64,000 nucleotides of DNA from Massilia atriviolacea. Lineage in GTDB: Bacteria > Pseudomonadota > Gammaproteobacteria > Burkholderiales > Burkholderiaceae_D. Within the stretch, counting starts at the first letter, position 1, and each line of letters opens with the position of its first letter. The notes under the pieces were generated by a model. The model was not told where the DNA came from, ran no database searches, and was given only the letters and a program-made list of their open reading frames with translations. The position numbers and the translations under genes were made by a program. The stretch is taken from positions 1-64,000 of the forward strand of contig NZ_RXLQ01000010.1 in the NCBI RefSeq assembly GCF_003953935.1, in the 5' to 3' direction. Below, piece by piece: positions 1 to 64,000 of this stretch.

Positions 1-874
1 CGGCGGGCGGCGCCGCCGGCGTGGCGCTGCGTGCGCGCGCTGGCGCCGCCGGTACGCGCGCCTGCTGGCGCGCCGGGATGCGCGCCGGCCAGGATGCATG
101 GGCGCCGTCCTTTTCGAGCGCAAAGGCGCCCGGCGCGCGCAGGGACGTAAAACCATTGCGGCAGAAGGCCGGCACTTCGGCGTAGCCGGCGAACAGGATG
201 CCGTCGCCGGCCAGCAGGCGCGCCAGGCTGGCGATGGCCAGCGCCACGGTGGGGTCGTCGAAGTAGATCAGCAGGTTGCGGCAGAAGATCACGTCGTAGT
301 AGCCCGGGCGGCTGGAAAAGCCCGGATCGAGCAGGTTGGCCTGCTCGAAGCTGACCTGGCGACGGATCTCGTCGCAGATCTGGAATTCGGCGCCGGCCGG
401 CTTGAAGAAGCGCTCGCGGAAATCGAGGTGGCGCCCGCGAAAGGCGTTGCGGGTGTACAGGCCGGCGCGCGCGCGCGCCAGCGCCACCTCGGACAGGTCG
501 ACCGCGTCGATCGCATAATCGGCGCTGGCCACGCCGGCGCTGTAGAGCGACATGGCCATCGAATACGGCTCCTCGCCGCCGGCGCAGGGCACCGACAGGA
601 TGCGCACCGGGCGCGCGGCGCTGGCGGCCAGGCGCCGTCCGATGAAGGCGGTGGCGGCCACGAAGGCTTCGGCGTCGCGGAACATCCACGATTCCGGCAC
701 CACCACCAGTTCGGTCAGGGCCGACAGTTCCTGCGCGCTGCCGGCCAGCAGGCGTTCGTAGGCGCGCGCGTCCTCCAGCGCGGTGGCCTGCATGCGCCGT
801 TCGACGGCGCGCCCCACCACGGCCTCGGTCAGGTTCAGGCCCGTGACTTGCTGGAGCAGGTCGCGCGCCATCAT
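1..874 (-). CDS. CheR-type chemoreceptor methyltransferase (partial, WspC-like)
   Basis: The reading frame runs leftward from an ATG at 874 and leaves the window, so the C-terminus is missing. It should methylate chemoreceptor glutamates using S-adenosylmethionine. Visible hallmarks are VVPESWMFRD in the N-terminal part, the SAM-binding CAGGEEPYSMA motif and FCRNLLIYFD, all typical of CheR. After about 250 residues the sequence becomes an Ala/Pro/Arg linker, as in WspC/FrzF-type proteins that carry TPRs after the catalytic domain; any TPRs would lie outside the window. The ATG overlaps the CheW stop by four bases (ATGA), so the two are translationally coupled. The family call is strong, the Wsp-like subtype is inferred from gene order. 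Confidence 0.88.
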   Translation of the reverse strand, partial: MMARDLLQQVTGLNLTEAVVGRAVERRMQATALEDARAYERLLAGSAQELSALTELVVVPESWMFRDAEAFVAATAFIGRRLAASAARPVRILSVPCAGGEEPYSMAMSLYSAGVASADYAIDAVDLSEVALARARAGLYTRNAFRGRHLDFRERFFKPAGAEFQICDEIRRQVSFEQANLLDPGFSSRPGYYDVIFCRNLLIYFDDPTVALAIASLARLLAGDGILFAGYAEVPAFCRNGFTSLRAPGAFALEKDGAHASWPARIPARQQARVPAAPARARSATPAAPPA

Positions 875-1329
875 GGGGTCGCTCCCGCGTCCTGGAACAG
901 CAGCGCGCGCACGTCCGGCGCCAGCAGGGCGTCGAGGTTCACCAGCTGCAGCATGCCCTTGGCGCTGGCGGCCACCCGGCCCAGGAAGGGGGCGCCGGCC
1001 ACGCCCGGATCGCGCATGGCGTCGCTGTCGACACTGTCGACCCCGACCACGTGTTCGGCCAGCAGGCCGAGCGGGCGGGTGGCGCCGCCGGCCAGCGCAT
1101 AGTCGACCAGGATGATGCGCGAGTCGTACCACAGCTGGCGCGGCGCCAGGCCGGCCAGGCTGGACAGGTCGATCACCGGCACCGGCGCGCCGTGCAGGTC
1201 GAGCAGGCCGGCCACGTAGGCGGGAGCGAGCGGAATGGCTTTCAGGGCGGCCGCCGGCAGCACCCGCGCCACCGCCCACAGGGGCAGGGCGTAGCGGTCG
1301 GCGCCGATGTGAAAGACCATCACTTTCAT
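871..1329 (-). CDS. CheW-like coupling protein
   Basis: A 152-residue single-domain CheW protein that would link the chemoreceptor array to a CheA-type kinase. It begins with the usual CheW pattern (short beta strands, ALPLWAVARVLP, then GLLDLHGAPVPVIDL) and continues with the two-lobed beta-barrel hydrophobic pattern to the end. It lies 13 bases downstream of the chemoreceptor and overlaps the CheR start by four bases, so the three genes form one leftward operon. MCP-CheW-CheR is the order found at the start of Wsp operons; the kinase and output genes would lie beyond position 1. Confidence 0.9.
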   Translation of the reverse strand: MKVMVFHIGADRYALPLWAVARVLPAAALKAIPLAPAYVAGLLDLHGAPVPVIDLSSLAGLAPRQLWYDSRIILVDYALAGGATRPLGLLAEHVVGVDSVDSDAMRDPGVAGAPFLGRVAASAKGMLQLVNLDALLAPDVRALLFQDAGATP

Positions 1330-1342
1330 GGCGATGCCCGGG

Positions 1343-3157
1343 TCAGGTATTGACCGAGAAGGTCGCCACCGACGATTGCAGGTCGCTGGCGGCGTACTGC
1401 AGCTGGTGCACCGCTTCGCTGGTGGCCTTGAGCGATTCGACCGTCTGCTGGGTGGCGTCGTTGAGCTGCATCATGGTGTCGGAAATCTGAGAGGCGCCCA
1501 CCGCCTGCGACTGCATCCCCTGCAGCACCAGGTCGAACTGGGGCGCGAGCTTTTGCACCTGGTCCATCACGGTCGAGAGCTGTTCGCCCACCTGGCGCAC
1601 TTCGCCCACGCTGCGCCGGATCTCTTCGGAGAATTTGTCCATGCCCATCACGCTGGCCGATACCGCCGACTGCATCTCCTTGAGCATCTGTTCGATGTCC
1701 CAGGTCGACACCGAGGTCTGGTCGGCCAGGCGCCGGATTTCGGTGGCCACCACCGAGAAACCGCGTCCGGCGTCGCCGGCTTTTTCGGCTTCGATGGCGG
1801 CGTTCAGCGACAGGATGTTGGTCTGGTCGGCCACCTTGGTAATCGTGATCAGCACGCTGTTGATGTTGCTGGCCTTTTCGGACAGCGCGGCCAGCTTGGC
1901 GTTGATCGAGTCGGTGGCCGAGACCATGTGCTGCATGGTGCTGTCCATGCGCTTGAGGTTCTGCTGGGCGTCGGCGGTGGCGCTGGTGGTGTAGTCGGCC
2001 ACCGCGGTGGCGTCTTCCATGGTTTTGAGCAGCTGCGTGGTGTTGGCCGAGATTTCCTTGGTGGTCGAGAGGATTTCGATGCTGGTCTGGGCCTGTTCGA
2101 TGCCGGTCGCTTCCTGCTGCTTGGCCGAGGCGGCGATCTCGGTGGCGGAGGTGGTGACCTGGATGCCGGCCTTCTGCACGTTGTTGAGCAGGATGCGCAG
2201 GTTGCCGACCATGGTTTTCAGGCCCTCGCCCATGCGCCCGATGGCGTCGCTGCCGGTAATCGTCACGGTGCCGGTCAGGTCGCCGATGGCGGCCTTGGAG
2301 ACCACGTCGAGCAGGGCGTCGACATTCGCGCGCAGGGTGTTGGTGGCGGCCGCTTCGTTGGCCTGGGCATCCTGGATCGACTGCGCCATGCGGTTGAATT
2401 CTTCGGTGACCTTGCCCAGTTCGTCGCGCGAGACCACGGCCGCGCGCGCCGACTGCTGGCCGGCGGCGATCTTGCCGACCGCCTCGGTCAGGTTGTTGAG
2501 CGGGTTGAGCAGGGCGCGCGCCAGCATCCAGGCCACGATCGAGGCCAGCGCCACGCACACCGCGCCGCCCAGGCTCAGCAGCAGGGACATGGTCTGCTGC
2601 AGTTGGACCGAGGCGGCGGTGCGGGCCGCCAGCAGCGCATTTTCCTCTTCCGCAATCTGGGCGATGAGGGCGCGCACCTGGCCGACCGTCTCGAAGCCGT
2701 TGTTGAGTTCAGGCCAGCGCGTGATTTGCTCGGTGGCATCTGCTACCTTGCCCATGGCGCGCCGCTTGGCGATCATGGGCCGGATCACATTCTTGAGCCA
2801 GTTTGCGGTCATCTCGTCGAGCTTGCGGATGCGGGCATTCTGGTTGGGGTTGTCGGCGGTCAGGCGAATGGCGCGCTGGACGTTTTCCAGCAGGGCCTTT
2901 TCCTCGTCGATCTGGGGCGTGAGAAAGCGTTCTTCGCCGGTCAGCAGGAAACCGCGCACTTCGGCCTGGATTTCCAGCACGCTGGTGGCGATTTTGTTGG
3001 TTTCGAGCAGCACTTCCAGGGTATGGCGATCCCAGCGGCTGGCATCGGACATCTTGGAGAAATTGTTATAGGCCAGTATCAGCAGCGCAAGGATGATGGC
3101 GACGATGGCGCCGAAGCCGAGAAACAGCTTGTTCTTGATGCTCAGGTCTTTCAACAT
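1343..3157 (-). CDS. Methyl-accepting chemotaxis protein with CHASE3 sensor domain
   Basis: A 604-residue transmembrane chemoreceptor. Residues about 10-30 form the first membrane helix; the following helical periplasmic region contains the CHASE3 signature EVRGFLLTGEERFL; a second helix near 190-210 (SLLLSLGGAVCVALASIVAW) leads to HAMP (about 210-265) and a long cytoplasmic coiled coil. The signalling tip is recognisable from VVATEIRRLADQTS. The ATG at 3157 is preceded by a GGAG ribosome site six to nine bases upstream. It heads the MCP-CheW-CheR operon. Signal ligand is unknown. CHASE3 receptors usually sense intramembrane or periplasmic cues rather than classical attractants (family knowledge). 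Confidence 0.93.
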   Translation of the reverse strand: MLKDLSIKNKLFLGFGAIVAIILALLILAYNNFSKMSDASRWDRHTLEVLLETNKIATSVLEIQAEVRGFLLTGEERFLTPQIDEEKALLENVQRAIRLTADNPNQNARIRKLDEMTANWLKNVIRPMIAKRRAMGKVADATEQITRWPELNNGFETVGQVRALIAQIAEEENALLAARTAASVQLQQTMSLLLSLGGAVCVALASIVAWMLARALLNPLNNLTEAVGKIAAGQQSARAAVVSRDELGKVTEEFNRMAQSIQDAQANEAAATNTLRANVDALLDVVSKAAIGDLTGTVTITGSDAIGRMGEGLKTMVGNLRILLNNVQKAGIQVTTSATEIAASAKQQEATGIEQAQTSIEILSTTKEISANTTQLLKTMEDATAVADYTTSATADAQQNLKRMDSTMQHMVSATDSINAKLAALSEKASNINSVLITITKVADQTNILSLNAAIEAEKAGDAGRGFSVVATEIRRLADQTSVSTWDIEQMLKEMQSAVSASVMGMDKFSEEIRRSVGEVRQVGEQLSTVMDQVQKLAPQFDLVLQGMQSQAVGASQISDTMMQLNDATQQTVESLKATSEAVHQLQYAASDLQSSVATFSVNT

Positions 3158-3172
3158 GGGTGTCTCCGGGTA

Positions 3173-3201
3173 CGATGTTGTTCACTATAAATGTAACATC
3201 G
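3173..3201. promoter_or_regulatory. Inverted repeat in the chemoreceptor leader
   Basis: CGATGTT at 3173-3179 and its exact reverse complement AACATCG at 3195-3201 flank a 15-base AT-rich centre, 16-44 bases upstream of the MCP start codon. It could be an operator or a 5' UTR hairpin for the leftward chemosensory operon. No confident sigma-70 or sigma-28 hexamers were found next to it. Confidence 0.35.
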
Positions 3202-3215
3202 TTGAGGGATGGCAC

Positions 3216-3272
3216 GGGACATTTCGCTGTGGGGACAGGAAATTTTTGCTGGGGAGGGAACATTTTGCCTGG
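3216..3272. repeat. Three degenerate GGGACA-type direct repeats
   Basis: Related units begin at 3216 (GGGACATTTCGCTG), 3231 (GGGGACAGGAAATTTTTGCT) and 3256 (GGGAACATTTTGCCTG). Short repeated GGGACA-type boxes are typical of the ends of IS21-family elements, but no transposase or ATPase gene is nearby. This may be a relic end, or an unrelated repeat. Confidence 0.3.
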
Positions 3273-3275
3273 CTT

Positions 3276-3320
3276 AAAAACGTCGTCCCCGCGCCAAGGC
3301 GGCCCTCGGCGGGGACGACG
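3276..3320 (-). terminator. Rho-independent terminator after argG
   Basis: A perfect 12-bp stem (CGTCGTCCCCGC at 3281-3292 with its complement at 3309-3320) is followed, reading leftward, by TTTTT at 3280-3276. It lies 30 bases after the argG stop and separates the arginine genes from the chemosensory operon. Confidence 0.85.
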
Positions 3321-3349
3321 GATCAAGGCTCGGCGGCCCTGGTAAAAGC

Positions 3350-4582
<1,233 letters not shown>

Positions 4583-4617
4583 GGAGATTCCAATCTTGGG
4601 TTGACGATGTTGTGTTG

Positions 4618-5550
4618 TTATTCCGGGCTGCCCGGGATGTGGCCGAGCAGCAGGTATTCGATCAGCGCCTTTTGCACGTGCAGGCGGTTTTCGGCCTCGT
4701 CCCAGACCACCGACTGCGGTCCGTCGATGACCTCGGCCGCGACTTCCTCGCCGCGGTGGGCCGGCAGGCAGTGCATGAAGAGCGCGTCGGGCGCCGCGCG
4801 CGCCATCTTGGCGGCATCGACGATGTAGCCGTCGAAGGCGGCCAGGCGGGCCGCGTTTTCCTTCTCGTAGCCCATGCTGGTCCACACATCGGTGTTGACC
4901 AGGTGGGCGCCTTGGCACGCGTCCGACGGGTTGTCGAAGACGGTGAAGCGGGTGGTCGACACCAGCGAGTGGTCGATGTCGTAGCCTTTGGGGGTGGCGA
5001 CGTTCAGGTGGAAGCCGAACACTTCGGCCGCCTGCAGCCAGGAGTACAGCATGTTGTTGGCGTCGCCCACCCAGGTGACGATCTTGCCGGCGATCGAGCC
5101 GCGGTGTTCGACATAGGTGAAGATATCGGCCAGCACCTGGCAGGGATGGTGTTCGTTGGTCAGGCCGTTAATCACCGGCACGCGCGAATTGGCGGCGAAG
5201 CGCTCGATGATGTCCTGGCCGAAGGTGCGCACCATGATGATGTCGCACATGCGGCTCATGACCTGGCCGGCGTCTTCGACCGGTTCGCCGCGTCCGAGCT
5301 GGCTGTCGCGCGTGTTCAGGTAAATGGCGGCGCCGCCCAGCTGGTGCATGCCGGCTTCGAAGGAGAGGCGGGTGCGGGTCGAGTTCTTCTCGAACACCAT
5401 GACCAGGGTGCGGTCGATCAGGGGATGGTAGACCTCGTAGTTCTTGAACTTGCGCTTGATGATCTTGGCGCGCTCGATGACGTACTCGAATTCGGCCAGC
5501 GTGAAGTCGGAAAACTGGAGGAAGTGCTTGATCGGTTTATTTGTAGGCAT
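4618..5550 (-). CDS. argF: Ornithine carbamoyltransferase
   Basis: A 310-residue cytoplasmic enzyme that transfers the carbamoyl group from carbamoyl phosphate to ornithine, producing the citrulline used by the adjacent argG product. Visible active-site motifs are [11 protein letters not shown] (carbamoyl phosphate), HPCQVLAD (ornithine/carbamoyl) and [11 protein letters not shown] near the C-terminus, in the expected order. The start at 5550 ([15 protein letters not shown]) gives the normal family length; longer in-frame extensions upstream are compositionally biased and rejected. First gene of the argF-argG operon. Confidence 0.96.
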
Positions 5551-5611
5551 AGACACAACATTGAATGCGTGAGCCGCAGGCGGCCGGGCCCTGGCGTAGG
5601 GTTGCGGATCA

Positions 5612-5617
5612 ATTATA
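5612..5617 (-). promoter_or_regulatory. Candidate -10 element for argF
   Basis: Reading leftward the bases are TATAAT, about 60 bases before the argF start codon. A clear -35 hexamer at the right distance is missing, so the promoter may need an activator or may be weak. No ARG-box palindrome was recognised. Confidence 0.35.
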
Positions 5618-5731
5618 AGGGTTTTGAAAATTTGCCGGGGGCAACCACATACTATACCGCATGGCGCGCCCGGGCATCCGGAGGCGGGCGCGGCCCGCGC
5701 CGCTCGATGCGAAAACCGCGCTTTGCCTTGA

Positions 5732-6251
5732 GCGAGAAACCGAAGCGGTAGCCCCACACCATCATTAGCAGTGGGGTATGGCGCACGCCTTGCCCTGAAA
5801 GCCGGACCTGTGGCAGGTGGGACGGCCGTTGCCACTCTGGGTGCGGCCGCGTCTGGCGTCGCCGCCGCTGGCGTGTCGGGCTGGGAAGCCGGCACCTTGC
5901 TGGGCAACATACCAGCCGTGAAAGAGTATATTGATTTCGCAACAAGCGTTATTTTAGGCGGTCAAGACGTGCCCGAGGGGCTTGGAAGATTTTACAAGAT
6001 GGGGAAATGCCCTGATGGAGGCTGGAAGTTTGACCCCCGGTCCGCAGTCGACACCCGAAGAGGTGTGGTGGTATGTGCCCGAAATGGGGGGGCGGGTTGC
6101 TGGAAACGCAGATACGGCGTATCGTGATCCTGACGAGGCTTTTGCAGATGCAGGCATCGACTATGCAGGCGAGGGCGGCGGGAACAGCGTCATGGCTCTC
6201 TTGGGCATCTACTCCGACGCAACATTTGCGCCATTCACCATCTTGCCATGA
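5732..6251 (+). pseudogene. Frameshifted C-terminal gene fragment, possibly of a toxin/effector
   Basis: Two overlapping frames look like one broken gene. The first (open from 5732, no ATG) encodes a Gly/Ala-rich hydrophobic stretch (GGTAVATLGAAASGVAAAG, then EAGTLLGNI). The second, from about 5982 to 6251, encodes EEVWWYVPEMGGRVAGN and a Gly/Asp-rich end. Removing one G near 5983-5985 joins them smoothly as PEGLEDFTRWGNAL. The composition recalls the hydrophobic segment and tip of PAAR/Rhs-type effectors, but no family was recognised. The region is visibly less GC-rich than its neighbours, which fits acquired DNA. Only three bases separate its stop from the next small gene. Confidence 0.45.
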
Positions 6252-6254
6252 TCC

Positions 6255-6476
6255 ATGAAGACCGGTTCCTACAAATTCTGGCGTGATGTGGCTGTGATCT
6301 GTGCCGTGGCCCTGCTCACATGTAGTGCCTTTTGGCTCTTGCTGCATACCTACTATCACGAGCGGATGCCGGAGCTTGTTCAAGACTGGGCACCAGTGTT
6401 CATATTTGTCGTCACCACCTGGTTCCTCATCGCGCATCGCCTAAAAAACCCTCCGCCAGAATCGGCCGATAGGTAA
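6255..6476 (+). CDS. Small two-helix membrane protein, possible orphan immunity protein
   Basis: A 73-residue protein with two predicted membrane helices (VAVICAVALLTCSAFWLLL and APVFIFVVTTWFLIA) and a short polar C-terminus. No family was recognised. It begins three bases after the broken upstream frame ends, so it was probably translationally coupled to it. Small membrane proteins directly after effector C-termini are often immunity proteins; that role here is inference. Lower GC than the flanking genes. Confidence 0.5.
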   Translation: MKTGSYKFWRDVAVICAVALLTCSAFWLLLHTYYHERMPELVQDWAPVFIFVVTTWFLIAHRLKNPPPESADR

Positions 6477-6599
6477 GCCGGCCACGCGTTTTCGGCCGGA
6501 TCTGCTTGCGTGATCTTGCTCGCAGTCCACTGCTACGGCATGTCCACATGAAGCAGGGCGACTCCCGAAGAGACGACGTTGGCAGTGTCGATCTCGACC

Positions 6600-6647
6600 G
6601 GCGGTGCATCGGCGTGCCCGGCGCGGCGGTGCATCGGCGTACCCGGC
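6600..6647. repeat. Two-copy 25-bp tandem repeat in a non-coding gap
   Basis: GGCGGTGCATCGGCGT begins at 6600 and again at 6625, with 23 bases shared apart from one mismatch. It lies in the 6477-6745 gap, which holds no convincing gene. A 12-bp palindrome CCGTGCGCACGG sits at 6723-6734 just beyond the kinase stop codon; it has no U-tract. Confidence 0.5.
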
Positions 6648-6745
6648 CCGCTACGCAAAAGCGAACCGACCAATAGCGATCCGTCCCGATCGCGTCACGC
6701 CTCCATCGCTGACATATATACGCCGTGCGCACGGTACCAAACGCC

Positions 6746-9583
6746 TCAGTAAATCGCCGGCACCTCCGAGGCCGGATGCGCCGGCGCCGTCAGCGGCAGG
6801 TCGAGCACGAAGCTGGTGCCGTCCTGCGCGCTGCTGAGCACCGAAATCTGCCCGCCCAGCAGGGACGTGACGATGTTGTAGCTGATCGACAGCCCCAGCC
6901 CGCTGCCGCCCTGGCCCAGCTTGGTGGTAAAGAAGGGATCGAAAATCCGCCCCAGGTGCTCGGCCGGGATGCCGCCGCCGTTGTCGTGGAACTCGACCAG
7001 CACGCGGCCTTCGGCCGGCATCGAGGCGGTCAGGCGCATGCTGCCGCTGTGGCCGGGCGCGAAGGCGTGCAGCAGGGCGTTGTTGATGAAGTTCGTCACC
7101 ACCTGGCCGAACGGACCCGGATAGCTGTCCATCCCGATCGCATCCGAGACCTCCATCGCGATGCCGTGGTTGGCGGCGCGGATGCGGTTCATCATGGTGG
7201 CGATGATTTCGTGGCATACCTGCTGCAGGTTGAAGAAGCGGCGCTGCTCGGTGGTGCGGTCGACCGCCACCTGCTTGAAGCTGTTGACCAGGTCGGCCGC
7301 GCTGGTCAGCCCGCGCAGCACCAGCGCCGAGGCCTTTTGCGAATCGGTGATGAAGGCGGCCAGTTCCGAACGGCGCAGCCCGGGGCCATTGAGCAGCGCT
7401 TCGATTTCGGCGGTCTTTTCCTGCATGGTGCTGGCGATCAGCAGGCTGTTGCCGATCGGGGTATTGAGTTCGTGCGCGACGCCGGCCATGAGCGAGCCGA
7501 GGGCGGCCAGCTTTTCCTGCGATACCAGCTGCGTTTGCGCATCCTGCAACTGGCGGTAGGCTTCGGCGTTGTCGAGCGCGATCGCCCCGTAGGCGCACAG
7601 GGTGCGGAAAATCATGCGCTCGTTCTCGCCGTAGGCGTGCGACTGCGGCGCCTGCACCGTCATCACGCCGATGGCGCGCTCGCCCACCGTCAGCGGCACG
7701 AACAGCGCGCTCATGTTGACCATTGTGCCCGGCACCACCTTGCGGTGCTCGGCGTCGGGCCAGTGCTCGATGTAGATTTCGCGCCGCTCGTCGAGGCAGC
7801 GCACCGAATAGGCTTCGCGCTTGGACAGCGCGATCGCGTGGTTCGGCAGCGCGCGCCCGAGTTCCACGCCGAAGGCGCGGTTGAGCGTGGCGCCGGCGGC
7901 GTCGATCAGGTAGATGGCGAAGGTGCTGGCCGTGAGCAGGCCGTGGATGTGGCGGTCGAGCGCCTGGAACACGGCGGCGGCGTCGAGGTGGGCGGTGATC
8001 TCCTGGCCGATGGCCGACAGGCGCTCCAGGGTGGCGCTGGTGCGCTGCAGGACTTCGGCGCGGCGCGCTTCCGATTCGGCCAGTTCGCGGTGGTGGTAGC
8101 CTTCGCTGCGCGCGTGCTCGGTCTGGTGGTGCACCTGCATGGCGATGGCGCGGTTGGTCGCTTCCTGGCTGTGGGTTTTCTCGCGCGAGCCCGACGCCGC
8201 CAGCGCCACCTCGTAGGCGCGCGCGTAGTCGCCGGCGGCGGCGTATTCGCGCGCCATGGCGTCGTACAGGTCGCCCGGCACGGTATAGCCGTCGATGGTC
8301 GAGGCCACCGACAAGGCTTGCTGCAGATAGTGCAGCACCGGGTTCGGTTCGGTCATGCCGGGCGGCGCCGGCAGCGCGTGCTGGGCATGGATCAGGGCCA
8401 TCACGCGCAGGGCGGCGATCTGGTTGTAGGCGTAGCCGGGGGCGGCGGCCATGGCGGCGGCGTCGGCGGCGACCGCGATCGCCTCGGCCGCGCGCCCCAG
8501 GTGCGAGAGCGCGTGCGCCTGGCCGCGCCGCGCGATGCTGCGGAAATCGGACTGGTCGAGCACTTCGGCGCGCGCCGCCAGGCGGGTGAAGGCGTCCAGC
8601 GCGCCGGCGTAGTCGCCCTGGTCGAGCGACAGGTCGCCCAGGTATTGCAGGGCGATGGCGTAGCTGCGCGCGTTTTCCAGCGGTGTCAGGATCACCAGCG
8701 CTTCCCGCAGCATGTCGTGGGCGGCGTCGAGCTGGCCGAGGCGGCGCAGGGTGTCGGCGCTGTGCATCAGGCAGGCGCCGACGCTGCGCGGCCAGCCGGT
8801 GGGGCGCGCCAGTTCGAGCGCGCACTGGACCCATTCGAGCGCCGAGTGGTGGTCGTTGAGGATGGTGAAGTCTTCGCCGATGTTGGTGGCGGCGGTGATG
8901 GCGGCGCGCACCTGGCCGGTGTCGAGCGCCGATTCGTAGCAGCGCATGTAGTGGCCGGCGGCGGCGCCGAAGTCGGCCGCCTGGCTGGCGGCCAGGCCAT
9001 GGAAATCGTTGACCCAGGTGGCCAGCGAGGGGTGCAGGCGCGTGCTGTCGGCCTCGAAGCGCGCGCCCCAGCGCGCCACGGCGGCCTTGGGATCGCGCAG
9101 CACGGCCCAGCGCGCGAGGGCCGCTTCGGCCACGTCGCAGCGCAGCGCGTCGCCGCCGGCGCGGGCGCTGGCGGCGGCTTGGGCGAAGGCGGCGTCGCTG
9201 GCGTCGTGGTCGCCTCGGTCGACCGCGATCCAGGCCAGCAGCCAGTGGCTGTCGGCGCAGCCGGCATGGTCGTTCAGGAGGGTGAAGCGGGACAGCAGTT
9301 CCTGCGCATGGGTGCAGGCCAGGTCGAGCGCGCCGTCGAGCCATTCGCATTCGGCGTGCAGCAGGTGCATGCGCGCCTCCAGGCTGGCGCAGCGGTCGGG
9401 CGGGAGGTCGGACAGGGGCAGCTGGGAGAGCGCTTCGCCGGCCAGCATGAGGGCGCGCGCCGGGTCGCGCTGGCGCAGGTGCCAGGCCAGCGGCAGCAGC
9501 ACCGGCAAGCGCTCCATGCCGCGCAGGGAGGGCAGCGCGGACTCCCATTGTGCAACGTTGACATCGACGGTGAACATCTCCAT
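6746..9583 (-). CDS. Large soluble TPR-GAF sensor histidine kinase
   Basis: A 945-residue protein. Residues 1 to about 500 are Ala/Leu-rich helical repeats of TPR character. A GAF domain follows (about 525-690: LERLSAIGQEITAHLDAAAVF to the coiled linker). The kinase core has an H-box with the phospho-acceptor in AHELNTPIGN (H704), an N-box around NFINNAL, DNGGGIP, and a G2 box GSGLGLSISYNIV. There is no signal peptide or membrane segment, so it should sense a cytoplasmic signal or partner. No response regulator is adjacent; the partner must be elsewhere. The ATG at 9583 follows a GGGA box and opens MEMFTVDVN. The leftward frame continues into rsgA but that is not part of this protein. Confidence 0.88.
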   Translation of the reverse strand: MEMFTVDVNVAQWESALPSLRGMERLPVLLPLAWHLRQRDPARALMLAGEALSQLPLSDLPPDRCASLEARMHLLHAECEWLDGALDLACTHAQELLSRFTLLNDHAGCADSHWLLAWIAVDRGDHDASDAAFAQAAASARAGGDALRCDVAEAALARWAVLRDPKAAVARWGARFEADSTRLHPSLATWVNDFHGLAASQAADFGAAAGHYMRCYESALDTGQVRAAITAATNIGEDFTILNDHHSALEWVQCALELARPTGWPRSVGACLMHSADTLRRLGQLDAAHDMLREALVILTPLENARSYAIALQYLGDLSLDQGDYAGALDAFTRLAARAEVLDQSDFRSIARRGQAHALSHLGRAAEAIAVAADAAAMAAAPGYAYNQIAALRVMALIHAQHALPAPPGMTEPNPVLHYLQQALSVASTIDGYTVPGDLYDAMAREYAAAGDYARAYEVALAASGSREKTHSQEATNRAIAMQVHHQTEHARSEGYHHRELAESEARRAEVLQRTSATLERLSAIGQEITAHLDAAAVFQALDRHIHGLLTASTFAIYLIDAAGATLNRAFGVELGRALPNHAIALSKREAYSVRCLDERREIYIEHWPDAEHRKVVPGTMVNMSALFVPLTVGERAIGVMTVQAPQSHAYGENERMIFRTLCAYGAIALDNAEAYRQLQDAQTQLVSQEKLAALGSLMAGVAHELNTPIGNSLLIASTMQEKTAEIEALLNGPGLRRSELAAFITDSQKASALVLRGLTSAADLVNSFKQVAVDRTTEQRRFFNLQQVCHEIIATMMNRIRAANHGIAMEVSDAIGMDSYPGPFGQVVTNFINNALLHAFAPGHSGSMRLTASMPAEGRVLVEFHDNGGGIPAEHLGRIFDPFFTTKLGQGGSGLGLSISYNIVTSLLGGQISVLSSAQDGTSFVLDLPLTAPAHPASEVPAIY

Positions 9584-9648
9584 TGCCGGGATCCCTTTAC
9601 GATGGTGTTGCCATTGTATGCTGAAAAGGGGCGCGGCGGGACCGCCGA

Positions 9649-10569
9649 TCAGTACAGGGTCTGCGCCGACTCGTGCAGCAACTGTCCATACAGCGTGTGG
9701 CGGAATCTGGCGATCTTGCCTTCCGCGACCGCCGTCAGGATCGCGCATTGCGGCTCGATCAGATGGCGGCAGTTGTAGAACTTGCAGCCGCCCAGGTAGG
9801 GCCCGAATTCCACGAAGGCCCGTTCCAGCATGCCTTCGCTCAGGTGATACAGGCCGAATTCCTGGAAGCCCGGCGAATCGATGATGGAGGCATGCTCGCC
9901 CAGCCAGTACAGGCGCGTGAAGGTGGTGGTGTGCTTGCCGGTGTCGAGCGCCGCCGAGATTTCGCGCACGGCGATGTCGGCGTCCGGCACCAGCAGGTTG
10001 ATCAGCGACGACTTGCCCATGCCCGACTGGCCGATGAAAATCGAGGATTGCCCTTCCAGCAGCGGCATCAGGGTGGCCACCGCATGCGCCGGATCGGCGC
10101 GCGCCGACACTTCGTGCAGCGGGTAGCCGAGCGAGGTGTACGCCAGCAGGCGCTCGCGCGCCTTGGGCAGCAGGTCGGCCACGTCGGTCTTGTTGAGGAT
10201 CAGGTGGGCCTCGATGCCGGCCGCTTCGGCCGCCACCAGCGAGCGCGAAATCAGGTCGTCGGCAAAGCCAGGCTCGGTCGCCACCACGATGAACAGGCGG
10301 CTCAGGTTGGCCGCCAGCAGCTTCGATTTGTACTGGTCCGAGCGGTACAGCAAGGTCTTGCGCTCGGTGATCGATTCGATCACGGCCTGGTCGCCGGAGG
10401 TCATCTTGAGGTCGACCACGTCGCCCACGGCGATATTCGTCTTCTTGCCGCGCGTGACGCATTGCAGCTTGCGCCCGTCGACGTCGGCCAGGTAATGGCG
10501 CCCGTGGGCGGCGATGATGGTGCCGCTCGGGCCGGAGGCCGCCGGCTTCGGCGCGGTCTTGCCGCTCAT
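9649..10569 (-). CDS. rsgA: Small ribosomal subunit biogenesis GTPase RsgA
   Basis: A 306-residue circularly permuted GTPase that assists late 30S maturation. It shows an N-terminal OB-fold, then the permuted GTPase motifs: LNKTD (G4), a P-loop [14 protein letters not shown] (G1) and [10 protein letters not shown] (G3), and a C-terminal zinc knuckle [16 protein letters not shown]. Length fits the family. Its ATG overlaps the stop of the upstream pterin dehydratase by four bases, so it is the third gene in the M48-PCD-rsgA chain. Confidence 0.96.
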
Positions 10570-10898
10570 GCGCCGCCCCGCTGCGCGTACAGCGCGTCGG
10601 CCCTGGCCGCGCAGATAAAGTCGTTGTCAGACAGCGCGCCGCCGGCCGAATGGGTGTTGTAGCGCACTGCGCACTCCTTGTAGGTGACAATCAGTTCCGG
10701 GTGATGGTCCTGATGGTGGCTGATCCAGGCCAGCGCGTTAACGAAGGCCATGGTGTCGTAGTAATTCCTGAAGGCGAAGCTGCGCTGCAGCTTGCCGTCG
10801 GCGATGGTCCAGGCGGGCACCTGCGGCAGCAGGGCGGCGATGTCGCCGGCGTCGAGTGCGGCGGCGTTGGCGCGGCAGGTTTGCGTGAGCAGGGTCAT
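10566..10898 (-). CDS. 4a-hydroxytetrahydrobiopterin dehydratase (pterin-4a-carbinolamine dehydratase)
   Basis: A 110-residue enzyme that dehydrates 4a-hydroxy-tetrahydropterin for pterin recycling, for example with phenylalanine hydroxylase. The family signature HHQDHHPE is present with the preceding FVNALAWIS helix. Length matches the family. It overlaps by four bases at both ends (ATGA with the M48 protease upstream and with rsgA downstream), showing tight translational coupling. No hydroxylase gene lies in the window, so the physiological partner is not visible. Confidence 0.93.
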
Positions 10899-12157
10899 CG
10901 GGCCGCCAGGTTGAGTTGATGGATGCGGATGCTGGCCGGCGGGTGCGAGTCGTAAAAGGTCGAGTGCAGCCGGTCCGGCGTGAGCGTGGAGGCGTTTTCT
11001 TCGTACATCTTGACCAGCGCCGAGACCAGGTGGCGCGCGTCGGTATGGCTGGCGGCAAAGGCATCGGCTTCGAATTCGTGCTTGCGCGAGCTGATCGAGG
11101 TCAGCGGCGAGAACAGGAAGGTGAACACCGGCAGCACCAGCATGAACAGCAGCAGGGCCACGGCGTCGCTCGGCACGCCCGGCAGCGGGTCGAAACCGAG
11201 GCCGCTGTAGAACCAGATCTGGTTTTTCAGGTAGCCGAGCAGGGCCAGGAAGCCCAGCGAGACGATGGCGCCGACGATCATGCGCTTGAGGTTGTGGCGC
11301 AGCTTGAAGTGGCCCAGCTCGTGCGCCAGCACCGCTTCGATCTCGGGCTGGGTCAGGCTGGCGACCAGGGTGTCGAAAAACACCACGCGCTTGTTGGCGC
11401 CGAAACCGTAGAAAAAGGCGTTGCTGTGGCCGCTGCGCTTGGAGCCGTCCATCACGAACAGGCCCTTGGCGGCGAAGTCGACGCGCGCCATCAGGCCTTC
11501 GATGCGCTGGCGCAGGCTGTCGTCCTTCAAGGGTTCGAATTTATTGAACAGCGGCATGATCAGGGTCGGGGCGATCACCATCATGATCAGCTGGAAGGCG
11601 ATCCAGACCAGCCAGGTGTACAGCCACCACAGGTTGCCGCTTTTTTCCATCAGGGTCAGGACCACCCAGATCAGCGGCAGGCCCAGCACCAGGCCGAGGG
11701 CGGTGCCCTTGAGGGCGTCGCCGATCCACAGGCCGACGCTCATCTTGTTGAAGCCGAAGCGCTGTTCCAGCACGAACTGGCGGTAATAGTCGAACGGCAT
11801 GTCGAGCACGCCGCTCACGGCCGCGAAGGCGACGAACAGGGCGATCTGGAAGCCGATCCCGTTGCCGGTGTGCGGCAAGAGCGCGATGGCCAGCCATTGC
11901 AGGCCGCCGAGCAGCGTGAAGCCGATCAGCACGGCGCTGCTGAAAACCAGGCTGATCAGGCCAAAATGGATCTTGGCGGCGGTGTAGTCGGCCGCCTTCT
12001 GGTGTGCGGCGAGGGGGATTTTTTCGGCAAAATCGGCAGGCACCGCGCCCCGGTGGGCCATTACGTGGCGCAACTGGCGGGTCGCCAGCCAAAAGCGCAG
12101 CAACAGGCTCAAAATGAAGAAAGAAACGAACAATATCGAAAACGCGAGTGAAGACAT
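10895..12157 (-). CDS. M48 family membrane metalloprotease (Ste24-like)
   Basis: A 420-residue integral membrane zinc protease. The metal site is [13 protein letters not shown], and the third zinc ligand lies in [12 protein letters not shown] downstream, the standard M48A arrangement. Several hydrophobic helices precede the catalytic region and two flank it, as in CAAX-protease Ste24. Bacterial homologues are thought to act in membrane protein quality control; that is family knowledge. First gene of the leftward M48-PCD-rsgA operon, divergent from orn with overlapping upstream regions (47 bases between start codons). Confidence 0.92.
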
Positions 12158-12204
12158 TCTGTGCCTGTGAGAAAATGCAGGATTGTTTAGGCCAAGAGAG
12201 AATT

Positions 12205-12789
12205 ATGTCACATGCCACTGATTTAGCAGCACCGGCCGCGTTACAGCGCCCAAATGAGTTCAACCTGGTTTGGGTGGACATGGAAATGACGGGCCTGGAG
12301 CCCGATAGCGACCGCATCATCGAAGTGGCGGTCGTCGTCACCGACATGCACCTGAACATCCTGGGCGAAGGCCCGGTGTTCGCCATCCACCAGTCGGACG
12401 ACACGCTGGACAAGATGGATGCATGGAACAAGGGCACCCATGGCCGTTCCGGCCTGATCGAGCGCGTCAAGGCCTCGACCGTGACCGAAGCCGAGGCCGA
12501 AGCGGCCCTGATCGCCTGGCTGAAGGACTACGTTCCAGCCGGCAAGTCGCCGATGTGCGGCAACACCATCTGCCAGGACCGCCGCTTCATGGTGCGCGGC
12601 ATGCCGAAGCTGGAAGCGTTCTTCCACTACCGCAACCTGGACGTGTCGACCCTGAAAGAGCTGTGCAAGCGCTGGAAGCCGGAAATCGTCAGCGGTTTCA
12701 AGAAGCACCAGAAGCACACGGCGCTGGCCGACATCATCGAATCGATCGAAGAGCTGCGCTACTACCGCGAGCATTTCATCAAGCTGTAA
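12205..12789 (+). CDS. orn: Oligoribonuclease
   Basis: A 194-residue DEDDh 3'-5' exoribonuclease that removes two- to five-base RNA fragments and clears pGpG. Motifs visible are [10 protein letters not shown] (Exo I), the central region with [21 protein letters not shown] (Exo II) and KHTALADI (Exo III with the essential Asp). I chose ATG 12205, preceded by AGAGAGAA, over the longer in-frame start at 12148, because this gives the normal family length. The longer frame would run into the divergent M48 start region. Confidence 0.95.
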
Positions 12790-12805
12790 GCTGCTTTGCC
12801 TCAGT

Positions 12806-12824
12806 CCCGGCCGTCCTGGCCGGG
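12806..12824. terminator. Hairpin after orn
   Basis: CCCGGCC (12806-12812) pairs with GGCCGGG (12818-12824) around a five-base loop, 17 bases after the orn stop. There is no T-run, so it may only be a weak or Rho-assisted terminator. Confidence 0.4.
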
Positions 12825-12945
12825 GCAAGCTATCCCTGCCTGTTGTTTCCCCGCGCCGCCTGGCGTGTGGCGGCGCCCACATTCGAACAGTTCGTGGCTT
12901 TTTCCTCTAGAATAATCTTTACGCAACAGCGATGGGATCAGCGAC

Positions 12946-13794
12946 ATGAACACTGTGACGATGCGGTCCGGAAGCGTCATCCCCGCGCTCGGACAAGGCA
13001 CCTGGAACATGGGGGAAGACCCGGCGCGGCGCCAGGCCGAGATCGGCGCGCTGCAACTGGGCATGGACCTGGGGCTGGGCCTGATCGACACGGCCGAGAT
13101 GTACGGCGAGGGCGGGGCCGAGGAAGTGGTGGGCGCGGCCATTGCCGGGCGGCGCGAGCAGGCGTTCATCGTCAGCAAGGTGTATCCGCACAATGCCGAT
13201 CGTCGCGGCGTGAAGGCGGCCTGCGAGCGCAGCCTGCAGCGCCTGAAGACCGACCGCATCGACCTGTACCTGCTGCACTGGCGCGGCGCGGTGCCGCTGT
13301 CGGAGACGCTGGACGCCTTCCAGGCGCTCAGGAAGGAAGGCAAGATCCTCGACTTCGGGGTGAGCAATTTCGATATGGGCGACATGCTGGAGGCCGAGGC
13401 CTTGCCGGGCGGACGCGGGATTGCGCTCAACCAGGTGCTGTTCAACCTGGTCAAGCGCGGGATCGAGTGGGATCTGCTGCCGTGGTCGCGCAAGCAGGGC
13501 ATGCCGGTGATGGCGTATTCGCCGCTGGAGTCGGCCGGCCGCGAACGCGACCGGTTGCTGGCCAACCCGGCGCTGGTGGCGGTGGCGCAGCGCCATGGCT
13601 GCACGCCGGCGCAGGTGGCGCTGGCCTGGCTGCTGCGCCAGGAAGGCGTGGTGGCCATTCCCAAGGCGGCCGATCCGGCGCATGTGCGCGACAACCGGGC
13701 GGCGGCCGAGGTGGCGCTCACCGCCTTCGACCTGGAAGACCTGGACCGGGCCTTTCCGCCGCCGGCGAAGCGCCAGCCGCTGGCGATGCGCTAG
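12946..13794 (+). CDS. Aldo/keto reductase
   Basis: A 282-residue NADPH-dependent oxidoreductase of the AKR superfamily with the (alpha/beta)8-barrel motif series: GQGTWNMGED at the N-terminus, the catalytic Asp/Tyr region LIDTAEMYGEG, the Lys region IVSKVYP, and the His region DLYLLHWRG. GVSNFD and the C-terminal AIPKAADPAHVRDN cofactor loop are also present. The substrate cannot be predicted. It appears to be its own unit downstream of orn, with a 156-base gap. Confidence 0.92.
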   Translation: MNTVTMRSGSVIPALGQGTWNMGEDPARRQAEIGALQLGMDLGLGLIDTAEMYGEGGAEEVVGAAIAGRREQAFIVSKVYPHNADRRGVKAACERSLQRLKTDRIDLYLLHWRGAVPLSETLDAFQALRKEGKILDFGVSNFDMGDMLEAEALPGGRGIALNQVLFNLVKRGIEWDLLPWSRKQGMPVMAYSPLESAGRERDRLLANPALVAVAQRHGCTPAQVALAWLLRQEGVVAIPKAADPAHVRDNRAAAEVALTAFDLEDLDRAFPPPAKRQPLAMR

Positions 13795-13879
13795 CGCTCA
13801 CCGTTTTTCGCCAGCCTCGGCATCGTCGTCCCCGCGTCCCTTGCCGCAGGGGCATCGCGGATTATTCAAGGAGAACGAC

Positions 13880-15958
13880 ATGGTCACGATCGTGCGCGTG
13901 GTTGGCGAACGCGGCAAGGAAATCGGCTCCATCCTGTGGCGCTGCGTCTACAGCTTCAGCCTCACCCTGCTCTGTTCCGCCGGCCTGGCCTTCATCCCGC
14001 AAGGCCCCGAATCGCTGCGCCTGGTCAGCCACCCGGGCTGGACCTTTCCGGTGTTCATCTTTTCGGTCGCCGCCTGGTCCACCGCCGCCTGGTACAGCGC
14101 GCGCCTGACCCTCGGCCGGGTGTTCGACGGCACCTCGCTGCTGGACCGCACCGACACGCCCTTCGTCAACCGCATCCGCATGTGGCTGCCGCGTTTTCTC
14201 GGCATCGTGCCGGCCAGCGTGCTGTCGATCCAGTTCCAGCGCATGGGCCAGCCGGTGCTGGCGCTGGCCTGCTTCGGCGTCGCTTTCGCCATGGGCGTGT
14301 TCGTGGTCAAGCGGCGCGCCTGGTTCGCCTCGCGCTTTCGCGGCTTCGACGGCGAAACCGCATCGATCCGCTTCGAATCGCTGCAACAGCGCACCGTGCT
14401 GACGGTGACCGTTGCCATCGTGCTCACCTTCGTGCTGCTGCTCGCCGTCTGGATCTGGCCGGTCGAAGTGACGCGCCTGGTCAGCGCCCCGGCGCTGCTG
14501 TGCTTCGCTTTTGCCAGCTGGATCCTGTTCGGCGACCTGGTGCTGACGTATTACTTCAAGCAGGCCAGACTGCCGTCGATGGCGGCGCTGCCGCTGCTGC
14601 TGTTTGTCGCGTTCAGCCTGTGGAACGACAACCACCGGGTCAGATTGCTGCCCGCGAGCGCGGGCGAGCCGCCGCCGGTCCGGCGCGCCATCGACGATCA
14701 TCTCGATGCCTGGCTGCAAACGCGGGTGGACAGCGGCGCGCTGCTGCCGGGCCGGCCGTTTCCGCTGTTCGTGGTGGCGGCCGAAGGCGGCGGCATCCGC
14801 GCCGCCTACTGGGCCGGCATGGTGCTGGCCAAGCTGCAGGACGACAGCGGCGCGCGCTTCGGACGCCATCTGTTCGCGCTGAGCGGCGTGTCCGGCGGCA
14901 GCCTGGGCGGCAGCGCCTTTGCCGCGCTGGTGGCCGACGCCGGCAGCGCCGGCCTCGCGCGCGCCCCCTGTGCACGGGGCGCGCGCGACGGCGCCTACCA
15001 GGCCTGCATGCGCAATGTGCTGCAGCGCGATTTTTTGTCGCCCACGCTCGGCTACGCGCTGTACCCGGACATGCTGCAGCGCTTCTTGCCGTTCGCGATT
15101 CCGGCGGCGGACCGGGCGCGCGCGATGGAAGCGGCCTGGGCGCAAGGCTGGGAAAGCGCCACCGGCAACGACCGCTTCGCGCGCCGCTTCGACCAGCTGT
15201 GGGCCGGCGATCCGGCCATGAACGTGCCTTCGCTCCTGCTCAACGCCACCCTGGTCGACGGCGGCAACCGCATCATCGCCAGCGACCTGGTGATCGACGG
15301 GCGCTTTCCGGACGCCTACGACGCGCTCGACCCGGTGCTCGACCTGCGCCGCATGAGCCTGTCCACGGCGGTGCACAACAGCGCGCGCTTCAGCTATATC
15401 AGCCCGGCCGGGACGGTATCGGCCTGCCGCGAGGGCAAGGCGCTGGTGGCGTGCGCGCCAGGGCGCGAGCGGCGGCCGTGGGGGAGGGTGATCGACGGGG
15501 CCTACTTCGAGAATTCCGGCGTGGAATCGGTGCGCGACCTGCTGTTCGCGATGCGGCCCAGGCTGGCGCAGTGGCGCGAGCGCGGCTACGACATCGACAC
15601 GGCCGTCATCGTCATCAGCAATTCGCCGGACGCGATCGCGCCGTCGGGCAAGCAGGACCCGGCCAATGCGCGCATGGACACCACGTTCCTGTCGGAATTG
15701 CTGGCGCCGCCGCTGGGGCTGTTCAATACCCGCACCGCGCGCGCCACCTTCGCGGTGACGGCCGGGTTGCGCGACATGGCGGTGATCCTGCCGGCCGGGC
15801 CGGAACGCTTCTTGTGGTTCGGCATGCATTCGGCCAACGACACGCCGCTGGGCTGGGCGCTGGCGAGCGAGACCTACCAGGGCATCGACGCGCTGCTCCA
15901 GCCGCCGCATGAGGGCAAGCTGCCGTTCCGGAGCGTGCTGGCGCGCCTGCCGCCTTGA
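13880..15958 (+). CDS. Membrane-anchored patatin-like phospholipase
   Basis: A 692-residue protein. The first about 250 residues contain several membrane helices. The C-terminal part is a patatin-type serine lipase: oxyanion region EGGGIRAAYWAG, nucleophile elbow GVSGGS (Ser338), and dyad Asp539 in DGAYFENSG, in the expected order and spacing. ATG 13880 follows GGAG by six bases; the open frame continues upstream into the aldo/keto reductase but that is a shadow. Predicted to hydrolyse acyl esters of membrane lipids. The fusion of a multi-helix membrane domain to patatin is less common than soluble patatins; its substrate is unknown. Confidence 0.85.
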   Translation: MVTIVRVVGERGKEIGSILWRCVYSFSLTLLCSAGLAFIPQGPESLRLVSHPGWTFPVFIFSVAAWSTAAWYSARLTLGRVFDGTSLLDRTDTPFVNRIRMWLPRFLGIVPASVLSIQFQRMGQPVLALACFGVAFAMGVFVVKRRAWFASRFRGFDGETASIRFESLQQRTVLTVTVAIVLTFVLLLAVWIWPVEVTRLVSAPALLCFAFASWILFGDLVLTYYFKQARLPSMAALPLLLFVAFSLWNDNHRVRLLPASAGEPPPVRRAIDDHLDAWLQTRVDSGALLPGRPFPLFVVAAEGGGIRAAYWAGMVLAKLQDDSGARFGRHLFALSGVSGGSLGGSAFAALVADAGSAGLARAPCARGARDGAYQACMRNVLQRDFLSPTLGYALYPDMLQRFLPFAIPAADRARAMEAAWAQGWESATGNDRFARRFDQLWAGDPAMNVPSLLLNATLVDGGNRIIASDLVIDGRFPDAYDALDPVLDLRRMSLSTAVHNSARFSYISPAGTVSACREGKALVACAPGRERRPWGRVIDGAYFENSGVESVRDLLFAMRPRLAQWRERGYDIDTAVIVISNSPDAIAPSGKQDPANARMDTTFLSELLAPPLGLFNTRTARATFAVTAGLRDMAVILPAGPERFLWFGMHSANDTPLGWALASETYQGIDALLQPPHEGKLPFRSVLARLPP

Positions 15959-16057
15959 GCGGTGGCGCGCACGGCAATGTTGCGCTTACGTTGGGTGGCG
16001 AACGGAACGGTTGGAAGGGACAGGGTATGGTTGTGCTTCAGACAAACAGGAGGCCCT

Positions 16058-16231
16058 ATGAGCAAGCACAGCAACGATCCAACCGAGCAGCAACAGCGCG
16101 CAGATCAGCAGATCCAGCAGGATGCCAACAAGAACCGTCAGCGTGCCCAGGAAGAAGAAGTCGCCGGCAAGCACAAGAACGACGGCGTCAAGGATCACCA
16201 GGGCGCCGACAAAGGCCCGCGCGGCCAGTAA
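16058..16231 (+). CDS. Small hydrophilic Gln-rich protein
   Basis: A 57-residue, highly charged, Gln/Lys/Asp-rich protein with no hydrophobic core, likely disordered. It has an excellent ribosome site (AGGAGG, 6 bases upstream of ATG 16058), which strongly supports translation. No family recognised; the composition resembles small stress-associated or KGG/CsbD-like hydrophilic proteins, but no diagnostic motif is present. GC-rich short repeats (GCCCGGG) follow within 50 bases and may help end the transcript. Confidence 0.65.
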   Translation: MSKHSNDPTEQQQRADQQIQQDANKNRQRAQEEEVAGKHKNDGVKDHQGADKGPRGQ

Positions 16232-16485
16232 CTGGTCCGGCCAGGCCCGGCCAAGCCCGGGTATGCCCGGGTAAGCCAAATGCATCGGCCCGACCCGCTT
16301 TCCTTCACAGGATGGCAGGCCGGGCCGGTTTGCATTTCTGCAAGGTCATCATCCTGCACCAGGACCGCCAGGCGACGGTGCAGGCGCACCATCATGGGCA
16401 TCCCTTGCGCGAAAATGGTGCGCCTGCGCACCTTATTGGCTCATCTGTGATGTAATTGCGGCTTCCCCGTTCCTGTCCACCCCTC

Positions 16486-17670
16486 ATGCCCGATCCGCGC
16501 GCCGCCTGGCTCACCGCTGTTTTACCCCCGCCCAACAGTGCCGGCCGCCTCGAACAATGGCGTGCCAGCCTGGCCGCTTTCCTGGCGCTGATCCTGACCG
16601 GCGCACTGGGCACCTGGACCGGCGGCGCGGCCGGACTGTGGCTGATCGCCCCGATGGGCGCCTCCGCCGTGCTGCTGTTCTGCCTGCCGGCCAGTCCCCT
16701 GGCCCAGCCCTGGGCCGTGATTGGCGGCAACGTCGTCTCGGCCCTGGTGGGCGTGGCCTGCGTCAAGTCCGGCCTCGCGCCGCAGATTGCCGCGCCCCTG
16801 GCCGGCGGCCTGGCGATTGCCGCCATGTTCGCCTTGCGCTGCCTGCATCCTCCGGGCGGGGCGGTGGCGCTGACGGCGGTGCTGGCCGGTCCCGCCGTGC
16901 ATGAACTGGGCTTCGCCTTCGCCCTCGCGCCGGTTGCGCTCAACTGCGTGCTGATGGTGGGCGGCGCCCTGCTCGTCAACAACCTGACCGGACGGCGCTA
17001 TCCGCACCGCCAGCAATCGGCCCTGCACAATGTGCACGATACGGCCGACGTCGCACCCACCGCGCGCCTCGGTTTTCGCAGCGCCGACCTGGACGCCGTG
17101 CTGGCGCGCTACGGCCAGGTGCTCGACGTCAGCCGCGACGAGCTCGAAGGCATCATCCTGGCCACCGAAACGGCCGCCTACGGACGGCGTTTCGGCGTGA
17201 TCCGCTGCGGCCAGATCATGTCGACCGACGTGGTCACGCTCGAATTCGGCACGGAGCTGGCCGAGGCCTGGCGCCTGATGCGCCATCACCAGGTGCACGC
17301 GCTGCCGGTGCTGAACCGGGCGCGGCGGGTGATCGGGATCGTCACCCAGACCGATTTCCTGCGTCACAGCGACCTGGACGTATACAAGGGCCTGGGGCAA
17401 CGCCTGCGCGCGCTGCTGCAACGCAGCGGGCTGACGCATTCGGACAAGCCGGAAGTGGTGGGGCAGATCATGACGGCCAGGGTGGCCACGGCGCACGTGA
17501 AGACGCCCATCGTGGAGCTGGTGCCGCTGATGGCCAACGCCGGCCTGCACCACATTCCCGTGGTCGACGACGACGACCGCTTCGCCGGCATCGTCACCCA
17601 GTCCGACCTGGTGGCGGCGCTATACCAGGGGCGCCTGGCGGAACCGGCCGAACTGGCGCCGGCGGCGTAG
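16486..17670 (+). CDS. HPP-family membrane protein with C-terminal CBS pair
   Basis: A 394-residue protein. Residues about 25-175 hold the HPP membrane domain with its signature LHPPGGAVALTAV; a tandem CBS domain pair follows (about 245-305 and 325-385, each containing the IVTQ(T/S)D motif). HPP proteins have been linked to nitrite or anion transport in plastids and bacteria, and CBS pairs bind adenine nucleotides, so the transport may be energy-gated (inference). ATG 16486 begins MPDPRAAWL; the frame is open to 16456, so a slightly longer form is possible. Confidence 0.88.
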   Translation: MPDPRAAWLTAVLPPPNSAGRLEQWRASLAAFLALILTGALGTWTGGAAGLWLIAPMGASAVLLFCLPASPLAQPWAVIGGNVVSALVGVACVKSGLAPQIAAPLAGGLAIAAMFALRCLHPPGGAVALTAVLAGPAVHELGFAFALAPVALNCVLMVGGALLVNNLTGRRYPHRQQSALHNVHDTADVAPTARLGFRSADLDAVLARYGQVLDVSRDELEGIILATETAAYGRRFGVIRCGQIMSTDVVTLEFGTELAEAWRLMRHHQVHALPVLNRARRVIGIVTQTDFLRHSDLDVYKGLGQRLRALLQRSGLTHSDKPEVVGQIMTARVATAHVKTPIVELVPLMANAGLHHIPVVDDDDRFAGIVTQSDLVAALYQGRLAEPAELAPAA

Positions 17671-17711
17671 GGCAGGGCAGGGCGCCCCACGCGCACCGGG
17701 AAACTACGTGC

Positions 17712-18410
<699 letters not shown>

Positions 18411-18503
18411 GGCGTGCTCTTGTTGATCGTTGAAGCCGCTAGTTTAACGCGTTCGCGCAGCGGGACGTACTGTTAAATTGCGGCGCGCCGTACAATAGCG
18501 GCC

Positions 18504-19508
18504 ATGACGACGCCCTTTTCCGACCCCGACACACCCGCCATCCACCCGTTCGCCAAGCTGAGCCCGGAATGCGTGCTCGACGCGCTCGACAGCGTCGGCC
18601 TGCGCGCCGACGGCCGCCTGCTCGCGCTCAACAGCTACGAAAACCGGGTCTACCAGGTCGGCATGGAAGACGCCGCCCCGCTGGTGGCCAAGTTCTACCG
18701 TCCCCAGCGCTGGAGCGATGCCGCCATCCTGGAAGAGCACGCCTTCGTGCAGGAACTGGCCGAACGCGAAATCCCGGTCGTGCCCGCGCTCACGCTCGAT
18801 GGCCGCACGCTGCACAGCTTCGGCGGCTTCAGCTTTGCCGTGTTCCCCCGGCGCGGCGGACGCGCGCCCGAGCTGGACGACCCGGCCGTGCTCGAATGGA
18901 CCGGCCGCTTCATCGGCCGCATCCACGCGGTCGGGGCCCTGGCCAGTTACAGGGAACGGCCGGCGCTGACGCCGGAGACCTTCGGGCGCGAACCGCGCGA
19001 CTACCTGCTGGCGAACGGCTTCATCCCGCCCGAACTGCTGGCCGCCTACACCAGCGTGCTCGACCAGGCCCTGGACGGGGTGCGCCACTGCTACGCGCGG
19101 GCCGGCGAATCGGCCCGGCTGCGCCTGCACGGCGATTGCCACGCCGGCAACGTGCTGTGGACCCCGGACGGTCCGCACTTCGTCGACTTCGACGACAGCC
19201 GCACCGGCCCCGCCATCCAGGACCTGTGGATGCTGCTCTCGGGCGAGCGGCGCGACATGGTGCGCCAGATGAGCGACATCCTGGCCGGCTACGACGATTT
19301 TGCCGATTTCGACGAGCGCCAGCTGAACCTGATCGAAGCGCTGCGCACCCTGCGCCTGATCCATTACTCGGCCTGGCTGGCGCGGCGCTGGGACGACCCG
19401 GCCTTCCCCGTTGCGTTTCCGTGGTTTAATACACAACGTTACTGGCAAGACCGGATCCTCGAACTGCGCGAACAGATCGCCCTGATGGACGAGCCGGCGC
19501 TGTGGTGA
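18504..19508 (+). CDS. srkA: Stress response serine/threonine kinase SrkA (YihE/RdoA)
   Basis: A 334-residue kinase of the aminoglycoside phosphotransferase/choline kinase-like fold. The catalytic loop LHGDCHAGNVLW and metal-binding VDFDDSRTGPAIQD are intact, and the N-terminal NSYENRVYQVG segment is characteristic of SrkA. In E. coli it counters envelope stress-induced death and modulates the MazEF pathway; the same role here is by family. Starts at the ATG at 18504, in line with orthologue length (about 328-335). Confidence 0.95.
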   Translation: MTTPFSDPDTPAIHPFAKLSPECVLDALDSVGLRADGRLLALNSYENRVYQVGMEDAAPLVAKFYRPQRWSDAAILEEHAFVQELAEREIPVVPALTLDGRTLHSFGGFSFAVFPRRGGRAPELDDPAVLEWTGRFIGRIHAVGALASYRERPALTPETFGREPRDYLLANGFIPPELLAAYTSVLDQALDGVRHCYARAGESARLRLHGDCHAGNVLWTPDGPHFVDFDDSRTGPAIQDLWMLLSGERRDMVRQMSDILAGYDDFADFDERQLNLIEALRTLRLIHYSAWLARRWDDPAFPVAFPWFNTQRYWQDRILELREQIALMDEPALW

Positions 19509-19639
19509 CGTTGTTGTAGAGCAAATGGTCGAATTGACCGGTTTTTCCGCGTCTGATCCGTGCGCCGGGGCGGGGCGGCCTGACAGATAATCAACGTCAG
19601 GCCTTCCCATGCCGGGACGGTAGCCCAAGCGAGAACAAG

Positions 19640-22600
19640 ATGGAAACCACACCAGCCCCGCACGACGATGCCAACCTGACGATCGCGCTGCCGCCCGACG
19701 GCGCCGCGCCGCAGGCAAGCGCCGTTCCGGCGGCTGCCGCCGAAGCCGCCCCCGACCGCGCCCAGTCCGAAATGCGCGCCATCCACGAAGCCATCGCCCG
19801 GGTCGAAGCCGAAGCCAAGGCCTCGTGCGCCGCCGAAAGCCGGGCCCATGCCGAAGCGCGCGCGCGCGGCCTGGCCGAAGAGCGCGCCGCCATGGACGCC
19901 GCCGCCGCTGCCGCCGCCCTGCAAAACGCGCAAGCCTCCGAAGAAGCCATCGAAGCCAACCGCGACCGCCTGGAAACCTTGCGCGCGGCCGCCCAGGCCA
20001 GCCTGGAACGCCTGGAAGCGGTGCGCCAGGAGACCGCCGAACTGCGCGCCCGGGTCGAAGCCGACACCCAGATCAAGCTGGCCGCCGAAACCCGCCTCAA
20101 GGCCGAGGAAGAAGCGCGCCGCCGCGCCGCCGAACAGATCGCCGCCGAAGCCGAGCTGGCCGAACAGGCGGCGCGCGCCACCGAAGCCCTGCTGGCCCAG
20201 ACCGAGCAGGCGCGTCTGCAAGCGGTCGAGCGGGTCGCCGCCGTGCACGCGGCCCAGGAAGAAGTGCTGCACATCGCCAACGCCGACGCCCGCATGACCA
20301 CCCTGGCTCGCGAACGCGAGCGCCAGGCCAAGGGCGCGCGCCAGACCGCCGAACTGCTGGCCGAAGCCGAAGCCGAGGCGCTGGAACTGACCGTCCAGCG
20401 CGAAAAAGCCGACCAGATCGCCCTCGACTCGGCCTTTGCCCGCGCCGTGGCCGAAGCGCGCGCGCTGGAAGAAGCGCGCGCCCTGGCCCACATCGAACAG
20501 GAACGCGAAGCGATCGCCATCGCCCAGGCCGAGTCCGAGCGCGTGGCGGCCCAGTCGGTGCACCTGCGCCTGCAATCCGAAAAAGAATTGCGCGACGCCG
20601 CCGCCCAGCGCGAGCGGCTGGAAAAGATGGCCGCCGCCGGCGCCGCCGCCCGGCGCGATGCCGAAGCGCGCATCCTGACCGCCACCGAAGAACGCATCGA
20701 AGTCGACAAGCGCCTGCGCGAAGTCGCCCTGGCGCGCGCCAGGGCCGAAGCCGACGCCAGCGCCGTCGTGCAAGCCAGGGTCGAGGCCGAAGCCCTGGCC
20801 GCCACGCAAGCGGCGGAACGCGCCCAGGCCGACCAGGCCGCCGCCGCCGCCGCCCTGGCCGACGCCGAAGAACAGCAACGTGCACGGGCCCTGGCCGAAG
20901 AACGCGCCAGCCTGGCCCAGGCCGCGGCCGACCTGGCCGCCGCCCAGAACGCCTCCGAACAGGCGGCCGTAGCCGCCATCGCCGAACAGGTCGACCTGCA
21001 GCGCCGCGCCAGCGAACTGGCCGCCGAGAAAGCGACGCAGGCGGCCGCGCTGGCGCAGGCCGAACAAGCCCGCGCCGAGGCCGAACAAGCCGCGCTGCTC
21101 AGCTTGCAGGAACGGCTGGATGCGGAAACCCGGGCCGCCGAGGTGGCCCAGGCGCGCGCCGACGCCGAACAGGCCGAAGCGGTGCTGCTGCGCCAGAAGG
21201 CCGATGCCGAACAGCGCCTGGCCGAAGCGAAGCGGACCGAAGTCGAGGCCCTGCGCGTGCTGGCCGAACAGGCCGACATCGAGAGCGCGCAGGCGCACGC
21301 CGCCGCCGAGGCCCTCGCCGCCCAGGCGCGCGCTGCCACCGCGCAGGCGCAGGCGCAAAGCGCGCGTGCCGACGCCGAACAGCAAGCCCTGGCCATGGCC
21401 GAACAGGCGCTGGCACTGGCCGAACAAGCCCTGGCCGATGAAGCCGCGCGCGCCGCGAGCGAGCGCAACGCCCTGGCGCTGGCCGAGCAGCACGCCGCCG
21501 AACAGCGTCAACTGGCCGAGCTGGCCGCCGCCACCGAGCAAGCCAAACGCAGCGAAGCGCAAGCCACGCGCCGCCTGGTGCAGCAAGCCGAAATCGAAAG
21601 CGTGCAGGCGCAGCAGGCCGCCGACGCCATCGCCGCCCAGGCCCGCGCCGCCATCGACCTGGCCCAGACCCAGAGCGCGCGCGCGGTCGCCGAACAGCAA
21701 AAGCTGGCCGTGGCCGAGCAAGCCCTGGCCGACGAACGCGCCCGCGCCGAGAGCGAAGCGGCGGCCCTGGCCCTGGCCGAACAGATGGCCGCCGACCAGC
21801 GCCAGATGGCGGTCGCCGCCGCCTACGCCGAGCAAGCCAGGCGGGCCGAAGCCGAGGCCGTGCGCGAGCGCGTGCAGCAGGCCGAAACCGAGAGCGTGCA
21901 GGCGCAGAGCGCGGCCGACGCCGCCAGCGCGCAGGCGCGCGTCGCCGCCGAACTGGCCGAAGCGCAGCGCGAGCGGGCCCGCTCCGAGCAGCAAAAACTG
22001 GCACTGGCCGAAGAAACGCTGGCGCAGGAACGGGCGCTGGCCGACAGCGAACGGGCCGCCGTCATGCTGGCCGAGCAGACCCTGGCCGCCAAGCGCCAGC
22101 AGGCCCTCGCCGCCAGCGGCGCCGAGCAGGCCCGCCGCACCGAAACCGAGGCCGCGCGCGTGCTGGCGCAGCAGGCCCAGGTCGAAACCGAACAGGCGGC
22201 GCGCGCCGCCGACGCCGTCGCCGCGCAGGCGCGCGTGGCCACCGAGCGGGCCCAGGTCCAGCAAGCGCGGGCCGAGGCCGAACAGCAAAAACGCACGCTG
22301 GCCGAGGAAGCGCTGGCCCTGGAGCGCGACAGCGCCGAAGCCGAGCGGGCCAGCCTCCAGACCGAGCGCGCCTCGCTGGCGCTGATCGAACAAAAGCTCG
22401 CGACCCAGCGCCAGCAGCTGGCGGCCGACCAGCGCGCCGAGCAGGCGATCGCGGCGCGGCTGGCATCCGAACAGGCGGCCTGCCTGTCGGCGCGCACGCG
22501 GGCCGAAGCCGAACACGAAGCGGCCAGCATGGCGCGCCAGTTCCAGGTCGCGCAAGAAATCGCCGCCCTGGCCGCGCAGGACAAGCGCGACGCCCAGCGC

Positions 22601-22861
22601 GTCCTGCTCGAAAGCGCCCAGGCGCAGGCCGACATGCAGCGCAAGAGCGCCCTGACCACCAAGGAAATGGCCGATGCGCGGCGCGAACTGGTGGCCCTCG
22701 AAGCGCGCCGCCTCGAAGCCGACACGCGCACCCTGATGGTCACGCGGCGCGCGATCGACGACGAAAAGCGCGAGAGCGCCACCGGCGCGGCCCAGCGCTC
22801 CACCTCCGCCACCATGACGCACCAGGTGCTCGGGCGCCTGACCGCGCCCAACAAGGGCTGA
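19640..22861 (+). CDS. Giant Ala/Glu-rich coiled-coil protein
   Basis: A 1073-residue protein made almost wholly of heptad-repeat helix (A, E, Q, R, L), predicted as one very long coiled coil from about residue 40 to 1050. No signal peptide, membrane segment or enzymatic domain is visible, so it is presumably a cytoplasmic filament or scaffold. Residues 530-935 contain four successive repeats of 105, 98, 98 and 105 residues (see the separate repeat entry), all multiples of seven. Coding sense is supported by strong codon-position bias toward G/C at third positions and by the start ATG at 19640 after GAGAACAAG. Bactofilin, MreB or IF-like motifs were not found. It stands alone between srkA and a solute-binding protein gene. 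Confidence 0.8.
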   Translation: METTPAPHDDANLTIALPPDGAAPQASAVPAAAAEAAPDRAQSEMRAIHEAIARVEAEAKASCAAESRAHAEARARGLAEERAAMDAAAAAAALQNAQASEEAIEANRDRLETLRAAAQASLERLEAVRQETAELRARVEADTQIKLAAETRLKAEEEARRRAAEQIAAEAELAEQAARATEALLAQTEQARLQAVERVAAVHAAQEEVLHIANADARMTTLARERERQAKGARQTAELLAEAEAEALELTVQREKADQIALDSAFARAVAEARALEEARALAHIEQEREAIAIAQAESERVAAQSVHLRLQSEKELRDAAAQRERLEKMAAAGAAARRDAEARILTATEERIEVDKRLREVALARARAEADASAVVQARVEAEALAATQAAERAQADQAAAAAALADAEEQQRARALAEERASLAQAAADLAAAQNASEQAAVAAIAEQVDLQRRASELAAEKATQAAALAQAEQARAEAEQAALLSLQERLDAETRAAEVAQARADAEQAEAVLLRQKADAEQRLAEAKRTEVEALRVLAEQADIESAQAHAAAEALAAQARAATAQAQAQSARADAEQQALAMAEQALALAEQALADEAARAASERNALALAEQHAAEQRQLAELAAATEQAKRSEAQATRRLVQQAEIESVQAQQAADAIAAQARAAIDLAQTQSARAVAEQQKLAVAEQALADERARAESEAAALALAEQMAADQRQMAVAAAYAEQARRAEAEAVRERVQQAETESVQAQSAADAASAQARVAAELAEAQRERARSEQQKLALAEETLAQERALADSERAAVMLAEQTLAAKRQQALAASGAEQARRTETEAARVLAQQAQVETEQAARAADAVAAQARVATERAQVQQARAEAEQQKRTLAEEALALERDSAEAERASLQTERASLALIEQKLATQRQQLAADQRAEQAIAARLASEQAACLSARTRAEAEHEAASMARQFQVAQEIAALAAQDKRDAQRVLLESAQAQADMQRKSALTTKEMADARRELVALEARRLEADTRTLMVTRRAIDDEKRESATGAAQRSTSATMTHQVLGRLTAPNKG
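21227..22444 (+). repeat. Four in-frame repeats of 98 or 105 codons inside the coiled-coil gene
   Basis: Units start at 21227, 21542, 21836 and 22130. Each opens with A(K/R)R(T/S/A)E, has a central AAQAR or SAQAR block, then EQQKL, and ends in AEQ or TEQ. Lengths are 105, 98, 98 and 105 residues, or 15, 14, 14 and 15 heptads. Units 2 and 3 are the most alike. Confidence 0.85.
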
Positions 22862-22934
22862 GCGCCGGCGCCGGCGAGCGCCGGAACCGGGCGGCTGTCC
22901 ACGGGGCCGGTCCCGATGAGGTAAGATCGGCGGC

Positions 22935-23654
22935 ATGACGATTTCCAAGCTGTTGCTGTCGATGTTGCTACCGATCCCGCTGGGCTTGCAGGCGGCCGAA
23001 CTATCCGTGCTGGTCGACACCAGTACCGACATGCCGATGGCGCGCTTCGAGCGCGGCCGGCTGGCCGAAGGCATCCACAAGGACATCGGCCAGGCGCTGG
23101 CGGCGGCCATGGGCCGCACGGCCGTGTTCGTCGCGCTGCCGCGCAAGCGGATCGTGCGCGCGCTGGAAGACGGCGGCGCGGACGTACTGTGCAGCTACGT
23201 GCCCGAATGGCTGAACGGCGCGTTCGGCTGGAGCCAGCCATTCATTCCCATTACCGAAGTGCTGATCACGGCGCGCAATGTGACGCGGCCGCGGAGTGTG
23301 GCCGACGTGTCGGGGCAAGCGATCGGCACGGTGCTGGGCTACTCCCATCCCGAGCTCGACGAGATGCTGGGCAAGGGCTTCATCCGCGACGACAGCGCCA
23401 GTTCGCTGATCAACCTGCGCAAGCTGGCGGTGGGGCGGGTGAGGCACGTGGTCACGGCCAGGGTATTTCTCGACTACCGGCAAAAGCTGGGCGACCCGGT
23501 GCTGGTGCTGCACCCGCCGCTGCCGGTCAAGAGCTACATGGGCCAATGCGCCGTCTCGCCGAAGGGCAAGGTCAAGCTGGCCGAGGTCGACAAAGCCATC
23601 CGCCGCCTGATCGCCGACGACGCCGTCGCCACCATCTTCGCCCGCTACCAATAA
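22935..23654 (+). CDS. Periplasmic solute-binding protein (SBP_bac_3-like)
   Basis: A 239-residue secreted protein: signal peptide (MTISKLLLSMLLPIPLGLQA, cleavage near AA-EL) followed by an extracellular solute-binding protein fold of family 3 (VLVDTSTDMPMARF, then HKDIGQALAAAMG, ADVLCSYVPEW, VLGYSHPELDEML). Such proteins bind amino acids or other small ligands, and many without an ABC partner act as sensors. No permease or ATPase is adjacent, so transport versus sensing is unresolved. ATG 22935 lies 17 bases after a GAGG box. Confidence 0.82.
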   Translation: MTISKLLLSMLLPIPLGLQAAELSVLVDTSTDMPMARFERGRLAEGIHKDIGQALAAAMGRTAVFVALPRKRIVRALEDGGADVLCSYVPEWLNGAFGWSQPFIPITEVLITARNVTRPRSVADVSGQAIGTVLGYSHPELDEMLGKGFIRDDSASSLINLRKLAVGRVRHVVTARVFLDYRQKLGDPVLVLHPPLPVKSYMGQCAVSPKGKVKLAEVDKAIRRLIADDAVATIFARYQ

Positions 23655-23665
23655 CTGCGCGCTCC

Positions 23666-23935
23666 AACCGGGGTCAGAGCTTTGGGTCAGAGCTTTGACT
23701 GGCAACACGTATTCGTTTGCTTTCCTTTTTGAACCGGGGTCAGAGCTTTAATTCGAAACATTGTTAAGCAAGCTGAGCAAAAGAATGATCGGATTGTCGA
23801 CTGTTGGCAGACGATTGCCTTCGAAAGTGGATTTAACGCGTTTTTTGATTTTCGGGGTTTGCAAAGTTTCGAGTCAGAGCTCTGACCCCGGTTGAGAAAC
23901 GAACATTGTTGCTAGTCAGAGCTCTGACCCCGGTT
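23666..23935. repeat. REP-like inverted array between the solute-binding and deacetylase-caspase genes
   Basis: The 23655-24027 gap is AT-richer than its surroundings and holds four copies of one element. AACCGGGGTCAGAGCT occurs directly at 23666 and 23732, and its reverse complement ends copies at 23873-23893 and 23915-23935, where the full unit contains the palindrome GTCAGAGCTCTGAC. Copy 1 is followed at once by a second near-palindrome (23686-23699). The layout resembles REP/BIME clusters mobilised by RAYT transposases; no RAYT gene is present here. No gene was recognised in the 125 bases between the two pairs. Confidence 0.75.
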
Positions 23936-24027
23936 GTAGGGTTGTTGAACGGCGGGGTGTGGGAATTTGGTGGGGCTTGGACATTTGCAATACAATCGAC
24001 GGACTTCTTCCAACAGGTGTGTCTGTC

Positions 24028-26769
24028 GTGACTTCCACTCCCATTAAAATCGCCGCCGCGCTTGCCATCGCGGGCGCGGCCGGGGCGAGCTTGCTGTTTG
24101 CCGCACGTAAGCCGGCGCCGACGCCGCCGCCACCGGCTCCCGCCAACACAGCCGCCACCCCCGCAGCGCGCGTCGATACAGCGCCGCTGATGACGGGCAT
24201 GCAGGCCTTGCTGGCCAATTACCGCAAGATCATCGTGCTGCTCGCCGACGAGAAAGCCATGCCCGCCAACGAGCGCGAACAGGCCCAGCGTATCGGCCAG
24301 AACCTGTTCCACGAGAACCAGACCCGCACCGACGCGCTGGAACGCGAGCTCGCCGCGCTGCTGGCGTCAACCCAGCCCACCCGCTTCGATGCCATCGGCA
24401 GCCTGCTCGGCTACATCGAGTCCGATAAATCCCTGTTCGACGCCGACCGCCTGGCCTTCCGCGAGCTGTTGCAAGGCTTGCTGGCCGAGGTGGCCAAGGA
24501 TTCGAGCTTGCCGGCCATTAAGATCCACAAGCGCCTGTCCGAGGACCTCGATGCCCTGGCCGAGATCGAACGCAATTATGAGAAGGAAATCCGGCAAGTC
24601 TTCGGCCGCTACGAGTCGCGCGCGATCGAGCTCAAACGCGAGCGCTGGGACAGCTACCTGGCCCACCTCCAGACCCTTTACACGCGCGAGGCCATCCTGA
24701 AAGAGCAGGGCGTGGTCATGCCGTATCCGGCCTCGGCCCTGCCTCCCGAGGCGAAGAGGGTGGAGCCCGATCCGAACGAAATCTTCGGCAATTCCCTGCC
24801 CAGGAAAACCGTGGTGCTGACCTTCGACGACGGCCCGCACAAGCGCTACAGCGAGGAAATCGCGGCCATCCTCAAGCAGTACGGGGTGCCGGCGGTGTTC
24901 TTCAACGTCGGCCGCAACCTGGGCAGCGTCGATGCCGCCGGCAAGCCCACCTTGTCCGATGGCGCGGCGGTCAGCCGCAAGCTCAAGGCGGGCGGCTACA
25001 CGCTGGCCAACCACAGCTACACGCACGCCCAGCTGTCGAAGGAAACCGGCGACAGGCTCAAGGCCGAAATCCTCAACACCGATGTGCTGCTCAAGGCCAT
25101 CGACGCGGGCCGCTCGCCGCTGTTCCGCTTTCCCTACGGCGCGCGCAACAGCGAGGGCCTGCACGCGCTCGAGGGCGCCCATCTGCGCTCGGTGATGTGG
25201 AATATCGATTCGCTCGACTGGGCCGATCCGGTCCCGGCCTCGATCGCCGAACGGGTCCTGCGCACGGTCGACAAGGAGGGCCGCGGCATCATCCTGTTCC
25301 ACGATATCCACGCGCGCACGGTCAAGGCGCTGCCCGCCGTGCTCGACCGCCTGATCGCCGAGGGCTATCAGTTCGCCGGCTGGGATGGCAGCAATTTCAC
25401 CAGCGCCAATACGGCCAGTACGGCCAACACGGCCGCCGCGCCCGCCGGGAAAGTGGCGGTGAGCACCGGTTACGCCAATTCCTGGGCCATCGTGATCGGG
25501 ATCGACAGCTATCCCAAGTGGCCCAAGCTGCAGTACGCGGTGCGCGATGCCCAGGGCGTGCGCGAAACGCTGATCGGCAAGTTCGGCTTCGCGGCCGAGC
25601 GCGTGGTCTCGCTCAACAATGCCGACGCCACCCGCGCCGGCATCCTCGGCGCCTTCCACGACCGCCTGGCGCACGGCGGGGTGCAGAAGAACGACCGCAT
25701 CTTCGTGTTCTTCGCCGGCCATGGCGCGACCCGCCAGCTCAGTTCGGGCCGCGACCTCGGCTACATCGTGCCCTACGATTCCGACCCGGCCCAGTTCGCC
25801 ACCGATGCGATTCCCATGAGCGAGATCCAGAATATCGCCGAAAGCCTGAGCGCCAAGCATGCGCTGTTCGTGATGGATGCCTGTTACAGCGGCCTGGGCC
25901 TGACGCGCGGCGGCGGCGCCGGCGCCTTCTTGCGCGATAACGCGCGCCGCATCGGACGCCAGATGCTGACCGCCGGCGGGGCCGACCAGCTGGTGTCGGA
26001 CGGCGGGCCGAACGGGCATTCGGTGTTCACCTGGACCTTGCTGCAGGGCCTGGCGGGGAAGGGCGACCTGAATGGCGACGGCCTGATCACGGCCACCGAA
26101 CTGGCGGCCTACGTGGCGCCGGCGGTGGCGGGCGTGTCGAACCAGACCCCGGCCTTCGGCAGCCTGCCGGGCTCGGAAGGGGGCGACTTCGTGTTCGAAC
26201 TGCCGGTCGAGGCGGAGTTCCTCAATCCCCAGACCGCGCAGCTGTCGAGCGAGGCGATCGCGCTCAACGCCAAGCTCGACGCGGCGCGCCCGGACGCGCC
26301 CAGGGCGGACGACAAGCCGGGTGCCGCGCCGACGGTGGCGCCGGTCGCGGTCAGGGATTTGCAGGGCAAGGAGCAGAAGCTGGTGACGCCGCTGGCGGTG
26401 CCGTCCTCGGCGCGCCAGCTGGCCCAGCGCGCCAACGACCGCGGCTTGCAGCTGTTCAGGGAAAAGCAGTATGCGGCGGCCGAGGCCGAGTTCACCGAGG
26501 CCCTCAAACTGCGCGCCGACTTTGCGCTGGCGGCCAATAACCTGGGTTTCGTGTATTACAAGCAGGGCAAGTTCGCCGAGGCGGCGCGCTGGTTCGACAA
26601 TACCGTGAAGATGGACCCGTCGCGCGCGGTGGCGTACCGCAACCTGGGCGACGCCCATCTGCAGGCGGGCGACGCGGCCAAGGCCAAACTCGCCTACAAG
26701 ACCTTCATGGAACTGGCGCCGGCCAGCGCCGGCGCGGCGTATGTGAAGCAGCAGCTGGAGAAACTCTAG
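24028..26769 (+). CDS. Polysaccharide deacetylase-caspase-TPR fusion protein
   Basis: A 913-residue protein, numbered from GTG 24028 (GTG 24019 or an upstream start at 23959 are possible). An N-terminal membrane anchor (about 6-25) is followed by a Pro/Ala linker and a helical region. Residues about 260-450 are a NodB-type polysaccharide deacetylase: TFDDGPH (D267/D268), HSYTH (H329, H333), RFPYGARN (367) and HDIH (425). Residues about 485-740 are a C14 caspase-like domain with the catalytic His565 in FFAGHGA and Cys619 in MDACYSG, and an EF-hand-like DLNGDG loop starting at 680. The C-terminus (about 795-905) has TPRs. Both catalytic sets are intact. The protein is likely envelope-anchored with domains outside the cytoplasm. 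No close relative is known to me; role unproven. Confidence 0.85.
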   Translation: MTSTPIKIAAALAIAGAAGASLLFAARKPAPTPPPPAPANTAATPAARVDTAPLMTGMQALLANYRKIIVLLADEKAMPANEREQAQRIGQNLFHENQTRTDALERELAALLASTQPTRFDAIGSLLGYIESDKSLFDADRLAFRELLQGLLAEVAKDSSLPAIKIHKRLSEDLDALAEIERNYEKEIRQVFGRYESRAIELKRERWDSYLAHLQTLYTREAILKEQGVVMPYPASALPPEAKRVEPDPNEIFGNSLPRKTVVLTFDDGPHKRYSEEIAAILKQYGVPAVFFNVGRNLGSVDAAGKPTLSDGAAVSRKLKAGGYTLANHSYTHAQLSKETGDRLKAEILNTDVLLKAIDAGRSPLFRFPYGARNSEGLHALEGAHLRSVMWNIDSLDWADPVPASIAERVLRTVDKEGRGIILFHDIHARTVKALPAVLDRLIAEGYQFAGWDGSNFTSANTASTANTAAAPAGKVAVSTGYANSWAIVIGIDSYPKWPKLQYAVRDAQGVRETLIGKFGFAAERVVSLNNADATRAGILGAFHDRLAHGGVQKNDRIFVFFAGHGATRQLSSGRDLGYIVPYDSDPAQFATDAIPMSEIQNIAESLSAKHALFVMDACYSGLGLTRGGGAGAFLRDNARRIGRQMLTAGGADQLVSDGGPNGHSVFTWTLLQGLAGKGDLNGDGLITATELAAYVAPAVAGVSNQTPAFGSLPGSEGGDFVFELPVEAEFLNPQTAQLSSEAIALNAKLDAARPDAPRADDKPGAAPTVAPVAVRDLQGKEQKLVTPLAVPSSARQLAQRANDRGLQLFREKQYAAAEAEFTEALKLRADFALAANNLGFVYYKQGKFAEAARWFDNTVKMDPSRAVAYRNLGDAHLQAGDAAKAKLAYKTFMELAPASAGAAYVKQQLEKL

Positions 26770-26780
26770 ACCGCCGGCCG

Positions 26781-26815
26781 CGCCCGCCGCGCCGCAGCAA
26801 GGGCGGCGGCGGGCG
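26781..26815. terminator. GC-only hairpin between convergent genes
   Basis: CGCCCGCCGC (26781-26790) pairs with 26806-26815 around a 15-base loop in the 52-base gap between the deacetylase-caspase gene and the DUF475 gene. No T-run on either strand, so termination is plausible but not certain. Confidence 0.35.
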
Positions 26816-26821
26816 GCGCCA

Positions 26822-27862
26822 TCACGCCACCCCCAGCGCCTCCTGCCGCTTCTTGTACCGCAGCGAGGACCACAGCGACACCAGGATGAAGGCCACGCCC
26901 GAGAGCCCCGTGAACCACTCCGGAATGTGATAGCGCACGCTGGCGAACATGATGACGGCCAGGATCCCGATCGCGTAATGCGCGCCGTGTTCCAGGTACA
27001 CGAACTCCTGCAAGGTGCCCTTGTCGACCAGGTAGACCGTCATCGAACGCACGAACATGGCGCCGATGGCCAGGCCCAGCATGATGATGACGACGTCGCT
27101 GGTGATCGCGAACGCGCCGATCACGCCGTCGAAACTGAAGGAGGCGTCGAGCACTTCCAGGTACAGGAAACCGCCGATACTGCCGCGCGACACCATCTGC
27201 CCCAGGGTGGGGTCGGCTTCCTCTTCTTCCAGCAGGGTGCTGATCCAGTTCACCCCCACGTAAATCACCACGCCCAATACGCCGGCCATCAGCACGCTCA
27301 GCTTGCGCGCTTCGGGCACCAGGTACATGGCCATGAAGGCCGCGCACAGGGTCAGCATGACCGACAGGCTCTCGCTGCCGTATTTGCCCACCTTTTCTTC
27401 GAGCAGGCCGAGCCAGTGCAGTTCCTTCTCTTCGTCGAACAAGAAGTTGAGGAATACCAGCAGCAGGAAGGCGCCGCCGAAGGCCGCCACTTCGGCGTGG
27501 TTCTCGGTCAGGTGGCGCGAGTATTCGTCGGGCGTGTTGATCGCCATGGTCCAGACATCGAGCAAGCCGAGCCCGGTGGCGACCGAGACAATGACCAGCG
27601 GGAACACCAGGCGCATGCCGAACACCGCCACCAGGATCCCGACCGTCAGGAACAGCTTGCGCCAGAACGCGTTCCAGTGGCGCAGCACGGAGGCGTTGAC
27701 CACCGCGTTGTCGAAGGAGAGCGACACTTCCAGCACGCCCAGCACGGCGGAAATCCACAGCGCGGTGAGCATGCCGGGAATGCCGCCGCGCGAATAGCCC
27801 CACCAGGCGGCGACGCACATGAGGATGAAGGTGACGAGGAAGGAGAGTCTGAAATGGCGCAT
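26822..27862 (-). CDS. DUF475/TerC-superfamily integral membrane protein
   Basis: A 346-residue multi-helix membrane protein. The signature SLSFDNAVVNASVL near the N-terminus and its internal echo DASFSFDGVIGAFAIT match the TerC/YkoY/DUF475 two-repeat architecture with conserved membrane Asp/Asn residues. Relatives are linked to tellurite resistance and metal (Mn) homeostasis, which is family knowledge only. ATG 27862; RBS (CTAGGGAAT) is weak. Convergent with the caspase-like gene and upstream of nothing else on its strand. Confidence 0.88.
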   Translation of the reverse strand: MRHFRLSFLVTFILMCVAAWWGYSRGGIPGMLTALWISAVLGVLEVSLSFDNAVVNASVLRHWNAFWRKLFLTVGILVAVFGMRLVFPLVIVSVATGLGLLDVWTMAINTPDEYSRHLTENHAEVAAFGGAFLLLVFLNFLFDEEKELHWLGLLEEKVGKYGSESLSVMLTLCAAFMAMYLVPEARKLSVLMAGVLGVVIYVGVNWISTLLEEEEADPTLGQMVSRGSIGGFLYLEVLDASFSFDGVIGAFAITSDVVIIMLGLAIGAMFVRSMTVYLVDKGTLQEFVYLEHGAHYAIGILAVIMFASVRYHIPEWFTGLSGVAFILVSLWSSLRYKKRQEALGVA

Positions 27863-27960
27863 GCGGAAATTCCCTAGGAAAACTTCGAATCGAATGGCGG
27901 GCGCCGGCAGGGCGGCGGTCTGATGTCATTCTAATAGGTTTTCCTGCCCGATGAGCGCGC

Positions 27961-27979
27961 AAAAGGCGGGCCTGCCCGC
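27961..27979 (-). terminator. Rho-independent terminator directly after the receiver-AraC gene
   Basis: GCGGGC (27966-27971) pairs with GCCCGC (27974-27979), followed leftward by TTTT at 27964-27961. The stem starts at the base after the stop codon of the response regulator gene. Confidence 0.6.
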
Positions 27980-28753
27980 TCAGTGGCTGTTGCCGTCCAG
28001 GCTGGCCTTGCGGTAGGCGCTCGGCGGCACGCCGACGCGCTCGCGGAAGGCGGTGGCGAAATTGCCTGCATTGTTAAAGCCCACCATCAGGGCGATGCCC
28101 TGCACGTCGATGTCGGTGTCGCGCAGCAGGCGCGCGCCGCGTTCGAGGCGCTGGTCGCGGATGTAGGCGAACACGGTGGTGCCCATGCGTTCGCGGAACA
28201 GGAGCGAGAGTTTTTCGCGGTAGGTGCCGACCCGTTCGGCGATTTCGTCCAGGCTGGGGACATTGGCCAGGTCCTCGTCGATCAGGCGGCGCGCGGCGTT
28301 GACCAGCACCATGTCGGGCTCGGCGTCGTCGTTGCGCCCGGCCGGCGCCGGCGCGGCCGCGCGCCGCATCAGCGACAGGTGCACCTGGATGCGCGCCGCC
28401 AGTTCCGGACCGGAAAACGGCTTGGTGACGAAGTCGACCGCGCCGACCGACAGCCCGAACACGCGCTCTTCCTCGGCGTCGGCGCCGCTCACGAAGATGA
28501 CCGGGATGTCCTGGGTGTCGGGATTGGCCTTGAGCAGGCGGCAGGCGGCGTACCCGTCCATATAGGGCATGCGCACGTCGAGCAGGATCAGGTCGGGATG
28601 GGCGCTGGCCGCCACCTCGTAGCCCTGGCGCCCGTTGTAGGCCGAGCTGATCAGGTAGTCGCGCTCGGCCAGCAGGTCCGCCAGCAGACGTTGCTCGAAG
28701 GGCGAGTCGTCCACGATCAGTATCCTTGCGCGAGGGGCGGGGCTTGTCGTCAC
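27980..28753 (-). CDS. Response regulator with receiver and AraC-type DNA-binding domains
   Basis: A 257-residue regulator. The N-terminal receiver has the acidic pair (VDDS), the phospho-acceptor Asp59 in LILLDVRMP and the Lys in FVTKPF. An Ala/Pro linker leads to a C-terminal AraC/XylS double helix-turn-helix (AERVGTYREKLSLLFRERMG and IALMVGFNNAGNFATAFRERVG, ending in PPSAYRK). No cognate kinase is adjacent. It is transcribed divergently from the Csu-type pilus operon across a 390-base region and may regulate it; this is inference from position. Confidence 0.9.
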   Translation of the reverse strand: MTTSPAPRARILIVDDSPFEQRLLADLLAERDYLISSAYNGRQGYEVAASAHPDLILLDVRMPYMDGYAACRLLKANPDTQDIPVIFVSGADAEEERVFGLSVGAVDFVTKPFSGPELAARIQVHLSLMRRAAAPAPAGRNDDAEPDMVLVNAARRLIDEDLANVPSLDEIAERVGTYREKLSLLFRERMGTTVFAYIRDQRLERGARLLRDTDIDVQGIALMVGFNNAGNFATAFRERVGVPPSAYRKASLDGNSH

Positions 28754-29143
28754 GTGGCTAGGTTTTTAGTCAATTGTGAATATTCATTATGCCCACTTTT
28801 TGAATTATTTTGGATTTTTCGCGTGCTTCAAAACCTTTTTCTCGCTTGGCAAAAGCCGAAACGCGGCAAGCTCGCCATAATCTGTTCATGCATTGATTTG
28901 CAGCAATACGAAATACCGACAATGTGTCTTTGTGCTAGACAAAGTGTGCCCTTGAACCCGGCATGCCCAGGCAGATCGACAACGAGCATGCGACCGTTCC
29001 GCCCCATTGCGCGCCCCCGACCAAGGCGCGCCCGGCGCCGGCCGCCGTCCTGGTAAGCGCGTCCCTGACATCGCCGTTCCTACCGAGACTTTCCTTGCCT
29101 GCCACCGCGTGGCCGGCGCATGACTTAGTCACTGGGAGGTTTC
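28754..29143. other. Divergent regulatory region between the AraC-type regulator and the pilus operon
   Basis: This 390-base stretch is distinctly AT-rich from 28754 to about 28950 and GC-rich after that. It holds a 10-bp palindrome TGAATATTCA at 28777-28786, close to the regulator start, and long A/T tracts. I saw no confident sigma-70 pair for the pilus operon and no convincing gene; the small open frame from 28963 has a biased composition and no RBS. Confidence 0.5.
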
Positions 29144-29665
29144 ATGTTTCGAACTGTTTTGACCCGCGCCGCTACCGTCGCCATCCTGGCCGCCGTCAGC
29201 ATTCCTGTCGCCACCAGCGCGGCCACGTATTCGAACGGCAGCAACACCTCGACCTTCGACGTGACGATGACGGTGGTGGCTAACTGTATCGTTGCCGCCA
29301 CGCCGCTCGACTTCGGCCAGGCCCAGGGCGTGCTGGCCACCAAGGTGTCGGTCAACAGCAGCATCAACGTTACCTGCAGCAATACCACGCCGTATAACGT
29401 GGGCTTGAATGCGGGCAGCGGCGCCGGTTCGTCCGGCACCAACCGCTTCCTCTCCGGTACCGGCGGCAATGCGGCGACCGTGCGCTTCAACCTGTTCCAG
29501 GCGGCCGGCAGCACCCCGTGGGGCGATACCCAGGGCACCAATACCCTGGGCGGCACCGGTACCGGCAGCGCCCAGGCCCTGACCGTCTACGGCGAAGTGC
29601 CGGCCCAGGCCACGCCGGCGCCGGATACCTATAAATCGACCATCACGGCCACGGTCTACTTCTGA
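29144..29665 (+). CDS. Csu-type major pilin (spore coat U domain)
   Basis: A 173-residue secreted protein with a signal peptide (MFRTVLTRAATVAILAAVSI to ATSAA) and one SCPU domain: VTMTVVANCIVAATPLDFG near the N-terminus, the second Cys in INVTCSNTTPYNVGLNAG and the terminal strand TYKSTITATVYF. This is the family of the CsuA/B pilin, assembled by donor-strand exchange through the chaperone-usher encoded next. An ideal GGGAGG site precedes ATG 29144. First gene of a four-gene operon. Confidence 0.92.
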   Translation: MFRTVLTRAATVAILAAVSIPVATSAATYSNGSNTSTFDVTMTVVANCIVAATPLDFGQAQGVLATKVSVNSSINVTCSNTTPYNVGLNAGSGAGSSGTNRFLSGTGGNAATVRFNLFQAAGSTPWGDTQGTNTLGGTGTGSAQALTVYGEVPAQATPAPDTYKSTITATVYF

Positions 29666-29672
29666 CAAGGTA

Positions 29673-30398
29673 ATGAGCGCGCGCCTGACGAGCTGTTTTT
29701 TCTTCCTGATCCTGCTGGCAAGCTGCCTGGGCAGCGTGGCGCGCGCGGCCAACCTGCAGATTTCGCCGGTCACCCTGCGCCTGCGCGCCGACCAGGGCGC
29801 GGCCGGGATCGAGCTGCAAAACCTGGGCCAGGCGCCGATCTACGGCCAGGTGCGGGTGTATGTGTGGGACCAGCAGGGGGGCGAGGACGTGCTGACCCCG
29901 ACCCAGCAACTGGTGGCCAGCCCGCCGATCGTGCAGATCGCCGCGCGCGCGGCCCAGACCATCCGCCTGGTGCGCACCGGCGCGGCCGCGCCCGGCGCCG
30001 AACTGAGTTACCGCGTGCTGATCGACGAGCTGGCGCGCGACGACGGCCCGGCCAGCACCGGGGTCGATATCCGCCTGCGCTATTCGGTGCCGGTGTTCGT
30101 GCTGCCCGGCGCGCCCGGCAGCGAGGCCTTGACCTGGCGCGTGTCCAAAAAAGAGGGCGGCTGGTCCTTGCGCGTCGATAACCGCGGCGCCCGCCATGCC
30201 CAGATCGGGGCGCTGACCCTGTCCACGCCCGGCGGCGCCCAGTTCGTGGTCAGCAAGGGCCTGTTCGGCTATGTGCTGGCCGGGCGCTGGCGCGAGTGGC
30301 GCTTGCCGATCACGCCGCCGGCCGACCTGTCCGGCGCGCTGGCCGTCAGCGCCGTCATCAACGCCAAGCCGGTCCAGGCCAGTGCGCAGGGGGACTAG
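29673..30398 (+). CDS. csuC: Csu-type periplasmic pilus chaperone
   Basis: A 241-residue secreted, PapD-like chaperone. After the signal peptide (about 1-25) there are two Ig-like domains: LQISPVTLRLRADQGAAGIE and the conserved QTIRLVRTG segment in the first, and VDNRGARHAQIG followed by a second beta sandwich. It should hold pilin subunits in the periplasm and donate a strand before export through the usher. Starts seven bases after the pilin stop with AAGGT as RBS. Its C-terminal codons overlap the predicted usher start. Confidence 0.9.
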   Translation: MSARLTSCFFFLILLASCLGSVARAANLQISPVTLRLRADQGAAGIELQNLGQAPIYGQVRVYVWDQQGGEDVLTPTQQLVASPPIVQIAARAAQTIRLVRTGAAAPGAELSYRVLIDELARDDGPASTGVDIRLRYSVPVFVLPGAPGSEALTWRVSKKEGGWSLRVDNRGARHAQIGALTLSTPGGAQFVVSKGLFGYVLAGRWREWRLPITPPADLSGALAVSAVINAKPVQASAQGD

Positions 30399-32691
30399 GC
30401 GATGCGGCGCCTGCCTCTTGCTGGCGCTGCTGGCGCTGGCCTGCGCGCCCGCCTCGGCCCAGGCGCCGGCGCCTGAAACCCTGTACCTGGAGGTACGCAT
30501 GAATACCCTGGCAACCGGTCTGATCGTGCGTTTTAACAACAGCTCCGCCGGCCTGAGCGCGAGCGCGGCCAGCTTGCGCGAACTGGGCATTGCGCTCGAT
30601 CCGCTGGCCATGCCGGGCGAGCAGGAAGTCTTGCTCGATGCCATCCCCGGCCTGCGCTACGAGTACGATGTCGCCGCCCAGCGCATCAGCCTGCAGGTGG
30701 CGGACGCGCTGCGCGCCCCGTTCAAGCTCGATGCGCGCTCCCCGGCCCCAAGCGACGGCGTCGGCGGCGGCAGCGGCGCCGTTCTCAACTACGATGCGCT
30801 GGTGCAGACCGGCGCCACGCGCGCCGTCCTGGCCGCCAACGAGCTGCGCTACTTCAACGATGCCGGGGTGTTCAGTTCCAGCGGCCTGGCCAGCATCGAG
30901 CGCGGCAAGAGCCGCTACCTGCGCTACAACACCTCCTGGAGCACGGCCGACCCGCTGACCCTGCGCGCCTTCCAGGCCGGCGACCTGATTTCCTCGTCCC
31001 TCCCGTGGAGCCGCTCGGTGCGCCTGGGCGGGGTTCAGTGGCGCCGCAATTTCGCCCTGCAGCCGGAGCTGACCACGTTTCCGGTGGCGTCCCTGCGCGG
31101 CTCGGCGCTGGTGCCGTCGGCGCTGAACCTGTATGTCAACGGCGTACAACAGTTAAGTTCGGCGGTGCCGGCCGGTCCGTTCGAGGTGAACCAGGTGGCC
31201 GGCATCAGCGGCGCCGGCGAGGCGCGCATCGTCACCCGCGACGCGCTCGGGCGCGAAGAACTGAAGGTGGTCTCGCTGTATGTGGACACGCGCCTGCTGG
31301 CGCCCGGCCTGTTCGATTACTCGGCCGAGGCCGGCGTGCTGCGGCGCGACTTCGGCACCCGCTCCTTCGGCTACGCCTCGCAGCCGGTGGCCAGCGCCTC
31401 GGTCCGCTACGGCCTGAGCCCGCTGATCACGCTGGAGGGGCATGGCGAGGCGGCCGCCGGCCTGCTCAACGGCGGGGCCGGCGTCCTCGCCAGCCTGGAC
31501 GGGCGCGGCGTGCTCAGCGCGACGCTGGCCGCCAGCGCCGGGCGTTCGCGGGGAGGACTGGCCGCGCTCGGCTACCAGTACCTGGGGCGCGGCGCCGGGG
31601 TCGATCTGTACAGCATGCGCGCCAGCCCGGGCTATGCCGACCTGGCCTCGCGCGACGGCAGCGTGATTACCCGCAGCATCGACCGGGTGGCGCTCAGCGC
31701 GGCCCTGTTCGGCGGCCAGAGCGTGGGCCTGAGCTATGTCGGCTACAAGAGCAGCGCGGCCGCGGCCCATATCGCCAGCCTGTCCTGGGGCGCGACCCTG
31801 GGCCAGCGCGTCTTTATCAGCGCCAGCGCCTTCCAGGACCTGCGCCAGCGCGCCAGCCGCGGGGTCTACCTGAATGTGTCGTTCGCCTTCGGCAACCGTA
31901 CCTCGGCCAGCGCCGGGGGAGGGCGCCAGAACGGGATCGCCCGGCGCGCTGTTCAACTGTTGCGCAGCCCGCCGCTGGACGGCGGCCTGGGCTGGGACTT
32001 GCAGCACAGCCAGACCGGCGCGGGCGCGCTCGGCCAGGGGCAGCTGCAGTATCTGGGCTCGTACGGGCGCATCGGCGCGCTGGCCCAGGTCAGCGAAGGC
32101 AAGCGCGCCACCTCGCTCGACGCTTCCGGCGCGGTGGTGCTGATGGACGGCGCGCTGGCCGCCACGCGCCAGGTCGGCAGCGGTTTTGCGCTGGTCTCGA
32201 CCGGCGGCGTGGCCGGGGTGCCGGTGATCCACGAAAACCGCCGCATCGGCGTGACCGACAGCGGCGGCCACCTCCTGGTGCCGAACCTGAACGCCTACGG
32301 CAGCAACCGGGTCGCCATCGATATCGCCGAACTGGCGGCCGACGCGCGCGTGGCGACCACAAGCATGAATGTGGTGCCGCGCCAGTTGTCGGGGGTATTG
32401 GCGCGCTTTCCGGTGGAGCGCTACCGCGCCGCCAGCGTGCTGCTGCGCGGCGCCGACGGCGCGCCGCTGGCGGCCGGCACCCCGCTGCGCCACCGCGAAA
32501 GCGGGCTGGAAACGATTGTCGGCCACGACGGCATCGCCTTCGTCGACAACCTGGGGCAGGACAATACGCTCGACGTGGGGCAGGGCGAGACGGCGTGCAG
32601 CGTGACGTTTCGCTATGTGCGGGCCGACGCCGGGACCTTGCCCACCATCGGCCCCTTGCGCTGCGCGCCGGCTGGCGCGGGGGCGCGATGA
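30382..32691 (+). CDS. csuD: Csu-type outer membrane usher
   Basis: A 769-residue outer membrane protein that should assemble and secrete the pilus. A signal peptide (cleavage near ASA-QA) is followed by an N-terminal chaperone-binding domain, a large FimD/PapC-like beta barrel (RYFNDAGVFSSSGLASIERG, YVNGVQQLSS) and C-terminal plug and Ig-like segments. I chose GTG 30382, because in that frame it gives a textbook signal peptide (VRRGTRRCGACLLLALLALA) overlapping the chaperone stop by 17 bases; the nearby ATG 30402 is out of frame and would need a frameshift. Most GC-rich repeats here are just compositional bias. Confidence 0.87.
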   Translation: MRRGTRRCGACLLLALLALACAPASAQAPAPETLYLEVRMNTLATGLIVRFNNSSAGLSASAASLRELGIALDPLAMPGEQEVLLDAIPGLRYEYDVAAQRISLQVADALRAPFKLDARSPAPSDGVGGGSGAVLNYDALVQTGATRAVLAANELRYFNDAGVFSSSGLASIERGKSRYLRYNTSWSTADPLTLRAFQAGDLISSSLPWSRSVRLGGVQWRRNFALQPELTTFPVASLRGSALVPSALNLYVNGVQQLSSAVPAGPFEVNQVAGISGAGEARIVTRDALGREELKVVSLYVDTRLLAPGLFDYSAEAGVLRRDFGTRSFGYASQPVASASVRYGLSPLITLEGHGEAAAGLLNGGAGVLASLDGRGVLSATLAASAGRSRGGLAALGYQYLGRGAGVDLYSMRASPGYADLASRDGSVITRSIDRVALSAALFGGQSVGLSYVGYKSSAAAAHIASLSWGATLGQRVFISASAFQDLRQRASRGVYLNVSFAFGNRTSASAGGGRQNGIARRAVQLLRSPPLDGGLGWDLQHSQTGAGALGQGQLQYLGSYGRIGALAQVSEGKRATSLDASGAVVLMDGALAATRQVGSGFALVSTGGVAGVPVIHENRRIGVTDSGGHLLVPNLNAYGSNRVAIDIAELAADARVATTSMNVVPRQLSGVLARFPVERYRAASVLLRGADGAPLAAGTPLRHRESGLETIVGHDGIAFVDNLGQDNTLDVGQGETACSVTFRYVRADAGTLPTIGPLRCAPAGAGAR

Positions 32692-33704
32692 GGGCCGGGC
32701 GCGCCTTGGCCAGCCTGGCGCTGCTCGCCTGCCTGCTGTGGGCCGGCCAGGCGCGCGCCGACACCTGCAGCGTGACCATGTCGGACGTGGTGTTTGCCGG
32801 GGTCAGCCCGATTTCGCCGGCCGACGCCTATGCCAGCGCCAGCGGCAACGTGAAATGCACCTGGAACCTGCTCACGCCGCTGCCGCCCTACATCCTGCTG
32901 CTGCCCAAGGTGCTGGTCTGCATTAACATCGGGATCGGCACCAATGCGACAAGCGCCAGCCCGCGCACCCTGGGCAACGGCGCCAACCGCCTCGAATACA
33001 ATCTGTACCGCGACGCCACTTATTCGCCGGCCTCGGTGGCCGGCGGCAGCGCAATCGCCGGGACCAGCCCGATCGCCATGGTGCTGATTTCGCCCAACCT
33101 GCTGATCGGCGGCACGCTCAACGCGCCGTTCACCCTGTTCGGCAAGATTCCGGCCGGTCCCGCCCTGCGCGCCGTGAAAACCGTTGGCAATTCGGACACT
33201 GTATACAGCTCCAGCTTCGCCGCCGCGGCCAACATCACCTATACCTTCTTCAACCTGGTGACCCCGGCCTGCGGCGGCGGGGCGTCGGCCAGTTTTCCGT
33301 TCAACGTGCAGGCGACCGTGGTAAATAATTGCAATATCAGCACCGCGCCCCTGCATTTCGGTTCGGGCAGCTTCCTGGCCGGCCCGGTGCGGGCCCAGGG
33401 CAGCCTGTCGGTCCAGTGTGTGAACAACAACGCTTTCCAGATCGCCCTGAACGGCGGCAGCGTGGCCGGCGCGGTCGGCGCGCGCCAGATGCGCCGGGTG
33501 GGCGGCAGCGAGCGCATCAATTATCAGTTGTCGGGATCGCTCGACGGGCCGCTGTGGGGCGATGGCACCCTGGGCACGAGCATGTTGTCCGGAACGGGAA
33601 CGGGAGAGGTGGTGCCGATGATACTGTACGGGCGCGTTCCCGTGCAGGCATCGCCGCGGCCGGGCGACTACAGCGACACGGTGACGGCGACGGTGGTGTT
33701 CTGA
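32688..33704 (+). CDS. csuE: Csu-type pilus tip adhesin with two SCPU domains
   Basis: A 338-residue secreted protein with a signal peptide (MRAGRALASLALLACLLWAG to ARA) and two spore coat U domains: the first begins DTCSVTMSDVVFAGVSP, the second PFNVQATVVNNCNIST; each has its Cys pair, and the C-terminus ends YSDTVTATVVF. In Acinetobacter the two-domain CsuE sits at the pilus tip and mediates attachment. ATG 32688 overlaps the usher stop by four bases (ATGA). Last gene of the operon. Confidence 0.88.
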   Translation: MRAGRALASLALLACLLWAGQARADTCSVTMSDVVFAGVSPISPADAYASASGNVKCTWNLLTPLPPYILLLPKVLVCINIGIGTNATSASPRTLGNGANRLEYNLYRDATYSPASVAGGSAIAGTSPIAMVLISPNLLIGGTLNAPFTLFGKIPAGPALRAVKTVGNSDTVYSSSFAAAANITYTFFNLVTPACGGGASASFPFNVQATVVNNCNISTAPLHFGSGSFLAGPVRAQGSLSVQCVNNNAFQIALNGGSVAGAVGARQMRRVGGSERINYQLSGSLDGPLWGDGTLGTSMLSGTGTGEVVPMILYGRVPVQASPRPGDYSDTVTATVVF

Positions 33705-33714
33705 AGGCGAAAGA

Positions 33715-33975
33715 TTAGAAGGTGACGGTGAGAATGTTGCCGTTGCTATTTTGCTGCATCGGCGCGCCGGCTGGCGCGGCATCGATGCGGTAGGCGCTCG
33801 CATGGCTGCACGAGATGGTCGGGGCCGGGGCCGGACCCTTGGCGCTGTTGTCGATCGCGCAGCTTTCGATGATGGTCAGGCTGGCCTGGAAGGAGGCGGT
33901 CGCGGTGGCGGCGCTGCCCAGGACAGGGAGGGCGCACAAACTGGCAAGGACGAGGCTCAGCGTCAGGCTTTTCAT
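33715..33975 (-). CDS. Small secreted protein resembling a truncated SCPU pilin
   Basis: An 86-residue protein with a clear signal peptide (MKSLTLSLVLASLCALPVLG, cleavage near SAA/TA). The mature part has the first SCPU-like strand SFQASLTIIESC, a second Cys in TISCSHASAYRID, and a final LTVTF strand as in pilins, but the middle of the SCPU fold is missing. It is convergent with the tip adhesin gene, 10 bases away. It could be a minimal subunit, a decayed pilin or a regulator of assembly. The RBS is GAGAAA. Translation is plausible, function unproven. Confidence 0.6.
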   Translation of the reverse strand: MKSLTLSLVLASLCALPVLGSAATATASFQASLTIIESCAIDNSAKGPAPAPTISCSHASAYRIDAAPAGAPMQQNSNGNILTVTF

Positions 33976-34223
33976 GATTTCTCACAATGCATGGCAGAGT
34001 GTCCGGGGAGAACTGGCCTTACGGCGCCAGGCTCGACATCCTGCGATCGGGGTTTCGGATTAAAACAGCACGAGCGTCAGATTACCACACATTCTCACAA
34101 ATTGCCGCACGGCATCTAGAGTGATCGTTCGAGAACTTTTTAGGCAGCCTCGCTGCGGGCGCGATCTGCGATAATTGTCAATTGCGCAGCAACTTTGCGC
34201 TTGATCGACAACAAGGAACATGC

Positions 34224-34646
34224 ATGGATATCAGCTACCTCATCACGCCCGTATTGACCTGGCTGGTGGTGGGTCCCATCAAATTTTTGATCAACAGCGC
34301 GCGCCAGCGGCGCTGGGCCTTCAATCTGGTCGGCAATGGCGGTTTTCCGAGCAACCATAGTTCGGTGGTGACCAGCATGGCCACCCTGATCGCCCTGCGC
34401 GAGGGCATGGGCAGCCCGGCCTTCGGCGTGGCGGTGACCCTGGCCTTTATCGTGATGATCGATGCCAACAGCCTGCGCCAGCACGTGGGGCGCCAGGCCG
34501 CCGCCATCAACCGCCTGGCCGGCAACGCCGCCGGCCACACCCACCTGCGCGAACGCATGGGACACACCCTGGTCGAAATCTGCGGCGGCATCGGCACCGG
34601 GATCGGCATGGGCTTCGTGGTGTTTCACCTGTTCGGGCGCATGTAA
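34224..34646 (+). CDS. Divergent PAP2-family membrane protein (DUF212)
   Basis: A 140-residue membrane protein with the DUF212 signature GGFPSNHSSVVTSMATLIALREG and GRQAAAINRL. Related to PAP2 phosphatases and vanadium haloperoxidases in sequence pattern, but enzymatic activity is unproven. AAGGAA at 34213-34218 precedes ATG 34224; the frame extends upstream to 34182 but without an RBS. Separate from the RND operon by the phased repeats at 34671-34733. Confidence 0.9.
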   Translation: MDISYLITPVLTWLVVGPIKFLINSARQRRWAFNLVGNGGFPSNHSSVVTSMATLIALREGMGSPAFGVAVTLAFIVMIDANSLRQHVGRQAAAINRLAGNAAGHTHLRERMGHTLVEICGGIGTGIGMGFVVFHLFGRM

Positions 34647-34670
34647 AGCGGCCCCGGGCTGGCACGGGGA

Positions 34671-34733
34671 GGCGCAGTTCATAACGGCAACTTTGCAGTT
34701 CAGTCCCGCAAATTTGCAGTTCAGCCATCGAAT
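34671..34733. repeat. Three 21-bp-phased repeats upstream of the RND operon
   Basis: GCAGTTCA occurs at 34674, 34695 and 34716, exactly 21 bp apart (two helical turns). Units two and three share TTTGCAGTTCAG; units one and two share a second GCAA block at the same phase. They lie about 125-175 bases before the membrane-fusion protein start. They could be an array of regulator sites or a relic of a mobile element end. Confidence 0.7.
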
Positions 34734-34847
34734 CCGGCAGGTTGAAAGATCGCTAATTGACGTCGATATCCGTCTCAAGGATACTTTGGCGCTGGTTGTT
34801 TTCATTCCGAATACAGACGTCTGACCGAATTGATCCCGGAGAATCCC

Positions 34848-35984
34848 ATGCTGCGCAAAACACTGCTCGTCCTCGCTATCGCCACGGCGCTTTCCGCCTG
34901 CGGCAAAGGCGAGAAAGATCCCGCCAAGGACGGCAAGGACGCCAAACCGGTCCAGCTGCTGGTGGCTCCGGAAGACCTGCTCACCATCCAAAGCAATGCA
35001 CTCGCCTCCGGACCGGTCGTCACCGGCTCGGTCCAGCCCGAACGCAAGGCTGACCTGCGCGCCGAAGTCTCGGCCGTGGTCTTGCAGGTGCTCAAGGAAA
35101 ACGGCGACCTGGTGCAGCGCGGCGACATCCTGGTCAAGCTCGACGAAACCGCCATCCGCGACAGCCTCAGCTCGGCCGACCAGACGGCCCGCGCCGCCGC
35201 CCAGGCGCTCGACCAGGCCGAACGCCAGCTCGAACGCATGAAAACCCTGCGCGCCTCGGGCATGACCTCGGCCCAGGCCATGGACGACGCCGAAGTGCGG
35301 CGCAACAATGCGGTGAGCGAAGTGTCGGCCGCCAAGTCGCGCGCCGCGCTGGCGCGCCAGCAACTGGCCCGCACCGTGGTGCGCGCGCCCTTCGACGGCG
35401 TGGTCAGCGAACGCAAGGTCTCGGCCGGCGACACCGCTTCCATCGGCAAGGAATTGCTGAAAGTGATCGATCCGACCAGCATGCGTTTCGAAGGCCGCGT
35501 CTCGGCCGACCGCATCAGCGCGGTCAAGGTCGGCCAGCCGGTCAGCTTTCGCATCAACGGCTATGCCGGCGAGGAATTTCGCGGCGTCGTGAAGCGGGTC
35601 GACCCGGCCGCCAACGAAGTCACGCGCCAGGTCGAGGTGCTGGTCGCCTTTGCGCCGGGCTCGGCGGTGCCGAAAGTGTCCGGCCTGTACGGGGAAGGGC
35701 GCATCGAGGCCGAAACCAAGGCCGCGCTGATGCTGCCCGAAGGCGCGCTGGTCAAGGCCGGCGACAAATCGTATGCCTGGCGCCTGAAGGACATGACCCT
35801 CGGCAAGGTGGACCTGGCGATCGGCCCGCGCGACACCCGCACCGGCAACTATGAAGTCAAGCAGGGCCTGGCCGCCGGCGACATCGTCATGCGCAACCCG
35901 AGCTCCTCCTTCAAGGAAGGCCAGAAAGTCCAGATGGCGCCGGCCAAGGTCGCCGCCGCCGCGCCGGCCGTGCAGGGGAAATAA
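34848..35984 (+). CDS. RND efflux periplasmic adaptor (membrane fusion lipoprotein)
   Basis: A 378-residue lipoprotein with lipobox LSAC (Cys after residue 17). The adaptor fold follows: a lipoyl/barrel-sandwich half motif around SGPVVTGSVQPERKADLRAEV, a coiled-coil hairpin (SSADQTARAAAQALDQAERQ to ARTVVRAPFDGVVSERKV), and beta-barrel and membrane-proximal domains. It should bridge the inner membrane RND pump, encoded next, and an outer membrane channel not present here. GGAG seven bases upstream supports ATG 34848 over the in-frame 34830. Two genes separated by three bases. Confidence 0.92.
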   Translation: MLRKTLLVLAIATALSACGKGEKDPAKDGKDAKPVQLLVAPEDLLTIQSNALASGPVVTGSVQPERKADLRAEVSAVVLQVLKENGDLVQRGDILVKLDETAIRDSLSSADQTARAAAQALDQAERQLERMKTLRASGMTSAQAMDDAEVRRNNAVSEVSAAKSRAALARQQLARTVVRAPFDGVVSERKVSAGDTASIGKELLKVIDPTSMRFEGRVSADRISAVKVGQPVSFRINGYAGEEFRGVVKRVDPAANEVTRQVEVLVAFAPGSAVPKVSGLYGEGRIEAETKAALMLPEGALVKAGDKSYAWRLKDMTLGKVDLAIGPRDTRTGNYEVKQGLAAGDIVMRNPSSSFKEGQKVQMAPAKVAAAAPAVQGK

Positions 35985-35987
35985 GCC

Positions 35988-38900
35988 ATGTTCCTTTCCG
36001 ATTTCAGTATCAAGCGGCCGATCGCGACGATCGTCCTGATCCTGGCCCTGATGTGCATGGGCCTGATCGCGCTGACCAAGCTGCGCGTCAACCAGAATCC
36101 CGACGTCGAAGTGCCGGTCTTGCAGATCAATATTCCGTATCCTGGCGCGTCGCCCGACACGGTCGAGCGGGAAGTGATCAACCGTATCGAAAAGTCCCTG
36201 CTCAGCATCTCCGGCGTGACCGACGTGCACGCCAATGCCAACGAAGGCAATGCCCAGTTCTGGCTGGAGTTTAACTTCGACAAGAACCTGATCGAAGCCT
36301 CCGACGAGGTGCGCAACGCCATCGCCACGGTGCGCTACAAGCTGCCGACGGAAATGCGCGAACCGATCCTGCAGCGCCTCGACCCGGCCACCCAGCCGAT
36401 CCTGAACCTGGCGCTGTCCTCCACCAGCCAGACGCATGCGGACATCTCGCGCCTGGCCGAGGACGTGCTGGCCGACCGCTTCCGCGGCATCGACGGCGTT
36501 GCCACCGTCAGCGTCAACGGCGCCCTGCGGCGCGAACTGTCGGTCTTGCTGCGCGCCGAAAAGCTGCGTGAATACAATGTGGCCGTCTCCGACGTGGTCA
36601 ACGCCTTGCGCACGCAAAACACCAATGCGCCGGTGGGCAAGATTCGCGGCGAGCTCGACGAAAAAAGCATCCGCCTGGTGGGCCGCATCGAGTCGCCCGA
36701 TGAGTTCCAGCAGATCGTGGTCAAGCGGCGCGGCGAGGAAGTCGTGCGCCTGGCGCAGGTGGCCGAGATCCAGGACGGCTTTGCCGAAGTCAATAACCTG
36801 AGTATCCGCAGCGCCAAACCGAACGTGGGCATCACCCTGACCCGTTCGCGCGACGCCAGCACCGTCAGCGTCGCCCAGCGGGCCAAGAAGCTGATCAAGG
36901 AACTCGAAAAAGAACTGCCGAAAGGCACCAAGCTGGAAGTCACGCGCGACGGCGGCGAAGAAGCGCAGAGCAGCCTGAACAATGTGATCGAATCGCTGGT
37001 GTTCGGCGCCGTGCTGACCATTTTCGTGGTGTATGCCTTCCTCAATTCCTGGCGCTCGACCCTGATCACGGCGCTGTCCCTGCCGACCTCGGTGATCGCT
37101 TCCTTTATCGCGGTGTGGCTGTGCGGTTTCACGCTCAACTTCATGACCCTGCTCGGGCTGTCGCTGGCGATCGGCGTGCTGATCGACGATGCGATCGTGG
37201 TGCGCGAAAACATCGTGCGCCACATGCAGCGCGGTTCCGACCGCCGCAAGGCCGCCCTCGAAGGCACGGCCGAAATCGGCATGGCGGTGGCCTCGACCAC
37301 CTTCTCGATCATCGCCGTGTTCATTCCGGTGGCCTTCATGCCGGGCGTTTCCGGTGAATGGTTCCGTCCGTTCGCCCTGACGGTGACCTGCTCGGTGCTG
37401 GTCAGCCTGGTCATTTCCTTCACGCTCGATCCGATGCTGTCGGCCTACTGGGGCGATCCGCCGGATCACCACACGGCGCCGAAAAAAGGCTTGTCGCTGG
37501 TGCTGCACCACTTTAACGAGTGGTTCGACCGCCAGGCCGACCGCTACGGCCATGTGATCGCCTGGGCCTTGCATCACCGCATCTGGATGACCCTGATCGC
37601 CGTGGCCACCTTCGTCGGTGCGCTGGCGCTGCAGGCGACAAAAGGCGGCACCGATTTCCTGCCGAAGGCGGACTACGGCCAGTTGCTGATCGATGTGCGC
37701 ACGCCGGCCTCGTCGAGCGTCGAGTATTCGCGCGCCAAGCTGGAACGGGCGGCCGAACTGGCGCGCTCGATCAAGGAAACCAAGGATACCAACAGCTTCA
37801 TCAACACTGGCGGCGGCAAGGTGTATGTCGATATCGGCAAACGTGGAACGCGCTCGCGCAGCGCCAAGGAAATCGCCGTCGAGTTGCGCAGCAAGGTGTC
37901 GCAACTGGTCGGCGCCGAATACGTGGTGCTGGACGACATGAACAACGGCGCCAACAAGCCGGTCCAGATCCAGTTCAGCGGACCGGATTCGCGCAAGCTG
38001 CTCGAAATCGCCACCGCCTACATGGATAAGCTGCGCCTGGTGCCGGGCGCGATCGACGTCGGCCTGTCCGAACAGGATCCGAAGAACGAATTGCAGATCG
38101 AACTCAATCGCGGCCTGGCCAATTCGATGGGGATTTCCGTCAACGATGCCGCGCAATCGCTGCGGGTGGCGTTTGCCGGAGTCGAGGTGGGCGACTGGGT
38201 CGATCCGACCGGCGAGACGCGCGACGTGGCGGTGCGCCTGCATCCGGACGACCGGGTCAGCGCCGACAATATCGAACGCCTGCCGATCGCCGTGACCGGC
38301 ACCAACCAGATGGTGCCGCTCGACCAGATCGCCACCATTACCATGGGCAAGGGGCCATCGGCGATTTCTCACAAAAATGGCAAGCGCATCATTTCGGTGT
38401 CGGCCAATGCGCAGGGGCGCTCGACCGGCGAAGTCACGGCCGACGCCATGAAACTGGCAGATACCTTCGACTACCCGCCCGGCTATGCCCGCGAACTGGG
38501 CGGCGCCGGCCAGGACCAGAACGAACTGTTCACGGAGATGGGCATCGCGCTGGTGTCCGGCATCGGCCTGATGTACCTGATCCTGGTGATGCAGTTCGGT
38601 TCCTTCACGGCGCCGCTGGCGGTGATGCTGTCGCTGCCCTTGTCGCTGATCGGCGTGGTGGTGGCGCTCCTGATCACCAATAACACGCTCAACCTGATGA
38701 GCTTCATCGGCATCATCATGCTGATGGGACTGGTGGCGAAGAATGCCATCCTGCTGCTGGACGCGGCGCGGGCGCGCGAGCGCGAAGGCCACAGCCGCGA
38801 GGATGCGCTGATGGATGCGGGGCGCGCGCGTCTGCGTCCGATCCTGATGACCACCTTCGCGCTGATCGCCGGCATGTTCCCGGTCGCGCTGGGGCTGGGC

Positions 38901-39221
38901 GAGGGCGGCGAGTTCTACCGTCCGCTGGCGATTGCGATCATCGGCGGCACGATCACCTCGACCATCCTGACCCTGCTGGTGGTGCCGACCTTCTACGACA
39001 GCATCGAAATCAAGGTCGACAGCATGAGCCTCAAGTTCCACCGCCGTACGCAACGCTTCGGCGTGTTCCTGGCGTTCGTGATGACGTTGGTGGAGGTGAT
39101 TTTCTTCCTCACCTTTATCCGTTTCATCTACCGCGTGCTCATGTGGCTGGTGCGCCTGGCGACCGGACGCCGCACGGTGGTGGCGGCGCCGGGCGCGGTG
39201 GCGCTCGACAAGCGCGGCTAA
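35988..39221 (+). CDS. RND-family efflux pump, HAE1-type inner membrane transporter
   Basis: A 1077-residue proton-driven trimeric transporter. It shows the RND start (LSDFSIKRPIATIVLILALM), two large periplasmic loops, and the TM4 motif GLSLAIGVLIDDAIVVREN with the conserved Asp pair used in proton relay; the second half repeats the pattern (MGLVAKNAILLLD). The last about 60 residues add an extra hydrophobic segment (FGVFLAFVMTLVEVIFFLTF) beyond the usual twelfth helix and are longer than most relatives (about 1020-1050). Substrates cannot be inferred. Forms an operon with the adaptor; no outer membrane factor or repressor is adjacent. Confidence 0.95.
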   Translation: MFLSDFSIKRPIATIVLILALMCMGLIALTKLRVNQNPDVEVPVLQINIPYPGASPDTVEREVINRIEKSLLSISGVTDVHANANEGNAQFWLEFNFDKNLIEASDEVRNAIATVRYKLPTEMREPILQRLDPATQPILNLALSSTSQTHADISRLAEDVLADRFRGIDGVATVSVNGALRRELSVLLRAEKLREYNVAVSDVVNALRTQNTNAPVGKIRGELDEKSIRLVGRIESPDEFQQIVVKRRGEEVVRLAQVAEIQDGFAEVNNLSIRSAKPNVGITLTRSRDASTVSVAQRAKKLIKELEKELPKGTKLEVTRDGGEEAQSSLNNVIESLVFGAVLTIFVVYAFLNSWRSTLITALSLPTSVIASFIAVWLCGFTLNFMTLLGLSLAIGVLIDDAIVVRENIVRHMQRGSDRRKAALEGTAEIGMAVASTTFSIIAVFIPVAFMPGVSGEWFRPFALTVTCSVLVSLVISFTLDPMLSAYWGDPPDHHTAPKKGLSLVLHHFNEWFDRQADRYGHVIAWALHHRIWMTLIAVATFVGALALQATKGGTDFLPKADYGQLLIDVRTPASSSVEYSRAKLERAAELARSIKETKDTNSFINTGGGKVYVDIGKRGTRSRSAKEIAVELRSKVSQLVGAEYVVLDDMNNGANKPVQIQFSGPDSRKLLEIATAYMDKLRLVPGAIDVGLSEQDPKNELQIELNRGLANSMGISVNDAAQSLRVAFAGVEVGDWVDPTGETRDVAVRLHPDDRVSADNIERLPIAVTGTNQMVPLDQIATITMGKGPSAISHKNGKRIISVSANAQGRSTGEVTADAMKLADTFDYPPGYARELGGAGQDQNELFTEMGIALVSGIGLMYLILVMQFGSFTAPLAVMLSLPLSLIGVVVALLITNNTLNLMSFIGIIMLMGLVAKNAILLLDAARAREREGHSREDALMDAGRARLRPILMTTFALIAGMFPVALGLGEGGEFYRPLAIAIIGGTITSTILTLLVVPTFYDSIEIKVDSMSLKFHRRTQRFGVFLAFVMTLVEVIFFLTFIRFIYRVLMWLVRLATGRRTVVAAPGAVALDKRG

Positions 39222-39228
39222 GGAAAAC

Positions 39229-39262
39229 CCCGCCGGCGCATCGTCAGCGATGCGCCGGCGGG
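39229..39262 (+). terminator. Perfect 15-bp hairpin after the RND operon
   Basis: Bases 39229-39243 and 39248-39262 are exact complements around a TCAG loop, seven bases after the transporter stop. There is no T-run, but the stem is very stable. It isolates the downstream GHKL gene as its own unit. Confidence 0.65.
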
Positions 39263-39334
39263 CGTGCTGCGCATTGCACGCCGGTCGAATCGGATTCATA
39301 CTGGAGCGCCGAACCATCGACAAGACGATTGACC

Positions 39335-41434
39335 ATGACGCTCGACATCAAAGGCGGCCTCAAGAACACGTCCATCAGCCGTAATCGGTATGCGGTGTTC
39401 GAGGAGCTGTTGTCCAACGCAATCGACTCCTACCTGATACGCCGCAGTGCGGACCCGCAAGCGCCAGGCCTGCGCATCGAGATCGGCGTGGAGTTCGTCA
39501 ACAGTTCCCTGTTTCCAGATGCGGATGACCAGATCGTGGTCTGGTGCAAGGATAACGGGGCGGGCTTCGGTGACGCGCAAGTCAAGGCGTTCGTGACGAA
39601 AGACACGACGTATAAAGACTATCTGAACATCCAGGGCATCGGCAAGTGCAAGGGCGCCGGACGGATTCAGTTTTTTCATTACTTTTCGCAGCTGCATATC
39701 GACAGCGTGATCGCATCCGCTGGCGGCCGCTGGCGGCGTACCCTCAGGGCAAACGCCGAGGCGCGTGAAATCACGGAGGCCGATTTCGTCACGCAGTCCG
39801 AGCCGGACGGCGATGTCGAGACGTGCGTGATGCTCAAGCGAATGACCAAGCGCAGCTTCGCCGCCTTGTTCGATCCGTCGACCTTCCGCAGCGATTTTTC
39901 CGCTCGGACCATTCACGATGTCCTTTACACGGCTTTCTTGCAGCGCTTTATCGTGCTCAAGAAAATCATCGGCGACTTCACGGTCGCGATTGTCGAGGTG
40001 GCCGGCGCCGCCCGATCCGAACAGCTGATCGCGTCAGGCCAACTGCCCACGGCGGTCGGGGTCGTGCCCATCGGTTTGCGTTGCGGGCATCGCGCCGATA
40101 TCGGCGCCTGCGCGCTGACGCTTACCCGCTATGCGCTCGACCCGGCGGACAGTCCCTCGCTCGAGCACGAGGTGGCGCTGTGCGCCAATGCCGCGATGGT
40201 GATGTCGCTGAGCAGGCATTTCCTGCGCTCTGCGGCGGACCGGCGCAGGCCGATCGGCGGCAAGATCGAATTGTTGCTGGTCGAGGGAGACGTGCTCGAC
40301 CGGACGGTCAACGTGCAGCGCGACGGTTTCGACCTGCCGAAGGAATGCGGCCCTGCGCGCGAGTTCGACGACGATTTCTCGATGCAGGACATCATCGAGT
40401 CGCTGGAAGACACGGTCTATGCCATCCTGACGCCGCCGGACTTCGATCGTGACCAACTGATCGACGCGACGCAAGAAAAATTCGGCATTTCCAGGTCCAT
40501 GCTGGAGTCCGCGAACATCAAGATTCACTACGGCGATACCGAGGAAAATATCGCCAAACGTGCGCTGAGGAAGTTCCAGGACGAGATCGTGCACGATACC
40601 TCCAGCATCATCGACATGAAGCAGGCACTGCTCAAGCTCGATCCCCGCAGCAGCGACTTTCGCGACGTGCTCAGCGAGCTATCGTGGCGCTACACCAGCA
40701 GCTTGCAGAAAATGGACATGGCGAACCTGTCGCAACTGGTCGTGCGCCGCACCGCCATGCTCGACATCCTGCAGCGCGCCACCGAACGCATGCTCGACTG
40801 CCAGCAGGATGCGCCGGGAAAACGGCGCGATCACGAAAAAATACTCCACAATATCTTTTTCCCGACAGGGAAGGACAGCGACGATACCGTCGATCACGAC
40901 ATCTGGATACTCAACGAGGAATATCACTATTACGATCACATCGCTTCCGACAAGGCCTTGTCCTCGATTTCCTGGGATGGCAAACAGCTGTTCGACGCGG
41001 ATATCGACGACAGCCTTGAACGCCTGTTCCGCATCAATAATGAAGTGCATCATCTAAAACGTCCCGATATCGCCATATTCAACAAGGAAGGCGCCGCGAT
41101 CATCATCGAGTTCAAGGCCCCCGGGGTGCAGTTGCAGGAGCACATCAACGACCTGGCGCAATATGCGCGCTTGCTGGCGGCAAAGTCCGATGGGCGCATC
41201 AAGCGGTTCTACGGCTATCTGGTGGGCGACTGCATGGACGAAAGCCGCATGCCGCCCGGTTGGACCAGGTTCCCGGCCAGCGATGGCTATTTCCTGACGG
41301 CCCGCCTGGACGATCCGAAGACCGGGCGCCAGTATGGCGAACTCTACTCCGAGCTATTGTTCTACGAGCATTTCGTCACGCGCGCCCGCAACCGGCTCGC
41401 GGTGTACAAGCGCAGGCTGAACCTGCACTTTTGA
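39335..41434 (+). CDS. GHKL ATPase fused to a PD-(D/E)XK-type nuclease domain
   Basis: A 699-residue soluble protein of unrecognised specific family. Residues about 15-180 carry GHKL ATPase motifs: EELLSNAIDSYL (E24, N28, D31), DNGAGFG (D73) and the glycine-rich IGKCKGAGRIQFF (102-114). A long middle follows. The C-terminal 130 residues look like a restriction-endonuclease fold: RPDIAIF (D578) and IIIEFKAP (E592, K594) with a following helix containing Gln. GHKL plus nuclease architectures in prokaryotes are often linked to phage defence or DNA-conflict systems (inference). It has visibly lower GC and weaker codon bias than its neighbours, which fits horizontal gain. No SD precedes ATG 39335, but the N-terminal sequence supports this start. 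Confidence 0.75.
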   Translation: MTLDIKGGLKNTSISRNRYAVFEELLSNAIDSYLIRRSADPQAPGLRIEIGVEFVNSSLFPDADDQIVVWCKDNGAGFGDAQVKAFVTKDTTYKDYLNIQGIGKCKGAGRIQFFHYFSQLHIDSVIASAGGRWRRTLRANAEAREITEADFVTQSEPDGDVETCVMLKRMTKRSFAALFDPSTFRSDFSARTIHDVLYTAFLQRFIVLKKIIGDFTVAIVEVAGAARSEQLIASGQLPTAVGVVPIGLRCGHRADIGACALTLTRYALDPADSPSLEHEVALCANAAMVMSLSRHFLRSAADRRRPIGGKIELLLVEGDVLDRTVNVQRDGFDLPKECGPAREFDDDFSMQDIIESLEDTVYAILTPPDFDRDQLIDATQEKFGISRSMLESANIKIHYGDTEENIAKRALRKFQDEIVHDTSSIIDMKQALLKLDPRSSDFRDVLSELSWRYTSSLQKMDMANLSQLVVRRTAMLDILQRATERMLDCQQDAPGKRRDHEKILHNIFFPTGKDSDDTVDHDIWILNEEYHYYDHIASDKALSSISWDGKQLFDADIDDSLERLFRINNEVHHLKRPDIAIFNKEGAAIIIEFKAPGVQLQEHINDLAQYARLLAAKSDGRIKRFYGYLVGDCMDESRMPPGWTRFPASDGYFLTARLDDPKTGRQYGELYSELLFYEHFVTRARNRLAVYKRRLNLHF

Positions 41435-41471
41435 GGCAGCCCGGCGCAGGGCGGACCTTTTCATTTTGCAC

Positions 41472-41501
41472 TTGGTTTCCCGGCGGCACAGCGCGTATAC
41501 T
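41472..41501 (+). promoter_or_regulatory. Sigma-70-like promoter for the propeller trio
   Basis: TTGGTT (41472-41477) and TATACT (41496-41501) with an 18-base spacer, about 37 bases before the first propeller start codon. Confidence 0.5.
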
Positions 41502-41537
41502 TTCCGGCTCGACTTCACCCTCTTGTCAGGAGACCGC

Positions 41538-42440
41538 GTGGCCCAGCCCTGGAGCGCCCTTTTTTCGCATATCGCCGGCGTGGTGCGCTACCACGACCTC
41601 GCTTACGTGGCATCCGTGTCCGACGAGCTGGGGGAACGGCGCGTCGTCCATGCCTACCTCACCGAGTGGGATGCCGGCACCTGGCGCGTGGGCGACGCCG
41701 ACGACGATATCGAAGAATGGGAGGCGGTAGCGGCCACGCTGGTGCGGCAGCCGCTGGAACAGGCGCTGTTTCTCGGCGCCCAGGGCGAGGTGCTGTGCAT
41801 GGGCTCGGGGGACACCCACCACGAACGCATTCCCGGCGCGCGCCGGGGTCCGCTGCGCGGCCTGGGCAGCGTCGCCGGCCAGGCCTATGCCTGCGGCATG
41901 CAGTACCAGGTCTACCGGCGCGATGCCGGGGGCAAGTGGCGCGCCCTGGAGCAGGGCTTGCCGGGCAAGGGCGCAGGAGCGGCCGTCGCCGGCTTCGAAG
42001 CGATCGGCGGTTTTGCGCACGATGACCTGTATGCCGCCGGCTGGCATGGCGAGATCTGGCAGTGCGACGGCAAGCGCTGGCAGCCATGCCGCAGTCCGGT
42101 CAAGGCGATCCTCACCGCGCTGTGCTGCGCGCCCGACGGCCTTGTCTACGCCTGCGGCCAGGATGGCGCCCTCGTGCGCGGCCGCGGCGCCGACTGGGAA
42201 GTGCTGGCCCAGCCCGTGCGCGACGACTTGTGGAGCCTGGCCTGGTTCGGCGGCGCGCTGTACGCGGCCAGCGCTCACGCCGTGTACCGCCTCGATGGCG
42301 GCCAGTTGCGCGAAATCGACTTCGGCGCCGACCGGCCCGCCACCTGCTATGGCCTGAGCGCAGCCGACGGCGTGCTGTGGAGTATCGGCCCCAAAGATAT
42401 CATGGCGTTCGACGGCGACACCTGGTCGCGCATCGATTAA
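41538..42440 (+). CDS. Propeller-like repeat protein, copy 1 of 3
   Basis: A 300-residue soluble protein with no signal peptide. It is built of about 40-residue beta-type repeats of the pattern LYAxGxxGxhWxxDGxxW, for example DDLYAAGWHGEIWQCDGKRW and GLVYACGQDGALVRG, closing with GVLWSIGPKD. This indicates a beta-propeller-like fold, probably a ligand or protein binder; no enzyme motif was seen. GTG 41538 is preceded by AGGAGA and fits the end of the promoter region; the longer frame start at 41466 has no RBS. It shares its repeat pattern with the next two genes. Confidence 0.65.
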   Translation: MAQPWSALFSHIAGVVRYHDLAYVASVSDELGERRVVHAYLTEWDAGTWRVGDADDDIEEWEAVAATLVRQPLEQALFLGAQGEVLCMGSGDTHHERIPGARRGPLRGLGSVAGQAYACGMQYQVYRRDAGGKWRALEQGLPGKGAGAAVAGFEAIGGFAHDDLYAAGWHGEIWQCDGKRWQPCRSPVKAILTALCCAPDGLVYACGQDGALVRGRGADWEVLAQPVRDDLWSLAWFGGALYAASAHAVYRLDGGQLREIDFGADRPATCYGLSAADGVLWSIGPKDIMAFDGDTWSRID

Positions 42441-42481
42441 GGCCGCGGCCTCCCCGCCCAACATAGAAAGAAGATCATCCG

Positions 42482-43396
42482 ATGGCCGATGCGCACCCCG
42501 ACAGCTACATCACCTGCGTGATCGCCGACACCGGCGACCAGGCATTGTTCGTCACCCATCTGTACTGCGAGGGCGGCGACCCGTCGATCTCGCGCATCAT
42601 GATGATCCGGGACCGGACCTGGTATCACGTGGAAGATATCGACACGCCGGTGTACGCCTTTCTGGCACGCCGTGCCGGCGCTGGCGCGCTGGGCGATATC
42701 TGCGCACTGGGCAGGTCCGGTCGCTTGCGCATGAGAACGCGGGGCCAGCTGCCGCGCGAGGCCGCCCTGACGCCCAAGGCCGGCTATCTCGCGTGCATGA
42801 ACGAGGTCGACGGCGTCCTCTACGCGGCCGGCACGCAAAACCAGTTGTACCGCTACAGCGACGAGGAGGGGCGCTGGCACGAACAGGACGCCGGCCTGTA
42901 CGCTCCGCTGGACGGCCAGGTCGAGCGCATGCTGCTCGCCATCGATGGCTTTGCGCACGACGATCTGTATGCGGTCGGCTGGAACGGTGCGCTGTGGCAC
43001 TGGGACGGCGCCAGCTGGAGCGCGCTCGCTTCGCCCACGACGGCGCAGCTCAACGCTGTGCTGTGCGGCGGCGACGGCCAGGTCTACCTGGCCGGCTCGT
43101 GCGGCCGCCTGTTCCGTGGCGCCAGGGCCGATGGCTGGACCGTGGCCGGCACAGCGGCTGGCGGCGCGGCGGTGTTCAACGACATGGCCTGGTTCCAGGG
43201 ACGGCTTTACCTCGCCGGCGGCGCCACCCTGTTCGTCTACGACGGCGCCACGCTGGCCCCGTGCCCCATTGCGCTGGACGGGCGCAAGACTTTCAACCGG
43301 CTGTCCGCCTGCGGCGATGCGCTCTGGTGCACCGGCAATGAAAGCGTGCTGGTGTTCGATGGCGCCACCTGGGTCCGCCATGGCATGCCGGAATAG
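42482..43396 (+). CDS. Propeller-like repeat protein, copy 2 of 3
   Basis: A 304-residue soluble paralogue of the preceding protein. The clearest shared segment is DDLYAVGWNGALWHWDGASW followed by GQVYLAGSCGRLFRG and GRLYLAGGATLFVYDGATL, matching the corresponding repeats of copies 1 and 3. It starts 41 bases after copy 1 (ATG 42482, GAAAGAAGA upstream), so they are probably co-transcribed. Function unknown. Confidence 0.65.
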   Translation: MADAHPDSYITCVIADTGDQALFVTHLYCEGGDPSISRIMMIRDRTWYHVEDIDTPVYAFLARRAGAGALGDICALGRSGRLRMRTRGQLPREAALTPKAGYLACMNEVDGVLYAAGTQNQLYRYSDEEGRWHEQDAGLYAPLDGQVERMLLAIDGFAHDDLYAVGWNGALWHWDGASWSALASPTTAQLNAVLCGGDGQVYLAGSCGRLFRGARADGWTVAGTAAGGAAVFNDMAWFQGRLYLAGGATLFVYDGATLAPCPIALDGRKTFNRLSACGDALWCTGNESVLVFDGATWVRHGMPE

Positions 43397-43464
43397 GGCA
43401 AGGGCGCGCATGCGCCGATGCCAGTCTGTAACAATCGCGCCGCCAGGCGCCAAGGAGGATGTCA

Positions 43465-44337
43465 ATGCATGAGGAAGCGATGGCTTTCTTGGAAGGGGTG
43501 ATCGTGCGGCCGGACCTGGTGTTCGTCAGTGCGCTGGTGGACGAGGGCACCAAGGTGATCCGGTGGCGCGATGGCGCATGTGCGCATTTCATGATCGACT
43601 GGCCGACCACGTCCCTGACCGCATGCGCCGATCCGCTGGCCTTGTACTCGATGGGACCGGAAGGCGATATCCACGTCTTCGCGCCCGGTGGGCGCCGGCG
43701 GGAAACCATCGCCGGCCCCGATCGCCACGGCCCCTTGCGCGCCATGCGCATGATTGAAGGCATTAACTATGCGGTGGGCATGCAGCGCCAGGTGTTCCGC
43801 CGCCACGACAGCGGCGCCTGGGAGCCGCTCGGCGCGTCGATCCTCAATACCGACGGCATCCTCGGCTTCAACTGCCTCGATGGCTATTCGCAGCAGGAAA
43901 TCTACGCCGCCGGCATGGCTGGCGAAGTCTGGTGTTTCGACGGACAGCAGTGGCAGCGGCTCGCCACCCCAGGCACGCTGGTCCTGCACCGGATGGTGTG
44001 CGCCGGCGATGGGCTGGTGTACATCGTCGGGCAGGGTGGACTGATCCTGGCCGGCCGCCATGCGCAGTGGCGCGTGCTCGACACGGGCGAGCAGCGCCAG
44101 GATTTGTGGGGCTGCGCCTGGTTCGACGGCCATCTGTACGTGGCCAGCAACAGGGGCGTCTACCGGTGGACCGGGACGGCGCTGAGTCCGTGCGACATCG
44201 GCGCATCGGGCCTGGGCTGCGCGTCCTTTTTGATGGCCGGACATGGCATGCTCTGGTCGATCGGCCAACGGCATGTCGCTTACAGCCGCGACGGCGAGCG
44301 CTGGACCGGCGTGACGAACGATGCCGCCGCTTGCTGA
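43465..44337 (+). CDS. Propeller-like repeat protein, copy 3 of 3
   Basis: A 290-residue soluble paralogue. Matching repeats are QEIYAAGMAGEVWCFDGQQW, GLVYIVGQGGLILAG and GHLYVASNRGVYRWTGTAL, ending GMLWSIGQRH. I chose ATG 43465, six bases after an AAGGAGG site; the ATG at 43459 overlaps that site and is unlikely. It closes the tandem cluster and is convergent with the lipoprotein gene. Role unknown; sequential duplication of a binding scaffold is the simplest explanation. Confidence 0.65.
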   Translation: MHEEAMAFLEGVIVRPDLVFVSALVDEGTKVIRWRDGACAHFMIDWPTTSLTACADPLALYSMGPEGDIHVFAPGGRRRETIAGPDRHGPLRAMRMIEGINYAVGMQRQVFRRHDSGAWEPLGASILNTDGILGFNCLDGYSQQEIYAAGMAGEVWCFDGQQWQRLATPGTLVLHRMVCAGDGLVYIVGQGGLILAGRHAQWRVLDTGEQRQDLWGCAWFDGHLYVASNRGVYRWTGTALSPCDIGASGLGCASFLMAGHGMLWSIGQRHVAYSRDGERWTGVTNDAAAC

Positions 44338-44434
44338 GGCAGCGCCGCATCCGGAACGGTCAACGCCGGCAACGCCGCCTGAGGCCGCCATGCGGTTCGA
44401 TGGCGGCATGCAGCTTGGCCGTGCCGGCGCGCGC

Positions 44435-44884
44435 TTAGCGCTTGTCCTTGTCGGGCGGCGGCGTGGTGTCGGTGCTGCCCGTGGTGCCGGTGCCCGTGGT
44501 GCCGCCCGTGCCCGTGGTGCCGCCGGTGCCGGACGTTCCCGAGGTGCCCGAGGTGCCCGAGGTCCCGGTGCCGCCCGTGCCCGTACCGGAGCTGCCGGTG
44601 CCGGTATCGCCGCTCGTGCCGCCGCTGCCGCCGGTGCCCGTGCCGCTGGTCCCCGTGCCGCTGGTCCCCGTGCCGCCGGTCCCCGTGCCGCCGGTGCCGG
44701 TATCGCCCGTGCCGGTCGTGCCGCCGGTGCCGCTGGTGCCCGAGGTGGTGCCCGGGGTGGTGGTGGTCGTGGTGGTGTCGCCCGTGCCCGTGGCAGGGGT
44801 GTCGTTGCGCTTGCAGGCAACGAGCATCGACGCCAGCAGCGCCGCGGTCAACAGGATTTTTGGTGCGCTTGTGAATGGTTTCAT
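44435..44884 (-). CDS. Thr/Gly-repeat lipoprotein
   Basis: A 149-residue protein: signal peptide with lipobox LVAC (MKPFTSAPKILLTAALLASM, Cys near 24), then a low-complexity region of GTG, GTGGT and GTSGT repeats and a short charged tail. A strong GAGGAG RBS lies about eight bases upstream of the ATG. It is likely an envelope-exposed, disordered stalk. The repeat composition invites slippage, so length variation between strains is expected. No domain recognised. Confidence 0.6.
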   Translation of the reverse strand: MKPFTSAPKILLTAALLASMLVACKRNDTPATGTGDTTTTTTTPGTTSGTSGTGGTTGTGDTGTGGTGTGGTGTSGTGTSGTGTGGSGGTSGDTGTGSSGTGTGGTGTSGTSGTSGTSGTGGTTGTGGTTGTGTTGSTDTTPPPDKDKR

Positions 44885-45176
44885 TGTTTACTCCTCGGTC
44901 ACGTCAATTGAGTACCGCTGCCTGTCCATCCAGCTTGCCGAAGGCAACGGCGCCAGGTCGATCCTGCCGGACATGCCGCGCCGCCCGGCCAGGACCATCA
45001 GGGAACCGACGTCGTGGGTAACGCGGTCCCATTTTCTGATGCGCGATTCGACTGTAAAATTTAGACTTTCAAGCTCTGCGCCGGTTCATCTTTATTTGCG
45101 CTTCTGATGTAGATTGAGCTCCATGTCCGCGCAATTTGATCCGGATCAAACTTTGTAACCGGCCGCGCCGATGCCA
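44885..45176. other. Non-coding gap with orphan FNR-type box
   Basis: The 292 bases between the lipoprotein start and the nnrD stop hold no convincing gene: the longest leftward frame after the box at 45136-45149 is about ten codons. A short GC hairpin (GGGA-ACCG pairing with CGG-TCCC, 45001-45030) is present without a T-run. A non-coding RNA from the box leftward is possible but not demonstrated. Confidence 0.4.
45136..45149. promoter_or_regulatory. Perfect FNR/Anr-type binding site
   Basis: TTGATCCGGATCAA matches the consensus TTGAT-N4-ATCAA exactly. Reading leftward, an FNR-type -41.5 promoter would start near 45101, where no clear reading frame follows; the nearest gene in that direction is the lipoprotein 250 bases away. 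Rightward it faces the 3' end of nnrD. Confidence 0.6.
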
Positions 45177-46103
45177 TCACGATGCGGAATGCGCGGCCTG
45201 CTCCATCAGGGCCGGAATTTCGGCCGGAATCTCGCGCGCCAGGTAGCCCAGCGCGCCGAAGCGCAAGGCCAGCCGTTCGCCGGCCTGCGCATGCAACGCC
45301 ACGCCCCAGCAGGTGGCCTGGGCCAGGGTCGCGCCGCGCGCGGCCAGGCCGGCGATGATGCCGGCCAGGGTGTCGCCCGAGCCCGAAATGGCCAGGCCGA
45401 CATTGCCGCCTTCGTGCTGCCAGGGTCCGCCTTCGGGGGCGCTGATGACGGTGCGCGCGCCTTTCAGCGCCACCACCGCGTTCCACGCCTGCGCCGCCGT
45501 GCGCGCCGCGCTGTCGGGGTCGGCCAGGATGTCTTCCTTGGGCATGCCGCTCAGGTGCGCCATCTCGCCCGCGTGCGGGGTCAGGATGACCGGCTCGGCG
45601 AAGCGGAACGGCGCCGCATCGCCGCCCTGGTCGGGATTGGCGACGATGCCCATGGCGTTGGCGTCGAGCACCACGCCGATCCCCGCCAGGCGCGGCAGCA
45701 GGGCCCGCACCAGCGCCGCCGTGGCCGCTTCATCCTGCATGCCGGGTCCGATCAGCACGGCGTCGATCTTGCGCGCCAGCGGGTCGAGCGTGGCCAGCGC
45801 CTCGCGCTCGAAGCCGCCTTCGGCCGTCTCGCGCAGGCCGATCACGCGCGCCTCCGGCATCGCCAGCGCCACCAGCTGGGCCACGCTGGCGCCGGTGGCG
45901 ATGGTCAGCTTGCCGGCGCCGGCGCGCAGGGCCGCCGTGGCCGCCAGGATCACGGCGCCCGGCATTTCGCACGAGCCGCCCAGGACCAGGACGTGGCCGC
46001 GCCGTTCCTTGTCGCCTTCGGCCGGCGGCATCGGCAGCGGCCAGGCGCGCAGGGCCGCACTGTCGATGGTGATCATGTGGGTGCTGGCGAGCGGCATGTC
46101 CAT
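45177..46103 (-). CDS. nnrD: ADP-dependent NAD(P)H-hydrate dehydratase
   Basis: A 308-residue YjeF C-terminal domain (ribokinase-like) that repairs the hydrated forms of NADH and NADPH. Motifs are VLVLGGSCEMPGAVILAATAA at the N-terminus, LDANAMGI, LTPHAGEMAHL and the C-terminal nucleotide-binding GSGDTLAGIIAGL. It lacks the N-terminal epimerase domain found in fused YjeF proteins, so the epimerase must be encoded elsewhere. I use ATG 46103; starts at 46097 or 46076 are also possible. It lies 13 bases after the histidine phosphatase gene, consistent with co-transcription. Confidence 0.9.
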   Translation of the reverse strand: MDMPLASTHMITIDSAALRAWPLPMPPAEGDKERRGHVLVLGGSCEMPGAVILAATAALRAGAGKLTIATGASVAQLVALAMPEARVIGLRETAEGGFEREALATLDPLARKIDAVLIGPGMQDEAATAALVRALLPRLAGIGVVLDANAMGIVANPDQGGDAAPFRFAEPVILTPHAGEMAHLSGMPKEDILADPDSAARTAAQAWNAVVALKGARTVISAPEGGPWQHEGGNVGLAISGSGDTLAGIIAGLAARGATLAQATCWGVALHAQAGERLALRFGALGYLAREIPAEIPALMEQAAHSAS

Positions 46104-46116
46104 GGGACCGGCGCGC

Positions 46117-46902
46117 CTACGCTTTCGGAGCAGCGGGCACATCTTTTTGAGCCGTGACCGGCGTGCCTGCCGCTTCCAGCGGAGCGACAAAGTTAGTCAA
46201 TTGCAAGCCGAGCTTGCCGTGCTTGCCGTCGTGCGGATTGAAGCTGTACGAGGTCACCGAGCAGTTCGGCACGTCGCCGGCGCGGTCGAAGGCCAGGATC
46301 GAGGACTCGTCGAGCCGTTCGAACAGGTAGCGGAAGCAGTTGACCGTCACCTGGTGGCCGACGATCAGCACGCGTTCCTTGCAGAACTCGCGGGTGATGG
46401 TGTCGATGATGCTGCGCAGGCGCAGGATGACGTCGCACCAGCTCTCGCCGCCGGGCGGGCGGAAATAGAACTTGCCGACGTGCTGGCGCTGCTCGTACAG
46501 CTCGGGGTACTTGTGCTCGATGCCGAGCGTGGTCAGGCGGTCGAGGATGCCGAATTCCTTTTCGCGCAGGCGCTCGTCCACGTGCACCGCCATCAGGCTG
46601 TCGCGGCCCAGCTGTTCCATGATGATGCGGGCGGTGTCGGCCGCGCGCACATAGGGCGAATGCAGCACCACGTTGGGCCGCTGGTGTTCCGGCATGGCCG
46701 CGAACCAGGCCGCGAGGGCGCGCGACTGTTCGGCGCCCAGGGCCGAGAGCGGCACGTCGACGTCGCGCTCGGCGATGTCGATATGCAAGCCGCCGGCCGC
46801 ATCCGCCGCGTCGCGCGCCACGTTACCGGCGCTTTGTCCGTGCCTGACCAGCCAGATCTGTTGGGGCCACTTTTGTTCCATCGATTCGCCTGTCGTTGAC
46901 AT
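46117..46902 (-). CDS. Histidine phosphatase (phosphoglycerate mutase-like) family protein
   Basis: A 261-residue enzyme with the catalytic LVRHGQS near the N-terminus and a second histidine in IVGHQVT, with conserved SPYVRAADTA and FREKEF-like REKEFGILD in between. This branch includes broad-specificity sugar and nucleotide phosphatases; substrate unknown. Upstream of nnrD on the same strand. Confidence 0.88.
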   Translation of the reverse strand: MSTTGESMEQKWPQQIWLVRHGQSAGNVARDAADAAGGLHIDIAERDVDVPLSALGAEQSRALAAWFAAMPEHQRPNVVLHSPYVRAADTARIIMEQLGRDSLMAVHVDERLREKEFGILDRLTTLGIEHKYPELYEQRQHVGKFYFRPPGGESWCDVILRLRSIIDTITREFCKERVLIVGHQVTVNCFRYLFERLDESSILAFDRAGDVPNCSVTSYSFNPHDGKHGKLGLQLTNFVAPLEAAGTPVTAQKDVPAAPKA

Positions 46903-46961
46903 GTTGACACGGCGCCATCATAGACGGATTCGGCAGCGGCTCAGCGCACGTTACGCGCGAT

Positions 46962-48368
46962 TTACGCTGCTTTCTCGTCGGCATCGAGATTCGCGGCGGC
47001 ATCGCTGTTGAAGACCGCCATGTCGGTCTGGCCGAGCACGCGGCTGGTGACGGTGCCGGCGGCGATCGAGCCGCTCACGTTGAGGGCGGTGCGGCCCATG
47101 TCGATCAAGGGCTCGATGGAAATGAGCAGGCCGGCCAGCGCCACCGGCAAGTCCATGGCCGACAGCACGATCAGCGCGGCGAAGGTGGCGCCGCCGCCCA
47201 CGCCGGCCACGCCGACCGAGCCGACCGTGATGATCGCGATCAGCGGCACGATGAAGTTCAGGGTCATCGGGTCGATCCCGACGGTGGGCGCGATCATCAC
47301 CGCCAGCATGGCCGGGTAGATGCCGGCGCAGCCGTTCTGGCCGATGGTCGAGCCGAACGAGGCGGCGAAGTTGGCGATGCCTTCCGGGGTGCCGAGGCGG
47401 CTGGTCTGGGTCTGCACCGACATCGGGATCGAGCCGGCGCTGGTGCGCGAGGTGAAGGCGAAGGCCAGCACCGGGAAAATCTTCTTCACGTAGCGCGCCG
47501 CGTTCAGGCCGGAGGCGCTGATGAGCAGCAGGTGCACGCAGAACATCAGCAGCAGGGCGCTGTACGAGGCGGTGACGAAACCGAGCAGCTTGACGATGCT
47601 CTCCAGGCTCGATCCGGCCACCACCTGGGTCATCAGCGCGAACACGCCGAACGGGGTCAGGCGCAGCACCAGGGTCACCATGCGCATGACGATGGCGTGC
47701 GCCACCTTGATGAAGCGCTCGAAGGCGTCGAAGATCTCCGGCTGCCTGGCCGCGATGCCGGTCGCCGACATCCCCACGAAAATCGAAAACAGCACCACCG
47801 CGATGGTCGAGGTCTTGCGCGCGCCGGTCATGTCGAGGAAGGGATTGGCGGGAATGAAGCTGATGATCATGCCCGGCAGCGAGATCGCCTGCGCCGTGTT
47901 CAGGTGTCCTTTCAAATAGTCGCCGCGCGCCACTTCGGCGGCGGTGGCGGTCAGGCCGACGGCGGACAGGCCGAACAGCTTGGCCATCAGGATGCCGATG
48001 CCGGCCGCCACCATCGTGGTCGCCATCAGGATGCCGATGGTCAGCGCGCTGATCTTGCCCAGCGAGGAGGCGTCGCGCAGCTTGAGGATGGCGGCGACGA
48101 TCGACACCATAATCAGCGGCATGACGATCATCTGCAGCAGCTTGACGTAACCGGTGCCGACGATGTCGAGGTAGGCGCCGGTCTCGGCGATCGTGGGGGA
48201 GGGCGCCCCGTACATCAGCTGGAACGCCGCGCCCAGCAGCACGCCCAGGCCGAGGCCGGTAAATACGCGCTTGGTGAAGGAGGCATGCGCTTGCTGCATC
48301 TTATACAGGAGGAAGCACACGCCGAGGGCGATGGCCAGGTTCAGGATCACGGGGAAATTCAGGGTCAT
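46962..48368 (-). CDS. tcyP: L-cystine symporter TcyP
   Basis: A 468-residue secondary transporter of the dicarboxylate/amino-acid:cation symporter family. The whole sequence follows E. coli TcyP (YdjN) closely by memory, including LLQMIVMPLIMVSIVAAIL, AFTSRTSAGSIPMSVQTQT, FAASFGSTIGQNGCAGIYPA and PLIDMGRTALNVSGS. Starts at ATG 48368 (AAGAGG upstream), the normal N-terminus; the longer 5' frame is rejected. Divergent from the alpha-2-macroglobulin gene. Confidence 0.9.
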   Translation of the reverse strand: MTLNFPVILNLAIALGVCFLLYKMQQAHASFTKRVFTGLGLGVLLGAAFQLMYGAPSPTIAETGAYLDIVGTGYVKLLQMIVMPLIMVSIVAAILKLRDASSLGKISALTIGILMATTMVAAGIGILMAKLFGLSAVGLTATAAEVARGDYLKGHLNTAQAISLPGMIISFIPANPFLDMTGARKTSTIAVVLFSIFVGMSATGIAARQPEIFDAFERFIKVAHAIVMRMVTLVLRLTPFGVFALMTQVVAGSSLESIVKLLGFVTASYSALLLMFCVHLLLISASGLNAARYVKKIFPVLAFAFTSRTSAGSIPMSVQTQTSRLGTPEGIANFAASFGSTIGQNGCAGIYPAMLAVMIAPTVGIDPMTLNFIVPLIAIITVGSVGVAGVGGGATFAALIVLSAMDLPVALAGLLISIEPLIDMGRTALNVSGSIAAGTVTSRVLGQTDMAVFNSDAAANLDADEKAA

Positions 48369-48500
48369 GCGGGCCTCTTGAGTGGGCGCTGCGCGCGGAA
48401 GATGCTGTGCGGCGGCAATGTAACGGACCATTCTAACCATAAAGCTGCTGTACTGCACACCAGCTCGTCCGTGAGCGGGCGTATCAAAACGTTAATATCG

Positions 48501-48529
48501 TTGACAGCGTCCCCGATGTTTGCAACACT
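48501..48529 (+). promoter_or_regulatory. Candidate promoter for the macroglobulin-pbpC operon
   Basis: TTGACA (48501-48506), 17-base spacer, AACACT (48524-48529), about 80 bases before ATG 48610. The -10 element is weak. The 241-base gap also holds the divergent tcyP leader. Confidence 0.4.
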
Positions 48530-48609
48530 CGCCGCCTTGTCTTGATTCCTGCCAAGCCCGCCGATAACGCGCGGGTCCAAGCTGGAACATCGTCCTACCT
48601 GGAGAAACC

Positions 48610-51600
48610 ATGCGCGCCCCGTCCACACTTTTGAGTCTGCTTCCCCTCGCTTGCCTGGCGCTGGCGGCGCAGGCGCAGACCACGGTCGAGGCGTTCACGC
48701 CGGCCGGCACGGTCAAGGCCGTGCGCCAGGTCACGGCGCGCTTCTCCGCCCCCATGGTGGCCTTCGGCGACGCCCGCCTGGCCGAACCCTTCGCCATCGA
48801 TTGCGCCGAGGCCGGCAACGGGCGCTGGATCGACGCCCGCATCTGGACCTACGACTTCGCGCGCGACGTCCCGCCCGGCGTGCGCTGCAGCTTCACGCTC
48901 AAGCCCGAGCTGCGCGACCTGGCGGCCCGGCCGCTGGCCGGCACGGCGCGCTTCGGCTTCGATACGGGCGGCCCGAGCGTGCGCGACAGCGCCCCGGCCA
49001 GGGGCGGCCTGGCCGACGAGCAGCAGGTATTCATCCTCGGGCTCGACGCGCCGGCGCGACCAGCCAGCATCGCCGCCAAGGCGTACTGCACGGTGGACGG
49101 CATCAACGAGCGGATCGGCGTGCGCGTGCTGGCCGGCGCCGAACGCGAGCAGGTGCTGGCCGCGCGCAAGGGCTACGTCGAGCGCTACCTCAAGGATTAC
49201 GTGAAGCTGGGCGGCGCCCAGCCCAAGGGCAAGGACGAGCTGCCGCTGGCGCTGCTGCAATGCAAGCGCAAGCTGCCGCCGAGCGCCGGCGTCACCCTGG
49301 TCTGGGCCGCCGGGATCGAAGGCATGGGCGGGGTGGCCTCCAGCGCCGACCAGTCGCTGGCGTTCAAGACCGGGGCCGATTTTACGGCCAGATTCAGCTG
49401 CGACTTCCTGACCGCCGGCGGCCCCTGCGTGCCGCTCATGCCGCTGCGCCTGTCCTTCAACGACCCGGTCGCGCGCGCCGAGGCCGACAAGATCACCCTC
49501 ACCGGTCCGGACGGCAAGCTGTACAGCCCCTACCGGGACAGCGGCGGCGCGCGCGGCGCGCCGCTCAGCTATCTGCAATTTAACGGTCCCTTCCCCGAAA
49601 AGAGCGTCCTGCAACTGGCGCTGCCGCCCGGGTTCAAGAACGACGACGGGCGCGCGCTGGTCAACCAGCATGAGTTCCCGATGACCATCCGGATGGATGT
49701 GCTGCCGCCGCTGATCAAGTTCCCGGCCAGTTTCGGCATCATCGAAGCGCGCACCGAACGCCTGCTGCCGGTCACCGTGCGCAATGTGGAAACCAAGCTG
49801 GCGGGCAAGCTGCGCGGCGCCGGCGCCATGCTGCGCGTCGACGTGCAGGGCGAGCGCCAGGACCTCGACGTCATCGACTGGCTCAATCGCATGAACGCCA
49901 ACGCCCCCGACGTCCACACCAGATCCGTGTTTGCGGGCCTCAAGAGCGGCAAGCCGGAAGCGTTCACCTTGCCCGCGCCGGCGAGCGGACGCCCGTTCGA
50001 AGTGATCGGCATCCCGCTGCCCAAGCCCGGCTTCTACGTGGTCGAATTCGCCAGCCCCAAGCTGGGGGTGGCCCTGTTCGACAAACAGCAAACCGCCTAC
50101 GTCAGCGCCAGCGCGCTGGTGACGAATATGGCGGCCCACTTCAAGCACGGCGCCGATTCTTCGCTGGTGTGGGTCACCTCGCTCGACAAGGGCCGTCCCG
50201 TGCCCAAGGCGGCGGTGGCGGTGCGCGACTGCGGCGGCAAGCTGCTGTGGCAGGGCACGACCGATCACGCCGGCGTGGCCCGCATCGACAGGCCGCTCGC
50301 GCGCGGCGACTGCCGCCGCGGCAACGGCAGCATGTTCATCAGCGCGCGCAGCGGCGCCGACTACACCTTCACCCTGTCGGACTGGGACAACGGCATCGAA
50401 TCGTGGCGCTTCAACCTGCCGTTCAACCCCGGCGGCAGCACCAGCATCGTCGCCACCGTGTTCGACCGCAGCCTGCTGCGGGTCGGCGAAACGGTGCACA
50501 TGAAGCACTTCCTGCGCCGCAGCACCAGCCGCGGCATCGAATTCGACACCACCGGCGTCGAGGCCAAGGCCAGCACCTTCACCATTTCGCACCAGGGCAG
50601 CGGCACCTCCTACACACTGCCGCTGCGCTGGAATGCCAGCGGCACGGCCGAATACGACTGGGTCATCCCGCCCGGCGCCAAACTCGGTGTGTACGACGTG
50701 CGGATCGGGGCCCAGCAGGCCGGCTCCTTCCGCGTCGAGCAGTTCCGCGTGCCGACCATGAAGGCGCTGCTGAACGGTCCGTCCGCGCCGCTGGTCGGCG
50801 CCAGCGCCTTCGACCTGGACCTGCAGGTCGGCTACCTGGCCGGCGGCGTGGCCGCCAAGGCGCCGGTCAAGCTGCGCACCCTGACCGAAGAAAAAATGCT
50901 GTCCTTCCCCGCTTACGACAGCTTCACCTTCGGTGCGGGCGACGTGCGTGAAGGCGTGCAGGACGACGGACGCTACGACCACGACTACATCACCGACAGC
51001 GACAGCGACGACGGCGCCCCCGCCGCCGGCGACGTGCGCACGCGCGCCCTGGTGCTCGACAAGGCCGGCGGCGCGCGCGTGCGCATCGACCAGCTGCCCA
51101 GCGGCGAGCGCGCGCGCGACCTGGTGGCCGAACTGTCCTACCAGGACGCCAACGGCGAGACGCTGTCGACCTCGACCCGGATCGCCCTGTGGCCCTCGTC
51201 GTACGTGCTCGGAATCCGCGCCGACGACGCGGTCGCGGCCCGCAACAAGGCCAGCTTCGAGGTGGTGGTGCTGGGCGTGAACGGCAAGCCGGTGGCCGAT
51301 GTCGCGGTCGACGTCGACCTGTTCCAGCGCACCAGCTACACGCACCGGCGGCGCCTGATCGGCGGTTTCTACGCCTACGAAAACACCAGCGAAGTCACGC
51401 GCGTGGGCCCGGCCTGCCAGGGCCGCAGCGACGCCAAGGGCTTGCTGCGCTGCGAAGTGCGCACGCCCGCCGACGGCAACCTGATTCTGCGCGCGCGCGC
51501 CGTCGACGGCCAGCAGCGCAGCGCCGTCACCCAGCGCGACCTGTGGGTGGCCGGTGCCGGCGACTGGTGGTTCCAGGCCGGCGACAACGACCGCATCGAC

Positions 51601-54234
51601 CTGCTGCCCTCGGCCAAGCGCTACGAGCCGGGCCAGGACGCCACCTTCCAGGTGCGCAGCCCGTTCCGCGACGCCACCGCCTTGATCACGGTCGAACGCG
51701 AAGGCATCCTCGACACCTATGTGCGGCGCCTGGACGGCAAGGAGCCGACATTCACCATCCCCATGCTGGGCAAGTACGCGCCCAACGCCTTCGTGTCGGC
51801 GCTGGTGGTGCGCGGCCGCGTGGCCGGGGTGCAGCCGACCGCCATGGTCGACCTGGGCAAGCCATCGTACAAGCTCGGGATCGCGCCGGTGCGGGTGGGC
51901 TGGAGCGCGCACGAACTGAGCGTGAAGGTCACGACCGACAAACAGGATTACAAGGTGCGCGAGAACGCCACGGTGAGCCTGAAAGTCACGCGCGCCGACG
52001 GCTCGCCCGCCCCGGCCGGCACCGAAGTGGCGCTGGCGGCGGTCGACGCGGGCCTGCTGGAACTGATGCCGAACCGTAGCTGGCGCCTGTTGAACGCCAT
52101 GATGCAGGAACGCATGCTGCAGGTGCAGACGGCGACCGCGCAGATGCAGGTGATCGGCAAGCGCCACTTCGGACGCAAGGCGCTGCCTGCCGGCGGCGGC
52201 GGCGGCCAGGGCAGCCGCGAGCTGTTCGACACGCTGCTGTTCTGGAAGGCCCGCATCGTGCTCGACGCCAAAGGCGAAGCGCGCGTGCCGCTCACGCTCA
52301 ACGACACGCTGACCTCCTTCCGCATCGTGGCCGTGGCCAGCGGCGGCAGCGCCATGTTCGGCACCGGCGAAACCGAGATCCGCAGCAGCCAGGACCTGAT
52401 CGTGCTGCCAGGCTTGCCGGCGCTGGTGCGCGAAGGCGACCGCCTGCGCGCCGGCGTCACCTTGCGTAACACCACCGAGGCCGCGCTCACCGTCGATGTC
52501 GGCGCCAGCGTGGCGGCCGACGGCGGCGCGCCCAAGGCGCTGGCGCGCCAGAGCCTGACGCTGGCGCCGGGCGCGGCGCAGGAAGCCGGCTGGGACTACC
52601 AGGTGCCGGCCGGCGCCGGTGCGCTTGCCTGGACCATCGACGCGCGCAGCGCCGGCGCCAGCGACAAGCTGCGCATCGGCCAGAAGGTGCTGCCGGCGGT
52701 ATCGGTGCGCACGGTGCAATCGACCCTGGTGCGCATCGAGCAGCCGCAGACGGTCAAGGTGCAGGCCCCGGCCGGCGCCATCGCGGGGCAGGGCGGGGTG
52801 CGCACCACCTTCGTGGCGCGCCTGGGCGAGAGCCTGCCCGGCGTGCGCGATTACATGACGGCCTATCCGTACCGCGGCATCGAGCAGGATGCCTCGCGCG
52901 CCGTGGCCCTGCGCGACAGCGCGCTGTGGGACAAGCTGGCGGCGGCCTTGCCGGCGCAGCTCGACGCCGATGGCCTGGTCAAGTACTACCCGAGCCAGGT
53001 GCAGGGCAGCGACAGCCTGACCGCCTACCTGTTGTCGGTCGGCGCCGAAGCCGGCTTCGCGCTCGCGCCGGCGCTGAAAGAGCGCATGGAACAAGGCTTG
53101 CGCCAGTTCGTCGAAGGCAAGCTCACGCGTCCCGCGCGCGTGGCCCGGGTCGACACGGCGGTGCGCAAGATCGCCGCGCTGGAAGCGCTGTCGCGCACGC
53201 GCCCGGTGGCGCCGGAACTGCTCGAATCGTTTACGATCGAGCCGAACCTGTGGCCCACCTCGGCCGTCATCGACTGGTATGCGATCCTCCAGCGCAGCCC
53301 CGCGCTGGCGCAGCGCGAGGTCCAGCTGGCGCAGGTGCAGCAGGTCCTGCGCGCGCGCCTGAACCTGCAGGGCGCGGGCCTGTCCTTCTCGACCGAGAAG
53401 AACGATAACTGGTGGTGGCTGATGGCCTCGCCCGACACCAACGCCAACCGCCTGCTGCTGGCCGTGATCGACGACGCGGCCTGGCAGGGCGACATGGGGC
53501 GCCTGGCGCGCGGCACCCTGGGACGCCAGCAGAAAGGGCGCTGGGGCTCGACCCTGGCCAACGCCTGGGGCGTGCTGGCGCTGGACAAATTCTCGCGCAA
53601 GTTCGAACGCGAGGCGGTCACCGGCAGCAGCAGCGCGGGCCTGGGCAACACGGTCAGGGAAGCGAACTGGAATGCGCGCGGCGTCTCCGTCATCCACCAC
53701 CCGTGGGGCGCGGGCCAGCAAGACCTGGTCCTCTCGCACAACGGCAGCGGCAAACCCTGGGCCATCGTGCAAAGCCTGGCGGCGGTCGAACTCAAGGCGC
53801 CGCTGGCGAACGGCTACACGATCGCCAAGACCATCACTCCGCTCGAACAGAAGGTCAAGGGCGCATGGTCGCGCGGCGACACCTACCGCGTGCGGCTCGA
53901 CCTCGAAGCGCTGGCCGACATGACCTGGGTGGCGCTGGACGACCCGATTCCGGCCAGCGCCACCCTGCTCGGCAACGGCCTGGCACGCGACGCCATCGCC
54001 TTGCCCGGCGCCGAGAGCGATGCCGCTGGCGTGCGGCCGGTCTTCGAGGAACGCACTTTCGACGCCTTCCGCGCGTATTACGACTTCGTCCCCAAAGGCA
54101 GATGGCGCATCGAGTACACCGTGCGCCTGAATAACCAGGGCCGCTTCACGCTGCCGCCGACCCGGGTCGAAGCGCTGTACAGCCCCGAGGTGGCGGGCGA
54201 ACTGCCCAACGCGGCGATCGAGGTGGGACGCTGA
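48610..54234 (+). CDS. Bacterial alpha-2-macroglobulin without the thioester cysteine
   Basis: An 1874-residue secreted protein: signal peptide (MRAPSTLLSLLPLACLALAA, cleavage near AQA-QT; not a lipobox), then a long run of MG-type domains, a bait region (approximately 1180-1200, Gly-rich) and the C-terminal complement-like part (SRELFDTLLFWKARIVLDA is the ANA-type hinge seen in bacterial members). At the site of the usual CLEQ thioester the sequence is PYRGIEQ (1420-1426), with Gly in place of Cys, so covalent trapping is not expected. Such proteins inhibit proteases that reach the periplasm. Directly upstream of pbpC with a one-base overlap, as in other Gram-negative bacteria. Confidence 0.93.
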   Translation: MRAPSTLLSLLPLACLALAAQAQTTVEAFTPAGTVKAVRQVTARFSAPMVAFGDARLAEPFAIDCAEAGNGRWIDARIWTYDFARDVPPGVRCSFTLKPELRDLAARPLAGTARFGFDTGGPSVRDSAPARGGLADEQQVFILGLDAPARPASIAAKAYCTVDGINERIGVRVLAGAEREQVLAARKGYVERYLKDYVKLGGAQPKGKDELPLALLQCKRKLPPSAGVTLVWAAGIEGMGGVASSADQSLAFKTGADFTARFSCDFLTAGGPCVPLMPLRLSFNDPVARAEADKITLTGPDGKLYSPYRDSGGARGAPLSYLQFNGPFPEKSVLQLALPPGFKNDDGRALVNQHEFPMTIRMDVLPPLIKFPASFGIIEARTERLLPVTVRNVETKLAGKLRGAGAMLRVDVQGERQDLDVIDWLNRMNANAPDVHTRSVFAGLKSGKPEAFTLPAPASGRPFEVIGIPLPKPGFYVVEFASPKLGVALFDKQQTAYVSASALVTNMAAHFKHGADSSLVWVTSLDKGRPVPKAAVAVRDCGGKLLWQGTTDHAGVARIDRPLARGDCRRGNGSMFISARSGADYTFTLSDWDNGIESWRFNLPFNPGGSTSIVATVFDRSLLRVGETVHMKHFLRRSTSRGIEFDTTGVEAKASTFTISHQGSGTSYTLPLRWNASGTAEYDWVIPPGAKLGVYDVRIGAQQAGSFRVEQFRVPTMKALLNGPSAPLVGASAFDLDLQVGYLAGGVAAKAPVKLRTLTEEKMLSFPAYDSFTFGAGDVREGVQDDGRYDHDYITDSDSDDGAPAAGDVRTRALVLDKAGGARVRIDQLPSGERARDLVAELSYQDANGETLSTSTRIALWPSSYVLGIRADDAVAARNKASFEVVVLGVNGKPVADVAVDVDLFQRTSYTHRRRLIGGFYAYENTSEVTRVGPACQGRSDAKGLLRCEVRTPADGNLILRARAVDGQQRSAVTQRDLWVAGAGDWWFQAGDNDRIDLLPSAKRYEPGQDATFQVRSPFRDATALITVEREGILDTYVRRLDGKEPTFTIPMLGKYAPNAFVSALVVRGRVAGVQPTAMVDLGKPSYKLGIAPVRVGWSAHELSVKVTTDKQDYKVRENATVSLKVTRADGSPAPAGTEVALAAVDAGLLELMPNRSWRLLNAMMQERMLQVQTATAQMQVIGKRHFGRKALPAGGGGGQGSRELFDTLLFWKARIVLDAKGEARVPLTLNDTLTSFRIVAVASGGSAMFGTGETEIRSSQDLIVLPGLPALVREGDRLRAGVTLRNTTEAALTVDVGASVAADGGAPKALARQSLTLAPGAAQEAGWDYQVPAGAGALAWTIDARSAGASDKLRIGQKVLPAVSVRTVQSTLVRIEQPQTVKVQAPAGAIAGQGGVRTTFVARLGESLPGVRDYMTAYPYRGIEQDASRAVALRDSALWDKLAAALPAQLDADGLVKYYPSQVQGSDSLTAYLLSVGAEAGFALAPALKERMEQGLRQFVEGKLTRPARVARVDTAVRKIAALEALSRTRPVAPELLESFTIEPNLWPTSAVIDWYAILQRSPALAQREVQLAQVQQVLRARLNLQGAGLSFSTEKNDNWWWLMASPDTNANRLLLAVIDDAAWQGDMGRLARGTLGRQQKGRWGSTLANAWGVLALDKFSRKFEREAVTGSSSAGLGNTVREANWNARGVSVIHHPWGAGQQDLVLSHNGSGKPWAIVQSLAAVELKAPLANGYTIAKTITPLEQKVKGAWSRGDTYRVRLDLEALADMTWVALDDPIPASATLLGNGLARDAIALPGAESDAAGVRPVFEERTFDAFRAYYDFVPKGRWRIEYTVRLNNQGRFTLPPTRVEALYSPEVAGELPNAAIEVGR

Positions 54235-56345
54235 TGCGGCGCCTGGCCGCCGTGCTGGCGCTGGCCTGGGCCGGCCAGGTGGGCGCGGTGCCCACGCCCG
54301 AGCAGGTAAAAACGGCCTACCGCGCCTCGGACGTGCAGCTGCTGGACCGCCATGGCGTGCCGATCGATGCGCTGCGCACCGACATGACGGTGCGGCGCGC
54401 GCCGTGGGTGGGGCTGGCCGATATTTCGCCGGCCACGCGCCTGGCGCTGGTGCACGCCGAAGACCGCCGCTTCATGCAGCACGATGGCGTCGATGTCGGC
54501 GCGCTCGGCAAGGCCGCCTGGGACAACCTGCTGCGCACCCGCGCGCGCGGCGCCTCGACCATCACCATGCAACTGGCGGCGCTGGTCGACGAGCGCCTGC
54601 GCGCCGGCGCCGGGGGACGCAGCTGGGGCCAGAAATGGGACCAGGCCAGGGTCGCGCGCGAACTCGAAGCCGGCTGGAGCAAGGCCCAGATCATGGAGGC
54701 CTACCTGAACCTGGTGCCGTTCCGGGGCGAACTGCAAGGCATCGGCGCCGCATCGCAGGGTTTGTTCGGCAAGGCGCCGTCGGGCTTGAACCAGGCCGAA
54801 TCGGCGATCCTGGCCAGCCTGCTGCGCGCGCCCTCGGCGGCGCCGCGCGTGGTGGCGCAGCGCGCCTGCCTGCTGGCGCGCGAGATCAACCCGGCGGCCA
54901 AGTGCGCCGGCATCGAATGGGACGTGGCGGCCGCCTTCAGCCGACCGTCCGCCAGCGCCGCGCAGACCCAGGCGCCGCACGTGGCGCAGCGCCTGCTGAA
55001 GGGGATGGGGACGGGCACGGCGCGCCAGGTGCGCAGCACGCTCGACGCGGGCATCCAGCGCGACGCCGCCGACACCCTGCGCGCGCACCTGGCCGCCCTG
55101 CGCGAGCGCCATGTGACGCAAGGCGCGCTGGTGGCCATCGATAACGACAGCGGCGAGATTGTCGCCTACGTCGCCAACGGCGGCGCCAGCGAAGTCGATG
55201 GCGTGCTGGCGCTGCGCCAGGCCGGCTCCACCCTGAAACCCTTCCTGTACCAGCTGGCGATGGAGCGCGGCTGGATCACGGCGGCCTCGCCGCAGGACGA
55301 TTCGCCGCTGGAGATCGCCACCGCCGCCGGTCCCTACGTGCCGCAGAATTACGACCGCCAGTTCAAGGGCTGGGTCAGCACCCGCACCAGCCTGGCCAGT
55401 TCGCTCAACGTGCCGGCCGTGCGCATGCTGCAGTTGACGGGCCTGGAGCGCTTCCATGCGCGCCTGCGCGCGCTCGGCATGGCCAGCCTGTCCGAGCCGG
55501 CCGAATTCTACGGCTTTTCGCTGGCCCTCGGCTCGGGCGACGTCTCGCTGCTGGAACTGGCCAACGCCTACCGCACCCTGGCCAACGGCGGCCTGCACGG
55601 CGGCGTCACCCTGCTGCCGCGCGCGCCCCAGCCGAAGACGCGCGTGCTCGATGCCAAGACCGCCTTCATCGTCGGCGACATTTTGTCGGACCGGGCGGCG
55701 CGCAGCCTGACCTTCGGGCTGCGCAACGAACTGGCCACCGCCTTCTGGAGCGCGGTCAAGACCGGCACCAGCAAGGACATGCGCGACAACTGGTGCGTCG
55801 GCTACTCCGAAAAATACACGGTGGCGGTCTGGGTCGGCAATTTCGACGGCAGTCCGATGTGGGATGTCTCGGGCGTGAGCGGCGCCGCGCCGGTATGGCG
55901 CGACGTGATGGAGCGCCTGCACCGCGCCTTGCCCAGCCGCGCCCCGGCCGCGCCGCCCGGGCTGGTGCAGCAGATGGTCAGCTACCAGCCCGCGCTGGAA
56001 GCGCCGCGCCGCGAATGGTTCGTACGCGGCACCGAAAGCGCGCAGCTGACCCTGGTCGGCACGGCGCAGCGCCGCAGCGCCATTGTGTATCCGGGCCAGG
56101 ACGGCGTGATCGCGCTCGACCCGGACATTCCGGCCGGGCGCGAGCGGGTGGTGTTCCGCGCGCAGGGCGCGGCGGGCCTGTCCTGGCGCCTCGACGGCGT
56201 GGCGCTGGGCGCGGCCGGCGCCGGCCATGCCTGGCAGCCGGTCGCCGGCGAACACGAACTGGCGCTGGTCGACGCCGACGACAAGGTGGTGGCGACGACC
56301 CGCTTCAGCGTGCGCGGCGCGCCTGCGGGGGCGGCCCGTCCTTGA
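54234..56345 (+). CDS. pbpC: Penicillin-binding protein 1C
   Basis: A 703-residue bifunctional peptidoglycan synthase. The glycosyltransferase domain has the catalytic Glu76 in HAEDRRF and the GASTITMQLA motif; the transpeptidase domain has Ser332 (STLKPF), the SLN motif at 390-392 and KTGTS (K509). A PBP1C-type C-terminal beta domain follows (after about residue 590). The N-terminal hydrophobic segment is short (MRRLAAVLALAWAGQVGA) and may act as a signal anchor. ATG 54234 overlaps the macroglobulin stop (TGATG), so both are translated together and may act on the same periplasmic repair or defence pathway (inference). Confidence 0.94.
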   Translation: MRRLAAVLALAWAGQVGAVPTPEQVKTAYRASDVQLLDRHGVPIDALRTDMTVRRAPWVGLADISPATRLALVHAEDRRFMQHDGVDVGALGKAAWDNLLRTRARGASTITMQLAALVDERLRAGAGGRSWGQKWDQARVARELEAGWSKAQIMEAYLNLVPFRGELQGIGAASQGLFGKAPSGLNQAESAILASLLRAPSAAPRVVAQRACLLAREINPAAKCAGIEWDVAAAFSRPSASAAQTQAPHVAQRLLKGMGTGTARQVRSTLDAGIQRDAADTLRAHLAALRERHVTQGALVAIDNDSGEIVAYVANGGASEVDGVLALRQAGSTLKPFLYQLAMERGWITAASPQDDSPLEIATAAGPYVPQNYDRQFKGWVSTRTSLASSLNVPAVRMLQLTGLERFHARLRALGMASLSEPAEFYGFSLALGSGDVSLLELANAYRTLANGGLHGGVTLLPRAPQPKTRVLDAKTAFIVGDILSDRAARSLTFGLRNELATAFWSAVKTGTSKDMRDNWCVGYSEKYTVAVWVGNFDGSPMWDVSGVSGAAPVWRDVMERLHRALPSRAPAAPPGLVQQMVSYQPALEAPRREWFVRGTESAQLTLVGTAQRRSAIVYPGQDGVIALDPDIPAGRERVVFRAQGAAGLSWRLDGVALGAAGAGHAWQPVAGEHELALVDADDKVVATTRFSVRGAPAGAARP

Positions 56346-56402
56346 CGGCCGGCGCTTGTCGCGCTGGCACCACGCTCCCGGAAAAACTTGACGATAGTTC
56401 TA

Positions 56403-56430
56403 TTGATACAATCAATCTTGCCGGTATGAT
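56403..56430 (+). promoter_or_regulatory. Sigma-70 promoter for the DUF805 genes, overlapping an inverted repeat
   Basis: TTGATA (56403-56408), 16-base spacer, TATGAT (56425-56430). The -35 lies inside the inverted repeat TTGAT-ACA-ATCAA (56403-56415), which differs from the FNR consensus by one base in the spacer, and could bind a regulator. Confidence 0.6.
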
Positions 56431-56472
56431 ATTGCTACTTTATCAGCGAAATCAATTTTTCCGGAGTCCCAC

Positions 56473-57132
56473 ATGAGCAATCTGTATGCCGCCCCGTCGG
56501 CCGACATGACGTCCCCCTTCGCCAACAGCCAGACCTACCTGCCGAAGATGTTTCAACTGAACGGCCGCATCGGCCGCGTGCGTTACCTGGTGTATGCCTC
56601 GGTCATATCGATCGCCATGATGGTGGTGCTGGGCGTGGCGCTGGCCGTGCTGGCCAAGGTGGTCGGCTTCATGGTGCTGATCGCCATCGCCCTGATCGTG
56701 TGGCTGCCGATCTTCGTGATCCTGTTCTTCGTCCTGCGCCGCCGCTTGCACGACATGGGCAAGTCGGGCTGGTTCGCGCTGCTGCAGTTCATTCCGCTCG
56801 TGAACCTCGGTTTTTTCCTGTGGGTGCTGTTCGGCCGGGGCAACGAGGGCAGCAACCAGTACGGTCCGGCGCCGGCGCCGAACACCCGTCCGCTGGTGAT
56901 CGCCGCCTGGCTGATCCCGGTCGCCATGGTCGCGTCGATGCCGAGCTATATGAAATTCGAAGACGAGCTGGTCAAGAAGATGATGACGCCCGCCAGCAGC
57001 GCGGACATCGCTACGCAGATGGAAGCCGCAGCGGCGGATTCGGATTCGGTCGCGGGCGTGGGCAATGAAGTCGGCGAGGAAGCCGCCGCGACCGACACCG
57101 CGGCGCAAGCCGAGCCGAAGCCGGCCAACTGA
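56473..57132 (+). CDS. DUF805 membrane protein, copy 1 of 3
   Basis: A 219-residue protein: a short N-terminal tag (SNLYAAPSADM), then the DUF805 core with membrane helices and the signature GRIGRVRYLVY and RRRLHDMGKSGWFALL; a long acidic, Ala/Glu-rich C-terminal tail follows that the other two copies lack. ATG with CGGAGT eight bases before. Function of DUF805 is not established. First of three tandem paralogues. Confidence 0.88.
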   Translation: MSNLYAAPSADMTSPFANSQTYLPKMFQLNGRIGRVRYLVYASVISIAMMVVLGVALAVLAKVVGFMVLIAIALIVWLPIFVILFFVLRRRLHDMGKSGWFALLQFIPLVNLGFFLWVLFGRGNEGSNQYGPAPAPNTRPLVIAAWLIPVAMVASMPSYMKFEDELVKKMMTPASSADIATQMEAAAADSDSVAGVGNEVGEEAAATDTAAQAEPKPAN

Positions 57133-57153
57133 ACGTCACGAGGACGGCTTGCC

Positions 57154-57180
57154 ATCCCGGCCGCCGCGCCGGGATTTTTT
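57154..57180 (+). terminator. Rho-independent terminator after DUF805 copy 1
   Basis: ATCCCGGC (57154-57161) pairs with GCCGGGAT (57168-57175) around a six-base loop, with T-run 57175-57180. It lies 21 bases after the stop, separating copy 1 from copies 2 and 3. Confidence 0.85.
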
Positions 57181-57256
57181 ATGTCCGAACGCGATCGCGC
57201 CGGTATCGGTATGATAGGGGAACCGCCATCCCTGCCTATTTTACCGTCGTGCTCTC

Positions 57257-57772
57257 TTGAACAATCCATACGCTCCGCCCGGCGCAGACATGCGCTTGCC
57301 TGTCCAACGCCAGCCGGTGTACGCGCCACGCATGTTCGCCTTGACGGGAAGAATCGGACGTGTGCGCTATCTGATGTATCTCTCCTTGCTGCTGGCGCTG
57401 TTCATGGGCGCCACGTCGCTCATGCCGGCGACCGGTTGGCCAGCGCGCCTGGCGCTGCCTGTCGTGTCGATCCCATTGCTGGTGGCGGCCCTGATCGTCA
57501 CGCGCCGCCGCATGAACGACATGGGCCGGTCCGGCTGGTGGGGACTGTTGTACCTGGTGCCGCTGGCGAACCTGACGTTCTGCTTGTGGCCATTGCTGGA
57601 AGCCGGTCACGCCGGTGCGAACGAGCACGGCTTGCCGCCGGCGCCCAACACCTGGCCGCTGGCGCTCGGCGCCGCGCTGCTTCCGTTCTGCCTGCTGGTG
57701 CTCGTGCCCGCGTATGTCAAACTTGACGACAATCAGGGCGAGCCGTCGCCCGTGCCTGGCGCGGCACGCTGA
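57257..57772 (+). CDS. DUF805 membrane protein, copy 2 of 3
   Basis: A 171-residue paralogue with the tag NNPYAPPGADM at its N-terminus, then GRIGRVRYLMY and RRRMNDMGRSGWWGLLY. Starts at TTG 57257 (no in-frame ATG gives the tag), so initiation may be inefficient. Four membrane helices. Downstream of the terminator, so it needs its own promoter; TATGAT at 57211-57216 is a candidate -10. Confidence 0.8.
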   Translation: MNNPYAPPGADMRLPVQRQPVYAPRMFALTGRIGRVRYLMYLSLLLALFMGATSLMPATGWPARLALPVVSIPLLVAALIVTRRRMNDMGRSGWWGLLYLVPLANLTFCLWPLLEAGHAGANEHGLPPAPNTWPLALGAALLPFCLLVLVPAYVKLDDNQGEPSPVPGAAR

Positions 57773-57817
57773 GGTTGTCGCGACCGGCTGTACCGAACGT
57801 AAACAGGAGCAAGCAAA

Positions 57818-58309
57818 TTGGATAATCCCTACGCGCCGCCGGCCTCGGGGCAGGGCGCGCCGCAAGACCGCGGCGCCGCCTACCTGCCGACCCCGTTCAG
57901 CCTGGAGGGCCGCATCGGCCGCATGCGCTTCCTGGTGTATGCGCTGTTGCCGCCGACGGTGCTGGTGCTGGTGCTGGCTTACCTGCTCGGGCCGCTCGGG
58001 CTGGCCCGGCAGCCCGGCATCGCGCAACTGGCGGGCGCCGCCGTCGGACTTGCGGCGCTGGCGATCGTGCTGGCGATGACGCGCCGGCGCCTGCACGACC
58101 TGGCACGCCCGGGATGGTGGGCGCTGCTGATGCTGCTGGCGCCGTTCAACCTGCTGGTGATTGCATACCTGCTGTGCCGCCCCGGCGACGCCGGCTGGAA
58201 CCGCTTCGGCCCGGCTCCGGACGAGAACACCACGCTGGTCAGCGCGGGCGTGTGGATCATGCTGCTGCTCGGCGTCACGGCGATCGTGGCGCAGTTCGAC
58301 ATCCGCTAG
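57818..58309 (+). CDS. DUF805 membrane protein, copy 3 of 3
   Basis: A 163-residue paralogue beginning DNPYAPPASGQG and carrying GRIGRMRFLVY and RRRLHDLARPGWWALL. It also starts at TTG (57818) with AGGAG nine bases upstream. It lies 45 bases after copy 2 and is probably co-transcribed. Convergent with the DUF58 gene. Confidence 0.8.
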   Translation: MDNPYAPPASGQGAPQDRGAAYLPTPFSLEGRIGRMRFLVYALLPPTVLVLVLAYLLGPLGLARQPGIAQLAGAAVGLAALAIVLAMTRRRLHDLARPGWWALLMLLAPFNLLVIAYLLCRPGDAGWNRFGPAPDENTTLVSAGVWIMLLLGVTAIVAQFDIR

Positions 58310-58327
58310 GGAAGCGGCCGCGCGCGC

Positions 58328-59639
58328 CTACAGCTGCCCGCTTTCCTTGATGTCCAGGTAGCGGTTCACCAGCGCGTTGCTCAGTTTGTCCGGTGTGATG
58401 TCGATCAGGCGCTCGGCGCGGATGCCGAGGCGGCGGATCGCTTCGCGCCGCTGCTGCAGGTAGTGTACGGTGGCGCTGTAGCGCAGGGCGCCGGCGAAGG
58501 TGTCGACCTGCTGCGCGCGGGTGCCGTCCATGACTTTTTCGCGCAGGCTGGCGCAGATCACCAGGTGCTTGCTCGACATCAGTTCGCAGGCCGAGCGCAG
58601 CGCCGTATCGTCCTCGTCGCGCAGGTTGGTGATGATGACCACGAAGGCGCGCTTGCTCAGGCGCCCCAGCAGGTTGCTGGCCGCCTGCAGGTAGTCGGGC
58701 GCCATCTCGGCCGGCTGCAGGTCGTACACCCCGGCCAGCAGGCGATCGAGCCCGTTGCGGCCCTTGACCGGGGCCAGCCAGCGCGTTTCGGCGCCGCCGA
58801 AGGTCATCAGCCCGACCGCGTCGCCCTGTTTTTGCGCCAGGAAGCCCAGCGTGAGCACGGCGTTGAGCGCGTGGTCGAAGTGGGTGGTGACGTCGTCGCG
58901 CGCCAGCATGCGGCGCCCAGTGTCGAGCAGGAACACGACTTGCTGGTCGCGTTCTTCCTGGTATTCGCGGGTGATCGGCTTCTGGCGCCGGGCGGTCGCC
59001 TTCCAGTCGATCGAGCGCATGCTGTCGCCGTCGCGGTATTCGCGCAGCTGGCGGAAGTCGGTGCCTTCGCCGCGGCGGCGCTTGCGGATCGCGCCGGCCG
59101 CCGGGGCGCGCCGGTCGGTCGCGGACAGGGTGTGGCCGAGCAGCTTGGAAAAATCGGGGAACACCTTGATGTTGCTCGATTCGCCCAGGCGGTGGATGCG
59201 CTGCCACAGGCGCAGCGGCGAGCGCACGCGCAGGTGGGCCGGTCCGAAACCGGCCGGGCCGCGCTGGTCGGGGCACAAGTGATACGTCACGGCGGCGAAC
59301 TCGCCCGGCGCGATCTGGCTCGCGTGGGGCAGGCCCTGCATGTCCCAGCTTGTCGGATAATCGTCGTACAGGTCGAGCGCGAGGGCGCGCGCGCCTTCGT
59401 TATGGAGTTTCAGGGTGACCTTGTTCCAGGTCCCGACCGGCCATACCCCGGCCAGCTCGCGTTCGACGCGCAACTGCGGCGTGCGGCGCGCGATCCAGGC
59501 GTCGGCGCAGGCGGCCACCAGCGCGGCCAGGCCGGCGCCTTGCCACAGCGGGACCAGCGCCGGCACGTGGCTGGCGGCCGCGCCCAGCAGCGCCCAGCCG
59601 CCGGCCACGGCGAGCAGGGTGCGCGACGGGGTCAGTGCG

Positions 59640-59647
<8 letters not shown>
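58328..59647 (-). CDS. DUF58 domain protein (BatA/MoxR-associated)
   Basis: A 439-residue protein with two N-terminal membrane helices (about 8-50) and a C-terminal von Willebrand A-like DUF58 domain: the signature GEGTDFRQLREYRDGDSMRSIDWKATARRQ is present. DUF58 proteins are the partners of MoxR AAA ATPases, which lie directly upstream here with an eight-base overlap. GTG start (VADALTPSR). Exact role unknown. Confidence 0.9.
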
Positions 59648-60633
<986 letters not shown>

Positions 60634-60644
<11 letters not shown>

Positions 60645-62052
60645 AGTGATTTCTCAGTGTTTGTAGGGTACGGATCTGGCGTGTGAATCGGGTGACGTGG
60701 CTGGCCGCGTCCTGTTCCAGGGCCTCGCTGACGTCGGCTTCGGGAAGGGCGCAGGTGCGCGCCAGCGTGGCCCACAGCTCGCCCTCGGGCATGCGGAACA
60801 GGGCCGGGGCGCGGCGCTTGATTAGGGCCAGGGTGTCTTCGCGCGCCGCCTCGATCAGCAGCTGGCGCCCGCCGTCGGCTTTCCACAGCCAGGCGCCGGA
60901 GGCGTCGATATGTTCGAGCAGCGAGCGCCGTTCGGCCTTGGGCGCCGGCAGGATCGGGCCGAAACGGCGCAGCGCGCTCCACAGCAGCAGCGCCAGGCAC
61001 ACCGCCAGCCCGGTCAGGGCCAGCTTGTAGTGGCGCCACAGCGCCTTGTACCAGGGCAGCACGTTGAGGCGCTTGACGATGGTGACGTGCTTGCCGGGCG
61101 TGAGCTCGGTCAGCGCCAGCAGCAGTTCGGCATGGTCGCGCTGGGGCAGGTCGCTGTTGGTGAAGTAGCCGTTGGCGATGAGCACGATGCGGCCCTTGCC
61201 TTCGGCGTACACGCGCACCGCGCCGCCGTCGCTGTCGCTCCACAGCGGGGCGGGGCTGTCGGGCAGGCCGACCAGTTCGTTGCCGTCGGCGTCGATCTGG
61301 AGCGCGTAGTCCTTGCCGGGCAGGGTCAGGCGGCTGAGCGCCTGTTCGCGCGCCAGCCTGGCGGCGGCGATCGCTTCCGGCTTGTCCTTGTCCTTTTCCT
61401 TGGCCTCGGTGCGGCACTTGCAGGCCAGCGCATCGACGCCGGTGCGCACGCGCAGGTGCTCGGTCAGCGGGTCCTTGTCGCTGTCGTCGTCGGCCTCAGG
61501 GGCTTCAGGGGCGGCAGGGGCGGCCGGGGCGGCAGAGGCGGCATTCCCGCCGGAGGCGTCGCCGGGCGGCGGCGCCGCTTCGCCGCTGGTGCTGGCGTCG
61601 TCGCCGGCGGCCTGCGCTTCGGCTTCTTCTTCGGCGTCGTCTTCGGTCTCTTCTTCCGCTTCCTCCTCGTCGTCGGCGCCGGCGACCAGGGCTTTTTCGG
61701 CAGGCGAGATCCAGCGCGGCTCGGCGATCAGGGTATTGCCGCGCCGGACCCAGTCCAGCACCTCGCGCGCCTGGTCGGGCGTGGCCGTGCCGGAGGCGCC
61801 GCTGACGATCATGGTGCCGGCGCCGGTCTGGGGCACGATCAGTTCGCCCAGCGAGCCGGCGCCGTCGACGCTGCGGCCGTTCTGGCGCAGCAGGCGCGTG
61901 GCGGCCAGCATCGGGTCGGCCGAGGCCGCGCTCGAGGTGTGCGCTTCCGAGACCCAGCGCTGTTCCATATTCTCGTGCCACCACCAGTAGCCGAATGCGC
62001 CCAGCAACAGCAGGGCGACGGCGACCAGGATGCCTTTGGCGCTGTCGCTCAT
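60634..62052 (-). CDS. DUF4350 membrane protein
   Basis: A 472-residue protein: N-terminal membrane helix (GILVAVALLLLGAFGYWWW), the DUF4350 domain (MLAATRLLRQNGRSV, GSLGELIVPQTGAGTMIVSG), a long acidic and Ala-rich disordered insert (about 150-240: poly-Glu, then Ala/Pro), and a second membrane helix (ALTGLAVCLALLLWSALR). Start at 62052 overlaps the DUF4129 gene stop. Function not known; usually found with MoxR/DUF58 genes. Confidence 0.8.
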
Positions 62053-63665
62053 GGCGTCACCTCGCGCACCTTGCCGAACTGGGCGTCCCAGGCGGCGCAG
62101 CAGGCCAGCAGGGCGTCGTCGCCCGGCCAGCGCGCCGCGTAGGCGCCGTTCAGCCAGAGCGTTGTCGCGCTGTCGGCGACATCGAGACGGCCGCGCGCGA
62201 GCTGGCCGCGCTGCTCGGCCTGGCGCGCCAGGCGCAGGCAATCGCCTTCGGTATTGCCCTGGCGCAGGGGCAGCGCGTCTTCGGTCACCAGGCGCGACAG
62301 GGTGGCGCGGTACAGCAGGGCCAGCGCGGCGCGCTGTTCGCCGCGCGCCCAGAAGGCGCGCACCTCGGCCGTCACGTCCGGCGGCAGCGATTCGGCGCGA
62401 ATGTTCAGGCCGCCGATTTCGGTCGCCACGCGCTGCTTCGCGCCCCGTTCGAAGGTGGGGAAATGGTGGCGGTAGCGGTACAGCAGCCAGCCGACCAGGC
62501 CGATGGCCAGCGCGATCACGAGCACCTTGAAGACGTCGGCGGCCAGGCCTAGGCTGGCCGAGGGCAGGTCGATATCGGGGTCCTCGTCCTTTTTCTTTTT
62601 CTCTTCCTTGTCGGTCTTTTTCTGGCGCCAGGCCAGCTTGCACTCGTAGTTGCGCAGGTCGTCGGTGGCGTACAGCTGGTCGATCTGCTTGCGTACGCCG
62701 GCCTGGCCGGGCGAGAGCAGGGGACCGCGTTCGGGCTGGCGCGGGCCGTCTGCCGGCGGTTCGCACTTGGGCTGGGCGCCTGCCACGGCAGCCGGTGCGG
62801 CGGCGACGGCCGGCAGCGGCAGGCTGGCGGCGGCCAGCAGCACGCCGGCGCCGGCCAGCGCCAGCAGGGCCGACAGCACCGGGGCGGCGCGCGTGCGCGC
62901 GGCGGGGCGCTTCATCTGGCGCAGCTTGATTTCGATATCCCATGCTTCCATGCTGGCGCGCCGGTTCAGGTACAGGGTAAAGCAGCAGGCGGTGTAGACC
63001 GGCGCCATGATCGCGGTGGCGATGCCGAAGGCGCCCAGGGTCAGCAGGGCCACGGCCATGGTCGGTTCGGCGGCGCCGCTGGTATTGATGAACATGCTGA
63101 AGGGGTTGCTGCTTTTGCCGCTGCTGGCAAAAATGCCGATGAAGCCGAGGATGCCGATCTGCAGCACCACTTCGAGGTGGGAGCAGACCACGCCGAACCA
63201 GACCGCCGAGGAGGCGGTGCCGCCGTTGCCGAGCGTGCGGCGGCGCAGGGTGGCGACGCGGCCGCGCGCGCCTTCCAGCATCCAGACCGGATGCGACAGG
63301 CCGCGTCCGGCGCTGAAGGGGCGGCCCCAGGTCAGCAGGCGCAAGGCGCCGCCGCCGATCTGGCGCGGCCAGGCGCGCACCGCTTCCTGCCAGGTGACGG
63401 CGGTGCCGAATACCTGGCGCGAGAGCACGTACAGCGGCGCGCGTTCGAGCAGGGGCTTGAACCACCAGGCCAGCAGGATCCAGGTCCAGCCCAGCGCGGG
63501 CAGCCAGACGGTGAGCGCGGCGCACAAAGCCAGCAGCGGCAGCCACAGGGCCAGGAAGGCCATGTAGGCGGCGCTGGCATGCGAGTGGAGCAGGCTGAAA
63601 CCGAGGTCGAGCGCCTGCGCATTGGTGCGCGGACGCAGTTCGATTTGCAGTTTATCGATTTGCAT
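62049..63665 (-). CDS. DUF4129-type multi-pass membrane protein
   Basis: A 538-residue protein with multiple N-terminal membrane helices, a further helix at about 365-385 and a C-terminal soluble part ending in a DUF4129-like region (RAFWARGEQRAALALLYRATL and CLRLARQ). This is the third member of the MoxR cluster. Starts at ATG 63665. Confidence 0.8.
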   Translation of the reverse strand: MQIDKLQIELRPRTNAQALDLGFSLLHSHASAAYMAFLALWLPLLALCAALTVWLPALGWTWILLAWWFKPLLERAPLYVLSRQVFGTAVTWQEAVRAWPRQIGGGALRLLTWGRPFSAGRGLSHPVWMLEGARGRVATLRRRTLGNGGTASSAVWFGVVCSHLEVVLQIGILGFIGIFASSGKSSNPFSMFINTSGAAEPTMAVALLTLGAFGIATAIMAPVYTACCFTLYLNRRASMEAWDIEIKLRQMKRPAARTRAAPVLSALLALAGAGVLLAAASLPLPAVAAAPAAVAGAQPKCEPPADGPRQPERGPLLSPGQAGVRKQIDQLYATDDLRNYECKLAWRQKKTDKEEKKKKDEDPDIDLPSASLGLAADVFKVLVIALAIGLVGWLLYRYRHHFPTFERGAKQRVATEIGGLNIRAESLPPDVTAEVRAFWARGEQRAALALLYRATLSRLVTEDALPLRQGNTEGDCLRLARQAEQRGQLARGRLDVADSATTLWLNGAYAARWPGDDALLACCAAWDAQFGKVREVTP

Positions 63666-63674
63666 GGCGGCCTT

Positions 63675-64000
63675 CTATTGCTTGCCGCGGCCGGCGAACA
63701 GGAAAAACCCGATCACCAGCGCCCAGCAGACGCCGCCGACGGCGTATTTGACATTGATCGGAATCGCGCCCGAGCCGGACCAGAAGCCCTCGATGAAGGC
63801 GGCGAAGAAGGTCATCAGGCTGCCGCCGACGATCACCGGGAACATGTACGCGCTGCTCTCCTGGAGCGCGTGGGCGCGCGTGCGCCGGCCCGGATGGATC
63901 AGCGCCAGCCCGAGGCGGATGCCGGACATGGCGCACAGCAGCAGGCCGGTCAGTTCCAGGCTGGCGTGGGTGATCACGAAGGACCAGAACTGGTTGGCGG
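63675..64000 (-). CDS. SpoIIM/DUF95-like membrane protein (partial)
   Basis: The C-terminal 100-odd residues of a stage II sporulation protein M-family membrane protein: the signature FVITHASLELTGLLLCAMSGIRLG is followed by two further helices. The start lies beyond the window end. Such proteins are common outside spore formers, next to MoxR/DUF58 genes. The gap to DUF4129 is nine bases, so it belongs to the same operon. Confidence 0.85.
   Translation of the reverse strand, partial: ANQFWSFVITHASLELTGLLLCAMSGIRLGLALIHPGRRTRAHALQESSAYMFPVIVGGSLMTFFAAFIEGFWSGSGAIPINVKYAVGGVCWALVIGFFLFAGRGKQ

Follow-up and report, generated by a model that had tools for sequence, protein, structure and literature searches.

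A Massilia deacetylase-caspase-TPR fusion is by architecture a betaproteobacterial member of the Xanthomonas-type metacaspase group

A published architecture and its counterpart in Massilia

The deacetylase-caspase-TPR combination has been in print since 2012, when Asplund-Samuelsson et al. reported that proteins with the order PF01522 - metacaspase - TPR form a conserved type, the 'Xanthomonas-type metacaspase' (PMC3501461, section on this type). The hosts named in that section are Xanthomonas, Xylella, Stenotrophomonas and two Acidobacteria. It counts 17 proteins with PF01522 and a metacaspase domain, all with an intact dyad and some without TPRs, and gives a mass of 97-100 kDa for Xanthomonas. 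The gene adjoins trmE (mnmE), with yidC and rnpA nearby, in three gammaproteobacterial genera, a setting that the section does not make a requirement. For the orthocaspases, Asp substrates are described as inappropriate; they are stated to act without Ca2+, and one of them processes itself (PMC5756287, in the part on their activity). An EF-hand motif has been reported for 7 archaeal orthocaspases, and Asp95 and Asp211 of the metacaspase TbMC2 accommodate basic substrate residues (PMC6426788, in the parts on these proteins).

In a window of 64,000 nucleotides from Massilia atriviolacea (the whole stretch of DNA analysed here), we found an intact open reading frame for a fusion protein of 913 aa and 98.0 kDa (Table 1). 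Its presumed start is GTG 24028, and the same frame is open from GTG 23959. A Pfam search detected PF01522 (Polysacc_deac_1) at residues 256-383 (E 1.2e-24), PF00656 (Peptidase_C14) at 486-701 (E 5.9e-17) and several TPR models with their best stretches within 809-911. PF01522, PF00656, TPR_1 and TPR_2 exceeded their own Pfam cut-offs, which bears out the NodB, C14 and TPR domains proposed in an earlier note on this DNA, and the N-terminal anchor claimed there is present as a hydrophobic segment. None of the NCBIfam deacetylase cut-offs was reached, and we count this against the reading preferred below. The fusion is the sole match to Peptidase_C14 at E<=0.001 in its genome, where PF01522 gave eight matched stretches. 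A scan of 23600-26900 for promoters and terminators returned 0 and 0.

Table 1. Features of the Massilia fusion gene, in positions of the window
Feature	Position	Strand	Remarks
Whole gene, deacetylase-caspase-TPR fusion, 913 aa	24028..26769	+	presumed start GTG 24028, stop TAG
N-terminal hydrophobic anchor, aa 8-26	24049..24105	+	lipobox-like signal instead in L127, L128, L129
Helical region, aa 55-245	24190..24762	+	32 invariant residues of 196 (aa 55-250)
NodB / CE4 deacetylase domain, aa 251-455	24778..25392	+	CE4 motif residues invariant
Caspase-like C14 domain, aa 482-735	25471..26232	+	H565, C619, Asp507, Asp617 invariant; Asp507 and Asp617 putatively in the S1 pocket
Flexible loop after catalytic Cys, aa 624-633	25897..25926	+	invariant Arg627; candidate self-cleavage site
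EF-hand-like loop DLNGDGLITATE, aa 680-691	26065..26100	+	between two predicted helices; candidate Ca2+ site
C-terminal TPR domain, aa 796-913	26413..26766	+	Pfam, structure model

By architecture, dyad and mass, the Massilia fusion is a betaproteobacterial member of the published Xanthomonas-type group. It has the domains given for that type (PF01522, metacaspase and one to three TPRs, with PF00656 used for the paper's metacaspase profile) in the same order, together with the Cys-His dyad, and its mass falls within the published 97-100 kDa. The earlier note knew of no described system with this exact architecture; since architecture, dyad and mass agree with the section in PMC3501461, that claim was wrong. 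The Massilia fusion sits in a betaproteobacterium, whereas the section names Gammaproteobacteria and Acidobacteria. In the open-licence literature, PMC3501461 was the only paper found to describe the fusion, and no biochemistry on it was found beyond the Xanthomonas work which that paper recounts. Betaproteobacterial metacaspases have been reported from the Baltic Sea in a paper whose main text does not contain the word 'deacetylase' (PMC4933709). What is added here to the published record is the wide betaproteobacterial range of the fusion, the lipobox-like swaps of its anchor, the acidic S1 pocket as predicted by alignment, the EF-hand-like loop, the Arg that never varies in the flexible loop of the caspase, strong purifying selection and the lack of a partner gene common to different genera.

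Gene neighbourhood, distribution and conservation

The Massilia gene appears solitary. On its upstream side, a solute-binding-protein gene (PF00497, E 1.6e-6) ends at 23654; on its downstream side, a DUF475/TerC gene (26822-27862) is convergent with it, and the rnpA-yidC-mnmE setting of the Xanthomonas type is absent. Among the loci listed, only L037-L040 and L042, all from Massilia, have the same immediate neighbours. Within six genes of the fusion, no gene cluster was common to more than 17 of 81 loci (80 plus the Massilia locus, some cut by contig ends, with genes called by an ad hoc finder), and a conserved partner gene across genera was rejected on this count.

The tie to the 17 published proteins runs through two loci, L127 and L128, and the published gene order. 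The published setting recurs in L128, where yidC and mnmE flank the fusion directly and rnpA lies on the far side of yidC; Pfam and NCBIfam both identify the three genes. In L127, a yidC-like and an mnmE-like gene are arranged around the fusion as in L128, no rnpA was called, and the flanking genes have N-termini near-identical to those of L128. Both genomes belong to another family of the same class as the Massilia genome and are called Xanthomonas-like here because of their gene order. Their fusions are 62% identical to the Massilia fusion, and an unrooted FastTree tree of 38 sequences places them within the betaproteobacterial copies; horizontal transfer of the fusion is suggested, and only suggested, by this placement. 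The operon setting is incidental to the Xanthomonas-type metacaspase, not defining.

Several other features were seen around the gene. The REP-like repeat CCGGGGTCAGAGCT occurs in four copies, two per strand, at 23668-23933 just upstream of the fusion gene and in 113 copies genome-wide (56 forward and 57 reverse; 0 for the reversed-pattern control), often in facing pairs among the places listed. An Ala/Glu-rich protein of 1073 aa, probably coiled-coil, is encoded at 19640-22861 (+); neither Pfam nor NCBIfam gave a match to it at E<=1e-5. A chaperone-usher cluster (two spore-coat-U-type proteins, a PapD-like chaperone and an usher), then a HlyD-type and an AcrB-type gene, occupy 29144-33704 (+) and 34848-39221 (+).

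The fusion has a wide range in the Betaproteobacteria and is found as one protein. The best match covers over 840 residues in a single frame in all 109 loci tested (L008-L116; 29 from family genomes and 80 named relatives, overlapping in genomes), a sample of best-scoring relatives that favours full-length copies. A frameshift or assembly error joining the domains, which the earlier note had named as a refutation of its reading, is ruled out by these full-length copies. The named loci (best 80 of 152) include Massilia, Janthinobacterium, Polaromonas, Rhodoferax, Undibacterium, Duganella, Rugamonas, Thiobacillus, Gallionella and Methylophilaceae, and several are metagenome-assembled genomes. 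The closest named relatives, at 91-93% identity, are from Massilia.

In the family set, 58 of 245 genomes match the fusion at E<=1e-40, own genome included, and 53 of those 58 carry the fused protein by count from the match table. Three of the 53 copies (G008, G010 and G043) have internal stops, that of G010 matching residues 194-911 only, and in G231 the fusion is present in pieces. These stop-bearing or fragmented copies, which include L136 (G008) 5207-7444, G231:C1:966820-969425 and G043:C4:125993-128677, indicate decay or sequencing error in some relatives. Four genomes of one genus, g42 (G042, G069, G121 and G134), match at about 31-473 only, that is, the helical region and the deacetylase; the N-terminal half thus occurs on its own as well. 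Deacetylase-half proteins without the caspase, 36-40% identical, were seen in L134 4830-6062 (G042), G069, G107, G121 and G134; G107 has both such a helical and deacetylase protein and the fusion. Peptidase_C14 overall was detected in 96 of 240 family genomes, the fusion and other proteins pooled.

Among 398 genomes drawn from the phylum, nine match the deacetylase-caspase part at E<=1e-30, own genome included. Five of the nine show an uninterrupted match across nearly the whole query at 57-68%, one (G312) a match split in two pieces, and two (G502 and G365) match in the caspase part alone. Caspase relatives without a deacetylase match were found in L124 (1483-3222) and L125 (1354-2934); the EF-hand-like loop is retained in L125 and degenerate in L124.

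Conservation was read from an alignment of 90 sequences (the Massilia fusion and 89 distinct relatives). The residues D267, D268, H329, H333, H565 and C619 stand at the positions given to them in the earlier note and are invariant in all 90, the caspase His and Cys on which that note had staked its reading included; R367, D397, W398 and H425 are likewise invariant, as are D507, D617 and R627. The caspase region (482-735) has 116 of 254 positions invariant, so single invariant residues there say little. Over 38 sequences, mean identity is highest in the caspase (0.78), followed by the TPRs (0.73), CE4 (0.72) and the helical region (0.58). Against seven relatives, dN/dS ranged from 0.037 to 0.175 for the caspase, 0.016 to 0.175 for the TPRs, 0.055 to 0.218 for CE4, 0.14 to 0.35 for the helical region and 0.07 to 0.77 for the linkers, with the lowest value in the caspase in four of the seven comparisons and in the TPRs in three. 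The fusion is under strong purifying selection. Pairwise distances of CE4 and caspase correlate (r 0.85), against 0.76-0.84 for the other domain pairs tested, values that stand without a null distribution.

Cellular place, predicted folds and the readings they favour

Our best reading, to which we give a probability of a little under 60%, is that of a glycan deacetylase that is anchored in the envelope and joined to a self-cleaving protease specific for Arg/Lys. It keeps the envelope modifier of the earlier note, which the architecture and the intact active sites still favour, and drops the novelty of that architecture.

Most of the 38 sequences have one N-terminal hydrophobic segment and none equally strong elsewhere. 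Charge bias favours an N-inside orientation in 26 of the 38, with sequence starts set by the alignment. The Massilia anchor itself has a charge of +1 before and +2 after the segment, which leaves N-inside unsupported and counts against our best reading. In L127 and L128, the hydrophobic segment ends in a lipobox-like LVVAGC at the place where the Massilia fusion has its membrane anchor. L129, which begins with MAIAALAAGLAAC, has a lipobox-like LAAC, its start being uncertain and taken from the ad hoc gene finder. A lipid anchor replacing the membrane helix in relatives would place the rest of the protein outside the cytoplasm, and this swap makes it most likely that the enzyme domains face the periplasm.

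The CE4 part found its best PDB sequence match in SpPgdA, a peptidoglycan deacetylase (E 2.1e-27). In the full-length model, it matched Bc1960 (4l1g, Z 23.5), PgdA (2c1i, 22.5) and Bdellovibrio Bd3279 (5jp6, 22.4). It has the fold of these CE4 deacetylases and their motif residues, including the Asp-His-His metal triad, and differs from them in additionally bearing a protease and TPRs. The acetylxylan esterase 7fbw scores as well as the peptidoglycan deacetylases (Z 23.0, with differences under 1 treated as ties), which counts against our best reading; chitin deacetylases match at Z 20-22. These similar scores of non-peptidoglycan enzymes agree with a rival reading as an enzyme of extracellular polymers, in which CE4 would deacetylate an exopolysaccharide and the protease trim proteins at the cell surface, for example while a biofilm matrix matures. 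Exopolysaccharide systems such as PgaA/PgaB combine a TPR with a CE4 protein, and by analogy the CE4 domain and TPRs of the fusion may point the same way. Two observations argue against such a role, which we regard as unlikely: by sequence, the closest PDB entry is a peptidoglycan deacetylase, and no neighbour gene is common to more than 17 of the 81 loci.

The helical region gave two weak PDB sequence matches only, 3lg7 (E 0.0012), a designed scaffold, and 2pyx (E 0.98). With a pTM of 0.36, the full-length model gives the domain arrangement without confidence, and no caspase was among its best 50 matches; the caspase domain was therefore folded alone (pLDDT 81.9, pTM 0.84). This model matched Arabidopsis metacaspase 4 (Z 23.3, rmsd 2.7, 216 aligned), MALT1 (Z about 20-22) and caspases (about 19.5-21). 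A profile of 32 caspase domains matches PDB metacaspases (4f6o, yeast, E 1.7e-8), and in this search D507 and D617 align with the Asp of 'ND' and the Asp of 'FDSCHSG' in 4f6o. By sequence, the two residues would correspond to Asp95 and Asp211 of TbMC2, so Arg or Lys is expected at P1 and not Asp; the acidic S1 pocket, placed by alignment and not by geometry, predicts cleavage after Arg or Lys. The caspase fold, the His-Cys dyad and the two S1-aligned Asp are common to the Massilia protein and the orthocaspases and metacaspases of MEROPS C14. Unlike these, the Massilia caspase sits behind a deacetylase, is predicted to be periplasmic and has an EF-hand-like loop in its C-terminal half.

Two loops of the caspase are candidate sites, one for self-cleavage and one for Ca2+. 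In the isolated model, the loop after C619 with R627 inside it is the only internal stretch under pLDDT 50; in the full-length model, the caspase stretches under this value are 572-575, 627-653, 706-721 and 727-747. A cut after R627 would yield products of 68 and 30 kDa, as computed. The EF-hand-like loop is carried by a helix-loop-helix (666-678 / 679-688 / 689-703) of the isolated model. Its pattern occurs once in the Massilia fusion, is kept in 83 of the 90 sequences and absent from seven, and has a background of 5 in 950 neighbouring proteins and 3 in 2000 shuffles. The Ca2+-independence described for orthocaspases in PMC5756287 counts against a Ca2+ switch in the fusion.

The suicide role suggested in the earlier note was already raised in PMC3501461 through Xanthomonas cell-death work. 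In a cell-death executioner, stress would trigger the protease to kill the cell, with the deacetylase contributing by weakening the wall. As recounted in that paper, the Xanthomonas homologue is linked to cell death in X. campestris pv. glycines, a caspase-specific substrate and antibodies were used, and a 55-kDa enzyme was reported; caspase-deficient mutants did not undergo cell death, a result in favour of such a role. The generic caspase model of PADLOC, which matches the caspase part of the fusion at E 4.6e-17, agrees with such a role. The invariant D507 and D617, however, predict Arg/Lys and not the Asp specificity of caspase assays, so the fusion would fit the caspase-specific substrate poorly, and Asp substrates are inappropriate for orthocaspases by the account in PMC5756287. 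The products predicted from a cut at R627 do not match the 55 kDa recounted for the Xanthomonas enzyme, a mismatch that counts against our best reading. Execution of cell death is also disfavoured by the lack of a neighbour common to more than 17 of the 81 loci and by the L128 copy lying among housekeeping genes; purifying selection does not discriminate for or against it. We consider it improbable. An anti-phage effector, the caspase arm of a defence system, has only the generic caspase match of PADLOC in its favour and is highly improbable, as no defence family was detected among the Massilia-locus neighbours run through Pfam or NCBIfam, no neighbour is common across genera and the L128 neighbours are housekeeping genes.

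Proposed mechanism and what it would mean

For the envelope-anchored deacetylase with a self-cleaving protease, we infer a mechanism from sequence and models, starting from what was observed (a conserved fusion under purifying selection, with intact active sites and with folds as predicted). The anchor would hold the protein in the envelope with both enzyme domains on the periplasmic side. The CE4 domain would N-deacetylate a GlcNAc-type polymer, with peptidoglycan the likeliest substrate. The caspase domain, which has the fold and dyad of an active metacaspase or orthocaspase, would cut after Arg or Lys and probably cut itself first, in the loop at Arg627. Control by Ca2+ may act through the EF-hand-like loop, and the TPRs may bring substrate or partner proteins.

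More tentative, and in our judgement rather doubtful, is a periplasmic two-enzyme switch, in which an envelope signal or Ca2+ influx would lead the Arg/Lys-specific caspase to cut its own loop and the linkers and thereby release the peptidoglycan deacetylase or switch it irreversibly. Conserved cut sites in the linkers were not found in the 90 sequences, linker 1 having no invariant residue and linker 2 seven of 60, none of them Arg or Lys. If this is true, Gram-negative bacteria would have a wall modifier gated by proteolysis, and the caspase signal published for Xanthomonas would not have been the fusion enzyme's own specificity. With both active sites conserved across many Betaproteobacteria, a periplasmic place implied and cleavage after Arg/Lys predicted, a loosely argued candidate for 'bacterial apoptosis' becomes a protein that can be tested sharply and cheaply.
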